NCBI RefSeq assembly: GCF_032884065.1
Contig: NC_088867.1
Coordinates: 48,977,317-49,041,316, forward strand
Reading direction: 5' to 3'
DNA from: Artemia franciscana
Taxonomy: Eukaryota; Arthropoda; Branchiopoda; Anostraca; Artemiidae
Length of the DNA stretch: 64,000 nt
A program made the translations under genes and the position numbers. Under the pieces are notes generated by a model. The model saw only the letters and a program-made list of their open reading frames with translations. It did not search any database and had not been told where the DNA came from. Below, in pieces: positions 1 through 64,000 of the stretch. Each line of letters begins with the position of its first letter. Positions within the stretch are counted from its first letter, which is position 1.

Positions 1-2634
1 AAACCCTAAAAAAATTAGTGATTCTTATTTTACGACAAACAACAAAATGGTTTTCTTCACTTTTGAAGTTTCAGGCAGGTAAATAATCCTCGAAACGCAC
101 AGAAACTTTTCTAGGTCTACAGTGGCACTGGTGTTCTTCCTTTCTTCTGCTTCTCTCTCCTCATTTGAATAATTTACCACAGATGATAAATGAGACCCAA
201 CAATTAGAGCAAATTCTGTGGATGCTGTTGAACATGTAAAAATCAGCTAATGGTTTGTACATGCCTTTATTATTCTTCCCTACTTGTGTTCAGTTCTTAT
301 TATAACTTAGAACTTATCAAAACCGGTATTTCCAGAACCGGCGAAAAACCTTTTCTTTTTTCACTAGTTCATTCATGTAAACCAGTTTTAAGTTCTATAA
401 ATTTTTTTCCGATCCTACAGAATTAAGAATGTTCACTTATCTACTAAATTTGATACGAAATGCAAAATAGGAATCAAACTTTCTTACAAAGAAAAAGGCT
501 GTTTATTGTCCTTCAAACTCGGTGCACAACAGATGAGAACCGATATTTCACTCTGCCGCTATTGGCATGTAAAATAAAATTGATTTATTAAAACAAATTA
601 ACTTTTTTAATATATTAGAGAACTTTAATATGATAACCAAAAACTTAAACTTTAAGGAGAAGCAAAAACTTTTGTGATTTGACTTGCATCTCAATGTTGT
701 CCTTTTCATAAGTCTTGAACCCCCCCCCCCCAAACAAAAAATGATACCAAGTCTCTCCATCACTAAATTCACAAACTGAACAATTTCTTTTATCAGTTCT
801 AAATAAAAATGAATTTAATTTACAATAACTATTGAAATACAGAGAAAATAGCTTTTTTTCTTTTTTGGTAAAGTAATAATTTTTCTCGGTTGTGTGAAGT
901 ATTATTGTGTTTATGTGCTCGTCTGTAAATTCACCTTAATTTGGTCAGTCAATGGTGAGTCAATTTGGTCCAACGTCTTATATTCTTGTAGAAAATTATG
1001 GACTAAATTAACCCCCAGAAACTCTCAATAATTCAACTCTAACACTCAAGCTGTTTTATAGTAATATAGATACGCGATTCAGACAACCTGGGTACACATA
1101 GTTTCTGTCGTTCTAGATCCCTGCTTCGAATCGGTAACAGATTCTAGTAAACTGACTGTGCAGTATTTCACAGATCCTGGTAAAATGAATATTACTGCGC
1201 GAAATAAGACGTCTCGTTGAATTGAGCCATGCAACTTCATTCCATAGACACAGGCCTCAGGACCAGGCTAAGTATATCCTTGTTTTCAGACCCATGTATT
1301 AACCTAAATTTCAAAACCTTAGAAAATAAGCTAATCACCATATTTCCCATAATGATAGGCCTGAAGATTTCGTGTCACTTCTTATAACCTTTCTTAAAAA
1401 GAGGCAGCATATTATAGCTCATTTTTTTTATCTGTGCCTTAGGCAAACTATTAATGACGCCATCTATTCAATCATAATCTTTATCTAGATTGCTCTGTTA
1501 AAAATAAAACAACTGTTTACCTTTTTATATTTTAATTGTAAAAAAGGTAAAAGAATGCAAACTAGGAAAAGTTAAAACTAAATTATTCTGTTCAATTGTC
1601 CTAATTTCAAAGTTGAAGTAAGTTGATTTCTTTTGAACTTCTGTTCTAAAACCGAACCAGTTTGAATCAATAGGCCTAACACATGTCTCAAGGTTTTTAT
1701 CAGTACATTGAAGGGGGGTGAAATACTATTTAGAACTCTTAGGACGCTCATTGCCTTTCTATAACTGTAATGCATTAAGGAACCCAGACATGCATGGGTC
1801 AATCTAGTAGCCTACTTAGGCATTGGGTAAATAGGCTAGTTGCTCTCTGGACCAAATTTCTGTGACATTTTAAAGAAAGCAGTTGGACTAGCCTAGGTGC
1901 AGTTAATTTTTTCATTTAATATTTCAGCCAATTCATTGAAGTTTAATTCACCTGACTCTACAACTCTAGCACCAGATGAAGTTTAGCTTAAGCACTCTAG
2001 CCTGTATACCCAGAGATTGGTGTGCAGGGCCTGAGATCATGGTCATAATATAGGAGGAGCAATTATAATTTAGCCTCCAGCAGGAGCAGTAACAATATGA
2101 TTCCTAGTGTTCAGCAGGAATGTTGTGGTTTTGACATGACAACAGTATTTAGCCTAGAGATAAGCTGCTAAACTGTACAATAGTCTGTCCATTTATCAAT
2201 CCATCTGGGAGAATAATATTATACTAAATAGAAAAACTAAAGATTATAAAGTAGAATAAAAATGGGGGATAGGGTACCACAAGGAGTCCCAGGGTAGGTT
2301 AAATTAAATTAACTAAAGAAATAAAAGAAAAATACAATTTTCTGGTAACCAGGGCCAAAAGGATTTAAATCAGTGTTCAAATTCATGTCTAGCTAGGATC
2401 TCATGTCTAGCCAGAAATCAACATCTAGGAAACTATCATTCCCATGAAGAATTCAGTGCATAGCTAAAACTACAACTATAGTTCCAAATAGATTACAGTT
2501 GTCATTTTTAGCCAATCAAGAGGGTTTATGGGGGTAAAACCTTCAAAATTGAATTTTTTGTTTTACTGTCACAAGATAATGGATAAGACATGCCAAACAA
2601 TTCCCTTGGTGTGCTTCACTATAATGTTTGGTAG
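1..2634. other. No gene recognised
   Basis: AT-rich apparently unique DNA. Open frames are short, lack recognisable domains and show no splice-consistent organisation. The AAACCCTAAA at the very start is a single occurrence and not a telomeric array. I see no RNA gene here. Confidence 0.6.
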
Positions 2635-2887
2635 GGTAAGACAACCAGTACTGGGACACTTCAATCACTCTGCCTATTCTAAGACAGAATCTTTGGTTAG
2701 ATTGCAACATGTTCAATACTGGGCCAAAAGACAACAGGTTTTTTGGAAGCAACCCAGAAAAATGTATAGATTGGTTATCCAAGATTAAAGTCTTTTGTCC
2801 CAGTTTTGCCCATGTTGTAATCCAATCAAAGATTTTGTATCAGAATAGGCAGAGTGACCAAAGTGTCCCAGTACTGGTTGTCTTACC
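2635..2887. repeat. Imperfect inverted repeat, ~98-bp arms
   Basis: The left arm (2635-2731) begins GGTAAGACAACCAGTACTGG. The right arm (2790-2887) is its imperfect reverse complement, ending CCAGTACTGGTTGTCTTACC. About 58 bp separate the arms. Both arms carry the CACTCTGCCTATTCT block and end near CAAAAGAC. It could be a small foldback or MITE, or an inverted duplication. No target duplication is obvious. Confidence 0.75.
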
Positions 2888-3589
2888 TGTAGCATGTTTG
2901 CCTAAAAAAGAAAAAACAATTAATGAGAAAATGCAAATTAAATTTCAGTTTAAAAATGTAAACATAGATGATTAAAATAGTGGAACTTGACACATTCTGA
3001 TTGGTTATAATCAAAAATCCTTGACTTTGAGTTCTAGAGTCTAGAACTGGATGCTTAGCTGTAACTTGTCTAGCCAAACACCAAATTTTTCTTGTAACAG
3101 TAGTTGTCTAGACATAGATGATCTAGGATTAATCTAGTTCACTTAGAATTCCCAGCCATACATTCTGTGGCTTTTTCTGTGAGGCTTTTGCAAAGTCACA
3201 AAATCATTTGTGAGATTAGAATTTTGACATATTTTGCCATGTAAGTGTTGGGGCTTAATGAGGTCCTACCACTTGTCACCCCCAAATGCAGGCACTGTAT
3301 ATACATACCTCAAGTTTATTTGGAGCAGCTAAAGATTAGGATCCAATTTACTATTCCATCCATATATAAAAAGATCAGTTAAATTCTGGATTTTTTTTTG
3401 AGGGGTCAATCTGTTGATGTTTAGATGACCATGCTAGCTAAGAGACAAATATATGGTAAGATACTCAGTAGTTAAACTGCTAATCACCACTTGAACAGTA
3501 AAATCTATTATACTTCTTATGTGTTCTGTTATCTTAAATCACACTTGCTAGTAATAAAATGAATCCTGTGTCCACCAGCTTCAGTGATG
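2888..3589. other. No gene recognised
   Basis: AT-rich DNA between the inverted repeat and the retrotransposon fragment. Only short frames are present and I recognise no repeat. Confidence 0.55.
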
Positions 3590-4050
3590 ATAGTTTGTAC
3601 TCTCTGAGGTCCCAAGCATTGGTCCAGGGGGTTTATTGAGCCACTCCCTGTATGCTGATGATTTTAACCATCTATGCAGGTAGAGGTCACTGTTTCTTCA
3701 ATGAGGGAGTCCTACAAACTGACAACTCCATTTGAGAAGAATTTTGTTCCTCAATCTGGTATTTGCTTGTTTCCGGAAAAGCTTATGAGGGTGGCCATGA
3801 ACTCTCCTTGAATTGTCTAGTTTGAAAGGGTCAAGAATGATATCCTCAGTATTTAGAAGCTTGTATGCTGTTATCACATTGCCTTGTCTGCATCTATATG
3901 TTAGAGATGGTATTCTGAGCTGACATAGACAGGGTAGATATGGGACATCTTAGAGGTCTTTAATACATTTTGTTGCCCTCCTCTGTACTGATTCCATTGC
4001 TGCTTAATTAGTCTTGTTGGTTGGGCATGCAACATATATTCCAAACTCTA
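3590..4050 (-). pseudogene. Non-LTR retrotransposon ORF2 C-terminus, degraded
   Basis: Read on the minus strand, one frame with three stops gives a typical LINE region downstream of the reverse transcriptase: MESVQRRATKCIKDL, then LRIPSLTYRCRQGNVITAYK, then HPHKLFRKQANTRLRNK. The order ESVQRRAT, L.SL.YRR..G, YK.LN, KLF.K matches the CR1/RTE-type C-terminal segment that follows the polymerase thumb. Polymerase and endonuclease are missing, and the fragment stops against Helitron sequence at about 4056. The family assignment is by pattern only. It is a dead 5'-truncated copy. Confidence 0.7.
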
Positions 4051-4055
4051 GCCTT

Positions 4056-4951
4056 CACCTAGTTGGTGGGGGCGCTTCTTGGTGGGGACAATTAAAAATT
4101 TCTCTTTCAATGATCTTCTTACAATTAAAAATTTGTCTTTGAACGATTTTCTTAAATACCCGTGTCCTGGTCTTCATTTATATTCCCTGTGTCCCAGTCA
4201 TCATTTGTGTCCTGGTATCCCAGTCTGTAATTTCTCTTTGAGTGTCCTGGTCGTCATTTATATTCCCTCTGTCCTGGTTGTCATTTGTGTCCCAGTCTGT
4301 AATTTCTCTTTGAGTGTTTTTTCTTTTTAGTTTTTTTTTAGTTTTTTAGCTTTTTTTAGTTTTTTTTTCTTCTTTATTTTTCAGCGTCACTATGAAATAC
4401 ATATCGCCAAACCTTTGTTTTTAACTAAAATCTGGTAGGCATTGATGACCTTATCCAAGTCAAAATCCCAAACCCAATCATCATCACTATCATTTTCAGT
4501 TTTGATATGTTTTGACTCTTGCTGTCCGGGTGGATTTTCATCTAACTGCGCGGTTTTGTGTTCTTTAGCTGCAAGCCTGTTTTCTTGCTGTTCTTGTGAT
4601 TCCTCAGCATGCTTTCTTTTCTTACTTTCTCTGTCAGCTGCAAGCCTGTTTTCTTGCTGTTCTTGTGATTCCTCGGCACACTTCTTTTTCTTACTTTCCC
4701 TATCAGCTGCAAGTTTTTGGCATAGACTCTTTGAGCAGCTTCCTCGGCTGTTGCCATTGTAGGTTCTTCAGTCATTTTACAATTAAACATTTTTCCGTCC
4801 ACAATCTTCTTGCAATTAAAAATTTGTCTTTGAACGATTTTCTTAAATACTTTTAATGACGTCATCGTCATAACAAACATGACGACAACTAACTTCATGA
4901 CGACATGATGACATGACGTCACTAAAAAGACAACTTATTTTTATATATATA
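4056..4951 (-). mobile_element. Non-autonomous Helitron copy (H1), 3'-truncated
   Basis: The minus-strand 5' end reads TATATATATAAAAATAAGTTG at the right edge, followed inward by TGACGTCA motifs, the Rep-like leader and repeats, minisatellite of GTCCTGGTCGTCATTTATATTCCC type at about 4163-4315, and at the left only a scrap of the 3' end (CACCTAGTTGGTGGGGGCGC). The terminal hairpin and CTAG are missing. The 5' end directly abuts the CTAG of the next copy at 4952. Confidence 0.8.
4440..4790 (-). pseudogene. Broken copy of the Helitron-borne basic-repeat/acidic-tail ORF
   Basis: It is homologous to the intact frame at 6437-6841: MTEEPTMATAEEAAQRVYAK, then basic repeats, then the acidic stretch before NAYQ. 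Here a missing base after AQRVYAK moves the 69-bp repeats into another frame, and the tail after NAYQ is changed. Function unknown; decayed. Confidence 0.65.
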
Positions 4952-5009
4952 CTAGCTGTTGGGGTGGCGCTTTGCGCCACCCCAACACCTAGTTGGTGGG
5001 GGCGCTTCA

Positions 5010-5485
5010 CATATATTTTTTTAGTTTTCTTTTTCTCCTTTATTTTTCAGTTTTTTTCCTTTTTTTAGTTTTTTTTTCCTTTTTCAGTTCTTTTAGTTTT
5101 TACCTTTTTTAGTTTTTTTTAGTTTTTTAGATAAAATTTTTTTTTAGTTTTTTCCTTTTTTTCTTTTTAGTTTTTTATTGGTTTTTACCTTTTTTTTTAG
5201 CTTTTTCAGTTTTTTTTAGTTTTTTCTTTTAACTTTTTTTTTAGTTTTTATCTTTTTTATTTTTTTTATTTTTATTCTTAATTTTATTAGTTTTCTTTTT
5301 CTCTTCTATTTTTCAGTTTTTTCCTTTTTTTAAGTTTTTTTTTAGTTTTCAGTTTTTTAGTTTTTTTTAGTTTTTTTAGTTTTTTAGCTTTTTTATTTTT
5401 TTTATTAGTTTTTTGTTTTTTTGTAGTTTTTGCCTTTTTTTAGTTTTTTCAGTTTTTTTTTAGTTTTTAGTTTTTACCTTTTTTA
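5010..5485. repeat. T-rich low-complexity tract (TTTTTAGTTTTTT type)
   Basis: Irregular repeats of TTTTTTAG, TTTTTCC and TTTTTACC units on the plus strand. The same composition occurs inside most non-autonomous Helitrons of the window, on whichever strand is consistent with the element's orientation, so it is an internal part of the elements. Confidence 0.85.
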
Positions 5486-5486
5486 G

Positions 5487-5565
5487 CCTAACCAGGATTT
5501 GAACCTGGGACCTTCATTCTCTGTTCTGACACCCTCTCTCATCGAGTGACTACTCCAGCATGTTC
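5487..5565 (-). repeat. tRNA-like module (SINE head?), type A
   Basis: On the minus strand, CCAGGTTCAAATCCTGG forms a perfect T-arm with a B-box. The 5' half is degenerate and no matching acceptor strand is visible, so a functional tRNA gene is unlikely. A near-identical copy lies at 9957-10035 in another Helitron, so it was copied as part of the element. Confidence 0.6.
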
Positions 5566-5695
5566 ATTTTGGTGTTTTAAATGGTATATTATTAACCAAA
5601 TTAATGTATTTTACAATATACTAAGCATCGTCAAAGCAAAAATGACGACAACTAATTTCATGACGTCAGCCGACACAGAAACATGACGTCACCTG

Positions 5696-5843
5696 CGGCA
5701 CCCCAACACCTAGTTGGTGGGGGCGCTTCGCGCCCCCCCAAGCCCCTCCCCCCCCGCGCGCGTAAGTCGTTACGCGCCATATTAGTTACGCGCCATTGTA
5801 GTTGTGTCCCTATGTCCCACCTGTGAATATAGATATATATATA

Positions 5844-5879
<36 letters not shown>

Positions 5880-7009
5880 TTTAACTACGTAAAACTTGCG
5901 AATATACAACATTCTTTGCTGTCCCATTGTCTGTGCATATAAATAGATTGTCAGGTTTACCGACTCTTGAACATGCAACATATAATGGTCCATGGGAAAA
6001 CAATCCGTATTCAGATCTATACCTCACGATTCTAATGATTGCCCTTGAGCTTTGTTGATTGTGATTGCTAATCGATCATTCCCAGTTTGTAATTTCTCTT
6101 TGAGTGTCCCGGTCGTCATTTATATTCCCTGTGTCCCGGTGTCCCGGTCGTCATTTGTGTCTTGGTGTCTATATATCCGGCCTGTGCCCCCGGCGTCCCC
6201 GTTGTAGTTGTGTCCCTGTGTCCCAGTCGTCATTTATATTCCCTCTGTCCCGGTCGTGATTTGTGTCCGGGTGTCCCAGTCTGTAATTTCTCTTTGAGGT
6301 TCCCGGTCATCACTTATATTTCCTCTGTCTCGGTCGTCATTTGTGTCCCGGTCTGTAATTTCTCTTTGAGTGTTTTTTCTTTTTAGTTTTTTTTAGTTTT
6401 TTACCTTTTTTCTTTTTTCAGTTTTCTTTTTCTTCTTTATTTTTCAGCGTCACTATGAAGTACATATCGACGAACCTTTCTTTTTTTAACGTACATCTGG
6501 TAGGCATTGATGACCTTATCCAAGTCAAAATCCCAAACCCAATCATCATCGCTATCATTTTCAGTTTTGATATGTTTTGACTCTCGCTGTCCAGGTGGAT
6601 TTTCATCTAACTGCGTGGTTTTGCATTCTTTAGCCGCAAGCCTGTTTTCTTGCTGTTCTTGTGATTCCCCGGCACGCTTTCTTTTCTTACTTTCTCTATC
6701 AGCTGCAAGGCTGTTTTCTTGCTGTTCTTGTGATTCCTCGGAACGCTTTCTTTTCTTACTTTCTCTATCAGCAGCAAGTTTTTTGGCATAAACTCTTTGA
6801 GCAGCTTCCTCGGCCTTTGCCATTGTAGGTTCTTCAGTCATTTTACAATTAAACATTTTTCCGTGAACAAATGTCTTAAATACCGTTAATGACGTCACCG
6901 TCATAGCGAAAATGACTACAACTAACTTCATGACGTCAGCCGACACAGAAACATGACGTCACCTGATCCACAGATCCACAGACAGACAACTTATTTTTAT
7001 ATATATAGA
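5696..7009 (-). mobile_element. Non-autonomous Helitron copy (H3) with intact small ORF
   Basis: The left edge is a truncated 3' hairpin (GCACCCCAACACCTAGTTGG). It continues through GCGCGCGTAAGTCGTTACGCGCC, a TA tract (about 5829-5875), a relic of the helicase C-terminus (AACATGCAACATATAATGGTCC, complementary to the ATAT-GTTGCATGTT segment), minisatellite (6090-6375) and the ORF at 6437-6841. At the right are three TGACGTCA motifs and the TC terminus (GA at 7008-7009 on the plus strand). Confidence 0.85.
6437..6841 (-). CDS. Helitron-borne small protein: basic repeats plus acidic tail
   Basis: Intact frame of 134 residues starting MTEEPTMAKAEEAAQRVYAK. Residues ~20-75 are two ~23-residue basic repeats of pattern LAADRESKKRKR..ESQEQQEN, the same unit found at the N-terminus of the Helitron Rep, and probably helical. 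An acidic segment with NDSDDDWVWDFDLDKVINAY follows, then a basic end (VKKRKVRR). An in-frame ATG at 6931 would add a hydrophobic MKLVVVIFAMTVTS stretch. I prefer 6841 because the equivalent leader frame in the autonomous copy at 34431-39431 runs into a stop. Related frames lie at 18119 and, broken, at 4440-4790. The acidic tail is absent from the autonomous Rep. Function unknown; it could be a captured host exon or a Rep derivative acting in trans. Confidence 0.55.
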   Translation of the reverse strand: MTEEPTMAKAEEAAQRVYAKKLAADRESKKRKRSEESQEQQENSLAADRESKKRKRAGESQEQQENRLAAKECKTTQLDENPPGQRESKHIKTENDSDDDWVWDFDLDKVINAYQMYVKKRKVRRYVLHSDAEK

Positions 7010-7016
7010 AAGAAGA

Positions 7017-7173
7017 TAGCTGTTAGGGTGGCGCTTCGCGCCACCCCAACACCTAGTTGGTGGGGGCGCTTCGCGCCCCCCCCCCCCCAAGCCCCCCCGC
7101 GCGCGTAAGTCGTTACGCGCCATATTAGTTACGCGCCATTGTCGTTGTGTCCCTATGTCCCACCTGTGAGTAT

Positions 7174-7254
<81 letters not shown>
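7017..7254 (-). mobile_element. Helitron 3'-end fragment (H4)
   Basis: Contains hairpin GTGGCGCTTCGCGCCAC, the second GC-rich hairpin and the GTAAGTCGTTACGCGCC block, then a long TA tract that runs straight into the CTAG of the next copy. The terminal tetranucleotide is altered (CTAT on the minus strand). Everything 5' of the TA tract is lost. Confidence 0.75.
7168..7254. repeat. (TA)n microsatellite
   Basis: An almost pure TA run in the Helitron 3' non-coding region, just inside the hairpin block. The same position carries TA runs of very different length in other copies. Several fragments end or begin in such runs, so they look like breakpoints. Confidence 0.9.
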
Positions 7255-7255
<1 letters not shown>

Positions 7256-7444
7256 TAGCTGTTGGGGTGGCGCTTCGCGCCACCCCAACACCTAGTTGGT
7301 GGGGGCGCTTCGCGCCCCCCCCAAGCCCCCCCGCGCGCGTAAGTCGTTACGCGCCATAATAGTTACGCGCCATTGTAGTTGTGTCCCTATGTCCCATTGT
7401 CTTTGCATATAAATAGATTGTCAGGTTTACCGACTCTTGAACAT

Positions 7445-8554
7445 GCAACATATAATGGTCCATGGGAAAACAATCTGTATTCAGATCTATACCTCATGAT
7501 TCTAATGATTGCCCTTGAGCTTTGTTGATGGTGATTGCTAATCGACCATTCCCTGTCCCGGTGTCCCGGTCGTCATTTACATCCCCCTGTTTCCCCCGGT
7601 GTCCCCGTTGTAGTTGTGTCCCTGTGTCCCGGTCGTCATTTATATTCCCTGTGTCCCGGTCGTTTTTTTCCTTTTTTTTCTTTTTTAGCTTATTTAGATT
7701 TTTAGATTTTTTAGTTTTTTTATTAGTTTTTATTTTTTTTTTCTTTTTAGTTTTTTTGTCCCGGTCGTCATTTATATCCCCCTGTTTCCCCCGGTGTCCC
7801 CGATGTAGTTGTGTCCCTGTGTCCCGGTCGTCATTTATATTCCCTGTGTCCCGGTCGTCATTTGTATCCCGGTGTATTTTTTTTTTTATTTTTTTCTTTT
7901 TTAGTTCTTTTAGTTTTTACCTTTTTTAGTTTTTTTTAGTTTTTTAGATGAATATTTTTTTTAGTTTTTTCCTTTTTTTATTAGTTTTTAGTTTTTTTTG
8001 CAACATATAATGGTCCATGGGAAAACAATCTGTATTCAGATCTATACCTCATGATTCTAATGATTGCCCTTGAGCTTTGTTGATGGTGATTGCTAATCGA
8101 CCATTCCCTGTCCCGGTGTCCCGGTCGTCATTTACATCCCCCTGTTTCCCCCGGTGTCCCCGTTGTAGTTGTGTCCCTGTGTCCCGGTCTTCATTTATAT
8201 TCCCTGTGTCCCGGTCGTTTTTTTCCTTTTTTTCTTTTTTAGCTTATTTAGATTTTTAGATTTTTTAGTTTTTTTATTAGTTTTTATTTTTTTTTTCTTT
8301 TTAGTTTTTTTGTCCCGGTCGTCATTTATATCCCCCTGTTTCCCCCCGGTGTCCCCGATGTAGTTGTGTCCCTGTGTCCCGGTCGTCATTTATATTCCCT
8401 GTGTCCCGGTCGTCATTTGTATCCCGGTGTATTTTTTTTTTTATTTTTTTCTTTTTTAGTTCTTTTAGTTTTTACCTTTTTTAGTTTTTTTTAGTTTTTT
8501 AGATGAATATTTTTTTTAGTTTTTTCCTTTTTTTATTAGTTTTTAGTTTTTTTT
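7445..8554. repeat. 555-bp direct tandem duplication
   Basis: GCAACATATAATGGTCCATG starts at 7445 and again at 8000. The two units match nearly base for base through helicase relic, minisatellite and T-rich tract, with a few substitutions and length changes in T runs. Their similarity suggests a recent event. Confidence 0.9.
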
Positions 8555-8935
8555 TGTAGTTTTTGCCTTTTTTTAGTTTTTTCAGTTTTTTTTTTAGTTT
8601 TTTATTGGTTTTTACCTTTATTTTAGCTTATTTTTCAGTTTTTTTCCTTTTTTTTTTAGTTTTTAGTTTTTTTAGTTTTTTATCTTTTTTTTAGTTTTTT
8701 TAGTTTTTTTAGTTTTTTAGCTTTTTTATTTTTTTTTATTAGTTTTTAGTTTTTTTTGTAGTTTTTGCCTTTTTTTAGTTTTTTTAGTTTTTTAGCTTTT
8801 TTATTAGTTTTTAGTTTTTTTTGTAGTTTTTGCCTTTTTTTAGTTTTTTTAGTTTTTTAGCTTTTTTATTTTTTTTATTAGTTTTTAGTTTTTTTGTAGT
8901 TTTTGCCTTTTTTAGTTTTTTCAGTTTTGACGTCA
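8555..8935. repeat. T-rich low-complexity tract
   Basis: Repeats of TTTTTAGTTTTTTTTGTAGTTTTTGCCTTTTTT-like units with a loose ~65-bp periodicity at 8730-8930. Internal to Helitron H5. Confidence 0.8.
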
Positions 8936-9464
8936 CCTGATCCAGTTTTTTCAGGTGACGTCACCTGACCCATCCATCCATCCATCCACAGACAACTTAT
9001 TTTTATATATATAGATATATATATATATATATATATATATGTTTTTAACTACGTAAAACTTGCGAATATACAACATTCTTTGCTGTCCCATTGTCTGTGC
9101 ATATAAATAGATTGTCAGGTTTACCGACTCTTGAACATGCAACATATAATGGTCCATGGGAAAACAATCCGTATTCAGATCTATACCTCACGATTCTAAT
9201 GATTGCCCTTGAGCTTTGTTGATTGTGATTGCTAATCGACCATTCCCTGAGTCGCCATCGTCATTTATATATCCCCCTGTGCACCCCGGCGTCCCCTTTG
9301 TAGTTATGTCCCTGTGTCCCGGTCGTCATTTATATTCCCTGTGTCCCGGTCGTCATTTGTGTCCCGGTGTCCCAGTCTGTGATTTTTCTTTGAGTGTCCC
9401 GGGCGTCATTTCTATTCCTTGTGTCCCGGTGTCCCGGTCGTCATTTATATCCCCCTGTGCAGTT

Positions 9465-9957
9465 TTTTTATTTTTATTTATATTTTTTTAGTTTTCTTTT
9501 TCTCCTTTATTTTTCAGTTTTTTTCCTTTTTTTAGTTTTTTTTCTTTTTCAGTTCTTTTAGTTTTTACCTTTTTTAGTTTTTTTTTAGTTTTTTAGATGA
9601 AATTTTTTTTTAGTTTTTTTCCTTTTTTTCTTTTTAGTTTTTTATTGGTTTTTACCTTTTTTTTTTTAGCTTTTTCAGTTTTTTTAGTTTTTTTTTTACT
9701 TTTTATTTTTTTTTATTTTTTTTATTTTTATTCTTAATTTTATTAGTTTTCTTTTTCTCTTTTATTTTTCAGTTTTTTCCTTTTTTTTAAGTTTTTTTTT
9801 TTAGATTTTAGTTTTTTTATTTTTTTAGTTTTTTTTTAGTTTTTTTAGTTTTTTAGCTTTTTTATTTTTTTTTATTAGTTTTTAGTTTTTTTTGTAGTTT
9901 TTGCCTTTTTTTAGTTTTTTCAGTTTTTTTTTAGTTTTTAGTTTTTTACCTTTTTTA
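9465..9957. repeat. T-rich low-complexity tract
   Basis: Internal T-rich filler of Helitron H6, very similar to 5010-5485, which lies at the equivalent position of H2. Confidence 0.8.
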
Positions 9958-10035
9958 GCCTAACCAGGATTTGAACCTGGGACCTTCATTCTCTGTTCTG
10001 ACACCCTCTCTCATCGAGTGACTACTCCAGCATGT
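9957..10035 (-). repeat. tRNA-like module (SINE head?), type A
   Basis: Second copy of the module at 5487-5565. The minus strand gives a perfect 5-bp T-arm around TTCAAAT. The flanks match the first copy for well over 100 bp, so it was carried by the Helitron. Confidence 0.6.
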
Positions 10036-10285
10036 TCATTTTGGTGTTTTAAATGGTATATTATTAACCAAATTAATGTGTTTTACAATATACTAAGCAT
10101 CGTCAAAGCAAAAATGACGACAACTAATTTCATGACGTCAGCCGACACAGAAACATGACGTCACCTGATCCACAGATCCACAGAAAGACAACTTATTTTT
10201 ATATAGATAGAAGATAAGATCTATCTATCTATATATATCTATATATATAAAAATAAGTTGTCTGTCTGTGGATCTGTGGATCAGG

Positions 10286-10357
10286 TGACGTCATGTTTCT
10301 GTGTCGGCTGACGTCATGAAATTAGTTGCCGTCATTTTTGCTTTGACGGTGACGTCA
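10286..10357 (+). promoter_or_regulatory. Three TGACGTCA (CRE-type) octamers in Helitron 5' leader
   Basis: Perfect palindromes TGACGTCA lie at 10286, 10309 and 10350. Spacing of 23 and 41 bp is identical in the copy starting at 17955 (17999, 18022, 18063). The octamer is the consensus for CREB/ATF bZIP factors. A promoter role is inferred from position just upstream of Rep; the coding start overlaps the second site. Confidence 0.5.
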
Positions 10358-12346
10358 TTCAAGTTATATAAGACATATGTTCATATTCAAAGAGTCTATG
10401 CCAAAAAACTTGCTGCTGATAGAGAAAGTCAGAAAAGAAAGCGTGCCGAGGAACTACCAGAGCAACGCGAAAGCAGACTTGCTGCTAAAAGAGAAAGTGA
10501 AAAAAGAAGGCGTGCCGAGGAATCAAAAGAACAGCAGGGAAACAGGCTTGAGGCTGATAGAGAAAGAAAGAACAGAAAGCATGCTGAGGAACTACCAGAG
10601 CAACGCGGAAGCAGACTTGCTGCTAAAAGAGAATGTGAAAAAAGAAGGCGTGCCGAGGAATTACAAGAACAGCAAGAAATCAGGCTTGCTGCTGATAGAG
10701 AAAGTAAGAAAAGAAAGCGTGCCGAAGAATCAGAGCAACCTGAAAGTTATCGCCTGGCATTAAGGTACAACCCAGTCGATGATTATAGCTTGAGTAGATG
10801 TGTTCAAATCGGGACAATGTCTAAAATTTGTCCCTATTGCAAGGCCTTGAAATTCAATGGTGAAACAATGGGAATGTGTTGCGCCTCAGAAAAAGTTAAA
10901 CTTCCTCTATTGGCTGCACCACCAGAGCCATTGAAGACTTTCCTTACTGGAACTACGTCAGAATCTAAGCGTTTTTTGTCAAAAATTAGACAATACAACT
11001 CATGTTTCCAAATGACGTCGTTTGGAGCCCAAATCGAAAATCCAGATCAATTTATGTCTACTTTCAAAGTAAAAGGGCAAATTTATCATAAAGCAGGGTC
11101 ACTTCTACCATTCTCAGGCGAGAATCATAAATTTTTACAATTGTACTTCATCAGTGATAGAAATTCTGAATTGAATGCACGTTGCGAAATTTCTCCCAAC
11201 GTTGAAAGGACAATCGTTTCCGAATTGCAACATCTTTTCCACGAAAATAATAATTTAGTACGTCTGTTCAAAACAGCCATCGATTTGATGCCTACTGATA
11301 CGCATAAAATTGTTATTTCCGCTGACAAAACGCCTCCTGGCCAACATGTGCGTAGATACAATACTCCGACTATCGACGAAGTGGCAATCGTTATGGTCGG
11401 TGATCAGTTTTTACCTCGAGATATTATTCTTCATAAGCGAAACGCTCAGTTGTTAAGAATTGCTGAAACTCATCGATGCTACGATGCCCTACAATATCCT
11501 ATCATTTTTTGGGATGGAGCCGACGGCTATCACTTTATTATTAAATTGATGAATCCAGCCACTAACAAAGAAATGAATAAGAAATGCAGTGCATTGCATT
11601 ATTATTCCTATAGACTAATGATTCGGCAGGATGAAGAAAATTATATTTTAAAATGCCGTGAATTGTTTCACCAATTTGTTGTGGATATGTATGCTAAAAT
11701 TGAATCAGAACGTTTGCTATATATCCGCCTGAATCAGACCAAGCTCCGCTCTGAACAATACATTCATTTGCGAGATGCAGTTATAAATGACGGTAATACC
11801 ACGAACGTTGGAAGATTAACAATTTTACCTTCGTCATATGCTGGCAGTCCCCGTCATATGCATGAATATGCTCAAGATGCTATTGCGTATGTTCGTCTCT
11901 ATGGTCGTCCAGATTTATTTATTACATTTACATGTAATCAATCTTGGGACGAGATACTGCAGCTTTTACTTCAAGGACAATCGGCGGTTCATAGGCATGA
12001 CATTACGGCACGTGTCTTCCGGCAAAAGTTGAAATCACTGATAAACTACCTTGTAAAACATGAAGTGTTTGGGTCAGTGCGATGCTGGATGTACTCAGTG
12101 GAATGGCAAAAACGAGGTTTGCCACACGCACATATACTAATCTGGCTACATAAAAAAATTACTTCGAACGAAATTGATGATGTGATTTCCGCTGAAATAC
12201 CTGATAAAAATGTCGATAAGGGGTTACATGATATTATTGTAAAAAATATGATACATGGACCTTGCGGTGCACTGAACGAAAATTCACCATGCATGGCCAA
12301 AGGAAGGTGCACAAAGCAATATCCTCGACTTTTAGTACCCAATTAA
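10316..12346 (+). pseudogene. Helitron Rep, N-terminal part with HUH motif (frameshifted)
   Basis: Open frame of about 676 residues from ATG 10316. Residues ~25-145 are five 23-residue basic repeats (LAADRESKKRKRAEE type). A Cys-rich segment follows near residue 170 (CPYC, then MGMCCAS), then the Helitron-like N domain (FITFTCNQSWDE, GSPRHMHEYAQDA). The HUH nuclease motif GLPHAHIL lies near residue 604. A NSPCMAKGRCTKQYP block precedes the stop. In the family this protein nicks DNA for rolling-circle transposition. The frame is lost at about 12340 by an apparent one-base deletion; the expected continuation (ITGNDGYPQYRRR) lies in the next frame. The segment preceding the repeats in other copies (MTEEP...EEAAQ) is deleted here. 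Confidence 0.88.
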
Positions 12347-12769
12347 TTACTGGCAATGATGGTTACCCACAATATAGAAGAAGATCTACTGAAGATGGCG
12401 GTAAAACAACAATAATAAAGAAGCGTAACGGTACCACCATCGAAGTAGATAACCAGTGGGTTGTTCCATATTCCCCATTATTATCAAAAACATTTAATGC
12501 ACACATAAACGTTGAATACTGTAACTCCATAAAGGCAATCAAATACATATGTAAATACGTCAACAAAGGCAGTGACATGGCAGTTTTTGGCTTGCAGTCC
12601 GAAATCAAAATTTCGATGAAATCGTAGAATATCAGGCTGGAAGATACATAAGCAGTAATGAAGCTGTTTGGCGAATTTTTTCATTTCCGATACATGAACG
12701 TAGTCCAGCTGTTGTTCACTTAGCGGTACATTTACAGAATGGTCAACGTGTTTATTTCACAAAACCAAC
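12341..12769 (+). pseudogene. Helitron Rep, two-Tyr motif segment (frameshifted)
   Basis: Continues Rep in the +1 frame: ITGNDGYPQYRRR, NAHINVEYCNS and then KAIKYICKYVNKG. The two tyrosines separated by three residues are the catalytic pair of the Helitron/HUH Y2 nuclease. A second break at about 12605 (FGLQSEIKIS instead of the FGLLPEIKDIDEIVQYQ type in the other large copy) shifts the frame again before the helicase part. Confidence 0.82.
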
Positions 12770-14308
12770 GTGCAACAAAGAGTCCTGAATCCACCGGATA
12801 CAATATTAACAGCTTTTTTTTCGCTTTGCAAAAATGATTCTTTTGCAAAAAAACTGCTGTATACTGAAGTGCCTTCGTATTACACGTGGAATACTAAAAA
12901 TAAAGTATTTGAACGTCGAAAACAGGGTAAGTCAGTCGACGGCCAACCTACCATCTTCAAAGATACCACGATAGGAAGACTCTACACCGTTCACCCCAAT
13001 CAACATGAATGCTTCTTTCTACGGCTGCTTTTGGTGAATGTACCCGGTCCGACATCCTTTGAGTATTTGAGGACTGTAAATGGTACTATACATGACACTT
13101 ACCGTAGTGCATGCCAAGCTCTGAATTTATTGGAGAATGACCAACACTGGGATAATTGCATCAATGACGCGTGCGAAACGTCAACCCCAAGTAAAATTCG
13201 TGCATTGTTTGGCATCATTTTAACAACTTGCTCTCCATCAGCTCCTACAGAGTTATGGGAAAAATATAAGTCAAAAATGTCCGAAGATATACTTCATCGA
13301 AAACAGTTAGAGACGTCAGATATGACTTTTGATTTTACATCAGAAACTTATAACTAAACTTTAGTTGTTATAGAAGATTTGTGCGTAAGTATGGCAAACA
13401 AACCTCTTCAGGATTTGGGAATGCCTTCACCTAACCGTATCTCTGCTGTTTCGACATGTGTAGAATTGGATCGTGAACAAAGTTACAGTACGAGTGATCT
13501 ATTGTCGTATGTACAAAATAACATTTCCAAGTTAACGTCGGAACAAAAAGACATTTATGATATGATAATGCATTGTGTCGATAACAACGTTGGAGAAATT
13601 TTCTTTTTGGATGCGCCAGGAGGTACTGGTAAAACGTTTGTGATAAAACTGATTCTGGCATCAATTCGATCAAAAAATGATATAGCGTTGGCAATTGCGT
13701 CGTCCGGAATAGCCGCAACATTGCTGCCTGGTGGAAGAACTGCTCATTCCGCTTTGAAATTGCCTCTGAACATGCATTCTACAGAAAATCCCACGAGCAA
13801 TATTTCCAAATCATCTGGGATGGGTAAAGTATTGCAGCAATGCAAACTTATTATTTGGGATGAGTGCACAATGGCACACAAAAAATCGCTCGAGGCTCTG
13901 GATCAATGCTTGAAAGATTTGCGAGGGAAGTCGAAACCCTTTGGCAGCACCTTAATATTGCTTGCGGGAGATTTCAGGCAAACATTACCTATAATACCTA
14001 GATCAACTCCTGCAGACGAAATGAATGCTTGCCTGAAAAATTCTAATTTATGGGCACACGTAAAAACATTAAAATTAACTACAAATATGCGTGTCCGATT
14101 GCAAAACGATGACTCTGGTCAAACATTTTCAGATCAATTGCTGGCAATAGGAAACGGAAAGCTCCAAGTAGACTCAATTTCAGGACGTATACAACTACCT
14201 GCTGATTTCTGTAATTTAGTGACGTCCAAAAATGAATTGATTGAAAAAGTATTTCCGAATATTCTAAAAAATTATAAAAATAATAAATGGCTAAGTGAAA
14301 GAGCGATT
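12770..14308 (+). pseudogene. Helitron Pif1-type helicase, partial
   Basis: Starts in the inter-domain region (NPPDTILTAFFSLCKND). A TAA stop at about 13355 replaces a Tyr codon of the other large copy. After it come Walker A (DAPGGTGKTF, ~13612-13641), Walker B (IIWDECTMAH), motif III (GDFRQTLPII) and TTNMRVR. Sequence ends in SERAI at the gap. In the family this SF1B helicase unwinds the donor strand 5'-3' during rolling-circle transfer and is fused to Rep. The C-terminal motifs must lie in the gap or be absent. Confidence 0.88.
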
Positions 14309-14408
14309 NNNNNNNNNNNNNNNNNNNNNNNNNNNNNNNNNNNNNNNNNNNNNNNNNNNNNNNNNNNNNNNNNNNNNNNNNNNNNNNNNNNNNNNNNNNN
14401 NNNNNNNN
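14309..14408. other. Assembly gap (100 N)
   Basis: Exactly 100 undetermined bases, the usual placeholder for unknown length. It falls in the helicase, and the right flank is not Helitron, so the true missing length may be larger. Confidence 0.99.
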
Positions 14409-16796
14409 AACAAAGCCATGCCTGGCTAGATTAGATAACAGAGCTTTGGAATCTCATAATTGGGGTTCGAGTTCGACATACAATTCTATTCCCTCGGTAA
14501 ATAGTAGCACATTGGAATTTCTATCTTTTTTTTTTATTCAAATTTGGATAAAGGGGAGGTTTTTTTTTTCTCTTTGTAAATGAATATTTCCAAAGTTATA
14601 GTTTTTTGATTGTACCTTGTTTTGTCTTAAGGGAGGGAAATTGGATTGAAAACTTGCGATTTTTCTAAGAGGGGGAAGGTGTCACGGCAAGCTCGAGTTT
14701 TAAGTGGGACGAAGCAAACTTTTCCCCGACCCTTACAAAAGAATTATCGGCTAGCCGTTTGTCCCTTTATATGGCAACTATGACAGTTTATACTGCTCGT
14801 AAATAAATGAATACCTTCACTGGCTGTCCCATTCTGATTAGAAATGTAATTGCTTGACTTGCTTCCATGTGAAACATTTATGTTCTCCTTTCTTAAATGT
14901 TGAGCCAATTTCTTTGCTTTCTTCTTTAGATATTCAATCGTCTTTTCTTCGTTATATTTAAAAGCATTTAAAGACTTGTCACCTGCAATTTAATGAAGTT
15001 GCTTAAAAATACTGAAAGAAAAACATCCACGGAGGGAAATATATTCCTATTTTAAATTATTTAGCTTTTCTTCATTGTATTTGCGAACATTTAACACTAT
15101 TGATAACTAATCTGCCATCTATTTTAAACTTTATAATTTCTGAAAAATTCGAGAGAATAAATTGAGCTCTGTTTTCAGTCCCAGAATGGAAACAAGATGT
15201 AGAAGGATTTATTCTTGAGAAATGCTTGGGATGTATTAAAAAAAAAAAAAAAATTCAAGGGATTGTTATATTGTAATATTAGAGCCAAAAATCCTTATGC
15301 TTCGCTTCCAATATTTTATCCAAATTCTATACAACTATATTCCTTGTAAGGTCAGAAAAATTTCTATTTCCCTTAGAGATTTAACGTCGCTCCAAAAAAA
15401 GTAAAATTCAACGGACAAGCACAAAACTCTCACTGCATCATCTTTTTTAATGAGTGTCGAAGGGTACCGTAGGAACTTTGGATAGGGTTCACTCAATTCA
15501 AAATTGGAAGTTCTAATGCCCTTTTTAAGAGCCAAAAATGCTTGGAGGCAAAACAGCCCCCCCCCCAACCGCACCGTTATCGACCACGTAACCCCACCCT
15601 ACAGTCCCAAACCAAATAGCTGGCTATTCCACGGATCAAACTCCTGCCCATTGGAGAAAGAATTCTCAAAGCAGCACGCAAACCATATAGCTAAGACGGC
15701 CGCTTAGCTATAATCCCGGCAGTCCCAGCAACGAAGGGCTCTGCTCGACCACCACAGGACCTTCTGCTGATTTCTAAGACACATTCTTTATTTTTCAAAT
15801 TGCCAGGCTCTTCTAAAAAAAAAAAAAATTATGAATCTTCTAATTGAATTCCCTATTTTTCCCATTTTTAAAGACGTATATGGTTGTGTAAGTTCTCACT
15901 TAACCAATTTAAAGAATTTATTACTATATTTAGTGTTCTCGGTACTTTAATTTCTTAAATCAAGGGTACCCCACTACGCAAGAAGTTAATTAAAAATGAG
16001 TTAATTAAGAAGTTAATTAAGTCAAGATTAAAAAGTGCTATACACCAATTCTCCCCAAAAGTTAGGTCCAACAAAGGACAAAATATTGTTTTTCTAAGGG
16101 CTTGACACCCACAATTGGTTAATGGCAAAAGGGACCTTAATTAACCAAAAAATTCGTTATAGAACATTAAAGATCCCCTAAATCAGCCCCCTTTTTTCAA
16201 CTGGCTTAAAACCTATATTTGAAATAATTGGCAGATAGAACTGAAATACAGAGAAAGAAATAGAAAAAGGAAAATATTGGGTTCCTCCTGAAAATAAGGC
16301 CCGAAAAGGGAAATTTTTTTTTTATTCCTGAGCGACTAAAAATTTACAAACATACACCACTAGACCAAAAGAAACCCTCGTGTACAAATAAAACTTTAAT
16401 TTGGGGACATATGCCCCCAAACACAGGTCACGAAAAAGGGCCACTTTCATTTCCGATCGGATTTAAACTTATTCCCAAAGCAAAATTAAAAAAAAAAAAA
16501 TGTTTCCTCCTAAAATCGGCCCCAAGAAATGTTTTTTATCGAATAGCTAGGAACTTGTGGCCTTCAGTTCTTGAGCTAAGAGGAGTCATTGCAGAAAAAA
16601 AACAAACAATTTGGTTCACCCGAGAATGGGGCTGAGAACAGCTAAAAACGTCGTTGTGAACGTCTTGAAAAACTGTTTATTCTCTTAAAAGTTACATCTT
16701 CAAGATTTTCTGTTAAAAGGAGTATGTTAAAAAAAAGAAAAAAAAGAGAGAGAACAGAATTTGGTTGACCTGAAAACGGGGCCAAAAACTTGTTTT
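14409..16796. other. No gene; diverged interspersed repeats
   Basis: No convincing coding sequence. Segments at about 15330-15600 (TTCTAATGCCCTTTTTAAGAGCC, then CTTGGAGG) and 16130-16790 (ACCTGAAAACGGGGCC and similar) look like old relatives of the R1 repeat or its flanks. A 13-base A run lies at about 15240. The TTGGGGTTCGAGTTCG at 14461 is only vaguely tRNA-like. Confidence 0.5.
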
Positions 16797-17954
16797 CAAA
16801 CAGTTCGTGGTAACGAAGTGTAGTAAGGAGCGACCTGGCTCGATAGTAACCGAAACCCTAAAAAACGGAATTTTCATAACAATAGTTACATCAAAAGAAT
16901 CGCATTTTCATGCTGATTTTAAATATATAAGTTTCATTAAGTTTAGACTTATCCATCAAAAGTTACGAGCCTGCGAAAATTTGCCCTATTTTAGAAAATA
17001 GGGGAAAACACCCCCTAAAAGTCATAGAATCTTAACGAAAATGACACCATCAGATTCAGCGTATCAGAGAACCCTATTGTAGAAATTTTAAGCTCCTATC
17101 AACAAAATGTGAAATTTTGTATTTTTTGGCAGAAGGCAGATCACGGATGCGTGTTTATTTTTTATTTTTTTATTTTTCTTCCCAGGGGTGATCGCATCGA
17201 CCCAGTGGTCCTAGAAACTTCCGCGAGGGCTCATTCTAACGGAAATGAAAATTTCTAGTGCCCTTTTTCAGTGACCAAAAAATTGGAGGGCACCTAGGCC
17301 CCCTCCCACGCTAATTATTTTCCTTAAGTCACCGGATCAAAATTCTGAGATAGCCATTCTATTCAGCGTAGTCGAAAAACCTTACAACAATTGCTTTGGG
17401 GACGACTTACTCCCCCCCCAGTCCCCGTGGGAGGGGCTACAAATTACAAACTTTGACCAGCGCTTACATACAGTAATGGTTATTTGTAAGTGTACAGACG
17501 TTTTCAGGGGAATTTTTTTTTGGGGGGGGGGGTTGAAAAGAGGGGGATATGTTAGGGGAACTTTCCTTGGAGGAATTTATCATGGGGGAAGAAAATTTCC
17601 ATGAAGGGAGCGCAGGATTTTCTAGCATTATTTAAAAAAAACAATGAAAAAATAAATATGAAAAGTTTTTTTCTACTGAAAGTGAGGAGCAGCATTAAAA
17701 TTTAAAACGAGCAGAAATTATTGCGCATATGAGGGGTTTACCTCCTCGTAATACCTCGCTCTTCACACTAAAGTATTTTTAGTAATTTCAACTATTTATT
17801 CTACGGCCTTTGTTATTCAAGGGTCATTCTTAAGGAATTGGGACAGAATTTAAGCTTTAGTGTAAAGAGCGAGGTATCGACGAGGGATGAACTCCGTCAT
17901 ATACGCAATAAAACAAACGAATATAGTAGTTTGTTACGTAAGTTAATTCGTAAA
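16797..17954 (+). repeat. Interspersed repeat R1, copy 1 (5' part)
   Basis: Begins CAGTTCGTGGTAACGAAGTG and runs through the CACCCCCTAAAAGTCATAGAATC, GATCACGGATGCGTG and GGTCCTAGAA landmarks shared with copies 2 and 3. It includes an inverted repeat with ~50-bp arms (17729-17780 versus 17853-17905). It is interrupted at 17954 by Helitrons and resumes at 20494. No coding capacity; class unknown. Confidence 0.85.
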
Positions 17955-18118
17955 TCTATATATATAAAAATAAGTTGTCTGTCTGTCTGTGGATCAGGTG
18001 ACGTCATGTTTCTGTGTCGGCTGACGTCATGAAATTAGTTGTCGTCATTTTTGCTATGACGGTGACGTCATTAAAGATATTTAAGACATGCGTTCACGGA
18101 AAAATGTTTAATTGTAAA

Positions 18119-18469
18119 ATGACTGAAGAACCTACAATGGCAACAGCCGAGGAAGCTGCTCAAAGAGTCTATGCCAAAAAACTTGCTGCTGATAGAGAAA
18201 GTAAGAAAAGAAAGCGTGCCGAGGAATCACAAGAACAGCAAGAAAACAGGCTTGCAGCTGATAGAGAAAGTAAGAAAAGAAAGCGTGCCAAGGAATCACA
18301 AGAACAGCAAGAAAATAGGCTTGCGGCTAAAGAACGCAAAACCGCGCAGTTAGATGAAAATCCACCTGGAAAGCGAGAGTCAAAACATATCAAAACTGAA
18401 AATGATAGCGATGATGACTGGGTTTGGGATTTTGACTTGGATAAGGTCATCAATGCCTACCAGATTTAA
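18119..18469 (+). CDS. Helitron-borne small protein: basic repeats plus acidic tail
   Basis: Frame of 116 residues with the same start (MTEEPTMATAEEAAQRVYAK) and design as the ORF at 6437-6841: two basic 23-residue repeats, a RLAAKERKT linker and the acidic NDSDDDWVWDFDLDKVINAY segment. It ends at a TAA right after NAYQI, where the 6437 copy continues for about 19 basic residues. The protein is similar in two separate elements, so coding constraint is possible, but recent common origin could also explain it. Function unknown. Confidence 0.5.
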   Translation: MTEEPTMATAEEAAQRVYAKKLAADRESKKRKRAEESQEQQENRLAADRESKKRKRAKESQEQQENRLAAKERKTAQLDENPPGKRESKHIKTENDSDDDWVWDFDLDKVINAYQI

Positions 18470-18595
18470 GTTAAAAAACAAAGGTTCGGCGATATGTACT
18501 TCATAGTGACGCTGAAAAATAAAGAAGAAAAAAAAACTGAAAAAATGTAAAAAACTAAGAAAAAACTAAAAAGAAAAAACACTCAAAGATAAATT

Positions 18596-18948
18596 ACAGA
18601 CAGGGACACAAATGACGACCGACACAGAGGGAATATAAATGACGACCGGGAACCTCAAAGAAAAATTACAGACTGGGACACCCGGACACAAATCACGACC
18701 GGGAATATAAATGACGACCGGGACACAGGGACACAACTACAACGGGAACGCCGGGGGCACAGGCGGGATATATAATTGACGACTGAGACACAGGGATTGT
18801 TTGAATAGAAATTACACACCGGGACACTGGGACACAAATGACGACCGGGACACTGGGACACAGGGAATATAAATGACGACCGGGACACTCAAAGAGAAAC
18901 TACAAACTGGGACACCAGGACACAAATGACGACCGGGTCACAGGGAAT
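18596..18948. repeat. Minisatellite (GACCGGGACAC / GTCCCGGTCGTCATTT)
   Basis: Irregular units such as GGGAATATAAATGACGACCGGGACACAGG and CAAAGAGAAATTACAGACTGGGACAC. The same array occurs in nearly every non-autonomous Helitron of the window, in fixed orientation relative to the element, and is absent from both large copies. Confidence 0.9.
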
Positions 18949-19430
18949 ATAAATGCTATTTATATGCACAGACAATGGGACAGCGAAGAATGTTGTATAT
19001 TCGCATGTTTTACGTAGTTAAAAATATATATTTATATCTATCTCTGTTCACAGGTGGGACACAGGGACACAGCTAACTAATGGCGCGTAACTAATATGGC
19101 GCGTAACGACTTACGCGCGCGGGGGGGCTTGGGGGGGGCGCGAAGCGCCCCACCAACTAGGTGTTGGGGTGGCGCGAAGCGCCACCCCAACAGCTAGTCT
19201 ATATATATAAATAAGTCTATATATATAAAAATAAGTTGTCTGTGTGTCGAGTGACGTCATGTCATCAGGTCGTCAAGTCGTCATTATGACGATGACGTCA
19301 TTAAAGGTATTTAAGACATTCGTTAAGGTATTTCATAGTGACGCTGAAAAATAAAGAAGAAAAAGAAAACTGAAAAAAGAAAAAAGGTAAAAAACTAAAA
19401 ATAACTAAAAAGAAAAAACACTCAAAGAGA

Positions 19431-20120
19431 AATTACAGACCGGGACACAAATGACGACCGGACAGAGGGAATACAAATGACGACCAGGACACTCAAAGAG
19501 ATATTACAGACTGGGATACCGGGACACAAATGACGATCGGGACACAGGGAATATAAATGACGACCAGGACACAGGTATTTAAGAGTATCGTTCAAAGACA
19601 AATTTTTAATTGTAAGAATATCGTTGAAAGAGAAATTTCTAATTGTAAAATGACTGAAGAACCAACAATGGCAACACCCGAGGAAGCTGCTCAAAACGAA
19701 TGTATTCAAGCCGAAGTAGCTGAGTTGGTAAAGCGTTATGTTTCAGGTTCTAGGTCCGAGAGGCTCCAGGTTTGAACCTTGGCTTTAGCATTAATACAAA
19801 AGAAGAAAAAAACTAAAAAAAAAAATAATGGAGAAAAAGACAACTAAAAGCCGGGACACAGGGAATATAAATGACGACTGGGAAACTCAAAGAGAAATTA
19901 CAGACTGGGGCACTGGGACACAATTAACGACCGGGAGATATAAATGACAACCGGGACACTCAAAGATAAATTACAGACCGGGACACCGGGACACAAATGA
20001 CGACCGGGACACAAGGAATATAAATGACGAACGGGACGCTCAAAGAGAAATTACAGACTGGGACACAAATGACGACCGGGATACTGGGAATATAAATGAT
20101 GACCGGGACACAGGGAATGT
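19431..20120. repeat. Minisatellite array, interrupted
   Basis: GACCGGGACACAGGGAATATAAATGACGACC-type units at 19431-19575 and 19850-20120, separated by a Rep N-terminal scrap (MTEEPTMATPEEAAQNE) fused to the tRNA-like module. Confidence 0.85.
19694..19780 (+). repeat. tRNA-like module, type B
   Basis: GCCGAAGTAGCTGAGTTGGTAAAGCG contains a good A-box (TAGCTGAGTTGG). CCAGGTTTGAACCTTGG forms a T-arm with a B-box. GCCGAAG and CTTTAGC can pair as an acceptor with one mismatch and one wobble. The anticodon arm is not canonical. Other copies lie at 32760-33007, 33266-33362 and 49221-49315. Confidence 0.6.
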
Positions 20121-20317
20121 TCGATTAGCAATCACCATCAACAAAGCTCAAGGGCAATCATTAGAATAATGAGGTACAGATCTGAATACGGATTGTTTTT
20201 CCCATGGACAATTTTATGTTGCATGTTCAAGAGTCGGTAAACCTGACAATCTATTTATATGCACAGACAATGGGACATCGAAGAATGTTGTATATTCGCA
20301 AGTTTTACTTAGTTAAA

Positions 20318-20448
<131 letters not shown>

Positions 20449-20493
20449 ATAACGAAAAGAGAAACCTGACAATCTACTTATATGCACAGCTAG

Positions 20494-20905
20494 TTACGTA
20501 TATTTTTTACTAATGAAAATGTTCGTAAAAAAATTACAAGTTCTAGTTGCCTTTTTAAGTAATCAAAAAATCGGAGGGCAACTAGGCTTCCTCCCTCTCT
20601 CCTTTTTTCTCAAAATCTTCCGATTAAAACTATGAGAAAGCCATTTAGCCAAAAAAAATTAATATGCAAATTTTGTTTTAATTATTTATGTGTGGAGAGC
20701 CAAGATCAAAACATGCATTAATTAAAAACGTCCAGAAATTAAATAAAAAAAAACAAGTTTTTTTAAATGAAAGTAAGAAGCGACATTAAAACTTAAAACG
20801 AACAGAAATTAATCCGTATATGAAAGGGGCTTTTCCTCCTCAACGGCCCGCTCTTTACGCTAAAGTTTTTTACCGTTTTAAGAAGTAGAGTTAAGAGAAA
20901 GAGTT
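20494..20905 (+). repeat. Interspersed repeat R1, copy 1 (3' part)
   Basis: Continues R1 after the Helitron insertion (TTACGTATATTTTTTACTAATG, compare 22070 and 24500). It reaches the left arm of the terminal palindrome (to CTTTACGCTAAAGTTT), but the right arm is missing and copy 2 begins. Confidence 0.8.
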
Positions 20906-21816
20906 AAACTCTTTAGTAAACGAAACTCTAAAAATCGGAATATTGATGCTAAAAGATACATCAAAAGAATCGGATTTTCATGCTGATTTTAAATATATAA
21001 GTTTCATCAAATTTAGTCTTTGTCATCAAAAGTTACGAGCCTGAGAAAATTTACCTTATTTTGGAAAACAGGGGGAAACACCCCCCAAAAGTCATAGAAT
21101 CTTAGCGAAAATCACACTATCGCATTCAGCGTGTCAGAGATCCCTGTAGCAAAAATTTCAAGCTCCTATCTACAAAAATGTGGAATTTCGTATTTTTTGC
21201 CAGAAGATAGATCACGGGTGCGTGTATATTTGTTTGTTTGTTTGTTTTTTTTTTTCCAGGGGTCATCGTATCGACCAAGTGGTCCTAGAATGTCGTAAGA
21301 GGGCTCATTCTAATGGAAATGAAAAGCTCTAGTGCACTTTTTAAGTAACCATAAAAATTGGAGGGCACCTAGACCCCCTCCCCCGCTAATTTTTTTCCCA
21401 AATTCAACGGATCAAAATTTTGAGATAGCTATTTTGTTCCGCATAGTCAAAAACCATAATAAGTATGTCTTTAGGGATGACTTACTCCCCCGCAGTCCCT
21501 GGGGGAGGGGCTGCAAATTACAAACTTTGACCAGTGTTTAAATACAGTAATGGTTAATGGGAAGTGTAGAGACGTTTTCAGGGGGATTCTTTTGGTTTGG
21601 GGGTTGGGCTGAGGAAAGGGGGCTATGTGGTAGGATCTTTCCTTGGATGAATATGTCATGGGGGAAGAGAAACTCAATGAAAAGTGCGCAGGGTTTTCTA
21701 GCATTACTATAAAAAAAAACAATGAAAAAATAAACATGAAAAAGTTTTTTCAATTGAAAGTAAGGAGTAGCATTGAAACTTAAAACGAACAGAGATAATT
21801 AAGCATATGAGGGGTT

Positions 21817-21894
21817 CTAAAAATACTTTAGCATAAAGAGCAATGTATTTAGGAGGAAATAAATACATCGCTCTTTATGCTAAAGTATTTTTAG
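21817..21894. repeat. Near-perfect hairpin
   Basis: CTAAAAATACTTTAGCATAA at the left returns as the reverse complement at the right, with only a ~6-10-base loop around AGGAGG. It replaces the longer-looped inverted repeat of R1 copies 1 and 3. Confidence 0.9.
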
Positions 21895-22314
21895 TAATTT
21901 CAACTACTTATTCTACGACCTTTCTGATTCAGGGGTCATTCTTAAAGAATTGGGACAAAACTTGAGATTTAGTATAAAGAGCGAGGTATTAACGAGGGGA
22001 CACACCCCCTCATATACATAATAAAAATATAAGAATATAAAAGTTTGTTACGTAAGTTAATTCTTAAGTTACGAATATTTTTTACTAATAAAAACGTTCG
22101 TTAAAAATTAAAAGTTCTAGTTACCTTTTTAAGTAACCGAAAAATTGGAGGGCAACTACGCCTCCTTCCCCACCCCTTATTTCTCAAAATCGTCTGATCA
22201 AAATTAAGAGAAAGCCATTTAACCAAAAAAAATTAGTATACAAATTTCATTTTAATAATTTATGTGCGGAGAGCCAAAATCAAACATGCATTAATTCAAA
22301 AACGTTCAGAAATT

Positions 22315-22606
22315 AAATAAAAAAACTAGTTTTTTTAACTGAAAGTAAGGAGCGACATTAAAACTTAAAACGAACAGAAATTACTCCGTATATGAAATGG
22401 GTTTTCCCCTCCGCAATCCCTCGCTCTTTACGCTAAAGTTTGACTCTTTGCCACAATTCTAATTTTTAAAACAATTAAAAACTTTAGCCTAAAGAGCGAG
22501 GTATTGCGGAGGGGAAAACCCATTTCATATACGGAGTAATTTCTGTTCGTTTCAAGTTTTAATGTCGCTCCTTACTTTCAGTTAAAAAAAAACTAGTTTT
22601 TTTAAT
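22315..22606. repeat. R1 terminal palindrome, ~125-bp arms
   Basis: Arms 22315-22440 and 22481-22606 with a 40-bp loop. Both include the GGAGCGACATTAAAACTTAA / CGAACAGAAATTACTCCGTA blocks in opposite orientation. Confidence 0.92.
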
Positions 22607-23335
22607 TTAATTACCAACAGGTCGGAATAAATATTAAAGTTTGTGTGCCAAGGAGTCTTACTCTGAAAACAGATTTTTAATTTGGGGTTAAGGAAGAAAT
22701 TTTAATTTTCGACTTTTTCCAATCAGTTTGAAAGTTTAAGGGATCGTTCCCTGCAAAAGGGGAGCTAAAATTTTGTTTGTCAAAGGTTATAGCATAAGGA
22801 ATCAAAGCATAGGCCAAAACCTGCTTTTCTGATTAGCAAAAGCTTTCAGAAATTTTCTCTGGGTCAGTAATCTCCCCAAAGAAAAAAAAAAAAAAACAAA
22901 CAATAAGAATGGTTAACCATAAAATTGGGCCCAGATATGGCCAAAAATCTTTTATTTCTTTAATAGATGGAACAAATTCGTAATTTCCTCCATAAAATGG
23001 ATATCAAACAGAAAAACATATTAAATTCAGGCACGAGTCCCTATGGCCCAAAATGGGCCCAACACCCTATTTTTTTTAAAGTCTTCTTTATATAATTGTT
23101 AATTAAAGCAAGCTTATATCCAAGGTTATGCATAGGATGGGGAGGAGGGTGGCTTCAATCCTAGATGACAAATAATCCTGTTCCACTGAGGACAAAAAAC
23201 CATGTAAGGGCTTGAATGTCATTTATAGTGCTTTTCTGAAAAAAAAAATAACAGTCTTTCTTTTATGAATATAACCTGGAAAATAAAAAATGACTGAAAT
23301 TTCCGAATAATTCTTTCTTTCTCTTTCTTTTCTTA
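22607..23335. other. No gene; repeat-like spacer
   Basis: AT-rich DNA with GGGGTTAAGG and GGGCCCAGATATGGCC-like phrases resembling 16130-16790, the region upstream of R1 copy 1. It may be a 5' extension of R1. No coding sequence. Confidence 0.5.
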
Positions 23336-25020
23336 CGTTTCAAACAGTTCGTGGTAACGAACTAGAGTAAGGAGCGACCCGGCTCAATAGAAACCAAAAC
23401 TCTAAAAAATGGAATTTTGAAACCAATAGTTACATCAAAAGAATCGCATTTTAATGCTGATTTTAAACATATAAGTTTCATCTCGATCAGTAATACCCAT
23501 CAAATGTTACGAGCCTGAGAAAAGTTGCCTCATTTTAGAAAATAGGGGGAAACACCCCCTAAAAGTCATAGAATCTTAACAAAAATCACACCATCAGATT
23601 CAGCACATCAGAGAACCTTATTGTAGAAGTTTCAAGCTCCTATATACAAAAATGTGGAATTTCGCATTTTTTGCCAGAAGACAGATCACGGATGCGTGTT
23701 TATTTGTTTTTTTGTTTGTTTGTTTTTTTTCCAGGGTGATCGTATCGATTGAGTGGTCCTAGAATGTCGCAAGAGGGCTCATTCTAACGGAAATTAAAAG
23801 TTCTAGTGCCCTTTTTAAGTGACCAAAAACATTCGAGGGCACCTAGGCCCCCTCCCACGCTCATTTTTTCCCAAAAGTCACCAGATCAAAATTCTGAGAT
23901 AGCCATTTTATTCACCATAGTCAAAAAACCTAATAACTATGTCTTTAGGGACGACTTACTCCCCCACAGTCCCCGTGGGAGGGGCTGCAAGTTACAAACT
24001 TTGACCTGTGTTTACATATAGTAATGATTGCTGGGAAGTCTACAGACGTTGTCAGGGGGATATTTTTTGGTTTAGGGGGAGAGTTGAGGGGGGGGTTACG
24101 TGGGAGGATATTTCCATGGAGAAACTTCTCATGGGGAAGAGAATTTCAATGAAGGGGCGCAGGATTTTCTAGCATTATTTGAAAAAAAAAAACAATGAAA
24201 AATAAATATGAAAAGTTTTTTCTACTGAAAGCAAGCACCAGCATTAAAACTTAAAACGAACAAAAATTATTACGCATATGAGGGGCTTACCTCCTCGTTA
24301 TACCTCACTCTTTAAGCTAAAGTATTTTTAGTAATTTCAACTATTTATTCTATGGCCTTTGTGATTCAGAGGTCATTCTTAAGGAATTGGGACAAAATCT
24401 AAGCTTTAGTGTAAAAAGCGAGGTATCGACGAGGGTTGAACCCCCTCATATACGCAATAAAACATACGACTAAAGAAGTTCGTTACGTAAGTTAATTCGT
24501 AAGTTACGCATACTTTTTACCAATGAAAACGTTTGCAAAAAATTGAAAGTTCTAGTTGCTTTTTTAAGTAATCAAAACTTGGAGGGTAACTAGGCTTCAT
24601 CCCTCGCTCCTTTTTCTCAAAATCTCCCGATTAATTGCAAATTAATTAATATGCAAATTTCGTTTTAATTATTTATGGTCGGAGAGCCAAGATCAAAACA
24701 TGCATTAATTCAAAAACGTCCAGAAATTAAATAAAAAAAACAAGTTTTTTTTAAATGAAAGTAAGGAGCAACATTAAAACTTAAAACGAACAGAAATTAC
24801 TCCGTATATGAAAGGGGCTTTTCCTCTTCAACGCCCAGTTCTTTACGCTAAAGTTTCTTACTGTTTTAAATATAGTGTTATGAAAAAGAGTCAAACTTTA
24901 GCGTAAAAAGCGAGGCGTTGAGGAGGAAAAGCCCTTTCATATACGGAGTAATTTCCGTTCGTTTTAAGTTTTAATGTTGCTCCTTACTTTCATTTAAAAA
25001 ACTTGTTTTTTTTATTTAAT
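23336..25020 (+). repeat. Interspersed repeat R1, copy 3 (full length, ~1.68 kb)
   Basis: Most complete copy: starts TTTCAAACAGTTCGTGGTAACG and ends in the palindrome and TTTTTTTTATTTAAT. It has no open frame of note. An inner inverted repeat lies at about 24275-24450 and a terminal palindrome at 24728-25020. The uninterrupted Helitron-site equivalent lies at about 24490-24500. Confidence 0.85.
24728..25020. repeat. R1 terminal palindrome
   Basis: Arms 24728-24856 and 24893-25020 with a ~36-bp loop; same sequence family as 22315-22606 and 61647-61950. Confidence 0.9.
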
Positions 25021-25150
25021 TGATATACAAAAACACTGTTCAATTACATGCCATTGTAAGTAAAGTGCAAATGACAATGGCCTTTTGGTGGATTTGAGGG
25101 GACAGCATTCCCATTGTTATTTCTGAACATTAATAAAAACTATGGTTTTC
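25021..25150. other. Short unique spacer
   Basis: Non-coding DNA between the R1 palindrome and the 264-bp tandem repeat; nothing recognised. Confidence 0.5.
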
Positions 25151-25940
25151 TTATTATAATGTTGTTGAAAAACATACTATCCGAAACACAGATCACTATC
25201 TGTAAAGTAAAAATTACACTGTCAAAGATTGTCACAGATGACAAATAAGACTGATCTTAAGAATGAACTTTCTCAAACTGTACAGGTAGCAATTAATATA
25301 AATCTGGAATATTAAATTCCTCGTATTCCCGGTGATCTTAACTCATCATAAGGTGCTTGGTAAACACAGCAGAAGTGCACGCATCGAGAAAAGAACGACG
25401 ATGATCGACGACGATTATTATAATGTTGTTGAAAAAGATACTATTCGAAACGCAGATCACTATCTGTAAAGTACAAATAACACTGTCAAAGATTGTCACA
25501 GATGACAGATAAGACTGATCTCAAGAAGGAACTTTATCAAACTGTACAAGTTGCAATTAATATAAATCTGGAATATTAAATTCCTCGTATTCTCGGTGAT
25601 ATTAACCCATTCTAAGGTGCTTGGTAAACACAGCAGAAGTGCACGCATCGAGAAAAGAACGACGATGATCGACGACGATTATTATAATGTTGCTGAAAAA
25701 CATACTATTTGAAACACAGATCACTATCTGTAAAGTAAAAAGAACAATGTTAAAAATTGTCATAGATGACAAATAACACTGATATCAATAAAGGCCTTTA
25801 TCAACCTGTACAGGTAGCAATTAATATAGATCTAGGATATTAAATTCCTCGTATTCTCGGTGATCTTAACTCATCCTAAGGTGCTTGGTAAACACAGCAG
25901 AAGTACGCGCATCGAGAACAGAACAATGATGATCGAATTG
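25151..25940. repeat. 264-bp tandem repeat, three copies
   Basis: TTATTATAATGTTG starts at 25151, 25415 and 25679, a period of exactly 264 both times. Units share CAGATCACTATCTGTAAAGTA, AATTCCTCGTATTC and CACGCATCGAGAA. The third is the most diverged. The last unit breaks down at about 25940. Confidence 0.93.
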
Positions 25941-26037
25941 GCAACGGCCCAAGGCCAAGTGAAAGAGAGTAGCATCGTCCTATCATATTGTCTGACAGTC
26001 CCCTTGACGGAACAGTCTTCCACTTCTTATTTGATTA

Positions 26038-26112
26038 CTAGCTGTTGGGGTGGCGCTTCGCGTAAGTCGTTACGCGCCATTGTAGTTGTGTCCCTGTGTC
26101 CCACATGTGAAT

Positions 26113-26183
<71 letters not shown>

Positions 26184-26889
26184 TTTAACTACGTAAAACA
26201 TGCGAATCTACAACATTCTTCGCTGTCCCATTGTCTGTGCATATAAATAGATTGTCAGGTTTACTGACTCTTGAACATGCAACATATAATTGTCCATGGG
26301 AAAAACAATCCGTATTCAGATCTATACCTCATTATTCTAATGATGTGTCCCTGTGTCCCGGTCGTCATTTATATTCCCTGTGTCCCAGTCGTCATTTGTG
26401 TCCCGGTGTCCCAGTTTGTAATTTCTCTATGAGGGTCCCGGTCGTCATTTATATTCCCTGTGTCCCGGTCGTCATTTGTGTCCCGGTGTCCCGGTTTGTA
26501 ATTTCTATTCGATCAATCCTTGTGTCCCGGTCGTCATTTATATATCCCGCTTGTGCCCCCGGCGTCCCCGTTGTAGTTGTGTCCCTGTGTCCCGGTCGTC
26601 ATTTATATTCCCTGTATCCCGGTCGTGATTTGTGTCCGGGTGTCCCAGTCTGTAATTACTCTTTGAGGTTCCCGGTCGTCATTTATATTCCCTGTGTCCC
26701 GGTCGTCATTTGTGTCCCGGTATGTAATTTCATCAGTTGACAAACATGACGTCAGTCGACAAACAACTTCATGACGCATACAGCTCAATCCTTATAATGA
26801 TGTCACTCGACAAATATGACGTCAGTTGACACACAAACATGACGTCACTCGACACACACACACAGACAACTTATTTTTATATATGTAGA
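26038..26889 (-). mobile_element. Complete non-autonomous Helitron (H10), 852 bp
   Basis: On the minus strand it runs from TC (GA at 26888-26889) to CTAG (26038-26041), flanked by A at 26037 and T at 26890. The 3' side has lost the second hairpin (GGCGCTTCGCGTAAGTCG). The interior is a TA tract, helicase-end relic, minisatellite (26343-26735) and TGACGTCA motifs. No ORF. Confidence 0.92.
26343..26735. repeat. Minisatellite array (GTCCCGGTCGTCATTT)
   Basis: Alternating GTCATTTATATTCCCTGTGTCCCGG and GTCATTTGTGTCCCGGTGTCCCAG units with TCTGTAATTTCTCTTTGAG spacers. Confidence 0.9.
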
Positions 26890-27093
26890 TTTGGGGCTGC
26901 TTATATATAATCTTCATGCACTTGCAGGCCCTGCGTCTGCTGGTAATCCAGGTCCTGTATTACCAAGAAGAGACCAATCCCACTGTGTCACCCCAGGATT
27001 AAAAAGCAAAAATAGTAGTTCTGTGTTTGCAATCACTGCCGTAATCTGATTGCATCTCTTAATCCACAATTCAAAGGGAGAATCTCAGAAAGT
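26890..27093. other. Unique spacer before satellite
   Basis: No coding or repeat signal recognised. Confidence 0.4.
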
Positions 27094-28299
27094 CAGTACC
27101 ATTATAGCTAAATTTGTGCATGAATCAGTTGCAACAGTTAGGAAGTCAAACCGATTACTTTCTTATCAGTGGCATATTGCAGTGAAATATACAACATGTG
27201 GCCACTATAGACGTGATGAGATCAAATCAGTACCATTATAGCTAAATTTGTGCATGAATCAGTTGCAACAGTTAGGAAGTCAAACCGATTACTTTCTTAT
27301 CAGTGGCATATTTCAGTGAAATATACAACATGTGACCACTATAGACGTGATGAGATCAAATCAGTACCATTATAGCTAAATTTGTGCATGAATCAGTTGC
27401 AACAGTTAGGAAGTCAAACCGATTACTTTCTTATCAGTGGCATATTTCAGTGAAATATACAACATGTGACCACTATAGACGTGATGAGATCAAATCAGTA
27501 CCATTATAGCTAAATTTGTGCATGAATCAGTTGCAACAGTTAGGAAGTCAAACCGATTACTTTCTTATCAGTGGCATATTTCAGTGAAATATACAACATG
27601 TGGCCACTATAGACGTGCTGAGATCAAATCAGTACCATTATAGCTAAATTTGTGCATGAATCAGTTGCAACAGTTAGGAAGTCAAACCGATTACTTTCTC
27701 ATCAGTGGCATATTTCAGTGAAATATACAACATGTGACCACTATAGACGTGATGAGATCAAATCAGTACCATTATAGCTAAATTTGTGCATGAATCAGTT
27801 GCAACAGTTAGGAAGTCAAACCGATTACTTTCTTATCAGTGGCATATTTCAGTGAAATATACAACATGTGACCACTATAGACGTGATGAGATCAAATCAG
27901 TACCATTATAGCTAAATTTGTGCATGAATCAGTTGGAACAGTTAGGAAGTCAAACCAATTACTTTCTTATCAGTGGCATATTTCAGTGAAATATACAACA
28001 TGTGGCCACTATAGACGTGCTGAGATCAAATCAGTACCATTATAGCTAAATTTGTGCATGAATCAGTTGCAACAGTTAGGAAGTCAAACCAATTACTTTC
28101 TTATCAGTGTCATATTTCAGTAAAATATACAACATGTGACCACTATAGACGTGATGAGATCAAATCAGTACCATTATAGCTAAATTTGTGCATGAATCAG
28201 TTGCAACAGTTAGGAAGTCAAACCGATTACTTTCTCATCAGTGGCATATTTCGGTGAAATATACAACATGTGACCACTACAGACGTGATGAGATCAAAT
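27094..28299. repeat. 134-bp satellite, nine copies
   Basis: CAGTACCATTATAGCTAAAT recurs at 27094, 27228, 27362, 27496, 27630, 27764, 27898, 28032 and 28166, exactly 134 bp apart. Identity is very high. Copies 1, 4 and 7 carry GTGGCCAC where the others have GTGACCAC, and copies 4 and 7 also have GTGCTGAG for GTGATGAG, giving a trimeric (402-bp) higher-order pattern. The period is not a multiple of three, so open frames through it are incidental. Confidence 0.97.
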
Positions 28300-29319
28300 T
28301 AGACCACAAGTTGTATTTCATTAGATCCTTCCTAAAGTTGATGGAAAATGAGCCTAATTATGAATCTGATATTGTTCGGACATGCAGCAGGATTAAAAGA
28401 CTAAACACGAGCTCACTATGGAAGTGACCGATAAATCCTAAGCATTGCGTATGACCGAGCTTAAATTCAATTCGTACCAAAATTTGAAATTAAAAAATTC
28501 CGTAAAAAATTGCCGTCACGGGTTAACTTTAAGAAAAAAAAAATAGGCAAGCGACCCGGAGGATGGTTAGTAAAGTATTGAAGGAAGATTTGGCTAGTAT
28601 ATACACATATATCTATAAAAGTTTCTGGACATTACTATCTTGTAATGTCCAGCTCAAGCAGAGCTAAGATACTAAAAAACAGACAAAAAGACGAACAGTA
28701 GTTTAAGTTTTAAATCTTGTGGGGAACAATGAAGAAGTTTCCTCAAGGAAGAATAAAAGAAAGATGACCATGAAATGATATGAGGAAAAATAAAGATTCT
28801 TACAGCGAGTCAGCATACAACAATCTTGGGTGACACCAAAGACCTCGAAAGGCACCGAATGATGGTACGCAAGATTTGCACAATAGTTTGCTCATAAAGC
28901 TGTTTAACAAGGGTGACGTCAAACTAAATTCTAAAAAGAAACCCAGGTTTTATGCCCCTATCTTAACTAAAGTGCTGATTCTTCAAAAGCATGTATCAAT
29001 ACAATAAATGGTCATTAATTCTAAAAGAAGTCCTAGACCCACCAACTAAGGGAATATTAATTCTAAAATTTGTGTGCAACTTCTTTTCAATTAGTTGACA
29101 TAACATTTGCTCATTATATGCATCTGCCTATAGTAGGCACTTTGCTATTAGGGTCTACGAAGCGGCATCTTCTAATGGCCTCAGATTACTTACCTAAAGT
29201 GGGAGGCCCGGGAGAAATTTCGTATCATATGAAGTTGTTTTATATTAAGAAGATAAGATTTATACCATCCCCCTCCTGGCTTTATGGCAGGGAGTGCAGA
29301 GAGTTATTGGTTTAACCAC
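28300..29319. other. No gene recognised
   Basis: AT-rich DNA. A frame running out of the last satellite unit and an 81-codon frame at 29070-29315 lack recognisable domains. Confidence 0.5.
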
Positions 29320-30015
29320 TCAAGGAACCTTTTTTCGGCTTCTGTTGTATCCCTTTTTCTCTTGGTACTCAGCATAAGTTACTTTCAGTTCATAATAAGT
29401 TAGTTTAGGCAACAGGATGTGCAATTTTGCAACAGTTTTGCGAAAGGAAGACGCCAGGGGAGGTTTTAACGAGCTGAATAATGCAAACTCGGCATCTTTG
29501 GGAAAATCAGCTATATCTTTTTCAAATAGAATGCGGTGAACTTGAAAGTTAACCCAAACTGGGTTTCGCTCTGGAAATGCTACTAATATTTGATCAGATT
29601 TGGTTCCATTACTCAGCTCAGCTTTTATTCGGTCTTCCTCAATCTTAGTTATTGTAGCTGTGAGTAACCTTGGCTGACAATAATGCTGCCAAAAACTGAT
29701 CCACTCAGGTATTTCTACATCAGTATTACTATTCTCGTTAAGTTTCTCATTCACATTTTTAACAACCAGCTCCCAACCGGTGGTACCATTTGCAACATTG
29801 CGATAAAGGTTGCTACAATCAGTTATGCACAGCCATTCATTTCTATTATTAATCATATTTTGTATTTCCTTCTTATAGAAAACCTCCCGATCAGTCCTCT
29901 TGAGCGCTTTCTTATATTCTTTTAATGTGTAGCTGTAGATTTCACCTTCCAACAAATTTGCAACATTTTCACTTCCCCATGGAATCTCTTGCTTAGCTCC
30001 TGTTCGTTTAGCCAT
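29320..30015 (-). CDS. Hypothetical protein, 231 aa
   Basis: Single uninterrupted frame with ATG in good context (ACAAATGG), starting MAKRTGAKQEIPWGSENVAN and ending ...GYNRSRKKVP. Hydrophilic, with a Lys/Glu-rich N-terminal third (YKKALKRTDREVFYKKE), a central Cys/Trp-containing part (NEWLCITDCSNLY, ISFWQHYCQPRLL) and a basic C-terminus. No signal peptide or membrane segment is seen, and I do not recognise a family. It is longer than any other non-transposon frame in the window and free of stops, so a host exon, an intronless gene or an unrecognised element gene are all possible. No polyadenylation signal was identified with confidence. Confidence 0.45.
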   Translation of the reverse strand: MAKRTGAKQEIPWGSENVANLLEGEIYSYTLKEYKKALKRTDREVFYKKEIQNMINNRNEWLCITDCSNLYRNVANGTTGWELVVKNVNEKLNENSNTDVEIPEWISFWQHYCQPRLLTATITKIEEDRIKAELSNGTKSDQILVAFPERNPVWVNFQVHRILFEKDIADFPKDAEFALFSSLKPPLASSFRKTVAKLHILLPKLTYYELKVTYAEYQEKKGYNRSRKKVP

Positions 30016-30315
30016 TTGTGAATAATCGCTCTATAAACCTACTACAGCAAACATGAATTAACATGTTTATTTCAGTTTTTTAGACTGTTGATTATTAAAA
30101 TGCTGTTCCTTTAAATTTGAATACTATGATTTGTATTATGCCAAGATTAATGTCAAGTTACTTTTGCAATTTCAAAATGTGAACATATTAAATAACAGAA
30201 ACAAAATTTCTTTTAGAATATTAGTAATAATTTTTTATCATATTAAGATCCCTTCAAACATAATCTCCTGCGTTGCATAGAAGTGTGTCATGAAAAGATA
30301 TGATAAGTCAGGCCC

Positions 30316-30723
30316 TCAGTAATTTTTCAGAGGAACACCACAAACCAGTAATTTGAAAGACGCACCATCTACTAACACCATATTCAATAAATACCGGCTA
30401 CTGTGTTTTCCTTGTAATATTTCTTTATCTGGCTCTGCTGTGGACTGATGATTATCCCAAAAATTTGAGAGGCCATTTCTGAGGATGAAAACTTTGTCAG
30501 GGAGTGCAAAGAGGTTAATTTCGCATGGGAAGCGGTGATGTAATTCTTTTTTTATTTTATTTTCTCGGCGCAAATAGTAGGACACAAATGTAACACTTTT
30601 TTGACAAGATGATATAATACATGTATCTTTTGAGTTCCGCTTCTGGATAATTGAATGTATTAAAAACAAGCCCTTCTCACCACCCAAAAGAGTTGCAAAT
30701 TCTCCAAAATAGAATTCTAACTA
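30316..30723 (-). CDS. Hypothetical partial protein or internal exon
   Basis: Open on the minus strand from just after a TAG at about 30724 to a stop at 30316, about 135 codons. It contains LEFYFGEFATLLGGEKGLF, CIISSCQKSVTFVSYYLRR, FPCEINLFALPDKVFIL and ends SFKLLVCGVPLKNY. No ATG stands at the open end, so it would be an exon with an upstream acceptor (AG near 30720). Composition is protein-like but I recognise no family. It lies upstream of the 231-aa frame on the same strand, and whether they belong together is unknown. Confidence 0.3.
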
Positions 30724-32654
30724 CGCCCCCGCTTTGCATATACTGGCAATAACTGAGTAAAATTTGTTTTTGGCAGTCTTTTCGTGATAGAGAAAAAATA
30801 GATAATAGCCAATAATCCTAATGCCCACCCTTCTTTACCCTGCCTTGTTGCATTGTGATATATAGCCTATACATAAAATAAACAATAGCCCTAATATAGA
30901 CAAGGGTTATTCCTTTTGTTTTATAATAGCGCTTTATGTATTTTCGCTTTTTTGTTTTTCAATTTTTTCACACCCTTGTTATGTGCTTTGTTTAAGCTAA
31001 GTATTCTTTCCCCGATTGCAAAGGCCTGCAGGTGTAAAGCCGAAAGATTGCGACTTTAATTATTATTATAATAAGACAGTTTTGATGCGTTTTAAATCGT
31101 TTTTATTTTGTTTGAATTGTAATCTCATTTCCCTTTGCCTTTCGCTAACTCTGTCTTATTATTATTGCTTATTAACTCGACCCCGTTGCACAGAAATTAC
31201 TGTTTACAATTTTAAACACAGCAAAAAGGAAAGAGAGAAAAGGAAACAAATTGACGTCATAACGAGAAAAGAGGGACCACGTTTGAACAAATTTGTTTTA
31301 TATAAAATATTATGTTTTAGAAGTTATAGAAGGCTTTAGAATTATTTATAATTATATAATTTAATTATATTTTAGAAGGCTCACATTATGTTTTAGAAGT
31401 TACAGCTTTTTGAGCGCTGGCAGCTAAAAAATCTGAACTATCTTAAAAATTTTAACACAAACCAAATATAATTTGAAAACAAACACGAATTCAAACAGTC
31501 CCTATTCAGCACCAAAATGTTTCCATCTTCAACCTGAATTGGAAAAGTTGCCTATGGGCTGTGTTTCCAACTAAAAGGAGGAGCTCTAAGAAATCATCAC
31601 AGCTAACCCCAAAACACTGGCAGGAGATTTAAAAAAAATGTGTATTACAAAGCCTGGTCACAGATGATAAATGCAAAACCGGTCAAGGTGACTATGTAAA
31701 GAAGCAACCTTGATTGCACATTACTTTCGGTCATGATAATAATTTTACATATTCATCCATCTTTCCTTTACAGACAATCGTCTATTTAAAAACAAAAAAA
31801 ATAAACAACCTTTGTAAGCAGAAATACTTTCAAGGGGGAAGGGAGGACAGAGGGGGGCACTTGCCCTGGGCACAGAAATTTTAGGAGCACAAAATTGAAA
31901 ATCAACAATATAACTGTTATAACCATTTTTTTAGTTTTAAAATTTGTATTTTTACTGAATTAAAGAGAAGGCCGCACTCGACAGTAAGTATAACCAAATT
32001 GAACCCAAATTTTCCTTATTCCCATATCTTCATTACCATTGCTTGAAAATAAAATTAAGTAGACTTAGCAATAAAAGTAAAATATTGCTATTGTTTATAT
32101 CCCATTCGGATGTTCCACGAACTCCAAGATATGGAACAAAAAATTCAATACCGACACATTTCCTTAAAGAAACCTAATGATATGCTAGAAATAATTGTGC
32201 AATACGGAGATGAAGGGATGTTTGTAAAAATAAGAGTTGCCTATCAAATATTATTAGCGACGGTGGCGTTGATTTCCAGTAAGGAGTCGTCGTTTATTTT
32301 AGACTTTAGATCCTTGGTAGCCAGGAATGGCGCATAGGGCGTCTAAAACACTTCACCAGACACCACAGGGCTGAGCTGCAGCCCTATTGCCCTCCCACTG
32401 TGGTCGAAGAGACATTTCCCTCTACTCGTATCCTGTTCATACTGTCATCGCAAGGTGTGTTTTGGTCGACCTATTTTGTAGCTCCCTTAAGGGCAATCAC
32501 TGTTTGGCGTAGGAAGGCCGTGGTCAAGGTTCGTCAATCTCCTACGTCTCAGAATGTCAGTATATAACAGTTGACCAGTTTCCCAGCAGACTTCTAGTGG
32601 ATATAGCTGAACTGTAGTAAGGAACAACATATTGTGAAGAATTATCAGTATTTA
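30724..32654. other. No gene recognised; some repeat-like sequence
   Basis: Mostly AT-rich. A 107-codon frame at 31016-31339 has no domain signal. Around 31830-31900 a G-rich phrase (GGGGGGCACTTGCCCTGGGC) and 32340-32640 (CTCCTACGTCTCAGAATGTC) look like old interspersed repeat DNA, but I cannot classify them. Confidence 0.4.
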
Positions 32655-32759
32655 TCAATATATATATATATAAATAAGTTGTCTGTGTGTCGAGTGACGT
32701 CACTGTCCGCATATGACGTCTGAATTATTTCATCACATACCAATTCAAAAACGAATGTA

Positions 32760-33007
32760 TTCAAGCCGAAGTAGCTCAGTTATATAACTACCGGTGTTGG
32801 CGCAGTGGGTTTGACCTTAGCGTGGTAATACGGGACCCAGAGATCGAATCATGCTGCGGGAATGCACTACAGGGCCGAAGCAGGGACCTTAGTAGTCAAG
32901 AAGCGCCGTTAATCCGATACAAATACAAATACAGTAGCTCAGTTTGTGAAGCGTTATGTTCCAGGTTCTAGGTCCGAGAGGTTCCAGGTTCGAACCTTGG
33001 CTTTAAA
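32760..33007 (+). repeat. tRNA-like module type B, split by SINE
   Basis: AAGCCGAAGTAGCTCAGTT (32763-32781) is interrupted by 151 bp and resumes at 32933 (AGTAGCTCAGTTTGTGAAGCG) through CCAGGTTCGAACCTTGG. It is the same module as 19694-19780. Confidence 0.7.
32782..32932 (+). mobile_element. tRNA-derived SINE, ~151 bp, with 12-bp target duplication
   Basis: Flanked by a perfect direct repeat AGTAGCTCAGTT (32770-32781 and 32933-32944). The inside has an A-box-like TTGGCGCAGTGGGTTTGACC and a B-box-like GAGATCGAATC about 30 bp later, and ends in GATACAAATACAAATAC, a simple 3' tail. This is the hallmark of LINE-mobilised, Pol III-transcribed SINEs. The partner LINE is unknown. Confidence 0.88.
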
Positions 33008-33009
33008 GA

Positions 33010-33655
33010 AGAAAAAAAACTAAAAAAGATAAAAACTACAAAAAAACTAAAAAGAAAATACGAAAAAAACTAAAAAACTAAAAAAAACAAAAAAGGTAAA
33101 AACTACAAAAAAACTAAAAAGAAAAAAAAAACTAAAAACTAATAAAAAAACTAAAAAAACTAAAAACTGAAAAAGAAAATAAACTAAAAAAAGGAAAAAA
33201 ACTGACAAATAAAGGAGAAAAAGAAAACGAAAAAAATAAAAATAAAAAAAAAATAAAAAAGGTAAATGTATTCAAGCCGAAGTAGCTGAGTTGGTAAAGT
33301 GTTATGTTCTAGGTTCTAAATCCGAGAGGTTCCAGCCTCGAACCTTGGCTTTAGCCTTAATACAAAAGAAGAAAAAAACTAAAAAAGAAAAAAAACTAAA
33401 AAAAACTAAAAAACAGGTAAAAACTACTAAAAAAAACTAAAAAAGCTAAAAAACTTAAAAAAGGTAAAAAACCAAAAACTAAAAAATAAAAAAAAATAAA
33501 AAAGGGTAAAAACAGCAAAAAAACTAAAAAGAAAAAAAAACTAAAAACTAATAAAAAAAAACTAAAAACTGAAAAAGAAAAAAACTAAAAAAAAGGAAAA
33601 AACTGAAAAATAAAGGAGAAAAAGAAAACTAAAAAAAAATAAAAATTAAAAAAAG
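33010..33655. repeat. A-rich low-complexity tract
   Basis: AAAAAACTAAAAAGG-type units, the complement of the T-rich filler in minus-strand copies, interrupted by a tRNA-like module at 33266-33362. Confidence 0.85.
33266..33362 (+). repeat. tRNA-like module, type B
   Basis: GTATTCAAGCCGAAGTAGCTGAGTTGGTAAAG to CCTCGAACCTTGGCTTTAGC. The A-box is good and the T-arm carries one change from the 33007 copy. Tandem with the split module upstream. Confidence 0.6.
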
Positions 33656-34052
33656 GGAATATAAATGACGACCGGGACACTCAAAGAGAAATTACAGACT
33701 GGGACACCGGGACACAAATGACGACTGGGACGTGTGTGTCAACTGACGTGATGTTTGTGTGTCGACTGACGTCATGTTTGTCGACTGTAAATGACGACTG
33801 GGACTCAGGGACATAACTATAAAGGTTACGCCGGGGGGCACAGGGGGATATACAAATGACGATGGGGCCAGAGGGAATGTTTGATTAGAAATCACCATCA
33901 ACAAAGCTCAAGGGCAATCATTAGAATAATAAGAATACGGATTGTCTGAATAAGGATTGTTTTTCCCATCGACAATTATATGTTGCATGTTCAAGAGTCG
34001 GTAAACCTGACAATCTATTTATATGTACAGACAACGGGACAGCGAAGAATGT

Positions 34053-34104
<52 letters not shown>

Positions 34105-34105
<1 letters not shown>

Positions 34106-34430
34106 TAGCTGTTGGGTTGGCGCTTCGCGCCACCCCAACACCTAGTTGGTGGGGCGCTTCGCGCCCCCCCCAAGCCCCCCCGCGCGCGTAAGTCGTTACG
34201 CGCCATATTAGTTACGCACCATTGTAGTTGTGTCCTTGTGTCCCACCTGTGAATATAGATAGATTTATATATGTGTTCCAAACTACGTAAAAATTGCGAA
34301 TATACAACATTCTTGGCTTTCCCATTGTCTGTGCATATACAAAGCCGTAAGTACTAATAATGACGTCATATGCAAACGCTCTTTTTACAAACAAACAAAC
34401 ATGCATACACACAACTCGTTTTTATATAGA
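34105..34430 (-). mobile_element. Short Helitron variant (H12), 326 bp
   Basis: CTAG at 34105-34108 with the 3' hairpin (one mismatch, GTTGGCGC). The 5' end is TCTATATAAAAACGAGTTGT, differing from the main family's AATAAGTTGTCTG. The interior is only the 3' block, the helicase-end relic and about 80 bp of leader with one TGACGTCA. It looks like a subfamily using the same 3' end with another 5' end. Confidence 0.75.
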
Positions 34431-34457
34431 TAGATAGATAGATAGATACAATACAAA

Positions 34458-36509
34458 TTAACTGCGTAAAACTTGCGAATATACAACATTCTTCGCTGTC
34501 CAATTGTCGCTGCATATAAATAGATTGTCAGGTTTACCGACCCTCGAACATGCAACGTACAATTGTCCATGGGAAAAACAATCAGTATTAATATCTATAC
34601 CACATTTTTCTAATGATTGACCTTGAGCTTTGTTAATGGTGATTGCAAATGCTAATCGAATTGGGAATTGCAATCTTTTAAATTGAAAAGGCAGATCCGT
34701 TGGAATCATGGGAATGCGAGGAATAAGAACAGCCTCACCCTCAAAAGGCCCTGTCAAGATTGTGGCCTCTATTAGGTTTTCCATTGTTTTTTTTACGGCA
34801 AGTCGCATGCCATTGCAAAGCTTTGGTGGGTTGATATTTCTTAAAAGTATTATTGGTACGTCTATTTTTAGTTGTAGCACGTGTGGTGGAAACCCTGAAA
34901 GATCCACGGAATTTAAAAATTCAGATGGATAATTAACCGCTTCATTTGGTTCCAAAACTGTGTCGACTGACTTGTAAAGGACTGCCTGGTCTCGAATCTT
35001 GGTCAAAACAATATTGTTGATTTCGTGGACGTCTATATTTTTGGGTGCGAGAATCGCTCTTTCACTTAGCCATTTATTATTTTTATAATTTCTTAGAATA
35101 TTCGGAAATACTTTTTCGATCAATTCATTTTTGGACGTCACTAAATTACAGAAATCAGCAGCTAGTTGTATACGTCCTGAAATTGAGTCTACTGGGAGCT
35201 TTCCGTTTCCAATTGCTAATTGCTCTGAAAATGTTTGACCAGAGTCATCGTTTTGCACTCGGACACGCATATTTGTAGTTAATTTTAATGTTTTTACGTG
35301 TGCCCATAAATTAGAATTTTTCAGGAAAGCATTCATTTCGTCTGCAGGAGTTGATCTAGGTATTATAGGTAATGTTTGCCTGAAATCTCCCGCAAGCAAT
35401 ATTAATGTGCTGCCAAAGGGTTTCGACTTCCCTCGCAAATCTTTCAAGCATTGATCCAGAGCCTCGAGCGATTTTTTGTGTGCCTTTGTGCGCTCATCCC
35501 AAATAATAAATTTGCATTGCTGCAATACTTTACCCATCCCAGATGATTTGGAAATATTGCACGTGGGAGTTTCTGTAGAATGCAAATTCAGAGGCAATTT
35601 CAAAGCGGAATGAGCAATTCTTCCACCAGGCAGCAATGTTGCGGCTATTCCGGACGACGCAATTGCCAACGCTATATCATTTTTTGATTGAATTGATGCC
35701 AGAATCAGTTTTATCACAAACGTTTTACCAGTACCTCCTGGCTCATCCAAAAAGAAAATTTCTCCAACGTTGTTATCGACACAATGCATTATCGTATCAT
35801 AAATGTCTTTTTGTTCCGACGTTAACTTGGAAATGTTATTTTGTACATACGACAATAGATCACTCGTACTGTAACTTTGTTCACGATCCAATTCTACACA
35901 TGTCGAAACAGCAGCGGTACGGTTAGGTGAAGGCATTCCCAAATCCTGAAGAGGTTTGTTTGCCATACGTACGCACAATCTATCTTCTATAATAACTAAA
36001 GTGTAGTTATAAATTTCTGATGTAAAATCAAAAGTCATATCTGACGTCTCTAACTGTTTTCGATGGAGTATATCTTCGGACATTTTTGACTTATATTTTT
36101 CCCATAACTCTGTAGGAGCTGATGGAGAGCAAGTTGTTAAAATGATGCCAAACAATGCACGAATTTGACTTGGGGTTGACGTTTCGCACGCGTCATTGAT
36201 GCAGTTATCCCAGTGTTGGTCATTCTCCAATAAATTCAGAGCTTGGCATGCACTACGGTAAGTGTCATGTATAGTACCGTTTACAGTTCTCAAATACTCA
36301 AAGGATGTCGGACCAGGCACATTCACCAAAAGCAGGCGTAGAAAGAAGCATTGATGTTGATTGGGGTGAACGGTGTAGAGTCTTCCTATCGTGGTATCTT
36401 TGAAGATGATAGGTTGGCCGTCGACTGACTTACCCTGTTTTCGACGTTCAAATACTTTATTTTTAGTATTCCACGTGTAATACGAAGGCACTTTAGTATA
36501 CAGCAGTTT
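34458..36509 (-). CDS. Helitron Pif1-type helicase domain (C-terminal half of RepHel)
   Basis: Open for more than 680 codons with the whole SF1B helicase: Walker A DEPGGTGKTF, Walker B IIWDERTKAH, motif III GDFRQTLPII, TTNMRVRVQ, the late motif FAITINKAQGQSLEK and [15 protein letters not shown], ending VVYSQVLRS. In the family it is fused C-terminally to Rep. Here the fusion is broken at about 36510 by an eighth A in GCAAAAAAAA (seven in the copy at 12845). The Walker B DER replaces the DEC of the other copy. The domain is intact as a frame, but no independent promoter is visible, so it is probably a recent relic. Confidence 0.88.
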   Translation of the reverse strand, partial: KLLYTKVPSYYTWNTKNKVFERRKQGKSVDGQPIIFKDTTIGRLYTVHPNQHQCFFLRLLLVNVPGPTSFEYLRTVNGTIHDTYRSACQALNLLENDQHWDNCINDACETSTPSQIRALFGIILTTCSPSAPTELWEKYKSKMSEDILHRKQLETSDMTFDFTSEIYNYTLVIIEDRLCVRMANKPLQDLGMPSPNRTAAVSTCVELDREQSYSTSDLLSYVQNNISKLTSEQKDIYDTIMHCVDNNVGEIFFLDEPGGTGKTFVIKLILASIQSKNDIALAIASSGIAATLLPGGRIAHSALKLPLNLHSTETPTCNISKSSGMGKVLQQCKFIIWDERTKAHKKSLEALDQCLKDLRGKSKPFGSTLILLAGDFRQTLPIIPRSTPADEMNAFLKNSNLWAHVKTLKLTTNMRVRVQNDDSGQTFSEQLAIGNGKLPVDSISGRIQLAADFCNLVTSKNELIEKVFPNILRNYKNNKWLSERAILAPKNIDVHEINNIVLTKIRDQAVLYKSVDTVLEPNEAVNYPSEFLNSVDLSGFPPHVLQLKIDVPIILLRNINPPKLCNGMRLAVKKTMENLIEATILTGPFEGEAVLIPRIPMIPTDLPFQFKRLQFPIRLAFAITINKAQGQSLEKCGIDINTDCFSHGQLYVACSRVGKPDNLFICSDNWTAKNVVYSQVLRS

Positions 36510-37345
36510 TTTTTGCAAAAGAATCATTTTTGCACAGCGAAAAGAAAGCGGTTAACTTTGTATCCGGTGGATTCAGGGCTCTTTGTTGCACGTTGGTTTC
36601 CGAGAAGTAAACACGTTGACCATTCTGTAAATGTACCGCTAAGTGAACAACAGCTGGACTACGTTCATGTATCGGAAATGAAAGAATTCGCCAAACAGCT
36701 TCATTACTGCTTATGTATCTTCCAGCCTGATATTGTACGATTTCGTCGATATCTTTGATTTCGGGCAGCAAGCCAAAAACTGCCATGTCACTGCCTTTGT
36801 TGACATATTTACATATGTATTTGATTGCCTTTACGGAGTTACAGTATTCAACGTTTATGTGTGCATTAAATGTATTGATAATAATGGGGAATATGGAACA
36901 ACCCACTGGTTCTCTACTTCGATGGTGGTACCGTTACGCTTCTTTATTATTGCTGTTTTACCGCCATCTTCAGTAGATCTTCTTCTATATTGTGGGTAAC
37001 CATCATTGCCAGTAATTGTGTTGGATACTTCCTGCCGAATCATTAGTCTATAGGAATAATAATGCATTGCACTGCATTTCTTATTCATTTCTTTGTTAGT
37101 GGCTGGATTCATCAATTTAATATTAAAGTGATAGCCGTCGGCTCCATCCCAAAAAATGATAGGATATTGTAGGGCATCGTAGCATCGATGAGTTTCAGCA
37201 ATTCTTAACAACTGAGCGTTTCGCTTATGAAGAATAATATCTCGAGGTAAAAACTGATCACCGACCATAACGATTGCCACTTCGTCGATAGTTGGAGCAT
37301 TGCTGTTTTACCGCCATCTTCAGTAGATCTTCTTCTATATTGTGG
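36510..37345 (-). pseudogene. Helitron Rep, rearranged two-Tyr region
   Basis: On the minus strand from 37345: a scrap of the YRRRSTEDGGKTA region joins abruptly to a second copy of TIDEVAIVMVGDQFLPRD...SYRLMIRQ (first copy about 38150-37900). It then jumps to ITGNDGYPQYRRR and the catalytic KAIKYICKYVNKG, running on to FSLCKNDSFAKK before the frameshift. About 60 residues between the HUH motif and ITGNDGYP (including NSPCMAKGRCTKQYP) are missing. The 43-bp phrase GCTGTTTTACCGCC...TATTGTGG appears twice on the plus strand (36951 and 37303). Confidence 0.82.
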
Positions 37346-39253
37346 TTATATAATTACTTCGTTCGAAGTAATTTTTTTATGTAGCCAGATTAGTATATGT
37401 GCGTGTGGCAAACCTCGTTTTTGCCATTCCACTGAGTACATCCAGCATCGCACTGACCCAAACACTTCAAGTTTTACTATATAGTTTATCAGTGATTTCA
37501 ACTTTTGCCGGAAGACACGGGCCGTAATGTCATGCCTATGAACCGCCGATTGTCCTTGAAGTAAAAGCTGCAGTATCTCGTCCCAAGATTGATTACATGT
37601 AAATGTAATAAATAAATCTGGACGACCATAGAGACGAACATACGCAATAGCATCTTGAGCATATTCATGCATATGACGGGGACTGCCAGCATATGACGAA
37701 GGTAAAATTGTTAATCTTCCAACGTTTATGGTATTACCGTCATTTATAACTGCATCTCGCAAATGAATGTATTGTTCAGAGCGGAGTTTGGTCTGATTCA
37801 GGCGGATATATAGCAAACGTTCTGATTCAATTTTAGCATACATATCAACGACAAATTGGCGAAACAATTCACGGCATTTTAAAATATAATTTTCTTCATC
37901 CTGACGAATCATTAGTCTATAGGAATAATAATGCATTGCACTGCATTTCTTATTCATTTCTTTGTTAGTGGCTGGATTCATCAATTTAATATTAAAGTGA
38001 TAGCCGTCGGCTCCATCCCAAAAAATGATAGGATATTGTAGGGCATCGTAGCATCGATGAGCTTCAGCAATTCTTAACAACTGAGCGTTTCGCTTATGAA
38101 GAATAGTATCTCGAGGTAAAAACTGATCACCGACCATAACGATTGCCACTTCGTCGATAGTTGGAGCATTGTATCTACGCACATGTTGGCCAGGAGGCGT
38201 TTTGTCAGCGGAAATGACAATTTTATGCGTACCAGTAGGCATCAAATCGATGGCTGTTTTGAACAGACGCACTAAATTATTATTTTCGTGGAAAAGATGT
38301 TGCAATTGGGAAACGATTGTCCTTTCAACGTTGGGAGAAATTTCGCAACGTGCATTCAATTCAGAATTTCTATCACTGATGAAGTACAATTGTAAAAATT
38401 TATGATTCTCGCCTGAGAATGGTAGAAGGGACCCTGCTCTATGATAAATTTGCCCTTTTACTTTGAAAGTAGACATAAATTGATCTGGATTTTCGATTTG
38501 GGCTCCAAACGACGTCATTTGGAAACATGATTTGTATTTTCTGATTTGTGACAAAAAACGCTTAGATTCTGACGTAGTTCCAGTAAGGAAAGTCTTCAAT
38601 GGCTCTGGTGCTGCAGCCAATAGAGGAAGTTTAACTTTTCCTGAGGCGCAACACATTCCCATTGTTTCACCATTGAATTTCAAGGCCTTGCAATAGGGAC
38701 AAATTTTAGACATTGTCCCGATTTGAACACATCTACTCAAGCTATAATCATCGACTGGGCTGTACCTGAATGCCAGGCGATAACTTTCAGATTGCTCTGA
38801 TTCCTCGGAACGCTTTCTTTTCTTACTTTCTCTATCAGCAGCAAGCCTGATTTCTTGCTGTTCTTGTGATTCCTCGGCACGCTTTCTTTTCTTACTTTCT
38901 CTATCAGCAGCAAGCCTGATTTCTTGCTGTTCTTGTGATTCCTCGGCACGCCTTCTTTTTTCACTTTCTCTTTTAGCAGCAAGTCTACTTTCGCGTTGCT
39001 CTGGTAGTTCCTCGGCACGCTTTCTGTTCTTTCTTTCTCTATCAGCCTCAAGCCTGTTTCCTTGCTGTTCTTTTGATTCCTCGGCACGCTTTCTGTTCTT
39101 TCTTTCTCAATCAGCCTCAAGCCTGTTTCCTTGCTGTTCTTTTGATTCCTCGGCACGCTTTCTTTTCTGACTTTCTCTATCAGCAGCAAGTTTTTTGGCA
39201 TAGACTCTTTGAGCATCTTCATCGGCTTTTGCCATTGTAAGTTCATCATTCAT
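37346..39253 (-). pseudogene. Helitron Rep, N-terminal part with HUH motif
   Basis: Starts ATG 39253 (MNDELTMAKADEDAQRVYAK). Seven ~23-residue basic repeats follow, two more than in H7. A TGA at 39107-39109 interrupts the second repeat (LEAD-stop-ERK). The frame otherwise runs on through CPYCKALKFNG...MGMCCAS (Cys-rich), FITFTCNQSWDE and the HUH motif GLPHAHIL (~37400). It ends at a template-switch palindrome (AATTACTTCGAACGAAGTAATT). Function as for the family: rolling-circle nickase/ligase; inactive here. Confidence 0.88.
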
Positions 39254-39431
39254 TTTAAAGCTAAACATTAATAGATTTCTACGTGAACATATATGTCTTA
39301 AATATCTTTAATGACGTCACCGTCATAGCAAAAATGATGACAACTAACTTCATGACGTCAGTCGACACAGAAACATGAAGTCACCTGACAGACAGACACA
39401 CAGACAGACAACTTATTTTTATATATATAGA

Positions 39432-39589
39432 TATACATCCACAGGTGGGGCACAGGGACACAACTACAATGGTGCGTAACTAATATGGCGCGTAACGACT
39501 TACGCGAGCGGGGGGGGGGCTTGGGGGGGCGCCAAGCGCCCGTACCAACTAGGTGTTGGGGTGGCGCGAAGCGCTACCCCAACAGCTAG
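39432..39589 (+). mobile_element. Helitron 3'-end fragment (H14)
   Basis: Plus-strand 3' block only: CACAGGTGGGGCACAGGG, GCGCGTAACGACTTACGCG, hairpins (one mismatch, GCGCTACCCC) and AACAGCTAG ending at 39589, followed by T. It abuts the 5' end of H13. Confidence 0.85.
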
Positions 39590-41440
39590 TATTATGATAA
39601 AGCAAAAGGTATGAGAAAAAACAGCAAAAGCTTTGTAAACTCCAAAATACTTAGGATGTCTTAGGAATAGTTTCACTTTATATAATGACTGGAGACAAGC
39701 TGGGAAAAAATTCTTTTTTTGTATCTATGACGTCACACGAAATTAAACACGATTTTGAAAGAATTCAAACAGCTAAAAACAGGCATAAGGAAATGCCCCA
39801 GGTAATGATGGGCAAAAATGAAGTTGCGGCTAGAAGCTGGGGAAAATGCGGCTAGCAGACATGCGACCAAAAGCATTGCAATGAATCCCAATTGAAAAAT
39901 AATGGACAACCAAATCTGCTGTTAGAAAAAAGCGACAGGGATGAGTACGATGAAATGAAGGAACGCGCTAGATTCGCGTGTGTGAGTCTGTGAAAGATAA
40001 ACCACAAGGAGAAATTGGTTTTTAGTATATACGACACATGCAAAATTACACAAGACGGCAAACTATACAGAAAAGCTAAAGAAAAAGTCACAGAAAAAGA
40101 AACAGCCAAAAAATAACACTGAATTGTTGACGAAAATGTGTCTTGAAAAAAAACCAATGAATCAATAATTGTGCTACTGTGCAATTTAAATATTTTAGAA
40201 ATTATTATGGAACAAAAAAGTGCCATTTTAGCTTCTGAAAAGGATAAATAGGCGGGAGGAACTGAATTCATCCCAGAATTTCTTAATTCGACAGAAATTT
40301 TTGATTTGCCAACCATGACTTAACACTGAAGAATGAAATGATAATTACGCCAATGCATGATTTACATATTTCATAGGGCGAAGCCAACGGAGCATTCCTG
40401 GTTGTTACAGAATTATATGAAAACGCAATCACAGCAAAAACGTAACCACCGAGGAAAAGCTGGGAAAGAGATCTCGGAATCTATGATGTCATGCGAAATT
40501 ACACATGGCTATTAATGAATCAGACCAGCAAAGGCAAACTACATGGAAAAATTTCAGAGACAATGATGCACAGAAATGAAGCGCAGCGAGACCTGCGGCT
40601 AGAAGTCATGTGACAACAATAAATCACAACAGATTTCAAATGAAAATAACGGACAAAGAAACCTGTGGTTAGAAGATAAGCGACAGGGATGATCACATCG
40701 AATCGTAAACAGAATCTGCGGCTAGAAGAAAAGCAACTCTGAGTATCACAACGACTCCCAGGAGAAAACAAAATCTACAAAATAGATAATCTTTTTTATG
40801 CATTAACATGATGGAGGAAATGAATTCACGCCATAATTTCTTAATCCAATTGAACTTACTAATGACAACTCGTGACTTAAACAAGAAGAATAACCTGATT
40901 GAACAATATTTCATTTTCTTTCAACTTGATTTATCTATTTTCAAATCTATCTCTTTTATGTATTTCCTTTTTTTCTGTTAGCAAATCAAATATCATGTTT
41001 TCGGGAAATTGAAGAATAATTAGCCGCAGTTTGATGGAAGGTGTATCCTTGCCATAAATATCTACTTCATTTTATACTCTTGCGCATTTCTTCGATTATG
41101 TAAAGTACTGTGGGCTAACACAGGAATAGGACATTAAGAAACAAACTTATAATAATTCTTAGAACTATTTTCGTGGACAGCGCTGGTTCTGACAACTCTG
41201 TTATATTGTCGATAGATATATTAAAACCTGTATTTTCAGCAAAAGCAGCAGCCTGGTCTGATTATTTGAATCATTTGTAACATACTTTCAAGCAGGAACT
41301 CTATATAGAAACCATCCGTATGAATACACTTCTTCCCTTATCAGTCATGTTTTGAAGATATAGTATTTGTCCCGAAGCCATTTTGGGTATCTGCATAGCG
41401 GGAAGCTATGATTAAAGTTGTCTTCTGACACACATCCAGT
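39590..41440. other. No gene; old repetitive DNA
   Basis: Recurring phrases CTGCGGCTAGAAG and AAGCGACAGGGATGA (39823, 39846, 39917, 40592, 40661, 40716), two of them 69 bp apart, suggest a decayed purine-rich coding repeat reminiscent in design of the Helitron Rep N-terminus. Many stops. Frames on the opposite strand are low-complexity shadows. Confidence 0.4.
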
Positions 41441-42040
41441 GGTGTCCATTTGGGGGAGGGGGTAATCGAGGCGCACCAGTCTGAGGTCAAACGCACTGCT
41501 CCAGTGCAGGACATCTTCCTCCCCTTACTCTAGCTTAGATACGTGCCAGGTTTAGGTGTACCACGTAAATGAGTCCTATTGAGTCTTTTCTTAGTAGGGG
41601 GCCTCCCCCAGGCCACTCAGCGCGTCCCCAGGTGGCGGATAGGGGGAAGTTCTACAGATATGTCGGATACCTTCACAAAAGGCGCGGACCAAGGGGGGAC
41701 CTAGTTCCGGGGGGGGGGGGGGTCCATAATTGAAACTGGGACACCCTCACCAGGGGGGTCAGAAATACAGGTGGAGGAGGAGGAAGGCCTCTCTGATGTA
41801 CACCATGCAGGGCCCACCGCCGTGTGGACATATCCCGTCAGTTACACACCTTCCCCCAGCAATGGGAAAAATTAATCGGCGTCGCAGACCGCCGAACGGG
41901 AGGATCCCTTCCCAGAGGGACCACTGTGAAGGGCAGACGATCCAGCTTCATGGACAATGGCCTCTGCTAAGGGTAGAGAGGAGTGGCTTACCGCTACCCC
42001 AACAAATTAGCCAAGAAACTCCTTCTCTTAAAAACAAATT

Positions 42041-43230
42041 ATGAAAATGGCATATAAGAAAGTAAAAACTCGTGCTACCGCGTCCGGGGTAACCGACGGT
42101 ATGAGACAAAGAATTGCAAATTGCGACAATGAAAATGATGATAATGTTGATAATGATGATAATGTTGACAACGATGAGAATGAAAATGATTTTGTTATCG
42201 CGTCCGGGGCAACCGACGATCATTTATCCGATCTGACGGAGACTCTCCAGTCGGAGAAGACTTCGTTTATCCTAACCCCAAAAACATATCTCTCACTAGG
42301 AACGCTAAACGTATGCACATTGGCCAAACCAGGAAAAAAGAACTAGTCCTAAAAGAGATGAACCATTACCGCTGGGACATTGTTGGATTTTCTGAGACTC
42401 ACCTTCCCTCCGCAGGAATAGAAAGAATAAACGACATCGCGCTCATCACGTCTGGAAGAAGTGATGGAGTTCATCGCCAGGGTGTCGGTTTCCTACTCTC
42501 CAAGCGAACCAAACAGTCTCTTCTTGCCGACCATCCTGTCTCTGAACGTATTATCACCATTCGTCTGAAAGGAACCATTGCCAACATGACCATAATCCAA
42601 GTTACGCCCCAGACTCGTCCCAGAATGATCAAGAAGCCAAAGAATTCTACAGCCAACTCCAACACACTGTTGACACAGCTCCCAAGAAAGATGTTCTGTT
42701 CATGATTGGGGACTTCAACGCCATTATCGGACACTCAAATGATGGACTTGAAGACGTCATGGTTAAGTTCGGGCATGGGCGGCAAAACCACAGGGGTAAA
42801 TACCCATCGACTTTTGTCGGGATAACGAACTTTTCATGACGAACACCATGTTCCGTCATAGAGAACGAAGGACAGTTACTTGGAGATCCCCTGACGGACG
42901 CACTGCAAACATGATTGACTACATAGTTGTCGGCAAGCGATGGAAATCATCAGCACTGAATACAGTCTCCATAGCCGGTGGTGACTTCGACTTGGACCAC
43001 GTTCTAGTCATGTCTGAGCTCCGTTTGCGAATTCGGAAGCCCCAACAGCTTAAGAAAAGCTTACCAAGATATCGTGTCGACCTGTTGAAAAACATAGAAA
43101 CAAGGAACAGGTATAGAACGACACTCTCAAGCAAGTTGTCAAGAAACCAAACCCATGGAAGCTCCAACAGCAGAAGAAATTTACCGATTGGTCGACGAAA
43201 GCGCATCCATCATCGGAGAAACTGCTAGTG
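42041..43230 (+). pseudogene. Retrotransposon apurinic-type endonuclease domain
   Basis: Split over several frames: an acidic stretch with DNDDNVDNDENEND, then LGTLNVCTLAKPGK, FSETHLPSAG (catalytic Glu), GVGFLLSKR, GDFNAIIGHSNDG (catalytic Asp/Asn), MIDYIVVGKRW and DLDHVLVMSEL (terminal Asp-His pair). This is the order of the exonuclease-endonuclease-phosphatase fold that nicks target DNA for target-primed reverse transcription. Frameshifts lie at about 42340, 42610-42710 and 42780-42840. Confidence 0.82.
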
Positions 43231-44447
43231 AAATCCTGGGAATTCAGACCCATTTAGATAAACCGTGGATCACCCCCGAAATTATTGATCTATGTGTGCA
43301 GAAGCGCGTCCATGCTAACAAGGTAGATCGACAAAGCAAGGACGAGTACAAGAGGCTGAAGCGCCTAGTAGAAAAGAAAATCCGGCAAGCTCTACGACAC
43401 TACGTCAATGATAAATGTCGTGAGTGTGAAGAAGCCTTTCAAAAAGGTAATAGCCACTTCATGCACAAGAAAGTCCGTGAACTGTCAAAAAAGAAGTCAT
43501 CGGCCGCTCCTACACTGTTAGATAAACACAGGCTCCAAATCACGGACTCCGAGGCAAGACGAGAACGTTGGAAGGATCACTTCAGAGAAAAACTGAACCC
43601 CGCAATAACGCCCGACCCGAACATCTTACTATATTTCCTACTACCGCAGTACCCAGTACACCCAAGCCCTTCTCCACTAAGAGATGAATTACTCTCAGCA
43701 ATAAAATCTCTAAAAATTAATAAAGCCCCAGGCCCGGGTGGTATTCAGTCAGAACTATTAAAAGCAGGCCCAGAAGAACTGGTCGATATCTATCACAAAG
43801 TCATAACAAGTGTTTGGGAAACGGGCCACTTCCCCAGATCTTGGGCGAAAGCCACCATCGTACCCCTTTTTAAAAAAGGGGAAAAGGGCGACTGTAACAG
43901 CTACAGACCAATAAATTTAACTAACCAACCGGCGAAGATTCTTACAAAAATTCTCCTTGACCGTATGTAATCTCTGACAAACAATATCTTAGGGGAATAC
44001 CAAGCAGGCTTTCGAAAAGACCGCTCCACCATAGACCAGATTTTCTCCACTCGGCAAATGATGGAGAAGTATATCAAGTTTGTGAAAGAGCTGCTACTAC
44101 TATTCATTGATTTCAAGTAGGCTTTTGACTTGATATGGCGAGATGGATTATGGCACATCCTGCTACACTATGGAGTCCCTGAAAACATAGTAATCCTGAT
44201 AAGAGACATGTATTCACATTTCGTCAGCCAAGTTCAAACGCCAGAGGGATTGACAGAAGGGTTTCTGACATCGGCGGGCGTTCTTCAAGGTTGTCTCTTG
44301 TCACCCCAACTCTTTAACCTGTTCCTCAACGCAGCGCTATCATTTGCCGAGACTGTTGACGGTGCAGAAATTGGAGGGAAGCTTATCGATAAATTGGCAT
44401 ACGCAGATGACATCGAAAAATTCAACAGTCAAGAGCATCTACTCTAA
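43155..44447 (+). pseudogene. Retrotransposon reverse transcriptase domain
   Basis: The frame from 43155 covers a helical linker (VQKRVHANKVDRQSKDEYKR) and RT motifs: KINKAPGPGGIQSELLK, WAKATIVPLFKKGEKGDCNS, YRPINLTNQPAKI. It continues past TAA (43968) to YQAGFRKDRSTIDQIF, LLLFIDFK-stop-AFD (catalytic Asp region; TAG at about 44118), GVLQGCLLSPQLFN and LAYADD (catalytic YADD). Same frame throughout, so only two stops kill this part. Confidence 0.88.
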
Positions 44448-44479
44448 GCTGACACCGACGAATTAGTGTCGGCAACCGA

Positions 44480-45145
44480 GGCCGTTTGGGATGGTCGTTA
44501 ACACAGCCAAAACCAAGGTTATGCGTGTGTCTCGAGACCCTACTCTAAGAAACGTGCGGCTAACAATAAAAGGAGAGCCAGTAGAAAATGTTGACTCCTT
44601 CGTCTACCTAGGGAGCCTCGTAACTTCTGATAACGACTGCTCGAGATCGATCAAACGAAGACTTGGCCTGGCAGGCGCCAGCTTCAAGAACCTCTTGCCA
44701 ATCTGGAAAAACAAGACTCTGTCAACTTCTCTGAAGGTGTGACTCTTCAACTCCCTCATAATCCCAATTGCTTTATACTCAAGCGAAACTTGGTCAATAA
44801 AGGCTGACGATGAGCGAAGAATCTCCGCATTTGAAACTAAATGCCTTAGACCCATTGCAGGGATCACCTACATTGACCGAGTCTCAAATGAAGACCTCCG
44901 AAAACTACTCCGTTGTCCCCGCACCATCATGGACCGGGTCAGAAACCAGCAAGGCTTGGCCATATCCAGCGAATGTCGGCCAACCAGCTCCCAAAAATCA
45001 CATTCGAAGGACGGGTTCACGGTACGCGCCCTAGAGGCCGACCTCGTAAGAGATGGACCGACAACTTCCAGGCCAATAACCTCCCCCAGCTACTTCGTCT
45101 AGCGCCAGATAGATCGAACTACCGTCGCCACATCATTTGTTAAGA
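44480..45145 (+). pseudogene. Retrotransposon C-terminal region
   Basis: AKTKVMRVSR, YLGSLVTSDNDCSRSIKRR and GRPRKRWTDNFQ, the usual thumb and C-terminal phrases of this LINE group, spread over three frames. No zinc knuckle seen. Confidence 0.75.
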
Positions 45146-45207
45146 AGAGAAGAAGCCCCAATACAGCCACAAAGGCCGGACGGGACTTAAGTCAAGTCAA
45201 GTAAGTT

Positions 45208-46236
45208 AATTCTTTGATCAATAAAGTAACATCTTTACATGAATGTGTATTAAACAGCTACAATTCTATGGAACAATGTGGGCGATAGGCACCAATATAC
45301 TTGTTAAAATACAGGCCAACTTTATTAATGATTTTAGTGATGTAATGTTGCTCGACTAGGCCTACAAATCCCTAATTCGAAAACCAGATATGTTAAAAAA
45401 TTGAGGAGACCCTGATCCAAAAATTTAAGCCGCTGTAGGCATTCTGATATTGTATGCATAAAAAGAACTAAATTATACATATGTTTGTCTTTTAATGTGA
45501 ATTTGAAAACGTATGCTTTTCATTTCAACATATACTAAAAACCAGAAATTAGATTACTACTATAATCTTTAATACTGGGTGTTATCACCCAAAACTAGAG
45601 TATTACTACATTTTAAATGTCACTTAAGTTACACTGGGAAAGCCGGGACAAGTTTGAATTCTCGACACAAATTACAATAATCTCAAAACCTGAGACAGGG
45701 AAAGTAACAAAAATAGAGTATTCTTAAGCCCAAAAATATAATTTGCCTTGTATATTGCTTCAATTTGCAATAGGTATTCTGCTTACCATACACCAAGAAA
45801 AAACGCATGCAGATCCTTTAAAATAGTGTTATGCGTTGAGGAAATACAAGGTCTACAGCTTAAACTGTTAAATCATTTAAATAATTTCCGTCAAAGTATC
45901 AAAGACATCAAACTAAAACATTTTTCTTCTTTGGGCCCATCTTGCGTCTCTTCATGCCTAGAAACCGCGAATTCTCAAATATTTTTTTTTTGGTTATTCA
46001 AAATTATGAAGTTTTAAAAGCAGCATCCGACTTTCATCAGTATTGCCAAGTCGAGTCGTGAAAATAGATAGGCAAAATTAACTAGGAAAAACTTAACAAC
46101 GCTTTTCGTCCGTAGAAATTCAAACAACAATCTGTTGATTCCCAAAAAACAATTACAACTTCATACGCTACAGGTTATTTAGCTGTTAGGTGCAATGTGT
46201 TTTTAGCTTATTTTTTGCTGATTTTTTCATACGTAT

Positions 46237-46303
<67 letters not shown>
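45208..46303. other. No gene recognised; ends in (TA)n
   Basis: AT-rich, only short frames. A TA microsatellite at 46239-46303 leads into the Helitron 3' end. Confidence 0.5.
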
Positions 46304-46304
<1 letters not shown>

Positions 46305-47152
46305 TAGCTGTTATATACTAGCTACCCCAACACCTAGTTGGTGGGGGCGCTTCGCACCCCCCAAGCCCTCCCGCGCGCGCAAGTCGTTACGCGCCATATT
46401 AGTTACGCGCCATTGTAGTTGTGTCCCTGTGTCTCACCTGTGAATATAGATAGATATATATATATATATTTTTAACTACGTAAAACTTGCGAATGTACAA
46501 CATTCTTGGCTGTCCCATAGTCTGTGCATATAAATAGATTGTCAGGTTTAAACGACTCTTGAACATGCAACATATAATTGTCCATGGGGAAAACAATCTG
46601 TATTCAGATCTATACCTCATTATTCTAATGATTGCCCTTGAGCTTTGTTGATGGTGATTGCTAATCAAACATTCCCTGTGTCACTGTCGTCATTTATATA
46701 TCCCCCTGTGCCCCCCAGCATCCCCGTTGTTGTTGTTTCCCTGTGTCCCGGTCGTCATTTGTGTCCCGGTGTCCCAGTCTGTAATTTCTCTTTGAGTGTC
46801 GCGGTCGTCATTTATATTCCCTGTGTCCCGGTCGTCATTTGTGTTCCGGTGTCCCGGTCTGTAATTTCTCTTTGAGTGTCCTGGTCGTCATTTATATTCC
46901 CTGTGTCCCGGTCGTCATTTGTGTCCCGGTACTTTGTTGATGGTGATTGCTAATCGAACATTACTTGTGTCCTGGTCGCTTTCTATTTGAGTGTCCCGGT
47001 CGTCATTTATATTCCCTATGTCCCGGTGTCCCGGTCGTCATTTGTGTCCCGATGTCCCGGTGTGTAATTTCGTCGATCTACAAACATGACGTCAGTCGAC
47101 ACACAAACATGACGTCACTCGACACACAGACAACTTATTTTTATATATATAG
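46304..47152 (-). mobile_element. Non-autonomous Helitron (H15)
   Basis: The 3' end is scrambled: CTAG occurs twice (46304 and 46318) and the hairpin is half deleted (CTAGCTACCCCAACACC). Then the GCGCGCAAGTCGTTACGCG block, helicase-end relic, minisatellite (46675-47075), TGACGTCA motifs and 5' end at about 47151. Confidence 0.8.
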
Positions 47153-47296
47153 TTGTCCCGGTGTCCCGGTCGTCATTTGTGTCCTGATGTCCCGGTGTGT
47201 AATTTCGTCAATCAACAAACATGACGTCAGTTGACACACAAACATGACGTCATTCGACACACACACACACAGACAACTTATTTTTATATATATAGA
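47153..47296 (-). mobile_element. Helitron 5'-end fragment (H16)
   Basis: Minisatellite remnant plus the 5' leader (GTCAATCAACAAACATGACGTCA) and terminus (GA at 47295-47296). It closely repeats the last ~140 bp of H15, so it is a duplicated 5' end in tandem. Confidence 0.8.
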
Positions 47297-47300
47297 TAGA

Positions 47301-47392
47301 CTAGCTGTTGGCTAGTCTAGCTAGTCTAGCGCCCCCACCAACACCTAGTTGGTGGGGGCGCAACGTGCCCCCAAGCCCCCCCGCGCGCGTAA

Positions 47393-47448
<56 letters not shown>

Positions 47449-48613
47449 TTTTAACTACGTAAACTACGTCTATAAATATATGTGTGTTTTTTAACTACCT
47501 CATGATTCTAATGATTGCCCTTGCGCTTGGTTGATGGTGATTGCTAATCGACCATTCCCTGTGTCGCCGTCGTCATTTATATATCCCCCTATGCCCCCCG
47601 GCGTCCACGTTGCAGTTGTGTCCCTGTGTCCCGGTCGTCATTTATATTCCCTGTGTCCTGGTCGTCATTTGTGTCCCGGTGTCCAGTCTGTGATTTCTCT
47701 TTGAGTGTCCCGGGCGTCATTTATATTCCTTGTGTCCCGGTGTCCCGGTCTGTATATACATTCGTTTTTTAATTGGTCTTTTTTTTAGTTTTTAGTTTTT
47801 CACCTTTTTTTTAGTTTTGTTAGTTATAGCTCATGATTCTAATGATTGCCCTTGAGCTTTGTTGATTATGATTGCTAATCGAACATTCCCTGTGTCACCG
47901 TCGTCATTTATATATCCCCCTGTGCCCCCCGGCGTCCCCGTTGTAGTTGTGTCCCTGTGTCCCGGTCGCCATTTATATTCCCTGTGTCCCGGTCGTCATT
48001 TGTATGCCGGTGTCCCGGTTTGTATATACATTCGTTTTTGAAATGGTATATGATGAAATAAATTTTTGTATTTTTCCCCTTTTTTCTTTTTAGTTTTTTT
48101 GGTTTTTACTTTTTTAGTTCTTTTTTATTTTTTCTTTTTAGTTTTTTTTATTTTTATTTTTTTTAGTTTTGTTTTTCTCTTTTATTTTTCATTTTTTTTC
48201 CTTTTTTTCTTTTTTTTTCTTTTTTTTAGTTTTTTAGCTTTTTTAGTTTTTTAGCTTTTTTAGTTTTTTAGCTTTTTTAGTTTTTTATTAGTTTTTAGTT
48301 TTTTTTTAGTTTTTAGTTTTTACCTTTTTTTTTAGTTTTTTTTTTACTTATATCCTGGTCGTCATTTATACTCCCTGTGTCTCGGTCGTCATTTGTGTCC
48401 CGGTGCTTTGTTGATGGTGATTGCTAATCGAACATTCCTTGTGTCCCGGTCGCTTTCTCTTTGAGTGTCCCGGTCGTCATTTATATTCCCCTATGTGCCG
48501 GTGTCCCGGTCGTCATTTGTGTCCCGATGTCCCGGTCTGTAATTTCGTCAGTCGACACACAAACATGACGTCACTCGACACACAGACACACAGACAACTT
48601 ATTTTTATATATA
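47301..48613 (-). mobile_element. Non-autonomous Helitron (H17)
   Basis: CTAG at 47301-47304, a rearranged 3' block (GGCTAGTCTAGCTAGTCTAG), TA tract, two runs of helicase relic and minisatellite (47490-47770 and 47830-48030), T-rich tract (48062-48350), TGACGTCA and 5' end at 48613. Confidence 0.75.
48062..48350. repeat. T-rich low-complexity tract
   Basis: TTTTTTAGCTTTTTTAG units inside H17. Confidence 0.8.
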
Positions 48614-49423
48614 CTAGTTAGTGGGGTTGTTTTTTTGTAGTTTTTATCTTTTTTTTTTAGGTTTTTTAGTTTTTTTTACTTATGTCCTAGTCGTCATTTA
48701 TTTATATTCCCAGTATCCTGGTCGTCATTTGTGTCCCAGTGTCGCAGTCTGTAATTTATCTGCGTCCCAGGCGTCATTTCTATTCCCTGTGTCCCGGTCG
48801 TCATTTGTGTCCCAGTGTCCTGGTCAGTAATTTATCTTTGAGTGTTCCAGTCTGTAATTTCTCTTCGAGTGTCCCGGTCGTCATTTATATTCCCTGTGTC
48901 TCGGTTTTTAGCTTTCTTTTTCTACTTTATTTTTCAGTTTTTTTCCTTTTTTTAGTTATTCTTCTTTTTCAGTTTTTAGTTTTTTTAGTTTCTTTTTATT
49001 AGTTTTTTTTTTCTTTTTATTTTTTTGTAGTTTTTACCTTTTTTAGTTTTCTTTTAGTTTTTTTTCTTTTTTAGTATTTAGTTTTTTACCTTTTTTTTAG
49101 TTTTTTAGCTTTTTATTTTTTTAGTATTTTCTTTTTAGTTTTTTTGTAGTTTTTACCTTTATTAGTTTTTTTTTCTTCTTTTGTATTTTACCTTTTTTAT
49201 TTTTTTTTTCTTCTTTTGTATTAATGCTAAAGCCAAGGTTCGAACCTGGAACCTCTCGGACCTGGAACATAACGCTTTACCAGCTCAGCTACTTCGGCTT
49301 GAATACATTTGTTTTTGAATTGGTATATGATGTGTCCCGGTCGTCATTTATATTCCCTGTGTCCGGTCGTCATTTGTTTCCCGGTGTCCCGGTCTGTAAT
49401 TTCTGTATGTAATTGGTCTGTAA
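48614..49423 (-). mobile_element. Rearranged Helitron interior (H18)
   Basis: CTAGTTAGTGGGG, then T-rich DNA, minisatellite (48680-48905), more T-rich DNA, a tRNA-like module on the minus strand (49221-49315) and minisatellite. Neither end is normal. Confidence 0.6.
49221..49315 (-). repeat. tRNA-like module, type B
   Basis: Minus strand: GCCGAAGTAGCTGAGCTGGTAAAGCG (A-box TAGCTGAGCTGG), then CCAGGTTCGAACCTTGG and CTTTAGC. The variable part is shorter than at 33007. It is the cleanest copy of the module, yet its anticodon arm does not fold normally. Confidence 0.6.
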
Positions 49424-50247
49424 TTGGTGGGGGCGCTTCGCTCCCCCCAAGCCCCCCCGCGCGCGCAAGTCGTTACGCGTCATATTAGTTACGCGCCATT
49501 GTAGTTGTGTCCCTGTGTCCCACCTGTGAATATAGATAGATATATACATATTTTAACTACGTAAAACTTGCGAATGTACAACATTCTTGGCTGCCCCATT
49601 GTCTGTGCATATAAATAGATTGTCAGGTTTACCAACTCTTGAACATGCAACATATAATTGTCCATGGGAAAAACAATCTGTATTCAGATCTATACCTCAT
49701 TATTCTAATGATTGCCCTTGAGCTTTGTTGATGGTGATTGCTAATCGAACATTCCCTGTGTCCCTGTCGTCATTTATATATCCCCCTGTGCCCCCCGGAG
49801 TCCCCGTTGTTGCTGTTTCCCTGTATCCCGGTCGTCATTTGTGTCCCGGTGTCCCAGTCTGTAATTTCTCTTTGAGTGTCGCGGTCGTCATTTATATTCC
49901 CTGTGTCCCGGTGTCCCGGTCGTCATTTTTGTCCCGGTCGTCATTTGTGTTCCGGTGTCCCGGTCTGTAATTTCTCTTTGAGTGTCCTGGTCGTCATTTA
50001 TATTCCCTGTGTCCCGGTCGTCATTTGTGTCCCGTTGCTTTGTTGATGGGGATTGCTAATCGAACATTCCTTGTGTCCCGGTCGCTTTCTCTTTGAGTGT
50101 CCCGGTCATCATTTATGTTCCCTATGTCCTGGTGTCCCAGTAGTCATTTGTGTCCCGATGTCCCGGTGTGTAATTTCGTCAATCAACATAAATGACGTCA
50201 GTCGACGCACAAACATGACGTCACTCGATACACAGACAACTTATTTA
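49424..50247 (-). mobile_element. Non-autonomous Helitron (H19)
   Basis: Starts in the truncated 3' block (TTGGTGGGGGCGCTTCGC). Helicase-end relic, minisatellite (49755-50150), TGACGTCA motifs and 5' end at about 50247, meeting the 5' end of H20 head-to-head. Closely similar to H15 throughout. Confidence 0.8.
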
Positions 50248-51886
<1,639 letters not shown>

Positions 51887-51896
51887 TATATATATA

Positions 51897-52016
51897 AGAT
51901 GTCCCGGTGTCCCGGTCGTCATTTGTGTCCCGATGTCCCGGTGTGTAATTTCGTCAATCAACAAACATGACGTCACTCGACACACACACACAGACAACTT
52001 ATTTTTATATATATAG
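51897..52016 (-). mobile_element. Helitron 5'-end fragment (H21)
   Basis: About 120 bp: minisatellite scrap, GTCAATCAACAAACATGACGTCA leader and the 5' terminus (GA at 52015-52016). Near-identical to H16. Confidence 0.8.
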
Positions 52017-52150
52017 AAGATATAAAGATATATGGCTGTATGAGTTTCTGCTGAACCAGTCTAAACACAAGGTTTCTCTCCCATTGGCCTTATTACTTCA
52101 AATTTTCTCTAGGCATAGTTCTGTAACAACGGGAAATTTACGATTTATAC

Positions 52151-52362
52151 CTTTCTGATCGCAGAAAATAGCTAATCGAACGGCAATCCTATCTTGATTA
52201 AGTTTCATCAAATCTGGGAAACCATCATCCATCAATATGTGTTCTAAAGGAGAAATCTTCTTGGACTCCATAATATATGGAAGCACCAATAATCCAAGAT
52301 CCATTTCTGTTGCAACCACCAGTTTTCCATTTTCTTCTACTGTTTCGTTGATGAACCACGAC
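52151..52362 (-). CDS. RNase H2 subunit B, internal exon
   Basis: On the minus strand the acceptor TTGTGTTGTGCAG precedes G|TCG TGG TTC. The exon reads SWFINETVEENGKLVVATEM, then LVLPYIM, ISPLEHILMDDGFPDLMKL and FCDQK, and ends at donor AAAG|GTATAA. SWFI, a hydrophobic strand with LVL.Y, PLE.ILMD and FPD follow the order of eukaryotic RNASEH2B. That non-catalytic subunit pairs with subunit C, supports the catalytic A subunit in removing ribonucleotides and RNA from DNA, and links the complex to PCNA. Phase joins exactly to the exon at 57764-57905. The frame stays open past the donor to a stop at 52098, so the donor is inferred. Downstream exons (Lys-rich middle, C-terminus) were not found in the window. 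Confidence 0.8.
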
Positions 52363-52479
52363 CTGCACAACACAAATGTTTAGTGTTAAGTTTTACAAGC
52401 AGGGCCGTCACGTATGGGGGATGGGAGGACAACCCACCCCCCAATGCTTTAAGCCACTCGGTAAGAAAATGAGTCGGTA

Positions 52480-53150
52480 AAATCGTGGTGTGAAGCACTA
52501 CGATTTTCCTACGCTAAAAAAGATTTCGTTAAACAAAAACCAGATAAATACTGACATGTCATCTACAGAAATCTCTATCTTGGTCGGTAAACACAGCAGT
52601 GTTACCTATTCCTGCCGTGATTTTACGAATGGTGCTACAATTTTCCATTTGGTTAAATAAAGAGCATGAAGATACTGACATGACATATACCGAAATATCT
52701 ATTTCGGTCGGCAAATGCAGCAGTTTTACTGACTCATGCCGGGATTTTACGACTGGCCACAGTTTTTCCTTCAGTTAAAGAACCTGAAAACACGGATACG
52801 ACATCTAACGAAATCTCAATCTAGGTTGGTATATGTAACGGTTTTACCGACTTGTGTCGTGAATTTACGGACGGTGCCAAAATTTTTCGTTCAGTTAAAT
52901 GAAGAACATGAAAATACTGATAGGATGTGTACCATAACTTCAATCTTGGTCGGTAAATGTAGCGGTATACCAATTTCCGCAGTAATTTTTCGGGCGGTGC
53001 CACTATTCTCTATTCGGTTAAATGAAGAATATGAAAATGATTACATAGTATCCACCAAAATCTCGGTCGGTTAATGCAACGGTTTTACCAACGAATGCCC
53101 TGATATTACGGATAGCGCTACAGTTTTTTCATTCTGCTAAATGAAGAACG
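52480..53150. repeat. Diverged ~120-bp tandem repeat, about 5.5 units
   Basis: GGTCGGTAAA-like anchors at 52582, 52706, 52824, 52948 and 53065 (spacing 117-124). Each unit has GGTTTTACCGACT, GGTGCCACAATTTTTC, GGTTAAATGAAGAA and GAAAATACTGACA. The period near 120 lets a 112-codon frame (52736-53074) run through three units; I regard it as incidental. Confidence 0.85.
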
Positions 53151-53599
53151 TGGGACACAGTAAAGCTTATCGTGTAGAATTTGTTCATTTGATAGCTTTG
53201 CTCTTTCAGCCAAAATATAAAACAAGTCCGAAGTCTTGCTCAAATAGTTTAATCAAAGATCAAGGCCTTCAATTCCAAATTTTTCACTGTATCTTAGTGC
53301 CGAAACAAATTAACAAGCAAAGTAGGAAAGACCTATGATGTACAGCTTCACCCAAAACTAGTTTAAATTGCAAAACTAAGTCTTTAATGGACAGCACCTT
53401 TCTGTCTAAGTAAGTACTAAAGCCTTGAAAAGACAGCAAAAAGACGAATTAATTGAAAACCGACGAGGGGTAAAGGTTTTTGTGGATATAGTGGAAACAC
53501 CAGAAACATAACATATAGCTCTCCGTGGCGCGGCTGATGACAGCAATGAAAATTTTCCTCATATTGTTAACCTTGTTTCAACCCACATTTCAGCAATCG

Positions 53600-54670
53600 G
53601 TTGCGTGAAAAACGATAGAAAGGGATACGGTGAAGTACCTTAGTGATGCTTGCATGGCCTTGCTGAAGTTCATTCATAAGGCACTTGATGAGGGAAGAAT
53701 TCCAGCTGCAATTTTCCTTGCTGTCAGAAAAGCATTTGACAGCATATTACATGCTATTCTATCTCCAAAATGGAACACAGGGATACGGGGAAACAGTTAT
53801 CATTGATTTGTAACTTATTTATCTAAAAGGTCTATCAACATCGACCGTGAGCTTCAAGATCAATTCCGTGTTGATTTTTATGTCCCTCAAGGGTCTATCC
53901 TAGGACCTCTTTTATTCCTTATATTCATCTATGATCTTTTTATCGCTGTATTTGATGCAAATCGCCTTGCCTTAAATCTAGCTATATCTAATCTACTTAT
54001 TTTTTCCAGATGAGGCACTTCTTGTCCTTTGGTTTAAACTATTTCTACTACGCATAGTGATATAACTCGTCTCCCGATTGACATGTACGGTTACTGGGTA
54101 TTTTATTGGACGAAAATCTTTCCTTCAAACATCACTGTACTCTCGTGAAACTTGAGCTCCCCAGAAACCTAGAAATTCTTCGGAAGCTTAGTCATAGTTT
54201 CCTCTTTCTCTCCCTCATTCAACCTTATATGCACTACTATCCAACATTATGGCTATCGACATTTTCTTTTTTTACCTTCCCTGTTTTCAAAATATGTAGC
54301 ACAGCAATTAAATTTTAGTGCCCAAGGTGACAGATCAGCTCAGCATGAATTAATTGGATGGTCAATACACATACGTCTTTCTTCCCTCTTGTTCCATTTT
54401 CAAGCATTTTCATGGACTTCTCCCTAACGTCTTCAAACAATTATATCTTTTAAATTCTGAACAACAAAATGAATCTTCTGTTTCTAATTCTCATAGAAAT
54501 AATATGCATATTTTCATACATAAAACCAAAATCATAAGATCGGATTTCAATCCAATTTTATGTTGTGCATCCATATGGAATTCCCCACCAGTTAAAATTC
54601 GGCTATGTCATTCTTATGGACAATTTAAAAAAGAGCAAACCCACCACCTCATGTGCCTAGATAGTTAGTT
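53600..54670 (+). pseudogene. Non-LTR retrotransposon reverse transcriptase relic (Jockey/CR1-like)
   Basis: The first part reads ALLKFIHKALDEGRIPAAIFL, VRKAFDSILHAIL (catalytic Asp region), GIRGNS, FVTYLSKRSINI and FYVPQGSILGPLLFLIFIYDLF (the PQGS.LGP.LF motif). After a frame change come DENLSFKHHC and, near the end, IIRSDFNPILCCASIWNSPP. Several frameshifts and a missing YADD segment show it is long dead. It lies in the RNase H2B intron on the opposite strand. Confidence 0.82.
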
Positions 54671-54931
54671 CTCTCCTTCCTTCTTTTTTAGAGGGAGCTT
54701 TAAACTTCCCTTCTTTCCCAAGCTTTAACCTGTGTGATTACCTAAGAACATTTATTAGAATTTAATTGGTAATCAGTTATTGGATTTTTTTTTATTTTTT
54801 GGCTATTTGACAGTTTTGCATTAGAGTACCCTTGAGGACTGGGAATTAGAGTTCTTATAAAACAAGCAAACGAGGGAAGTTACCTGCCACAAGCGTCGGT
54901 GTACCTGCAAACAAATACAATTTCAAATAGG

Positions 54932-55340
54932 GATAGATCCAGTTATTTAGACAGTGAAAAAACAGGTACAATAGTTCAGATATTTCGATCACATATACAG
55001 CGACCGTCTTTCCAATGAAGGAAAACAAATTTCAAAGGAAGGTGACAAAGCCTTCTGTTGACAAATTTCATTAGAAGTTTGTTTTACATTTTGGCAAGAT
55101 TAAAAAAGGAAACTTAGATCAAGACTTTGAATGAGTTTTATTATTGAACTCTCTCTGAAAATAATCCGGAAGTTCATTATATTGTGAAGGACCCAAAAAT
55201 GTATTTATTTTGTTGTGTATAAATATGCTAGTTTCAATTTTATTATTTGATGTTTCTACTGAAGACGGTCGCTGTATACATGATCGAAATATCTGGACTT
55301 TTGTACCTGTTTTTCACTGTCTAAATAAATAGATTTATCC
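54932..55340. repeat. Inverted-repeat element, ~76-bp arms
   Basis: The left arm 54934-55010 (ATAGATCCAGTTATTTAGAC to GCGACCGTCTT) is mirrored at 55262-55338 (AAGACGGTCGC to AATAAATAGATTTAT) with ~250 bp between. The right arm contains a hammerhead-like core. It could be a Penelope-like relic with an inverted end, or a MITE. No clear target duplication was identified. Confidence 0.8.
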
Positions 55341-57763
55341 TCATTTGAGAGTTTATGTTTTCATCATAGAACGGCAATGTGGTCTAAGAAAACAATACCT
55401 AATTTAAGGTGCTGCGTCAAAAATACGGTGTAACTCCAAGAAGCTATCTCTTAAACCGCGGGGAATAGGTGAGCACGGACAGACACTTCCCTTGTTAATC
55501 TGTATAGCTTAGGCTGGCTGCATGGTAATCAAGCATCGACAGGTTGTGTGTCTTGTGCTGAACTTTTTACAGCAGCATATAGAACCCTGTGTTTTTATAA
55601 CCAGATTAAAGAGGCGTATTGTGAAGAGTTTTATTTGAAACTGAACCAACCGTGGAGAGACCTCAAGTGTGTAAGTGCAGGTTGCAATTGCGGGTAAATT
55701 GTGTCCCATAGAAAATACGTAATAGAAAGATATGGAGGTGCGGAAGGCAGTGGTTTAAACATGTTGAGTTTTATTGCTTGTTTTGCTCGTTTTTGTATAT
55801 GTTGTTATGTCTATGACAAAGAGCCTTTAATTGAACGTATATTTATACAGCGAAAGACAAGGCTTCAACCATTTAAGTTGCTTCAAAGTGTTTTGGAAAA
55901 GATACATTTAAGCATGCAATCGATACGTGCAAAAATACTTTATCGGTGGATATTTTTGAAAAGTGAAAAGCCTTTCATTCTGAAACATCGTTCATGTCAA
56001 ATTTATCAGAAATAATCGGTGGCACAGTGCAACGCGACAAGCCTCCATCGTTTTTGTTAGAGTAAACATCTCGGGTGTGCCATCATTTCCAAACGATGCA
56101 CCGACGGCTGTGGTCGTAAGATGAAAACCCGGCCCCTGCAACAGCCGCAGTCATCCCCTCCTACTTGTTCCAGAGTTATTAAAACTGAACATACCAGCAT
56201 TATTAAAGTTGGTGCCGATTACAATATTTCCCAGATTACAGGGTCTATTAGTAGCGTCGTAAGTGAAGTGAGGTATGAAAGTTCTAGAATCGTGGAGCTG
56301 AACATTAAAACAAAAAAGAACTTGATCTAGCAACCATGTTTGGCGTCGATTAAACACTGCCTTTGCCAAGTGATTTTGACAACTGGAAAGAAGCACTTCG
56401 CTGCTCAAAGGCCTCATCAAGACTCAATTCGTCTGCCCGTGCGTAATTTTCTACCCACGTGTAAAACCAAAATTCGTTTTACAAGATATATAATGATTGC
56501 TTGTAGCAATGAGTGCTTGAAACTTCATTGCTTACAATTTCCTTGCTTGAACAGCAAGGAAAATCACTTTTTTGGGTAGCACTGATATGTCCTCTTTTTT
56601 TTCTTTTTTTGCACTATCAGCAAGGCACTGGAACATCATATGGAGTTGATTAAAGGCTTCTTTGAAAAAAAAATTGCTATATCTAATGTCTTTTGTAAGC
56701 AAATAAATAATCAGAATAACGGCGTTCCGTGACTACTAAGCTTCCTGCGTTGGCCCTGTGTTTACATTTTCAGTTATGTACACTTGGCAGTTCTGAGTAG
56801 AATAATTTCTTCTTTGTGTCACACACAATCAAATGAATGAATTATGGGTCAGTTGAACATATGAATTTATCTTAGAGAAAATAACATTCCTCTCTTAAAT
56901 TGCATAAGCATTTACATTAGGATCAGCAGCAGTCACAACAGATTCATAGTTTAACTTGATGCAGCGACTGCTGCAGCAGTCACTGTAACCTAGTAAATAA
57001 CGATTTTCAGTCAGAACCAAAATTTAAAAAAAACCTTTAAAAAAAATAAAACGCGAGAGTCAGGCGAGAAAACATTGCCATTTGACTCTGAATCAGGAAT
57101 ATTAACTGTGATTTTGATCAATCCTTATGGTAAAAGTATTTTGTATAAACAAATTTATCAGAATTTCGTAACATAGCCTCAAAACTCTCAAAAATGGTGT
57201 CAAATTAAAATGAATAGTCATGCAAAACGTGGAAATAAATGAGGACCGATAAATAAAATCTAAAACGAACACGAATTAAAATGATTAATAAGATCAAAAT
57301 TTAAAGCAGAAATTATCACAAATATCTACATACAGAGGGTAACAAGTAATTGAGACAGTAATTATTTTTGTTATTACTTTACCTTTTCCATTCAGCTGTG
57401 TTTTTAAGCATATCATAAATCAAATTTTTTCTATTTGTTGAAGTATTTTTGCGATTTCATCAAATTATTTTATATACACCGCAGTTTTGAGGGAAATAAA
57501 TAAATAATTGTTATAACTGCTATATTTGATTTTAAACAATAGGTAAAACATTGCCCATAAAACACTGATTAAAATCGCTGTTAAAGTTGCTGATAGATGA
57601 CCAGAACTCTCAGTAATTAACTTAATCGGCATATAATTTGCGGCTAGTAGCACCTCTTACAAGGGCATATCCAGTTGTTAAAGAAATTGAGAATGGTCTT
57701 TATAAATGTTTTGTAAATAATTGTTTGATTATATAACTTCTAACTTTAACTATGTCTACTTAC
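55341..57763. other. Intronic DNA, no gene recognised
   Basis: Short frames on both strands (for example 55701-56015 and 56151-56420) have no recognisable domain and no splice support. They lie in the inferred intron. Confidence 0.5.
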
Positions 57764-57905
57764 CTGGAGACATCATTAATGCAATTTGCCTCAAAAATCG
57801 TATCAGCTTTTTTGTCTGGCATTAAAAACAATCTTGATTCTTTCGTTCTAGGGTGAGGAAGTCGCAGGACAATCAAACCACAACTGGTGTCTTCAAGTAA
57901 ATATT
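57764..57905 (-). CDS. RNase H2 subunit B, N-terminal exon
   Basis: On the minus strand the acceptor CTCTTTTAG precedes AA TAT TTA CTT. The exon reads (E)YLLEDTSCGLIVLRLPHPRT, then ESRLFLMPDKKADTIFEANC and INDVS, and ends at the strong donor CCAG|GTAAGT. It matches the start of the RNASEH2B beta-barrel domain: the .EYL.D...G..V.RL.HP segment followed by a LF-containing strand. Length 142 nt, 2+138+2, so the first codon is completed by an upstream exon (expected Glu) and the last by the exon at 52362. The first exon with the initiator ATG was not recognised upstream, which holds repeats to at least 58.4 kb. Confidence 0.8.
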
Positions 57906-57930
57906 CTAAAAGAGAGTAACGGTGCATTAA

Positions 57931-58420
57931 ATGTCCCTAGTAAATACTATGACAAATGTTATCAAAGGTTAAATGTCTATGTGTCTTGAATAATGAATTT
58001 GGCTCATGAAATTGGCTCAAATGAATAAATCTCGTTGTTATATAAGTGAGTTTTTTTCTGCAATGTCCCTAGTAAATACTATGACAAATTTTATCAAAGG
58101 TTAAATGTCTATGTGTCTTGAATAATGAATTTGGCTCATAAAATTGGCTCAAATGAATAAATCTCGTTGTTATACAAGTGAGTTTTTTCTGCAATGTCCC
58201 TAGTAAAATACTATGACAAATTTTATCAAAGGTGGTTAGTCTATGTGTCTTGAATAATGAATTTGGCTCATGAAATTGGCCAAATTTCATGAATTGAGCC
58301 AATAATGAAATTGGCTCAAATGAATAAATCTCGTTGTTATATAAGTGAGTTTTTTTCTGCAATGTCCCTAATAAATACTATGACAAATTTTATCAAAGGT
58401 TAAATGTCTATGTGTCTTAA
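57931..58420. repeat. ~131-bp tandem repeat, about 3.5 units
   Basis: ATGTCCCTAGTAAATACTAT begins at 57931, 58063 and 58194, and ATGTCCCTAATAAATACTAT at 58362. The third unit has a ~37-bp insertion that is a local inverted duplication (GGCTCATGAAATTGGCC...AATGAAATTGGCTC). High identity. It lies upstream of the N-terminal RNase H2B exon. Confidence 0.92.
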
Positions 58421-59072
58421 TTTAATTTATCCAGCATCATTTATTGACAAAAAAACCTTAACATAAACAAATCCCCTCCAAATACCACTGCATGATATGG
58501 AGGAGAGACAACTAAACAAATCCAAAAGAAGAAAAAATGAAAACAATTTAACATAAACCTAAGAAGGGGTTTAAAAACATAACACAACTACATCATCATA
58601 TTCCCTGCTCATTTAATACTCCACACTAAACTCCTTCCTAAACAAACGTCAATAAACATAAAACTCTATATTTAATGATTTAATATCAATTTAATCTACC
58701 ATTTATGTATCTTATTACATTAATAATAAAAATCATGTTTAGAAAACAATTCATTCTTCAACTGCCCTTCAAATTCACTTAAATTACTATTTAAATTTTT
58801 TAATGCAATGAATCCCACAGCTTAGCCCCTCTAAAAACAAGAGAAAACCCTGATTTAGACGTAACTAAATTATTAACGTAAATTTTGTTCATTGACTTTG
58901 TGCCATGGGAATCAACTTCATTAACTTAGTGACCACACCCATAGATGGGAGGATGTACTCGCACCAAAACTGGTTGAAAGGGTCCCCCTCCTGAGAAATG
59001 GAAAACACTTGGCTGGAAATGCAACTCCTTAGCATTATTGGCCACTTTCCAGCAAAAAGCATCCTATGTTTA
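58421..59072. other. No gene recognised
   Basis: AT-rich DNA, possibly the flank of the LINE 3' end on the right. No frame of note. Confidence 0.4.
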
Positions 59073-59280
59073 ATAATAATAATAATAATTTATTTATGAC
59101 CCACAAAATACATAAAACTGTGGAGTAAACACACAAAAACAGAAAAAAACGAGAAAAAAACATAACAACATAAATAACATAACAACATACAACACAAATA
59201 AATTACCTCAATTCCAAAAAAGGCCAAAGAGGGTGAAAAACACAAATCATTTGCTGAGCTTTAAGAGATATACCTGTAGA
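59073..59280 (-). repeat. Probable LINE 3' end with (ATT)n tail
   Basis: On the minus strand the sequence ends TTTTGTGGGTCATAAATAAATTATTATTATTATT, the usual 3' terminus of many arthropod CR1/Jockey-type retrotransposons. The coding part is not seen; 5' limit uncertain. Confidence 0.5.
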
Positions 59281-61646
59281 TAATTAATTCAGTCGCGAAG
59301 GCGCATCAATGATGTCAAATTTAGAAACGACTGTATGATTCCGATACCAACGAGGCAGAAGTAGCAAATACTTGCAATACTTAAAATATCCTGAACGTAT
59401 TTTCTTTGTATCCTTCTTGCAAAGGAGGAAAGGAAAAACAGAAAGATAAAAACAACAGGGGCACAAAAACTAGAATAAAGACGGCATAGTCCTTTTCGAC
59501 GGAATAAAAAACGGAATAAAGACGGCACGCTAGAATATAAGCATTTTATATTCTTTGTTCAAAGCAGTTTATAAGCATTGTTTCAAATAGCCAAATTTCA
59601 AGAGGTACAGCAGAAAAAAGTTATATCGACACAGATCAATCAAAATGAAAACAGCAATTAAAACGTTGTAAACAGTAGCATATTACAAAAATATTGGTCA
59701 GAGAAGAAAGAAACTGAAATTTTATTAAAATAAAGGAGCCAATTATTTCATCTATACACAATTTCGAGGAGTTTTTTTTCTTTTCTTGGCTGCACCTATA
59801 GGTACAACTTAGTAAAGAGTGAATCAGGGCCCATAGAAACCAAAAGTTCAAAAACAAAAACAAAAAAAAAACTGTCAAATCAGGAAGGATCGCCATTTGA
59901 AGCTGATCCGAGAATGACAATTGCTATTTGGGGTAAACTTAACGGTAACAGATTGTTGCAAAAAAAAAGAATATACGGCAATTAAAAGAAATTTTAACCC
60001 TCAAGAATCGTGTCGGATCGAAATAAAAGCTGCGCCACCATAATCGAAAACCCGCATATGGGAATTACAGCACACATCTTGGACAACAAGGAAAACAACT
60101 TTTCCGCATGGGATGTAGCGATATGTTTCCTTTTTTAGTCTAGTTTTCCCAGGGATGATCGTACCAAACGAGTGATCGTAGGATTATTTGAAAAGAAATT
60201 TCCATAAATAGTGGGTTTTTTTCAGTAAAGAACGATAATATTAATAGTAGATGTACACAGGTTTACAGCAGGTGTATTCTCAATACCAACTTTTTCAAAA
60301 CCAATTTTGGGGCAAAAGAGTGTTCAATCCCAAAAAACTTTAGAAACCTCGTTTTTAACGAGCTATTTTAAAATACAATTATTTTCATCAATATTGCTTT
60401 TGATTAATATTTCATTCTAACGTTAACAACTTGAATGTTATGCTATTTCAGATTCTTCCTATTATGCTTGTCTTTTTATATTTCTATTTTTGAAACTAGT
60501 GGTTCAAAAGTTCTCCTATTTTGAATATCTTATTGTAAATTTCAATAACTTAAAACTTAAATTAAGCTTAACCTTTCACAAAAACTACAAATTTGATTTC
60601 AGATAGCTCCACTTAGACCCAATTTTCGTGAGAGAAGAATGTTTTACTTTAGGTAGTCGTATTATAGGCATACATTTTGGTAAAGAACAGAAAAGAATGT
60701 TGTAGCCCCCACGATTGCTCATAATTCAAAGTCTCCTTTTAATTAATATTTTATTGTTGTATGTAATATTGACTTTTTTTTTATTCTATCCACTACTTTA
60801 AAGGTTAAATTTTAATGTTTCACATTTACAAAATAAATTATTTGATTTTACTGTTTACTAATATTATAAAAATTTAGATATACTTAAAATGAAAATATAA
60901 ACAAGGCTAGAATTGCTAATTTTACAAAAGTAAATAATAATTGAAAAAAATAAGAAGATTTGTGAATAGACCTATTGGGCAAAAATAATAAAGCCGTGTT
61001 TTATCTAGCAACCGATCCAACATAGATTTATGCTGCTTACAACTCACAGACAACTAAACGCGACAAAACTGATCACGCACAAAATTGTTTTGCAAGTACT
61101 GCTACTCATACTGACCATAAGAAAGATTAATTTTAAAAACAAAGTTTTTCCAAGGGAAGTAAAGAGCGGAGTTGAAAGTTAAAACAGACAAAAATTATTA
61201 TTTCATGGCCTGTCTAATTTATATCAATAAAACTAGTACAAAATAAACCAAATAATTATGTTTCCTTATGTTTCTAGGATTATAGAAAACTAAACGCAAA
61301 CGTCAAGTATAATAAACAGGAATATTGATTTGGGAGACAACAATAAACTAATCGATAAAGCTGTTCATAGTCTTACATCAGTTGTGACATCACTAACTTT
61401 TACTATACAGTTATAATTATCCTGAAAACATAAACGTAAAAGTAAAAATCTTTTTAATAGCCGCGAAGTAATTGAACAGTATACAGAAATACTGGATTGA
61501 TTTACCAGGTAGAATTTTGGCTCGCCAGCTATAATACCAATAGTGAGTAATATACAATCTTAAATTGTAAGAAATATGTTTTAGTATTATTTAAAATGAC
61601 AATCAAATAAGAAATAGACAACAGTGGATTTCAAGCTATGATACAA
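59281..61646. other. No gene; traces of R1
   Basis: Mostly AT-rich. About 60040-60240 (CCCAGGGATGATCGTACCAA, GAGTGATCGTAGGAT) and 61141-61210 (GAAGTAAAGAGCGGAGTTGAAAG) look like strongly diverged R1 segments. No coding signal. Confidence 0.45.
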
Positions 61647-62215
61647 ATTAAATAAAAAAAAACAAGATTTTTTAATTGAAAGTACGGAGCGACATTAAAA
61701 CTTAAAACGAACAGAAATTACTTCGTATATGAAAGGCTGCTTCCTCATCAACGCCCCGCTCTTTACGCTAAAGTTTGACTCTTTCTCTCAACTCTTCTTT
61801 TTAAAACAGTAAAAACCTTTAGCGTAAAGAGCGGGGCGTTGATGAGGAAGCAGCCCCTTTCATATACAAAGTAATTTCTGTTCGTTTTAAGTTTTAATGT
61901 CGCTCCGTACTTTCAGTTAAAAAAAATTGTTTTTTTTATTTAATTTCTGAACGTTTTTGAATCAATGTATGTCTTGATTTGGAATAATTGAAACGAAATT
62001 TGCATATTTATTTTTTTTGGCTAAATGGCTTTCTCATAGTTTTGATCGAACGATTTTGAGAAAAAAAGGAGCGGGGGAGGAAGCCTAATTACCCTCCGAT
62101 TGTTTATTTACTAATAAAAACGTAATGTTTACTAATTTTAAACGAATGTTTAAAAGTTTATTTGCTAATAAAAACGAATGTTTTTATTAGTAAAAGATAA
62201 ACATATATATATATA
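61647..62215 (-). repeat. Interspersed repeat R1, copy 4 (3' part, reverse orientation)
   Basis: Terminal palindrome (arms 61647-61776 and 61812-61950) followed by the reverse complement of the 24500-24730 portion of copy 3 (GGCTAAATGGCTTTCTCATAG, GGGGGAGGAAGCCTAATTACC). It ends near TA-rich DNA and a Helitron. Confidence 0.82.
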
Positions 62216-62227
62216 ATCTATTATATA

Positions 62228-62710
<483 letters not shown>

Positions 62711-62713
<3 letters not shown>

Positions 62714-64000
62714 ATATATATAAAAATAAGTTGTCTGTCTGTGGATGTGTGGATGGATGTGTCAGGTGACGTCACCTGAAAAAACTGGATTAGGTGACGT
62801 CAAAACTGAAAAAACTAAAAAAAGGCAAAAACTACAAAAAAAACTAAAAACTAATAAAAAAAATAAAAAAGCTAAAAAACTAAAAAAACTATAAAGGTAA
62901 AAACCAATAAAAAACTAAAAAAAAAACTGAAAAAACTAAAAAAAGGCAAAAACTACAAAAAAAAACTAAAAACTAATAAAAAAAGTAAAAAAGCTAAAAA
63001 ACTAAAAAAACTAAAAAAACTAAAAAAATGTAAAAAAAAACTCTAAAAAAAAGGAAAAAACTGAAAAATAAGCTAAAATAAAGGTAAAAACCAATAAAAA
63101 ACTAAAAAAAAAAGAGGAAAAAACTAATAAATGACGACACTCAAAGAGAAAGCGACCAGGACAAAAAACTAAAAAAAACTAAAAACTAATAAAAAAAATA
63201 AAAAAGCTAAAAAACTAAAAAAACTAAAAAAAGGTAAAAAACTAAAAAAACTAAAAACTAAAAAAAAACTAAAAAAGGTAAAAACTAAAAGAACTAAAAA
63301 AGAAAAAAATAAATGACGACACTCAAAGAGAAAGCGACCAGGACAAAAGGAATGTTCGATTAGCAATCAACAAAGCACCGGGACACAGGGAGTATAAATG
63401 ACGACCAGGACACAAGTAAAAAAAAAAAATTAACAAAACTAAAAAGAAGGTAAAAACTACAAAAAAACTAAAAAGAAAAAAAAACTAAAAACTAATAAAA
63501 AAACTAAAAAATCTAAAAATCTAAATAAACTAAAAAAGAAAAAAAAAGGAAAAAAATAAAGGAGAAAAACAAAACTAAAAAACGAATGTATATACAGACC
63601 GGTACACCGGGATACAAATGACGACCGGGACACAGGGAATATAAATAACGACCGGGACACAGGGACACAACTACAACGGGGACACCGGGGGAAACAGGGG
63701 GATATAAATGACGACCGGGACAAAAAAACTAAAAAGAAATAAAAACTAAAAACTAATAAAAAAAACTAAAAAATCTAAAAATCTAAATAAGCTAAAAAAG
63801 AAAAAAAAGGAAAAAAATAAAGGAGAAAAACAAAACTAAAAAACGAATGTATATACAGACCGGGACACCGGGATACAAATGATGACCGGGACCCGGGACA
63901 CAGGGAATATAAATGACGACCGGGACACAGGGACACAACTACAACGGGGACACCGGGGGAAACAGGGGGATAACCTGACAATCTATTTATATGCAAAGAC
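62711..64000 (+). mobile_element. Non-autonomous Helitron (H24), runs off the window
   Basis: TCTATATATATAAAAATAAG at 62711, TGACGTCA motifs, A-rich tract (62800-63590) with minisatellite islands (63120-63160, 63310-63415, 63590-63720 and 63850-63972), ending in the helicase relic at the window edge. Confidence 0.8.
62800..63590. repeat. A-rich low-complexity tract
   Basis: AAAAAACTAAAAAAGG-type units, complement of the T-rich filler of minus-strand copies. Two near-identical blocks (63440-63720 and 63720-63970) suggest a further internal duplication. Confidence 0.8.

Follow-up and report, generated by a model that had tools for sequence, protein, structure and literature searches.

DHH_Mothra of rice is a non-autonomous Helitron with a 96-aa ORF and no RepHel of its own, which a sister family presumably supplies (PMC4683698). 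The Artemia elements described here resemble it in being abundant in the genome and in their blocks of repeats, their TC/CTAG ends and a short ORF without RepHel. However, the DHH_Mothra ORF is reverse-oriented and gives a weak match to APG6, whereas the Artemia ORF begins with the start codons of Rep (PMC4683698). Among silkworm Helitrons (PMC3789558), many elements carry captured gene fragments and new Helitrons arise by combining others, both of which recall our case, but the silkworm fragments were matched to 268 genes while the tail studied here has no parent among the best genome matches. The FoHeliNA elements of Fusarium (PMC5148889) also retain their termini around an inner segment unlike known Helitrons, some having multiple 5' termini; in contrast, they are present in low copy number, and the Artemia elements number thousands. 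The kind of element is already known, and the tail-bearing sequence appears to be an addition to it; text searches of the literature, made by words and not by sequence look-up, found no description of the tail.

The window analysed in this study is a 64,000-nucleotide stretch of the Artemia franciscana genome, and the positions of the relevant features within it are given in Table 1. H8 has all of the canonical Helitron features (5' TC, 3' CTRR, insertion between A and T, and a 3' hairpin), while in H3 the 3' terminus is missing at the junction with a neighbouring element. Searching with RepHel by tblastn recovered only a 21-residue helicase C-terminal remnant in H8, and the Rep catalytic domain is absent inside this element, as in a non-autonomous Helitron. 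Other tail-bearing elements (L053, L058 and L069) retain more of the helicase or of Rep than H8 does. The first-pass annotation had called these Helitrons otherwise coding-less, which is not strictly so, as both H3 and H8 retain a remnant of the helicase C-terminus. Their kinship with elements encoding Rep (HUH) and a Pif1 helicase is clear from the matches to Helitron_like_N (E = 6.6e-58) and PIF1 (E = 4.7e-61), and RepHel frames of 1,594 and 1,602 codons have their 5' end in common with the short-ORF elements.

Table 1. Positions of the short-ORF elements, their parts and the Rep copies within the window
Feature	Position	Strand	Remarks
H1, broken copy of the short ORF	4374..4775	-	4775 end is an estimate from alignment
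H3 short ORF	6437..6841	-	134 aa plus stop, counted from the MTEEP start
H3 ORF, foreign tail AKECKTTQ...NDSDDDWVWDFDLDKVINAYQ...HSDAEK	6440..6634	-	not in A1, A2 or 14 other Reps
H3 ORF, Rep-like N-terminus and 69-bp (23-aa) basic repeats	6635..6841	-	
A1, Rep ORF with 23-aa repeats and Helitron_like_N	10316..12346	+	no tail
H8, complete non-autonomous Helitron	17955..19197	+	1,243 bp, A/TC...CTAG/T (slashes mark the element ends), two 3' hairpins
H8 short ORF	18119..18469	+	116 aa from MTEEP; TAA directly after NAYQI
A2, Rep (ORF 37346-38713) with repeats and 5' end upstream	37346..39431	-	no tail

The related short frames that had been noticed in H3 (134 aa) and H8 (116 aa) are indeed present, and both become longer if an upstream ATG is used (164 aa in H3; 18029-18469 (+), 146 aa, in H8). 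In H1, the loss of one base near the start of the repeats shifts the frame, which bears out its description as a broken copy, but its tail frame remains open. The N-terminus and the 69-bp repeats of the short ORF match Rep of A1 and A2, as had been proposed. Of the 21 residues in the core of the tail, NDSDDDWVWDFDLDKVINAYQ, 7 are acidic, 1 is basic and 4 are aromatic.

The tail had also been regarded as foreign to Rep, and this view held beyond the window, since it is absent from A1, A2 and 14 further Reps. The 14 RepHel sequences inspected comprised two whole frames with their flanks (L062, 1,594 codons including a 34-codon masked stretch, and L063, 1,602 codons) and 12 N-termini, which were 1,151-base stretches within open frames of 1,433-1,579 codons; the open frames of the whole set thus span 1,433-1,602 codons, and none of the 14 contained the tail. 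When the tail was aligned locally with RepHel, the score was no better than for shuffled sequences, 67 of 300 of which reached it. The longest open frame around the tail was 326 codons among the matches listed (three partly overlapping sets of 150), compared with 1,300 or more for RepHel. The helicase ORF of A1, at 13391-14434 (+), contains a run of masked bases that appear as X in its translation.

An exact 33-mer of the tail occurs 4,488 times (2,238 + 2,250) in the 1.27-Gb assembly and the reversed pattern 0 times, so that the abundance of the tail is far beyond chance; a 33-mer of the Rep catalytic site occurs 2,583 times. Thirty loci chosen by their 5' flank, independently of the tail, fall into two 5' types, one beginning with MTEEP (E) and the other with MTDEL (D). 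The D-type start continues into the tail in some loci and directly into Rep in others. In a third, older type the tail is longer and ends in ...HSDERQAKVKQTKQLESDTDD; 150 out of 997 first-look candidates for it were scored. As the old-type tail has a long clean frame of 79 codons, it was probably coding in the past. In L066, L069 and L070 this tail runs in frame into a mid-Rep stretch, ERTIVSQLQHLF (ESTIVSQLQHLF in L070). A second repeat-coding start directly follows the tail in L064, L073 and L076. The tail is out of frame with the repeats in L023, L068 and L071.

When the three types are compared by their consensus tails, 0 synonymous and 1-3 nonsynonymous base differences are seen across 46 codons. 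Comparing one copy per type, the tail of the old-type L069 is identical to those of L053 (D) and H8 (E) at 132 of 138 bases (96%), while the N-terminal part of L069 agrees with that of L053 at only 65 of 105 aligned bases (62%) and with that of H8 at 86 of 129 (67%), and the 5' UTR of the old type is 65% identical to those of D and E. Between single copies of D and E, the 5' parts are about 93% identical and the tails differ by about 3%. Since protein constraint alone would leave synonymous differences between the types, their absence argues for a recent transfer of the segment, and judging from these alignments the tail has probably been shuffled recently between Helitron families. This argument relies on the old type, with one copy of each type, as the 5' parts of D and E differ little.

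To evaluate selection on the tail, 75 copies were gathered; 29 copies retrieved through their protein similarity were excluded, leaving 46 that were tested over 46 codons, with the neutral expectation based on the same mutation spectrum. In the first grouping, the 151 distinct substitutions comprised 106 nonsynonymous, 36 synonymous and 9 stop changes, compared with 102.3, 38.2 and 10.5 under neutrality. When L059_583 and L052_1264 were grouped as D, 153 substitutions were obtained (107/38/8 against 103.2/39.4/10.4, P = 0.66). Among the copies, L006_2390 is partial, L065-L067 were chosen by a peptide that lies beyond the tested codons, and there are two near-identical sets (L041/L042/L050 and L045/L046). 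A strict set of 36 copies, leaving out five chosen for long frames (L068-L072), the three window copies and two partial ones, yielded 60 nonsynonymous, 16 synonymous and 5 stop changes against 54.7, 19.7 and 6.6 expected (P = 0.89), and the raw pairwise dN/dS of the tail, from 32 of these 36 copies, was 1.07. Nor was there a nonsynonymous deficit among changes common to at least two copies (27/8/1; 25/6/2 after relabelling; 12/2/1 in the strict set), which is a weak test as such changes are few. The tail is under no detectable selection.

The same method was applied, over 453 codons, to 12 Rep copies, of which 5 contain stops and two (L062 and L063) had been selected for long open frames. Here 62 nonsynonymous, 37 synonymous and 7 stop changes were found against 76.0, 23.9 and 6.1 expected (P = 0.002), and the raw pairwise dN/dS was 0.13-0.38, the window pair A1-A2 giving 0.38. 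As Rep shows constraint by the same method, the method detects constraint where it is present; the nonsynonymous deficit to be looked for in a functional small protein was seen in the Rep control and not in the tail. With regard to frame status, 21 of the 46 copies are open from the usual start to NAYQ, and 3 are open from another ATG only (in L068, this ATG lies a long way upstream, in other sequence); of the rest, 20 are broken and 2 extend past the end of the locus. A less strict count gives 22 of 46 as open. The first-pass annotation had named two signs that would speak against a working protein, a dN/dS near 1 and random stops in most copies. The former agrees with the neutral fit and the raw value; as to the latter, 20 of the 46 copies are broken. 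Two apparent signs of selection or conservation were discarded: the 0 nonsynonymous against 2 synonymous changes in a 29-codon core of the three window copies, with which the larger samples disagree, and the identical tails in 150 of 150 matches, these being the best-scoring ones.

Counts over the whole genome gave a similar picture. Freeing six synonymous transition sites in the tail 33-mer raised the count from 4,488 to 4,595 (+107), and freeing six nonsynonymous transition sites of the same kinds raised it from 4,488 to 5,381 (+893). A single Phe-to-Leu variant (WDLDLD; for example at C1:2472603-2472635) accounts for 738 of the 893 copies. With this variant set aside, 155 nonsynonymous copies remain at five sites, or about 31 per site compared with 18 per synonymous site, although the 155 may include copies that also carry the Phe-to-Leu change and the mix of mutation types is then not quite equal to that of the synonymous set. 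Because the Phe-to-Leu variant has been amplified with a core residue changed, the exact tail is seemingly unneeded for spreading, which suggests that it is dispensable in this respect. The idea that the short ORF is an undescribed working component, a regulator or an adaptor, is unsupported by these data, in which the substitutions fit neutrality and, per site, nonsynonymous variants are no rarer than synonymous ones.

Most probably, then, the chimeric frame arose when a fragment was joined downstream of the Rep start, and it has multiplied as a passenger on non-autonomous Helitrons. Each element keeps the RepHel 5' end, the first codons and some of the 23-aa basic repeats, followed by a segment of about 200 bp from another source. 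Downstream of it lie a spacer of minisatellite DNA, a remnant of the helicase C-terminus and, if the element is complete, the 3' hairpins. The segment may have joined the Rep start in frame and then moved between families by template switching or recombination, and RepHel from autonomous copies would have amplified the elements in trans. A recent origin of the copies may be why about half of them still have an open frame. A captured gene fragment would be the likeliest source of the tail, a captured host exon having been among the options of the first-pass annotation. Its parent gene was not found among the genome matches scored, which were the best ones and were filled by Helitron copies. Pfam gave no family for the old-type tail, and searches of PDB sequences gave a best E of 0.96 in one case and no hit in another. 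Nothing useful came from viral contigs (searched with the short ORF, Rep and the old-type tail), GTDB genome contigs (short ORF and Rep), phages (short ORF) or plasmids (Rep); a single viral-contig stretch matching the DNA pattern of the core (L001) was taken as chance. Among the observations that count against the passenger explanation, 21 of 46 copies keep the usual frame from the start to NAYQ, the old-type tail was probably coding once, and in three element types the tail is fused in frame with the Rep start, which is somewhat suggestive.

A small DNA-binding regulator is a different way to account for such a frame: its STPR-like repeats would bind Helitron DNA, and its acidic aromatic tail would recruit host factors or compete with Rep. 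The 23-aa repeats of Rep A1 (10316-12343 +) do score above the Pfam cut-off for STPRs (31.1 bits, E = 3.2e-7, cut-off 27 bits), silkworm FMBP-1 binds DNA through its STPR domain (PMC4821344), the core is both acidic and aromatic, and AlphaFold, run on the single sequence of the short ORF, predicted helices at residues 7-74 and 107-122. However, the short ORFs themselves scored 13.4 and 15.1 bits against STPR (PF21107), below the cut-off and outside the family, and, apart from the repeats, the model is weak (pTM 0.31) and has no fold match in Foldseek. A literature search found no paper joining STPR and Helitron. Given also the neutrality of the tail and the change of a core aromatic residue in the abundant Phe-to-Leu copies, such a regulator seems improbable. 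Neutral decay of single copies would be expected even with a trans-acting protein, so that neutrality is compatible with activity. For the same reason, if the old-type 79-aa tail were a former Helitron accessory protein, combining DNA binding by repeats with an acidic aromatic tail, passed as a cassette between families and still trans-active in a few copies, neutral change in the non-autonomous copies would not reveal its product; we regard this, too, as a long shot.

It is rather unlikely, although less so, that the tail is native to an older autonomous Helitron, whether as a portion of Rep or as a first gene, with decayed derivatives as its present carriers. The old-type loci in which the tail continues into Rep (L066, L069, L070), or immediately precedes a second repeat-coding start (L064, L073, L076), would fit this notion. 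Yet the join to Rep skips the zinc-finger part and thus resembles a deletion joint, and the short frames around the tail among the matches listed, its absence from all 14 RepHel N-termini inspected and its chance-level alignment to RepHel all point the other way. As for the tail DNA, not the peptide, being kept as a cis element that aids amplification, the near-identity of the tail in three types, synonymous sites included, despite a different 5' part in the old type, would be consistent with it, but recent shuffling explains the identity equally well. Moreover, L054-L057, L060 and L061 have the same 5' ends without the tail, and single copies mutate freely within it, leaving a cis role very improbable. 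The passenger explanation carries a more general message, that a small ORF common to many transposon copies can look conserved through recent amplification. Counting variants over the whole genome is a simple way to tell passenger frames from selected ones, and the case points to cassette shuffling between Helitron families.

Some further observations concern the surroundings of these elements. In L084 (C2:30784200-30785350), Rep lies in a 1,500-codon open frame with a different 5' leader, ...KSKTRLAVQRE. The same leader is found in L076, an old-type tail element, so families apparently exchange their 5' ends. Within the window, open frames at 42313-43970 (+) appear to resemble a LINE endonuclease and reverse transcriptase. 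Minisatellite-like arrays of GACCGGGACACAAATGAC-type units and of T/A-rich ones surround the Helitron pieces at 5000-5480, 7670-9950, 33000-33800, 46700-51900 and 62800-63900.
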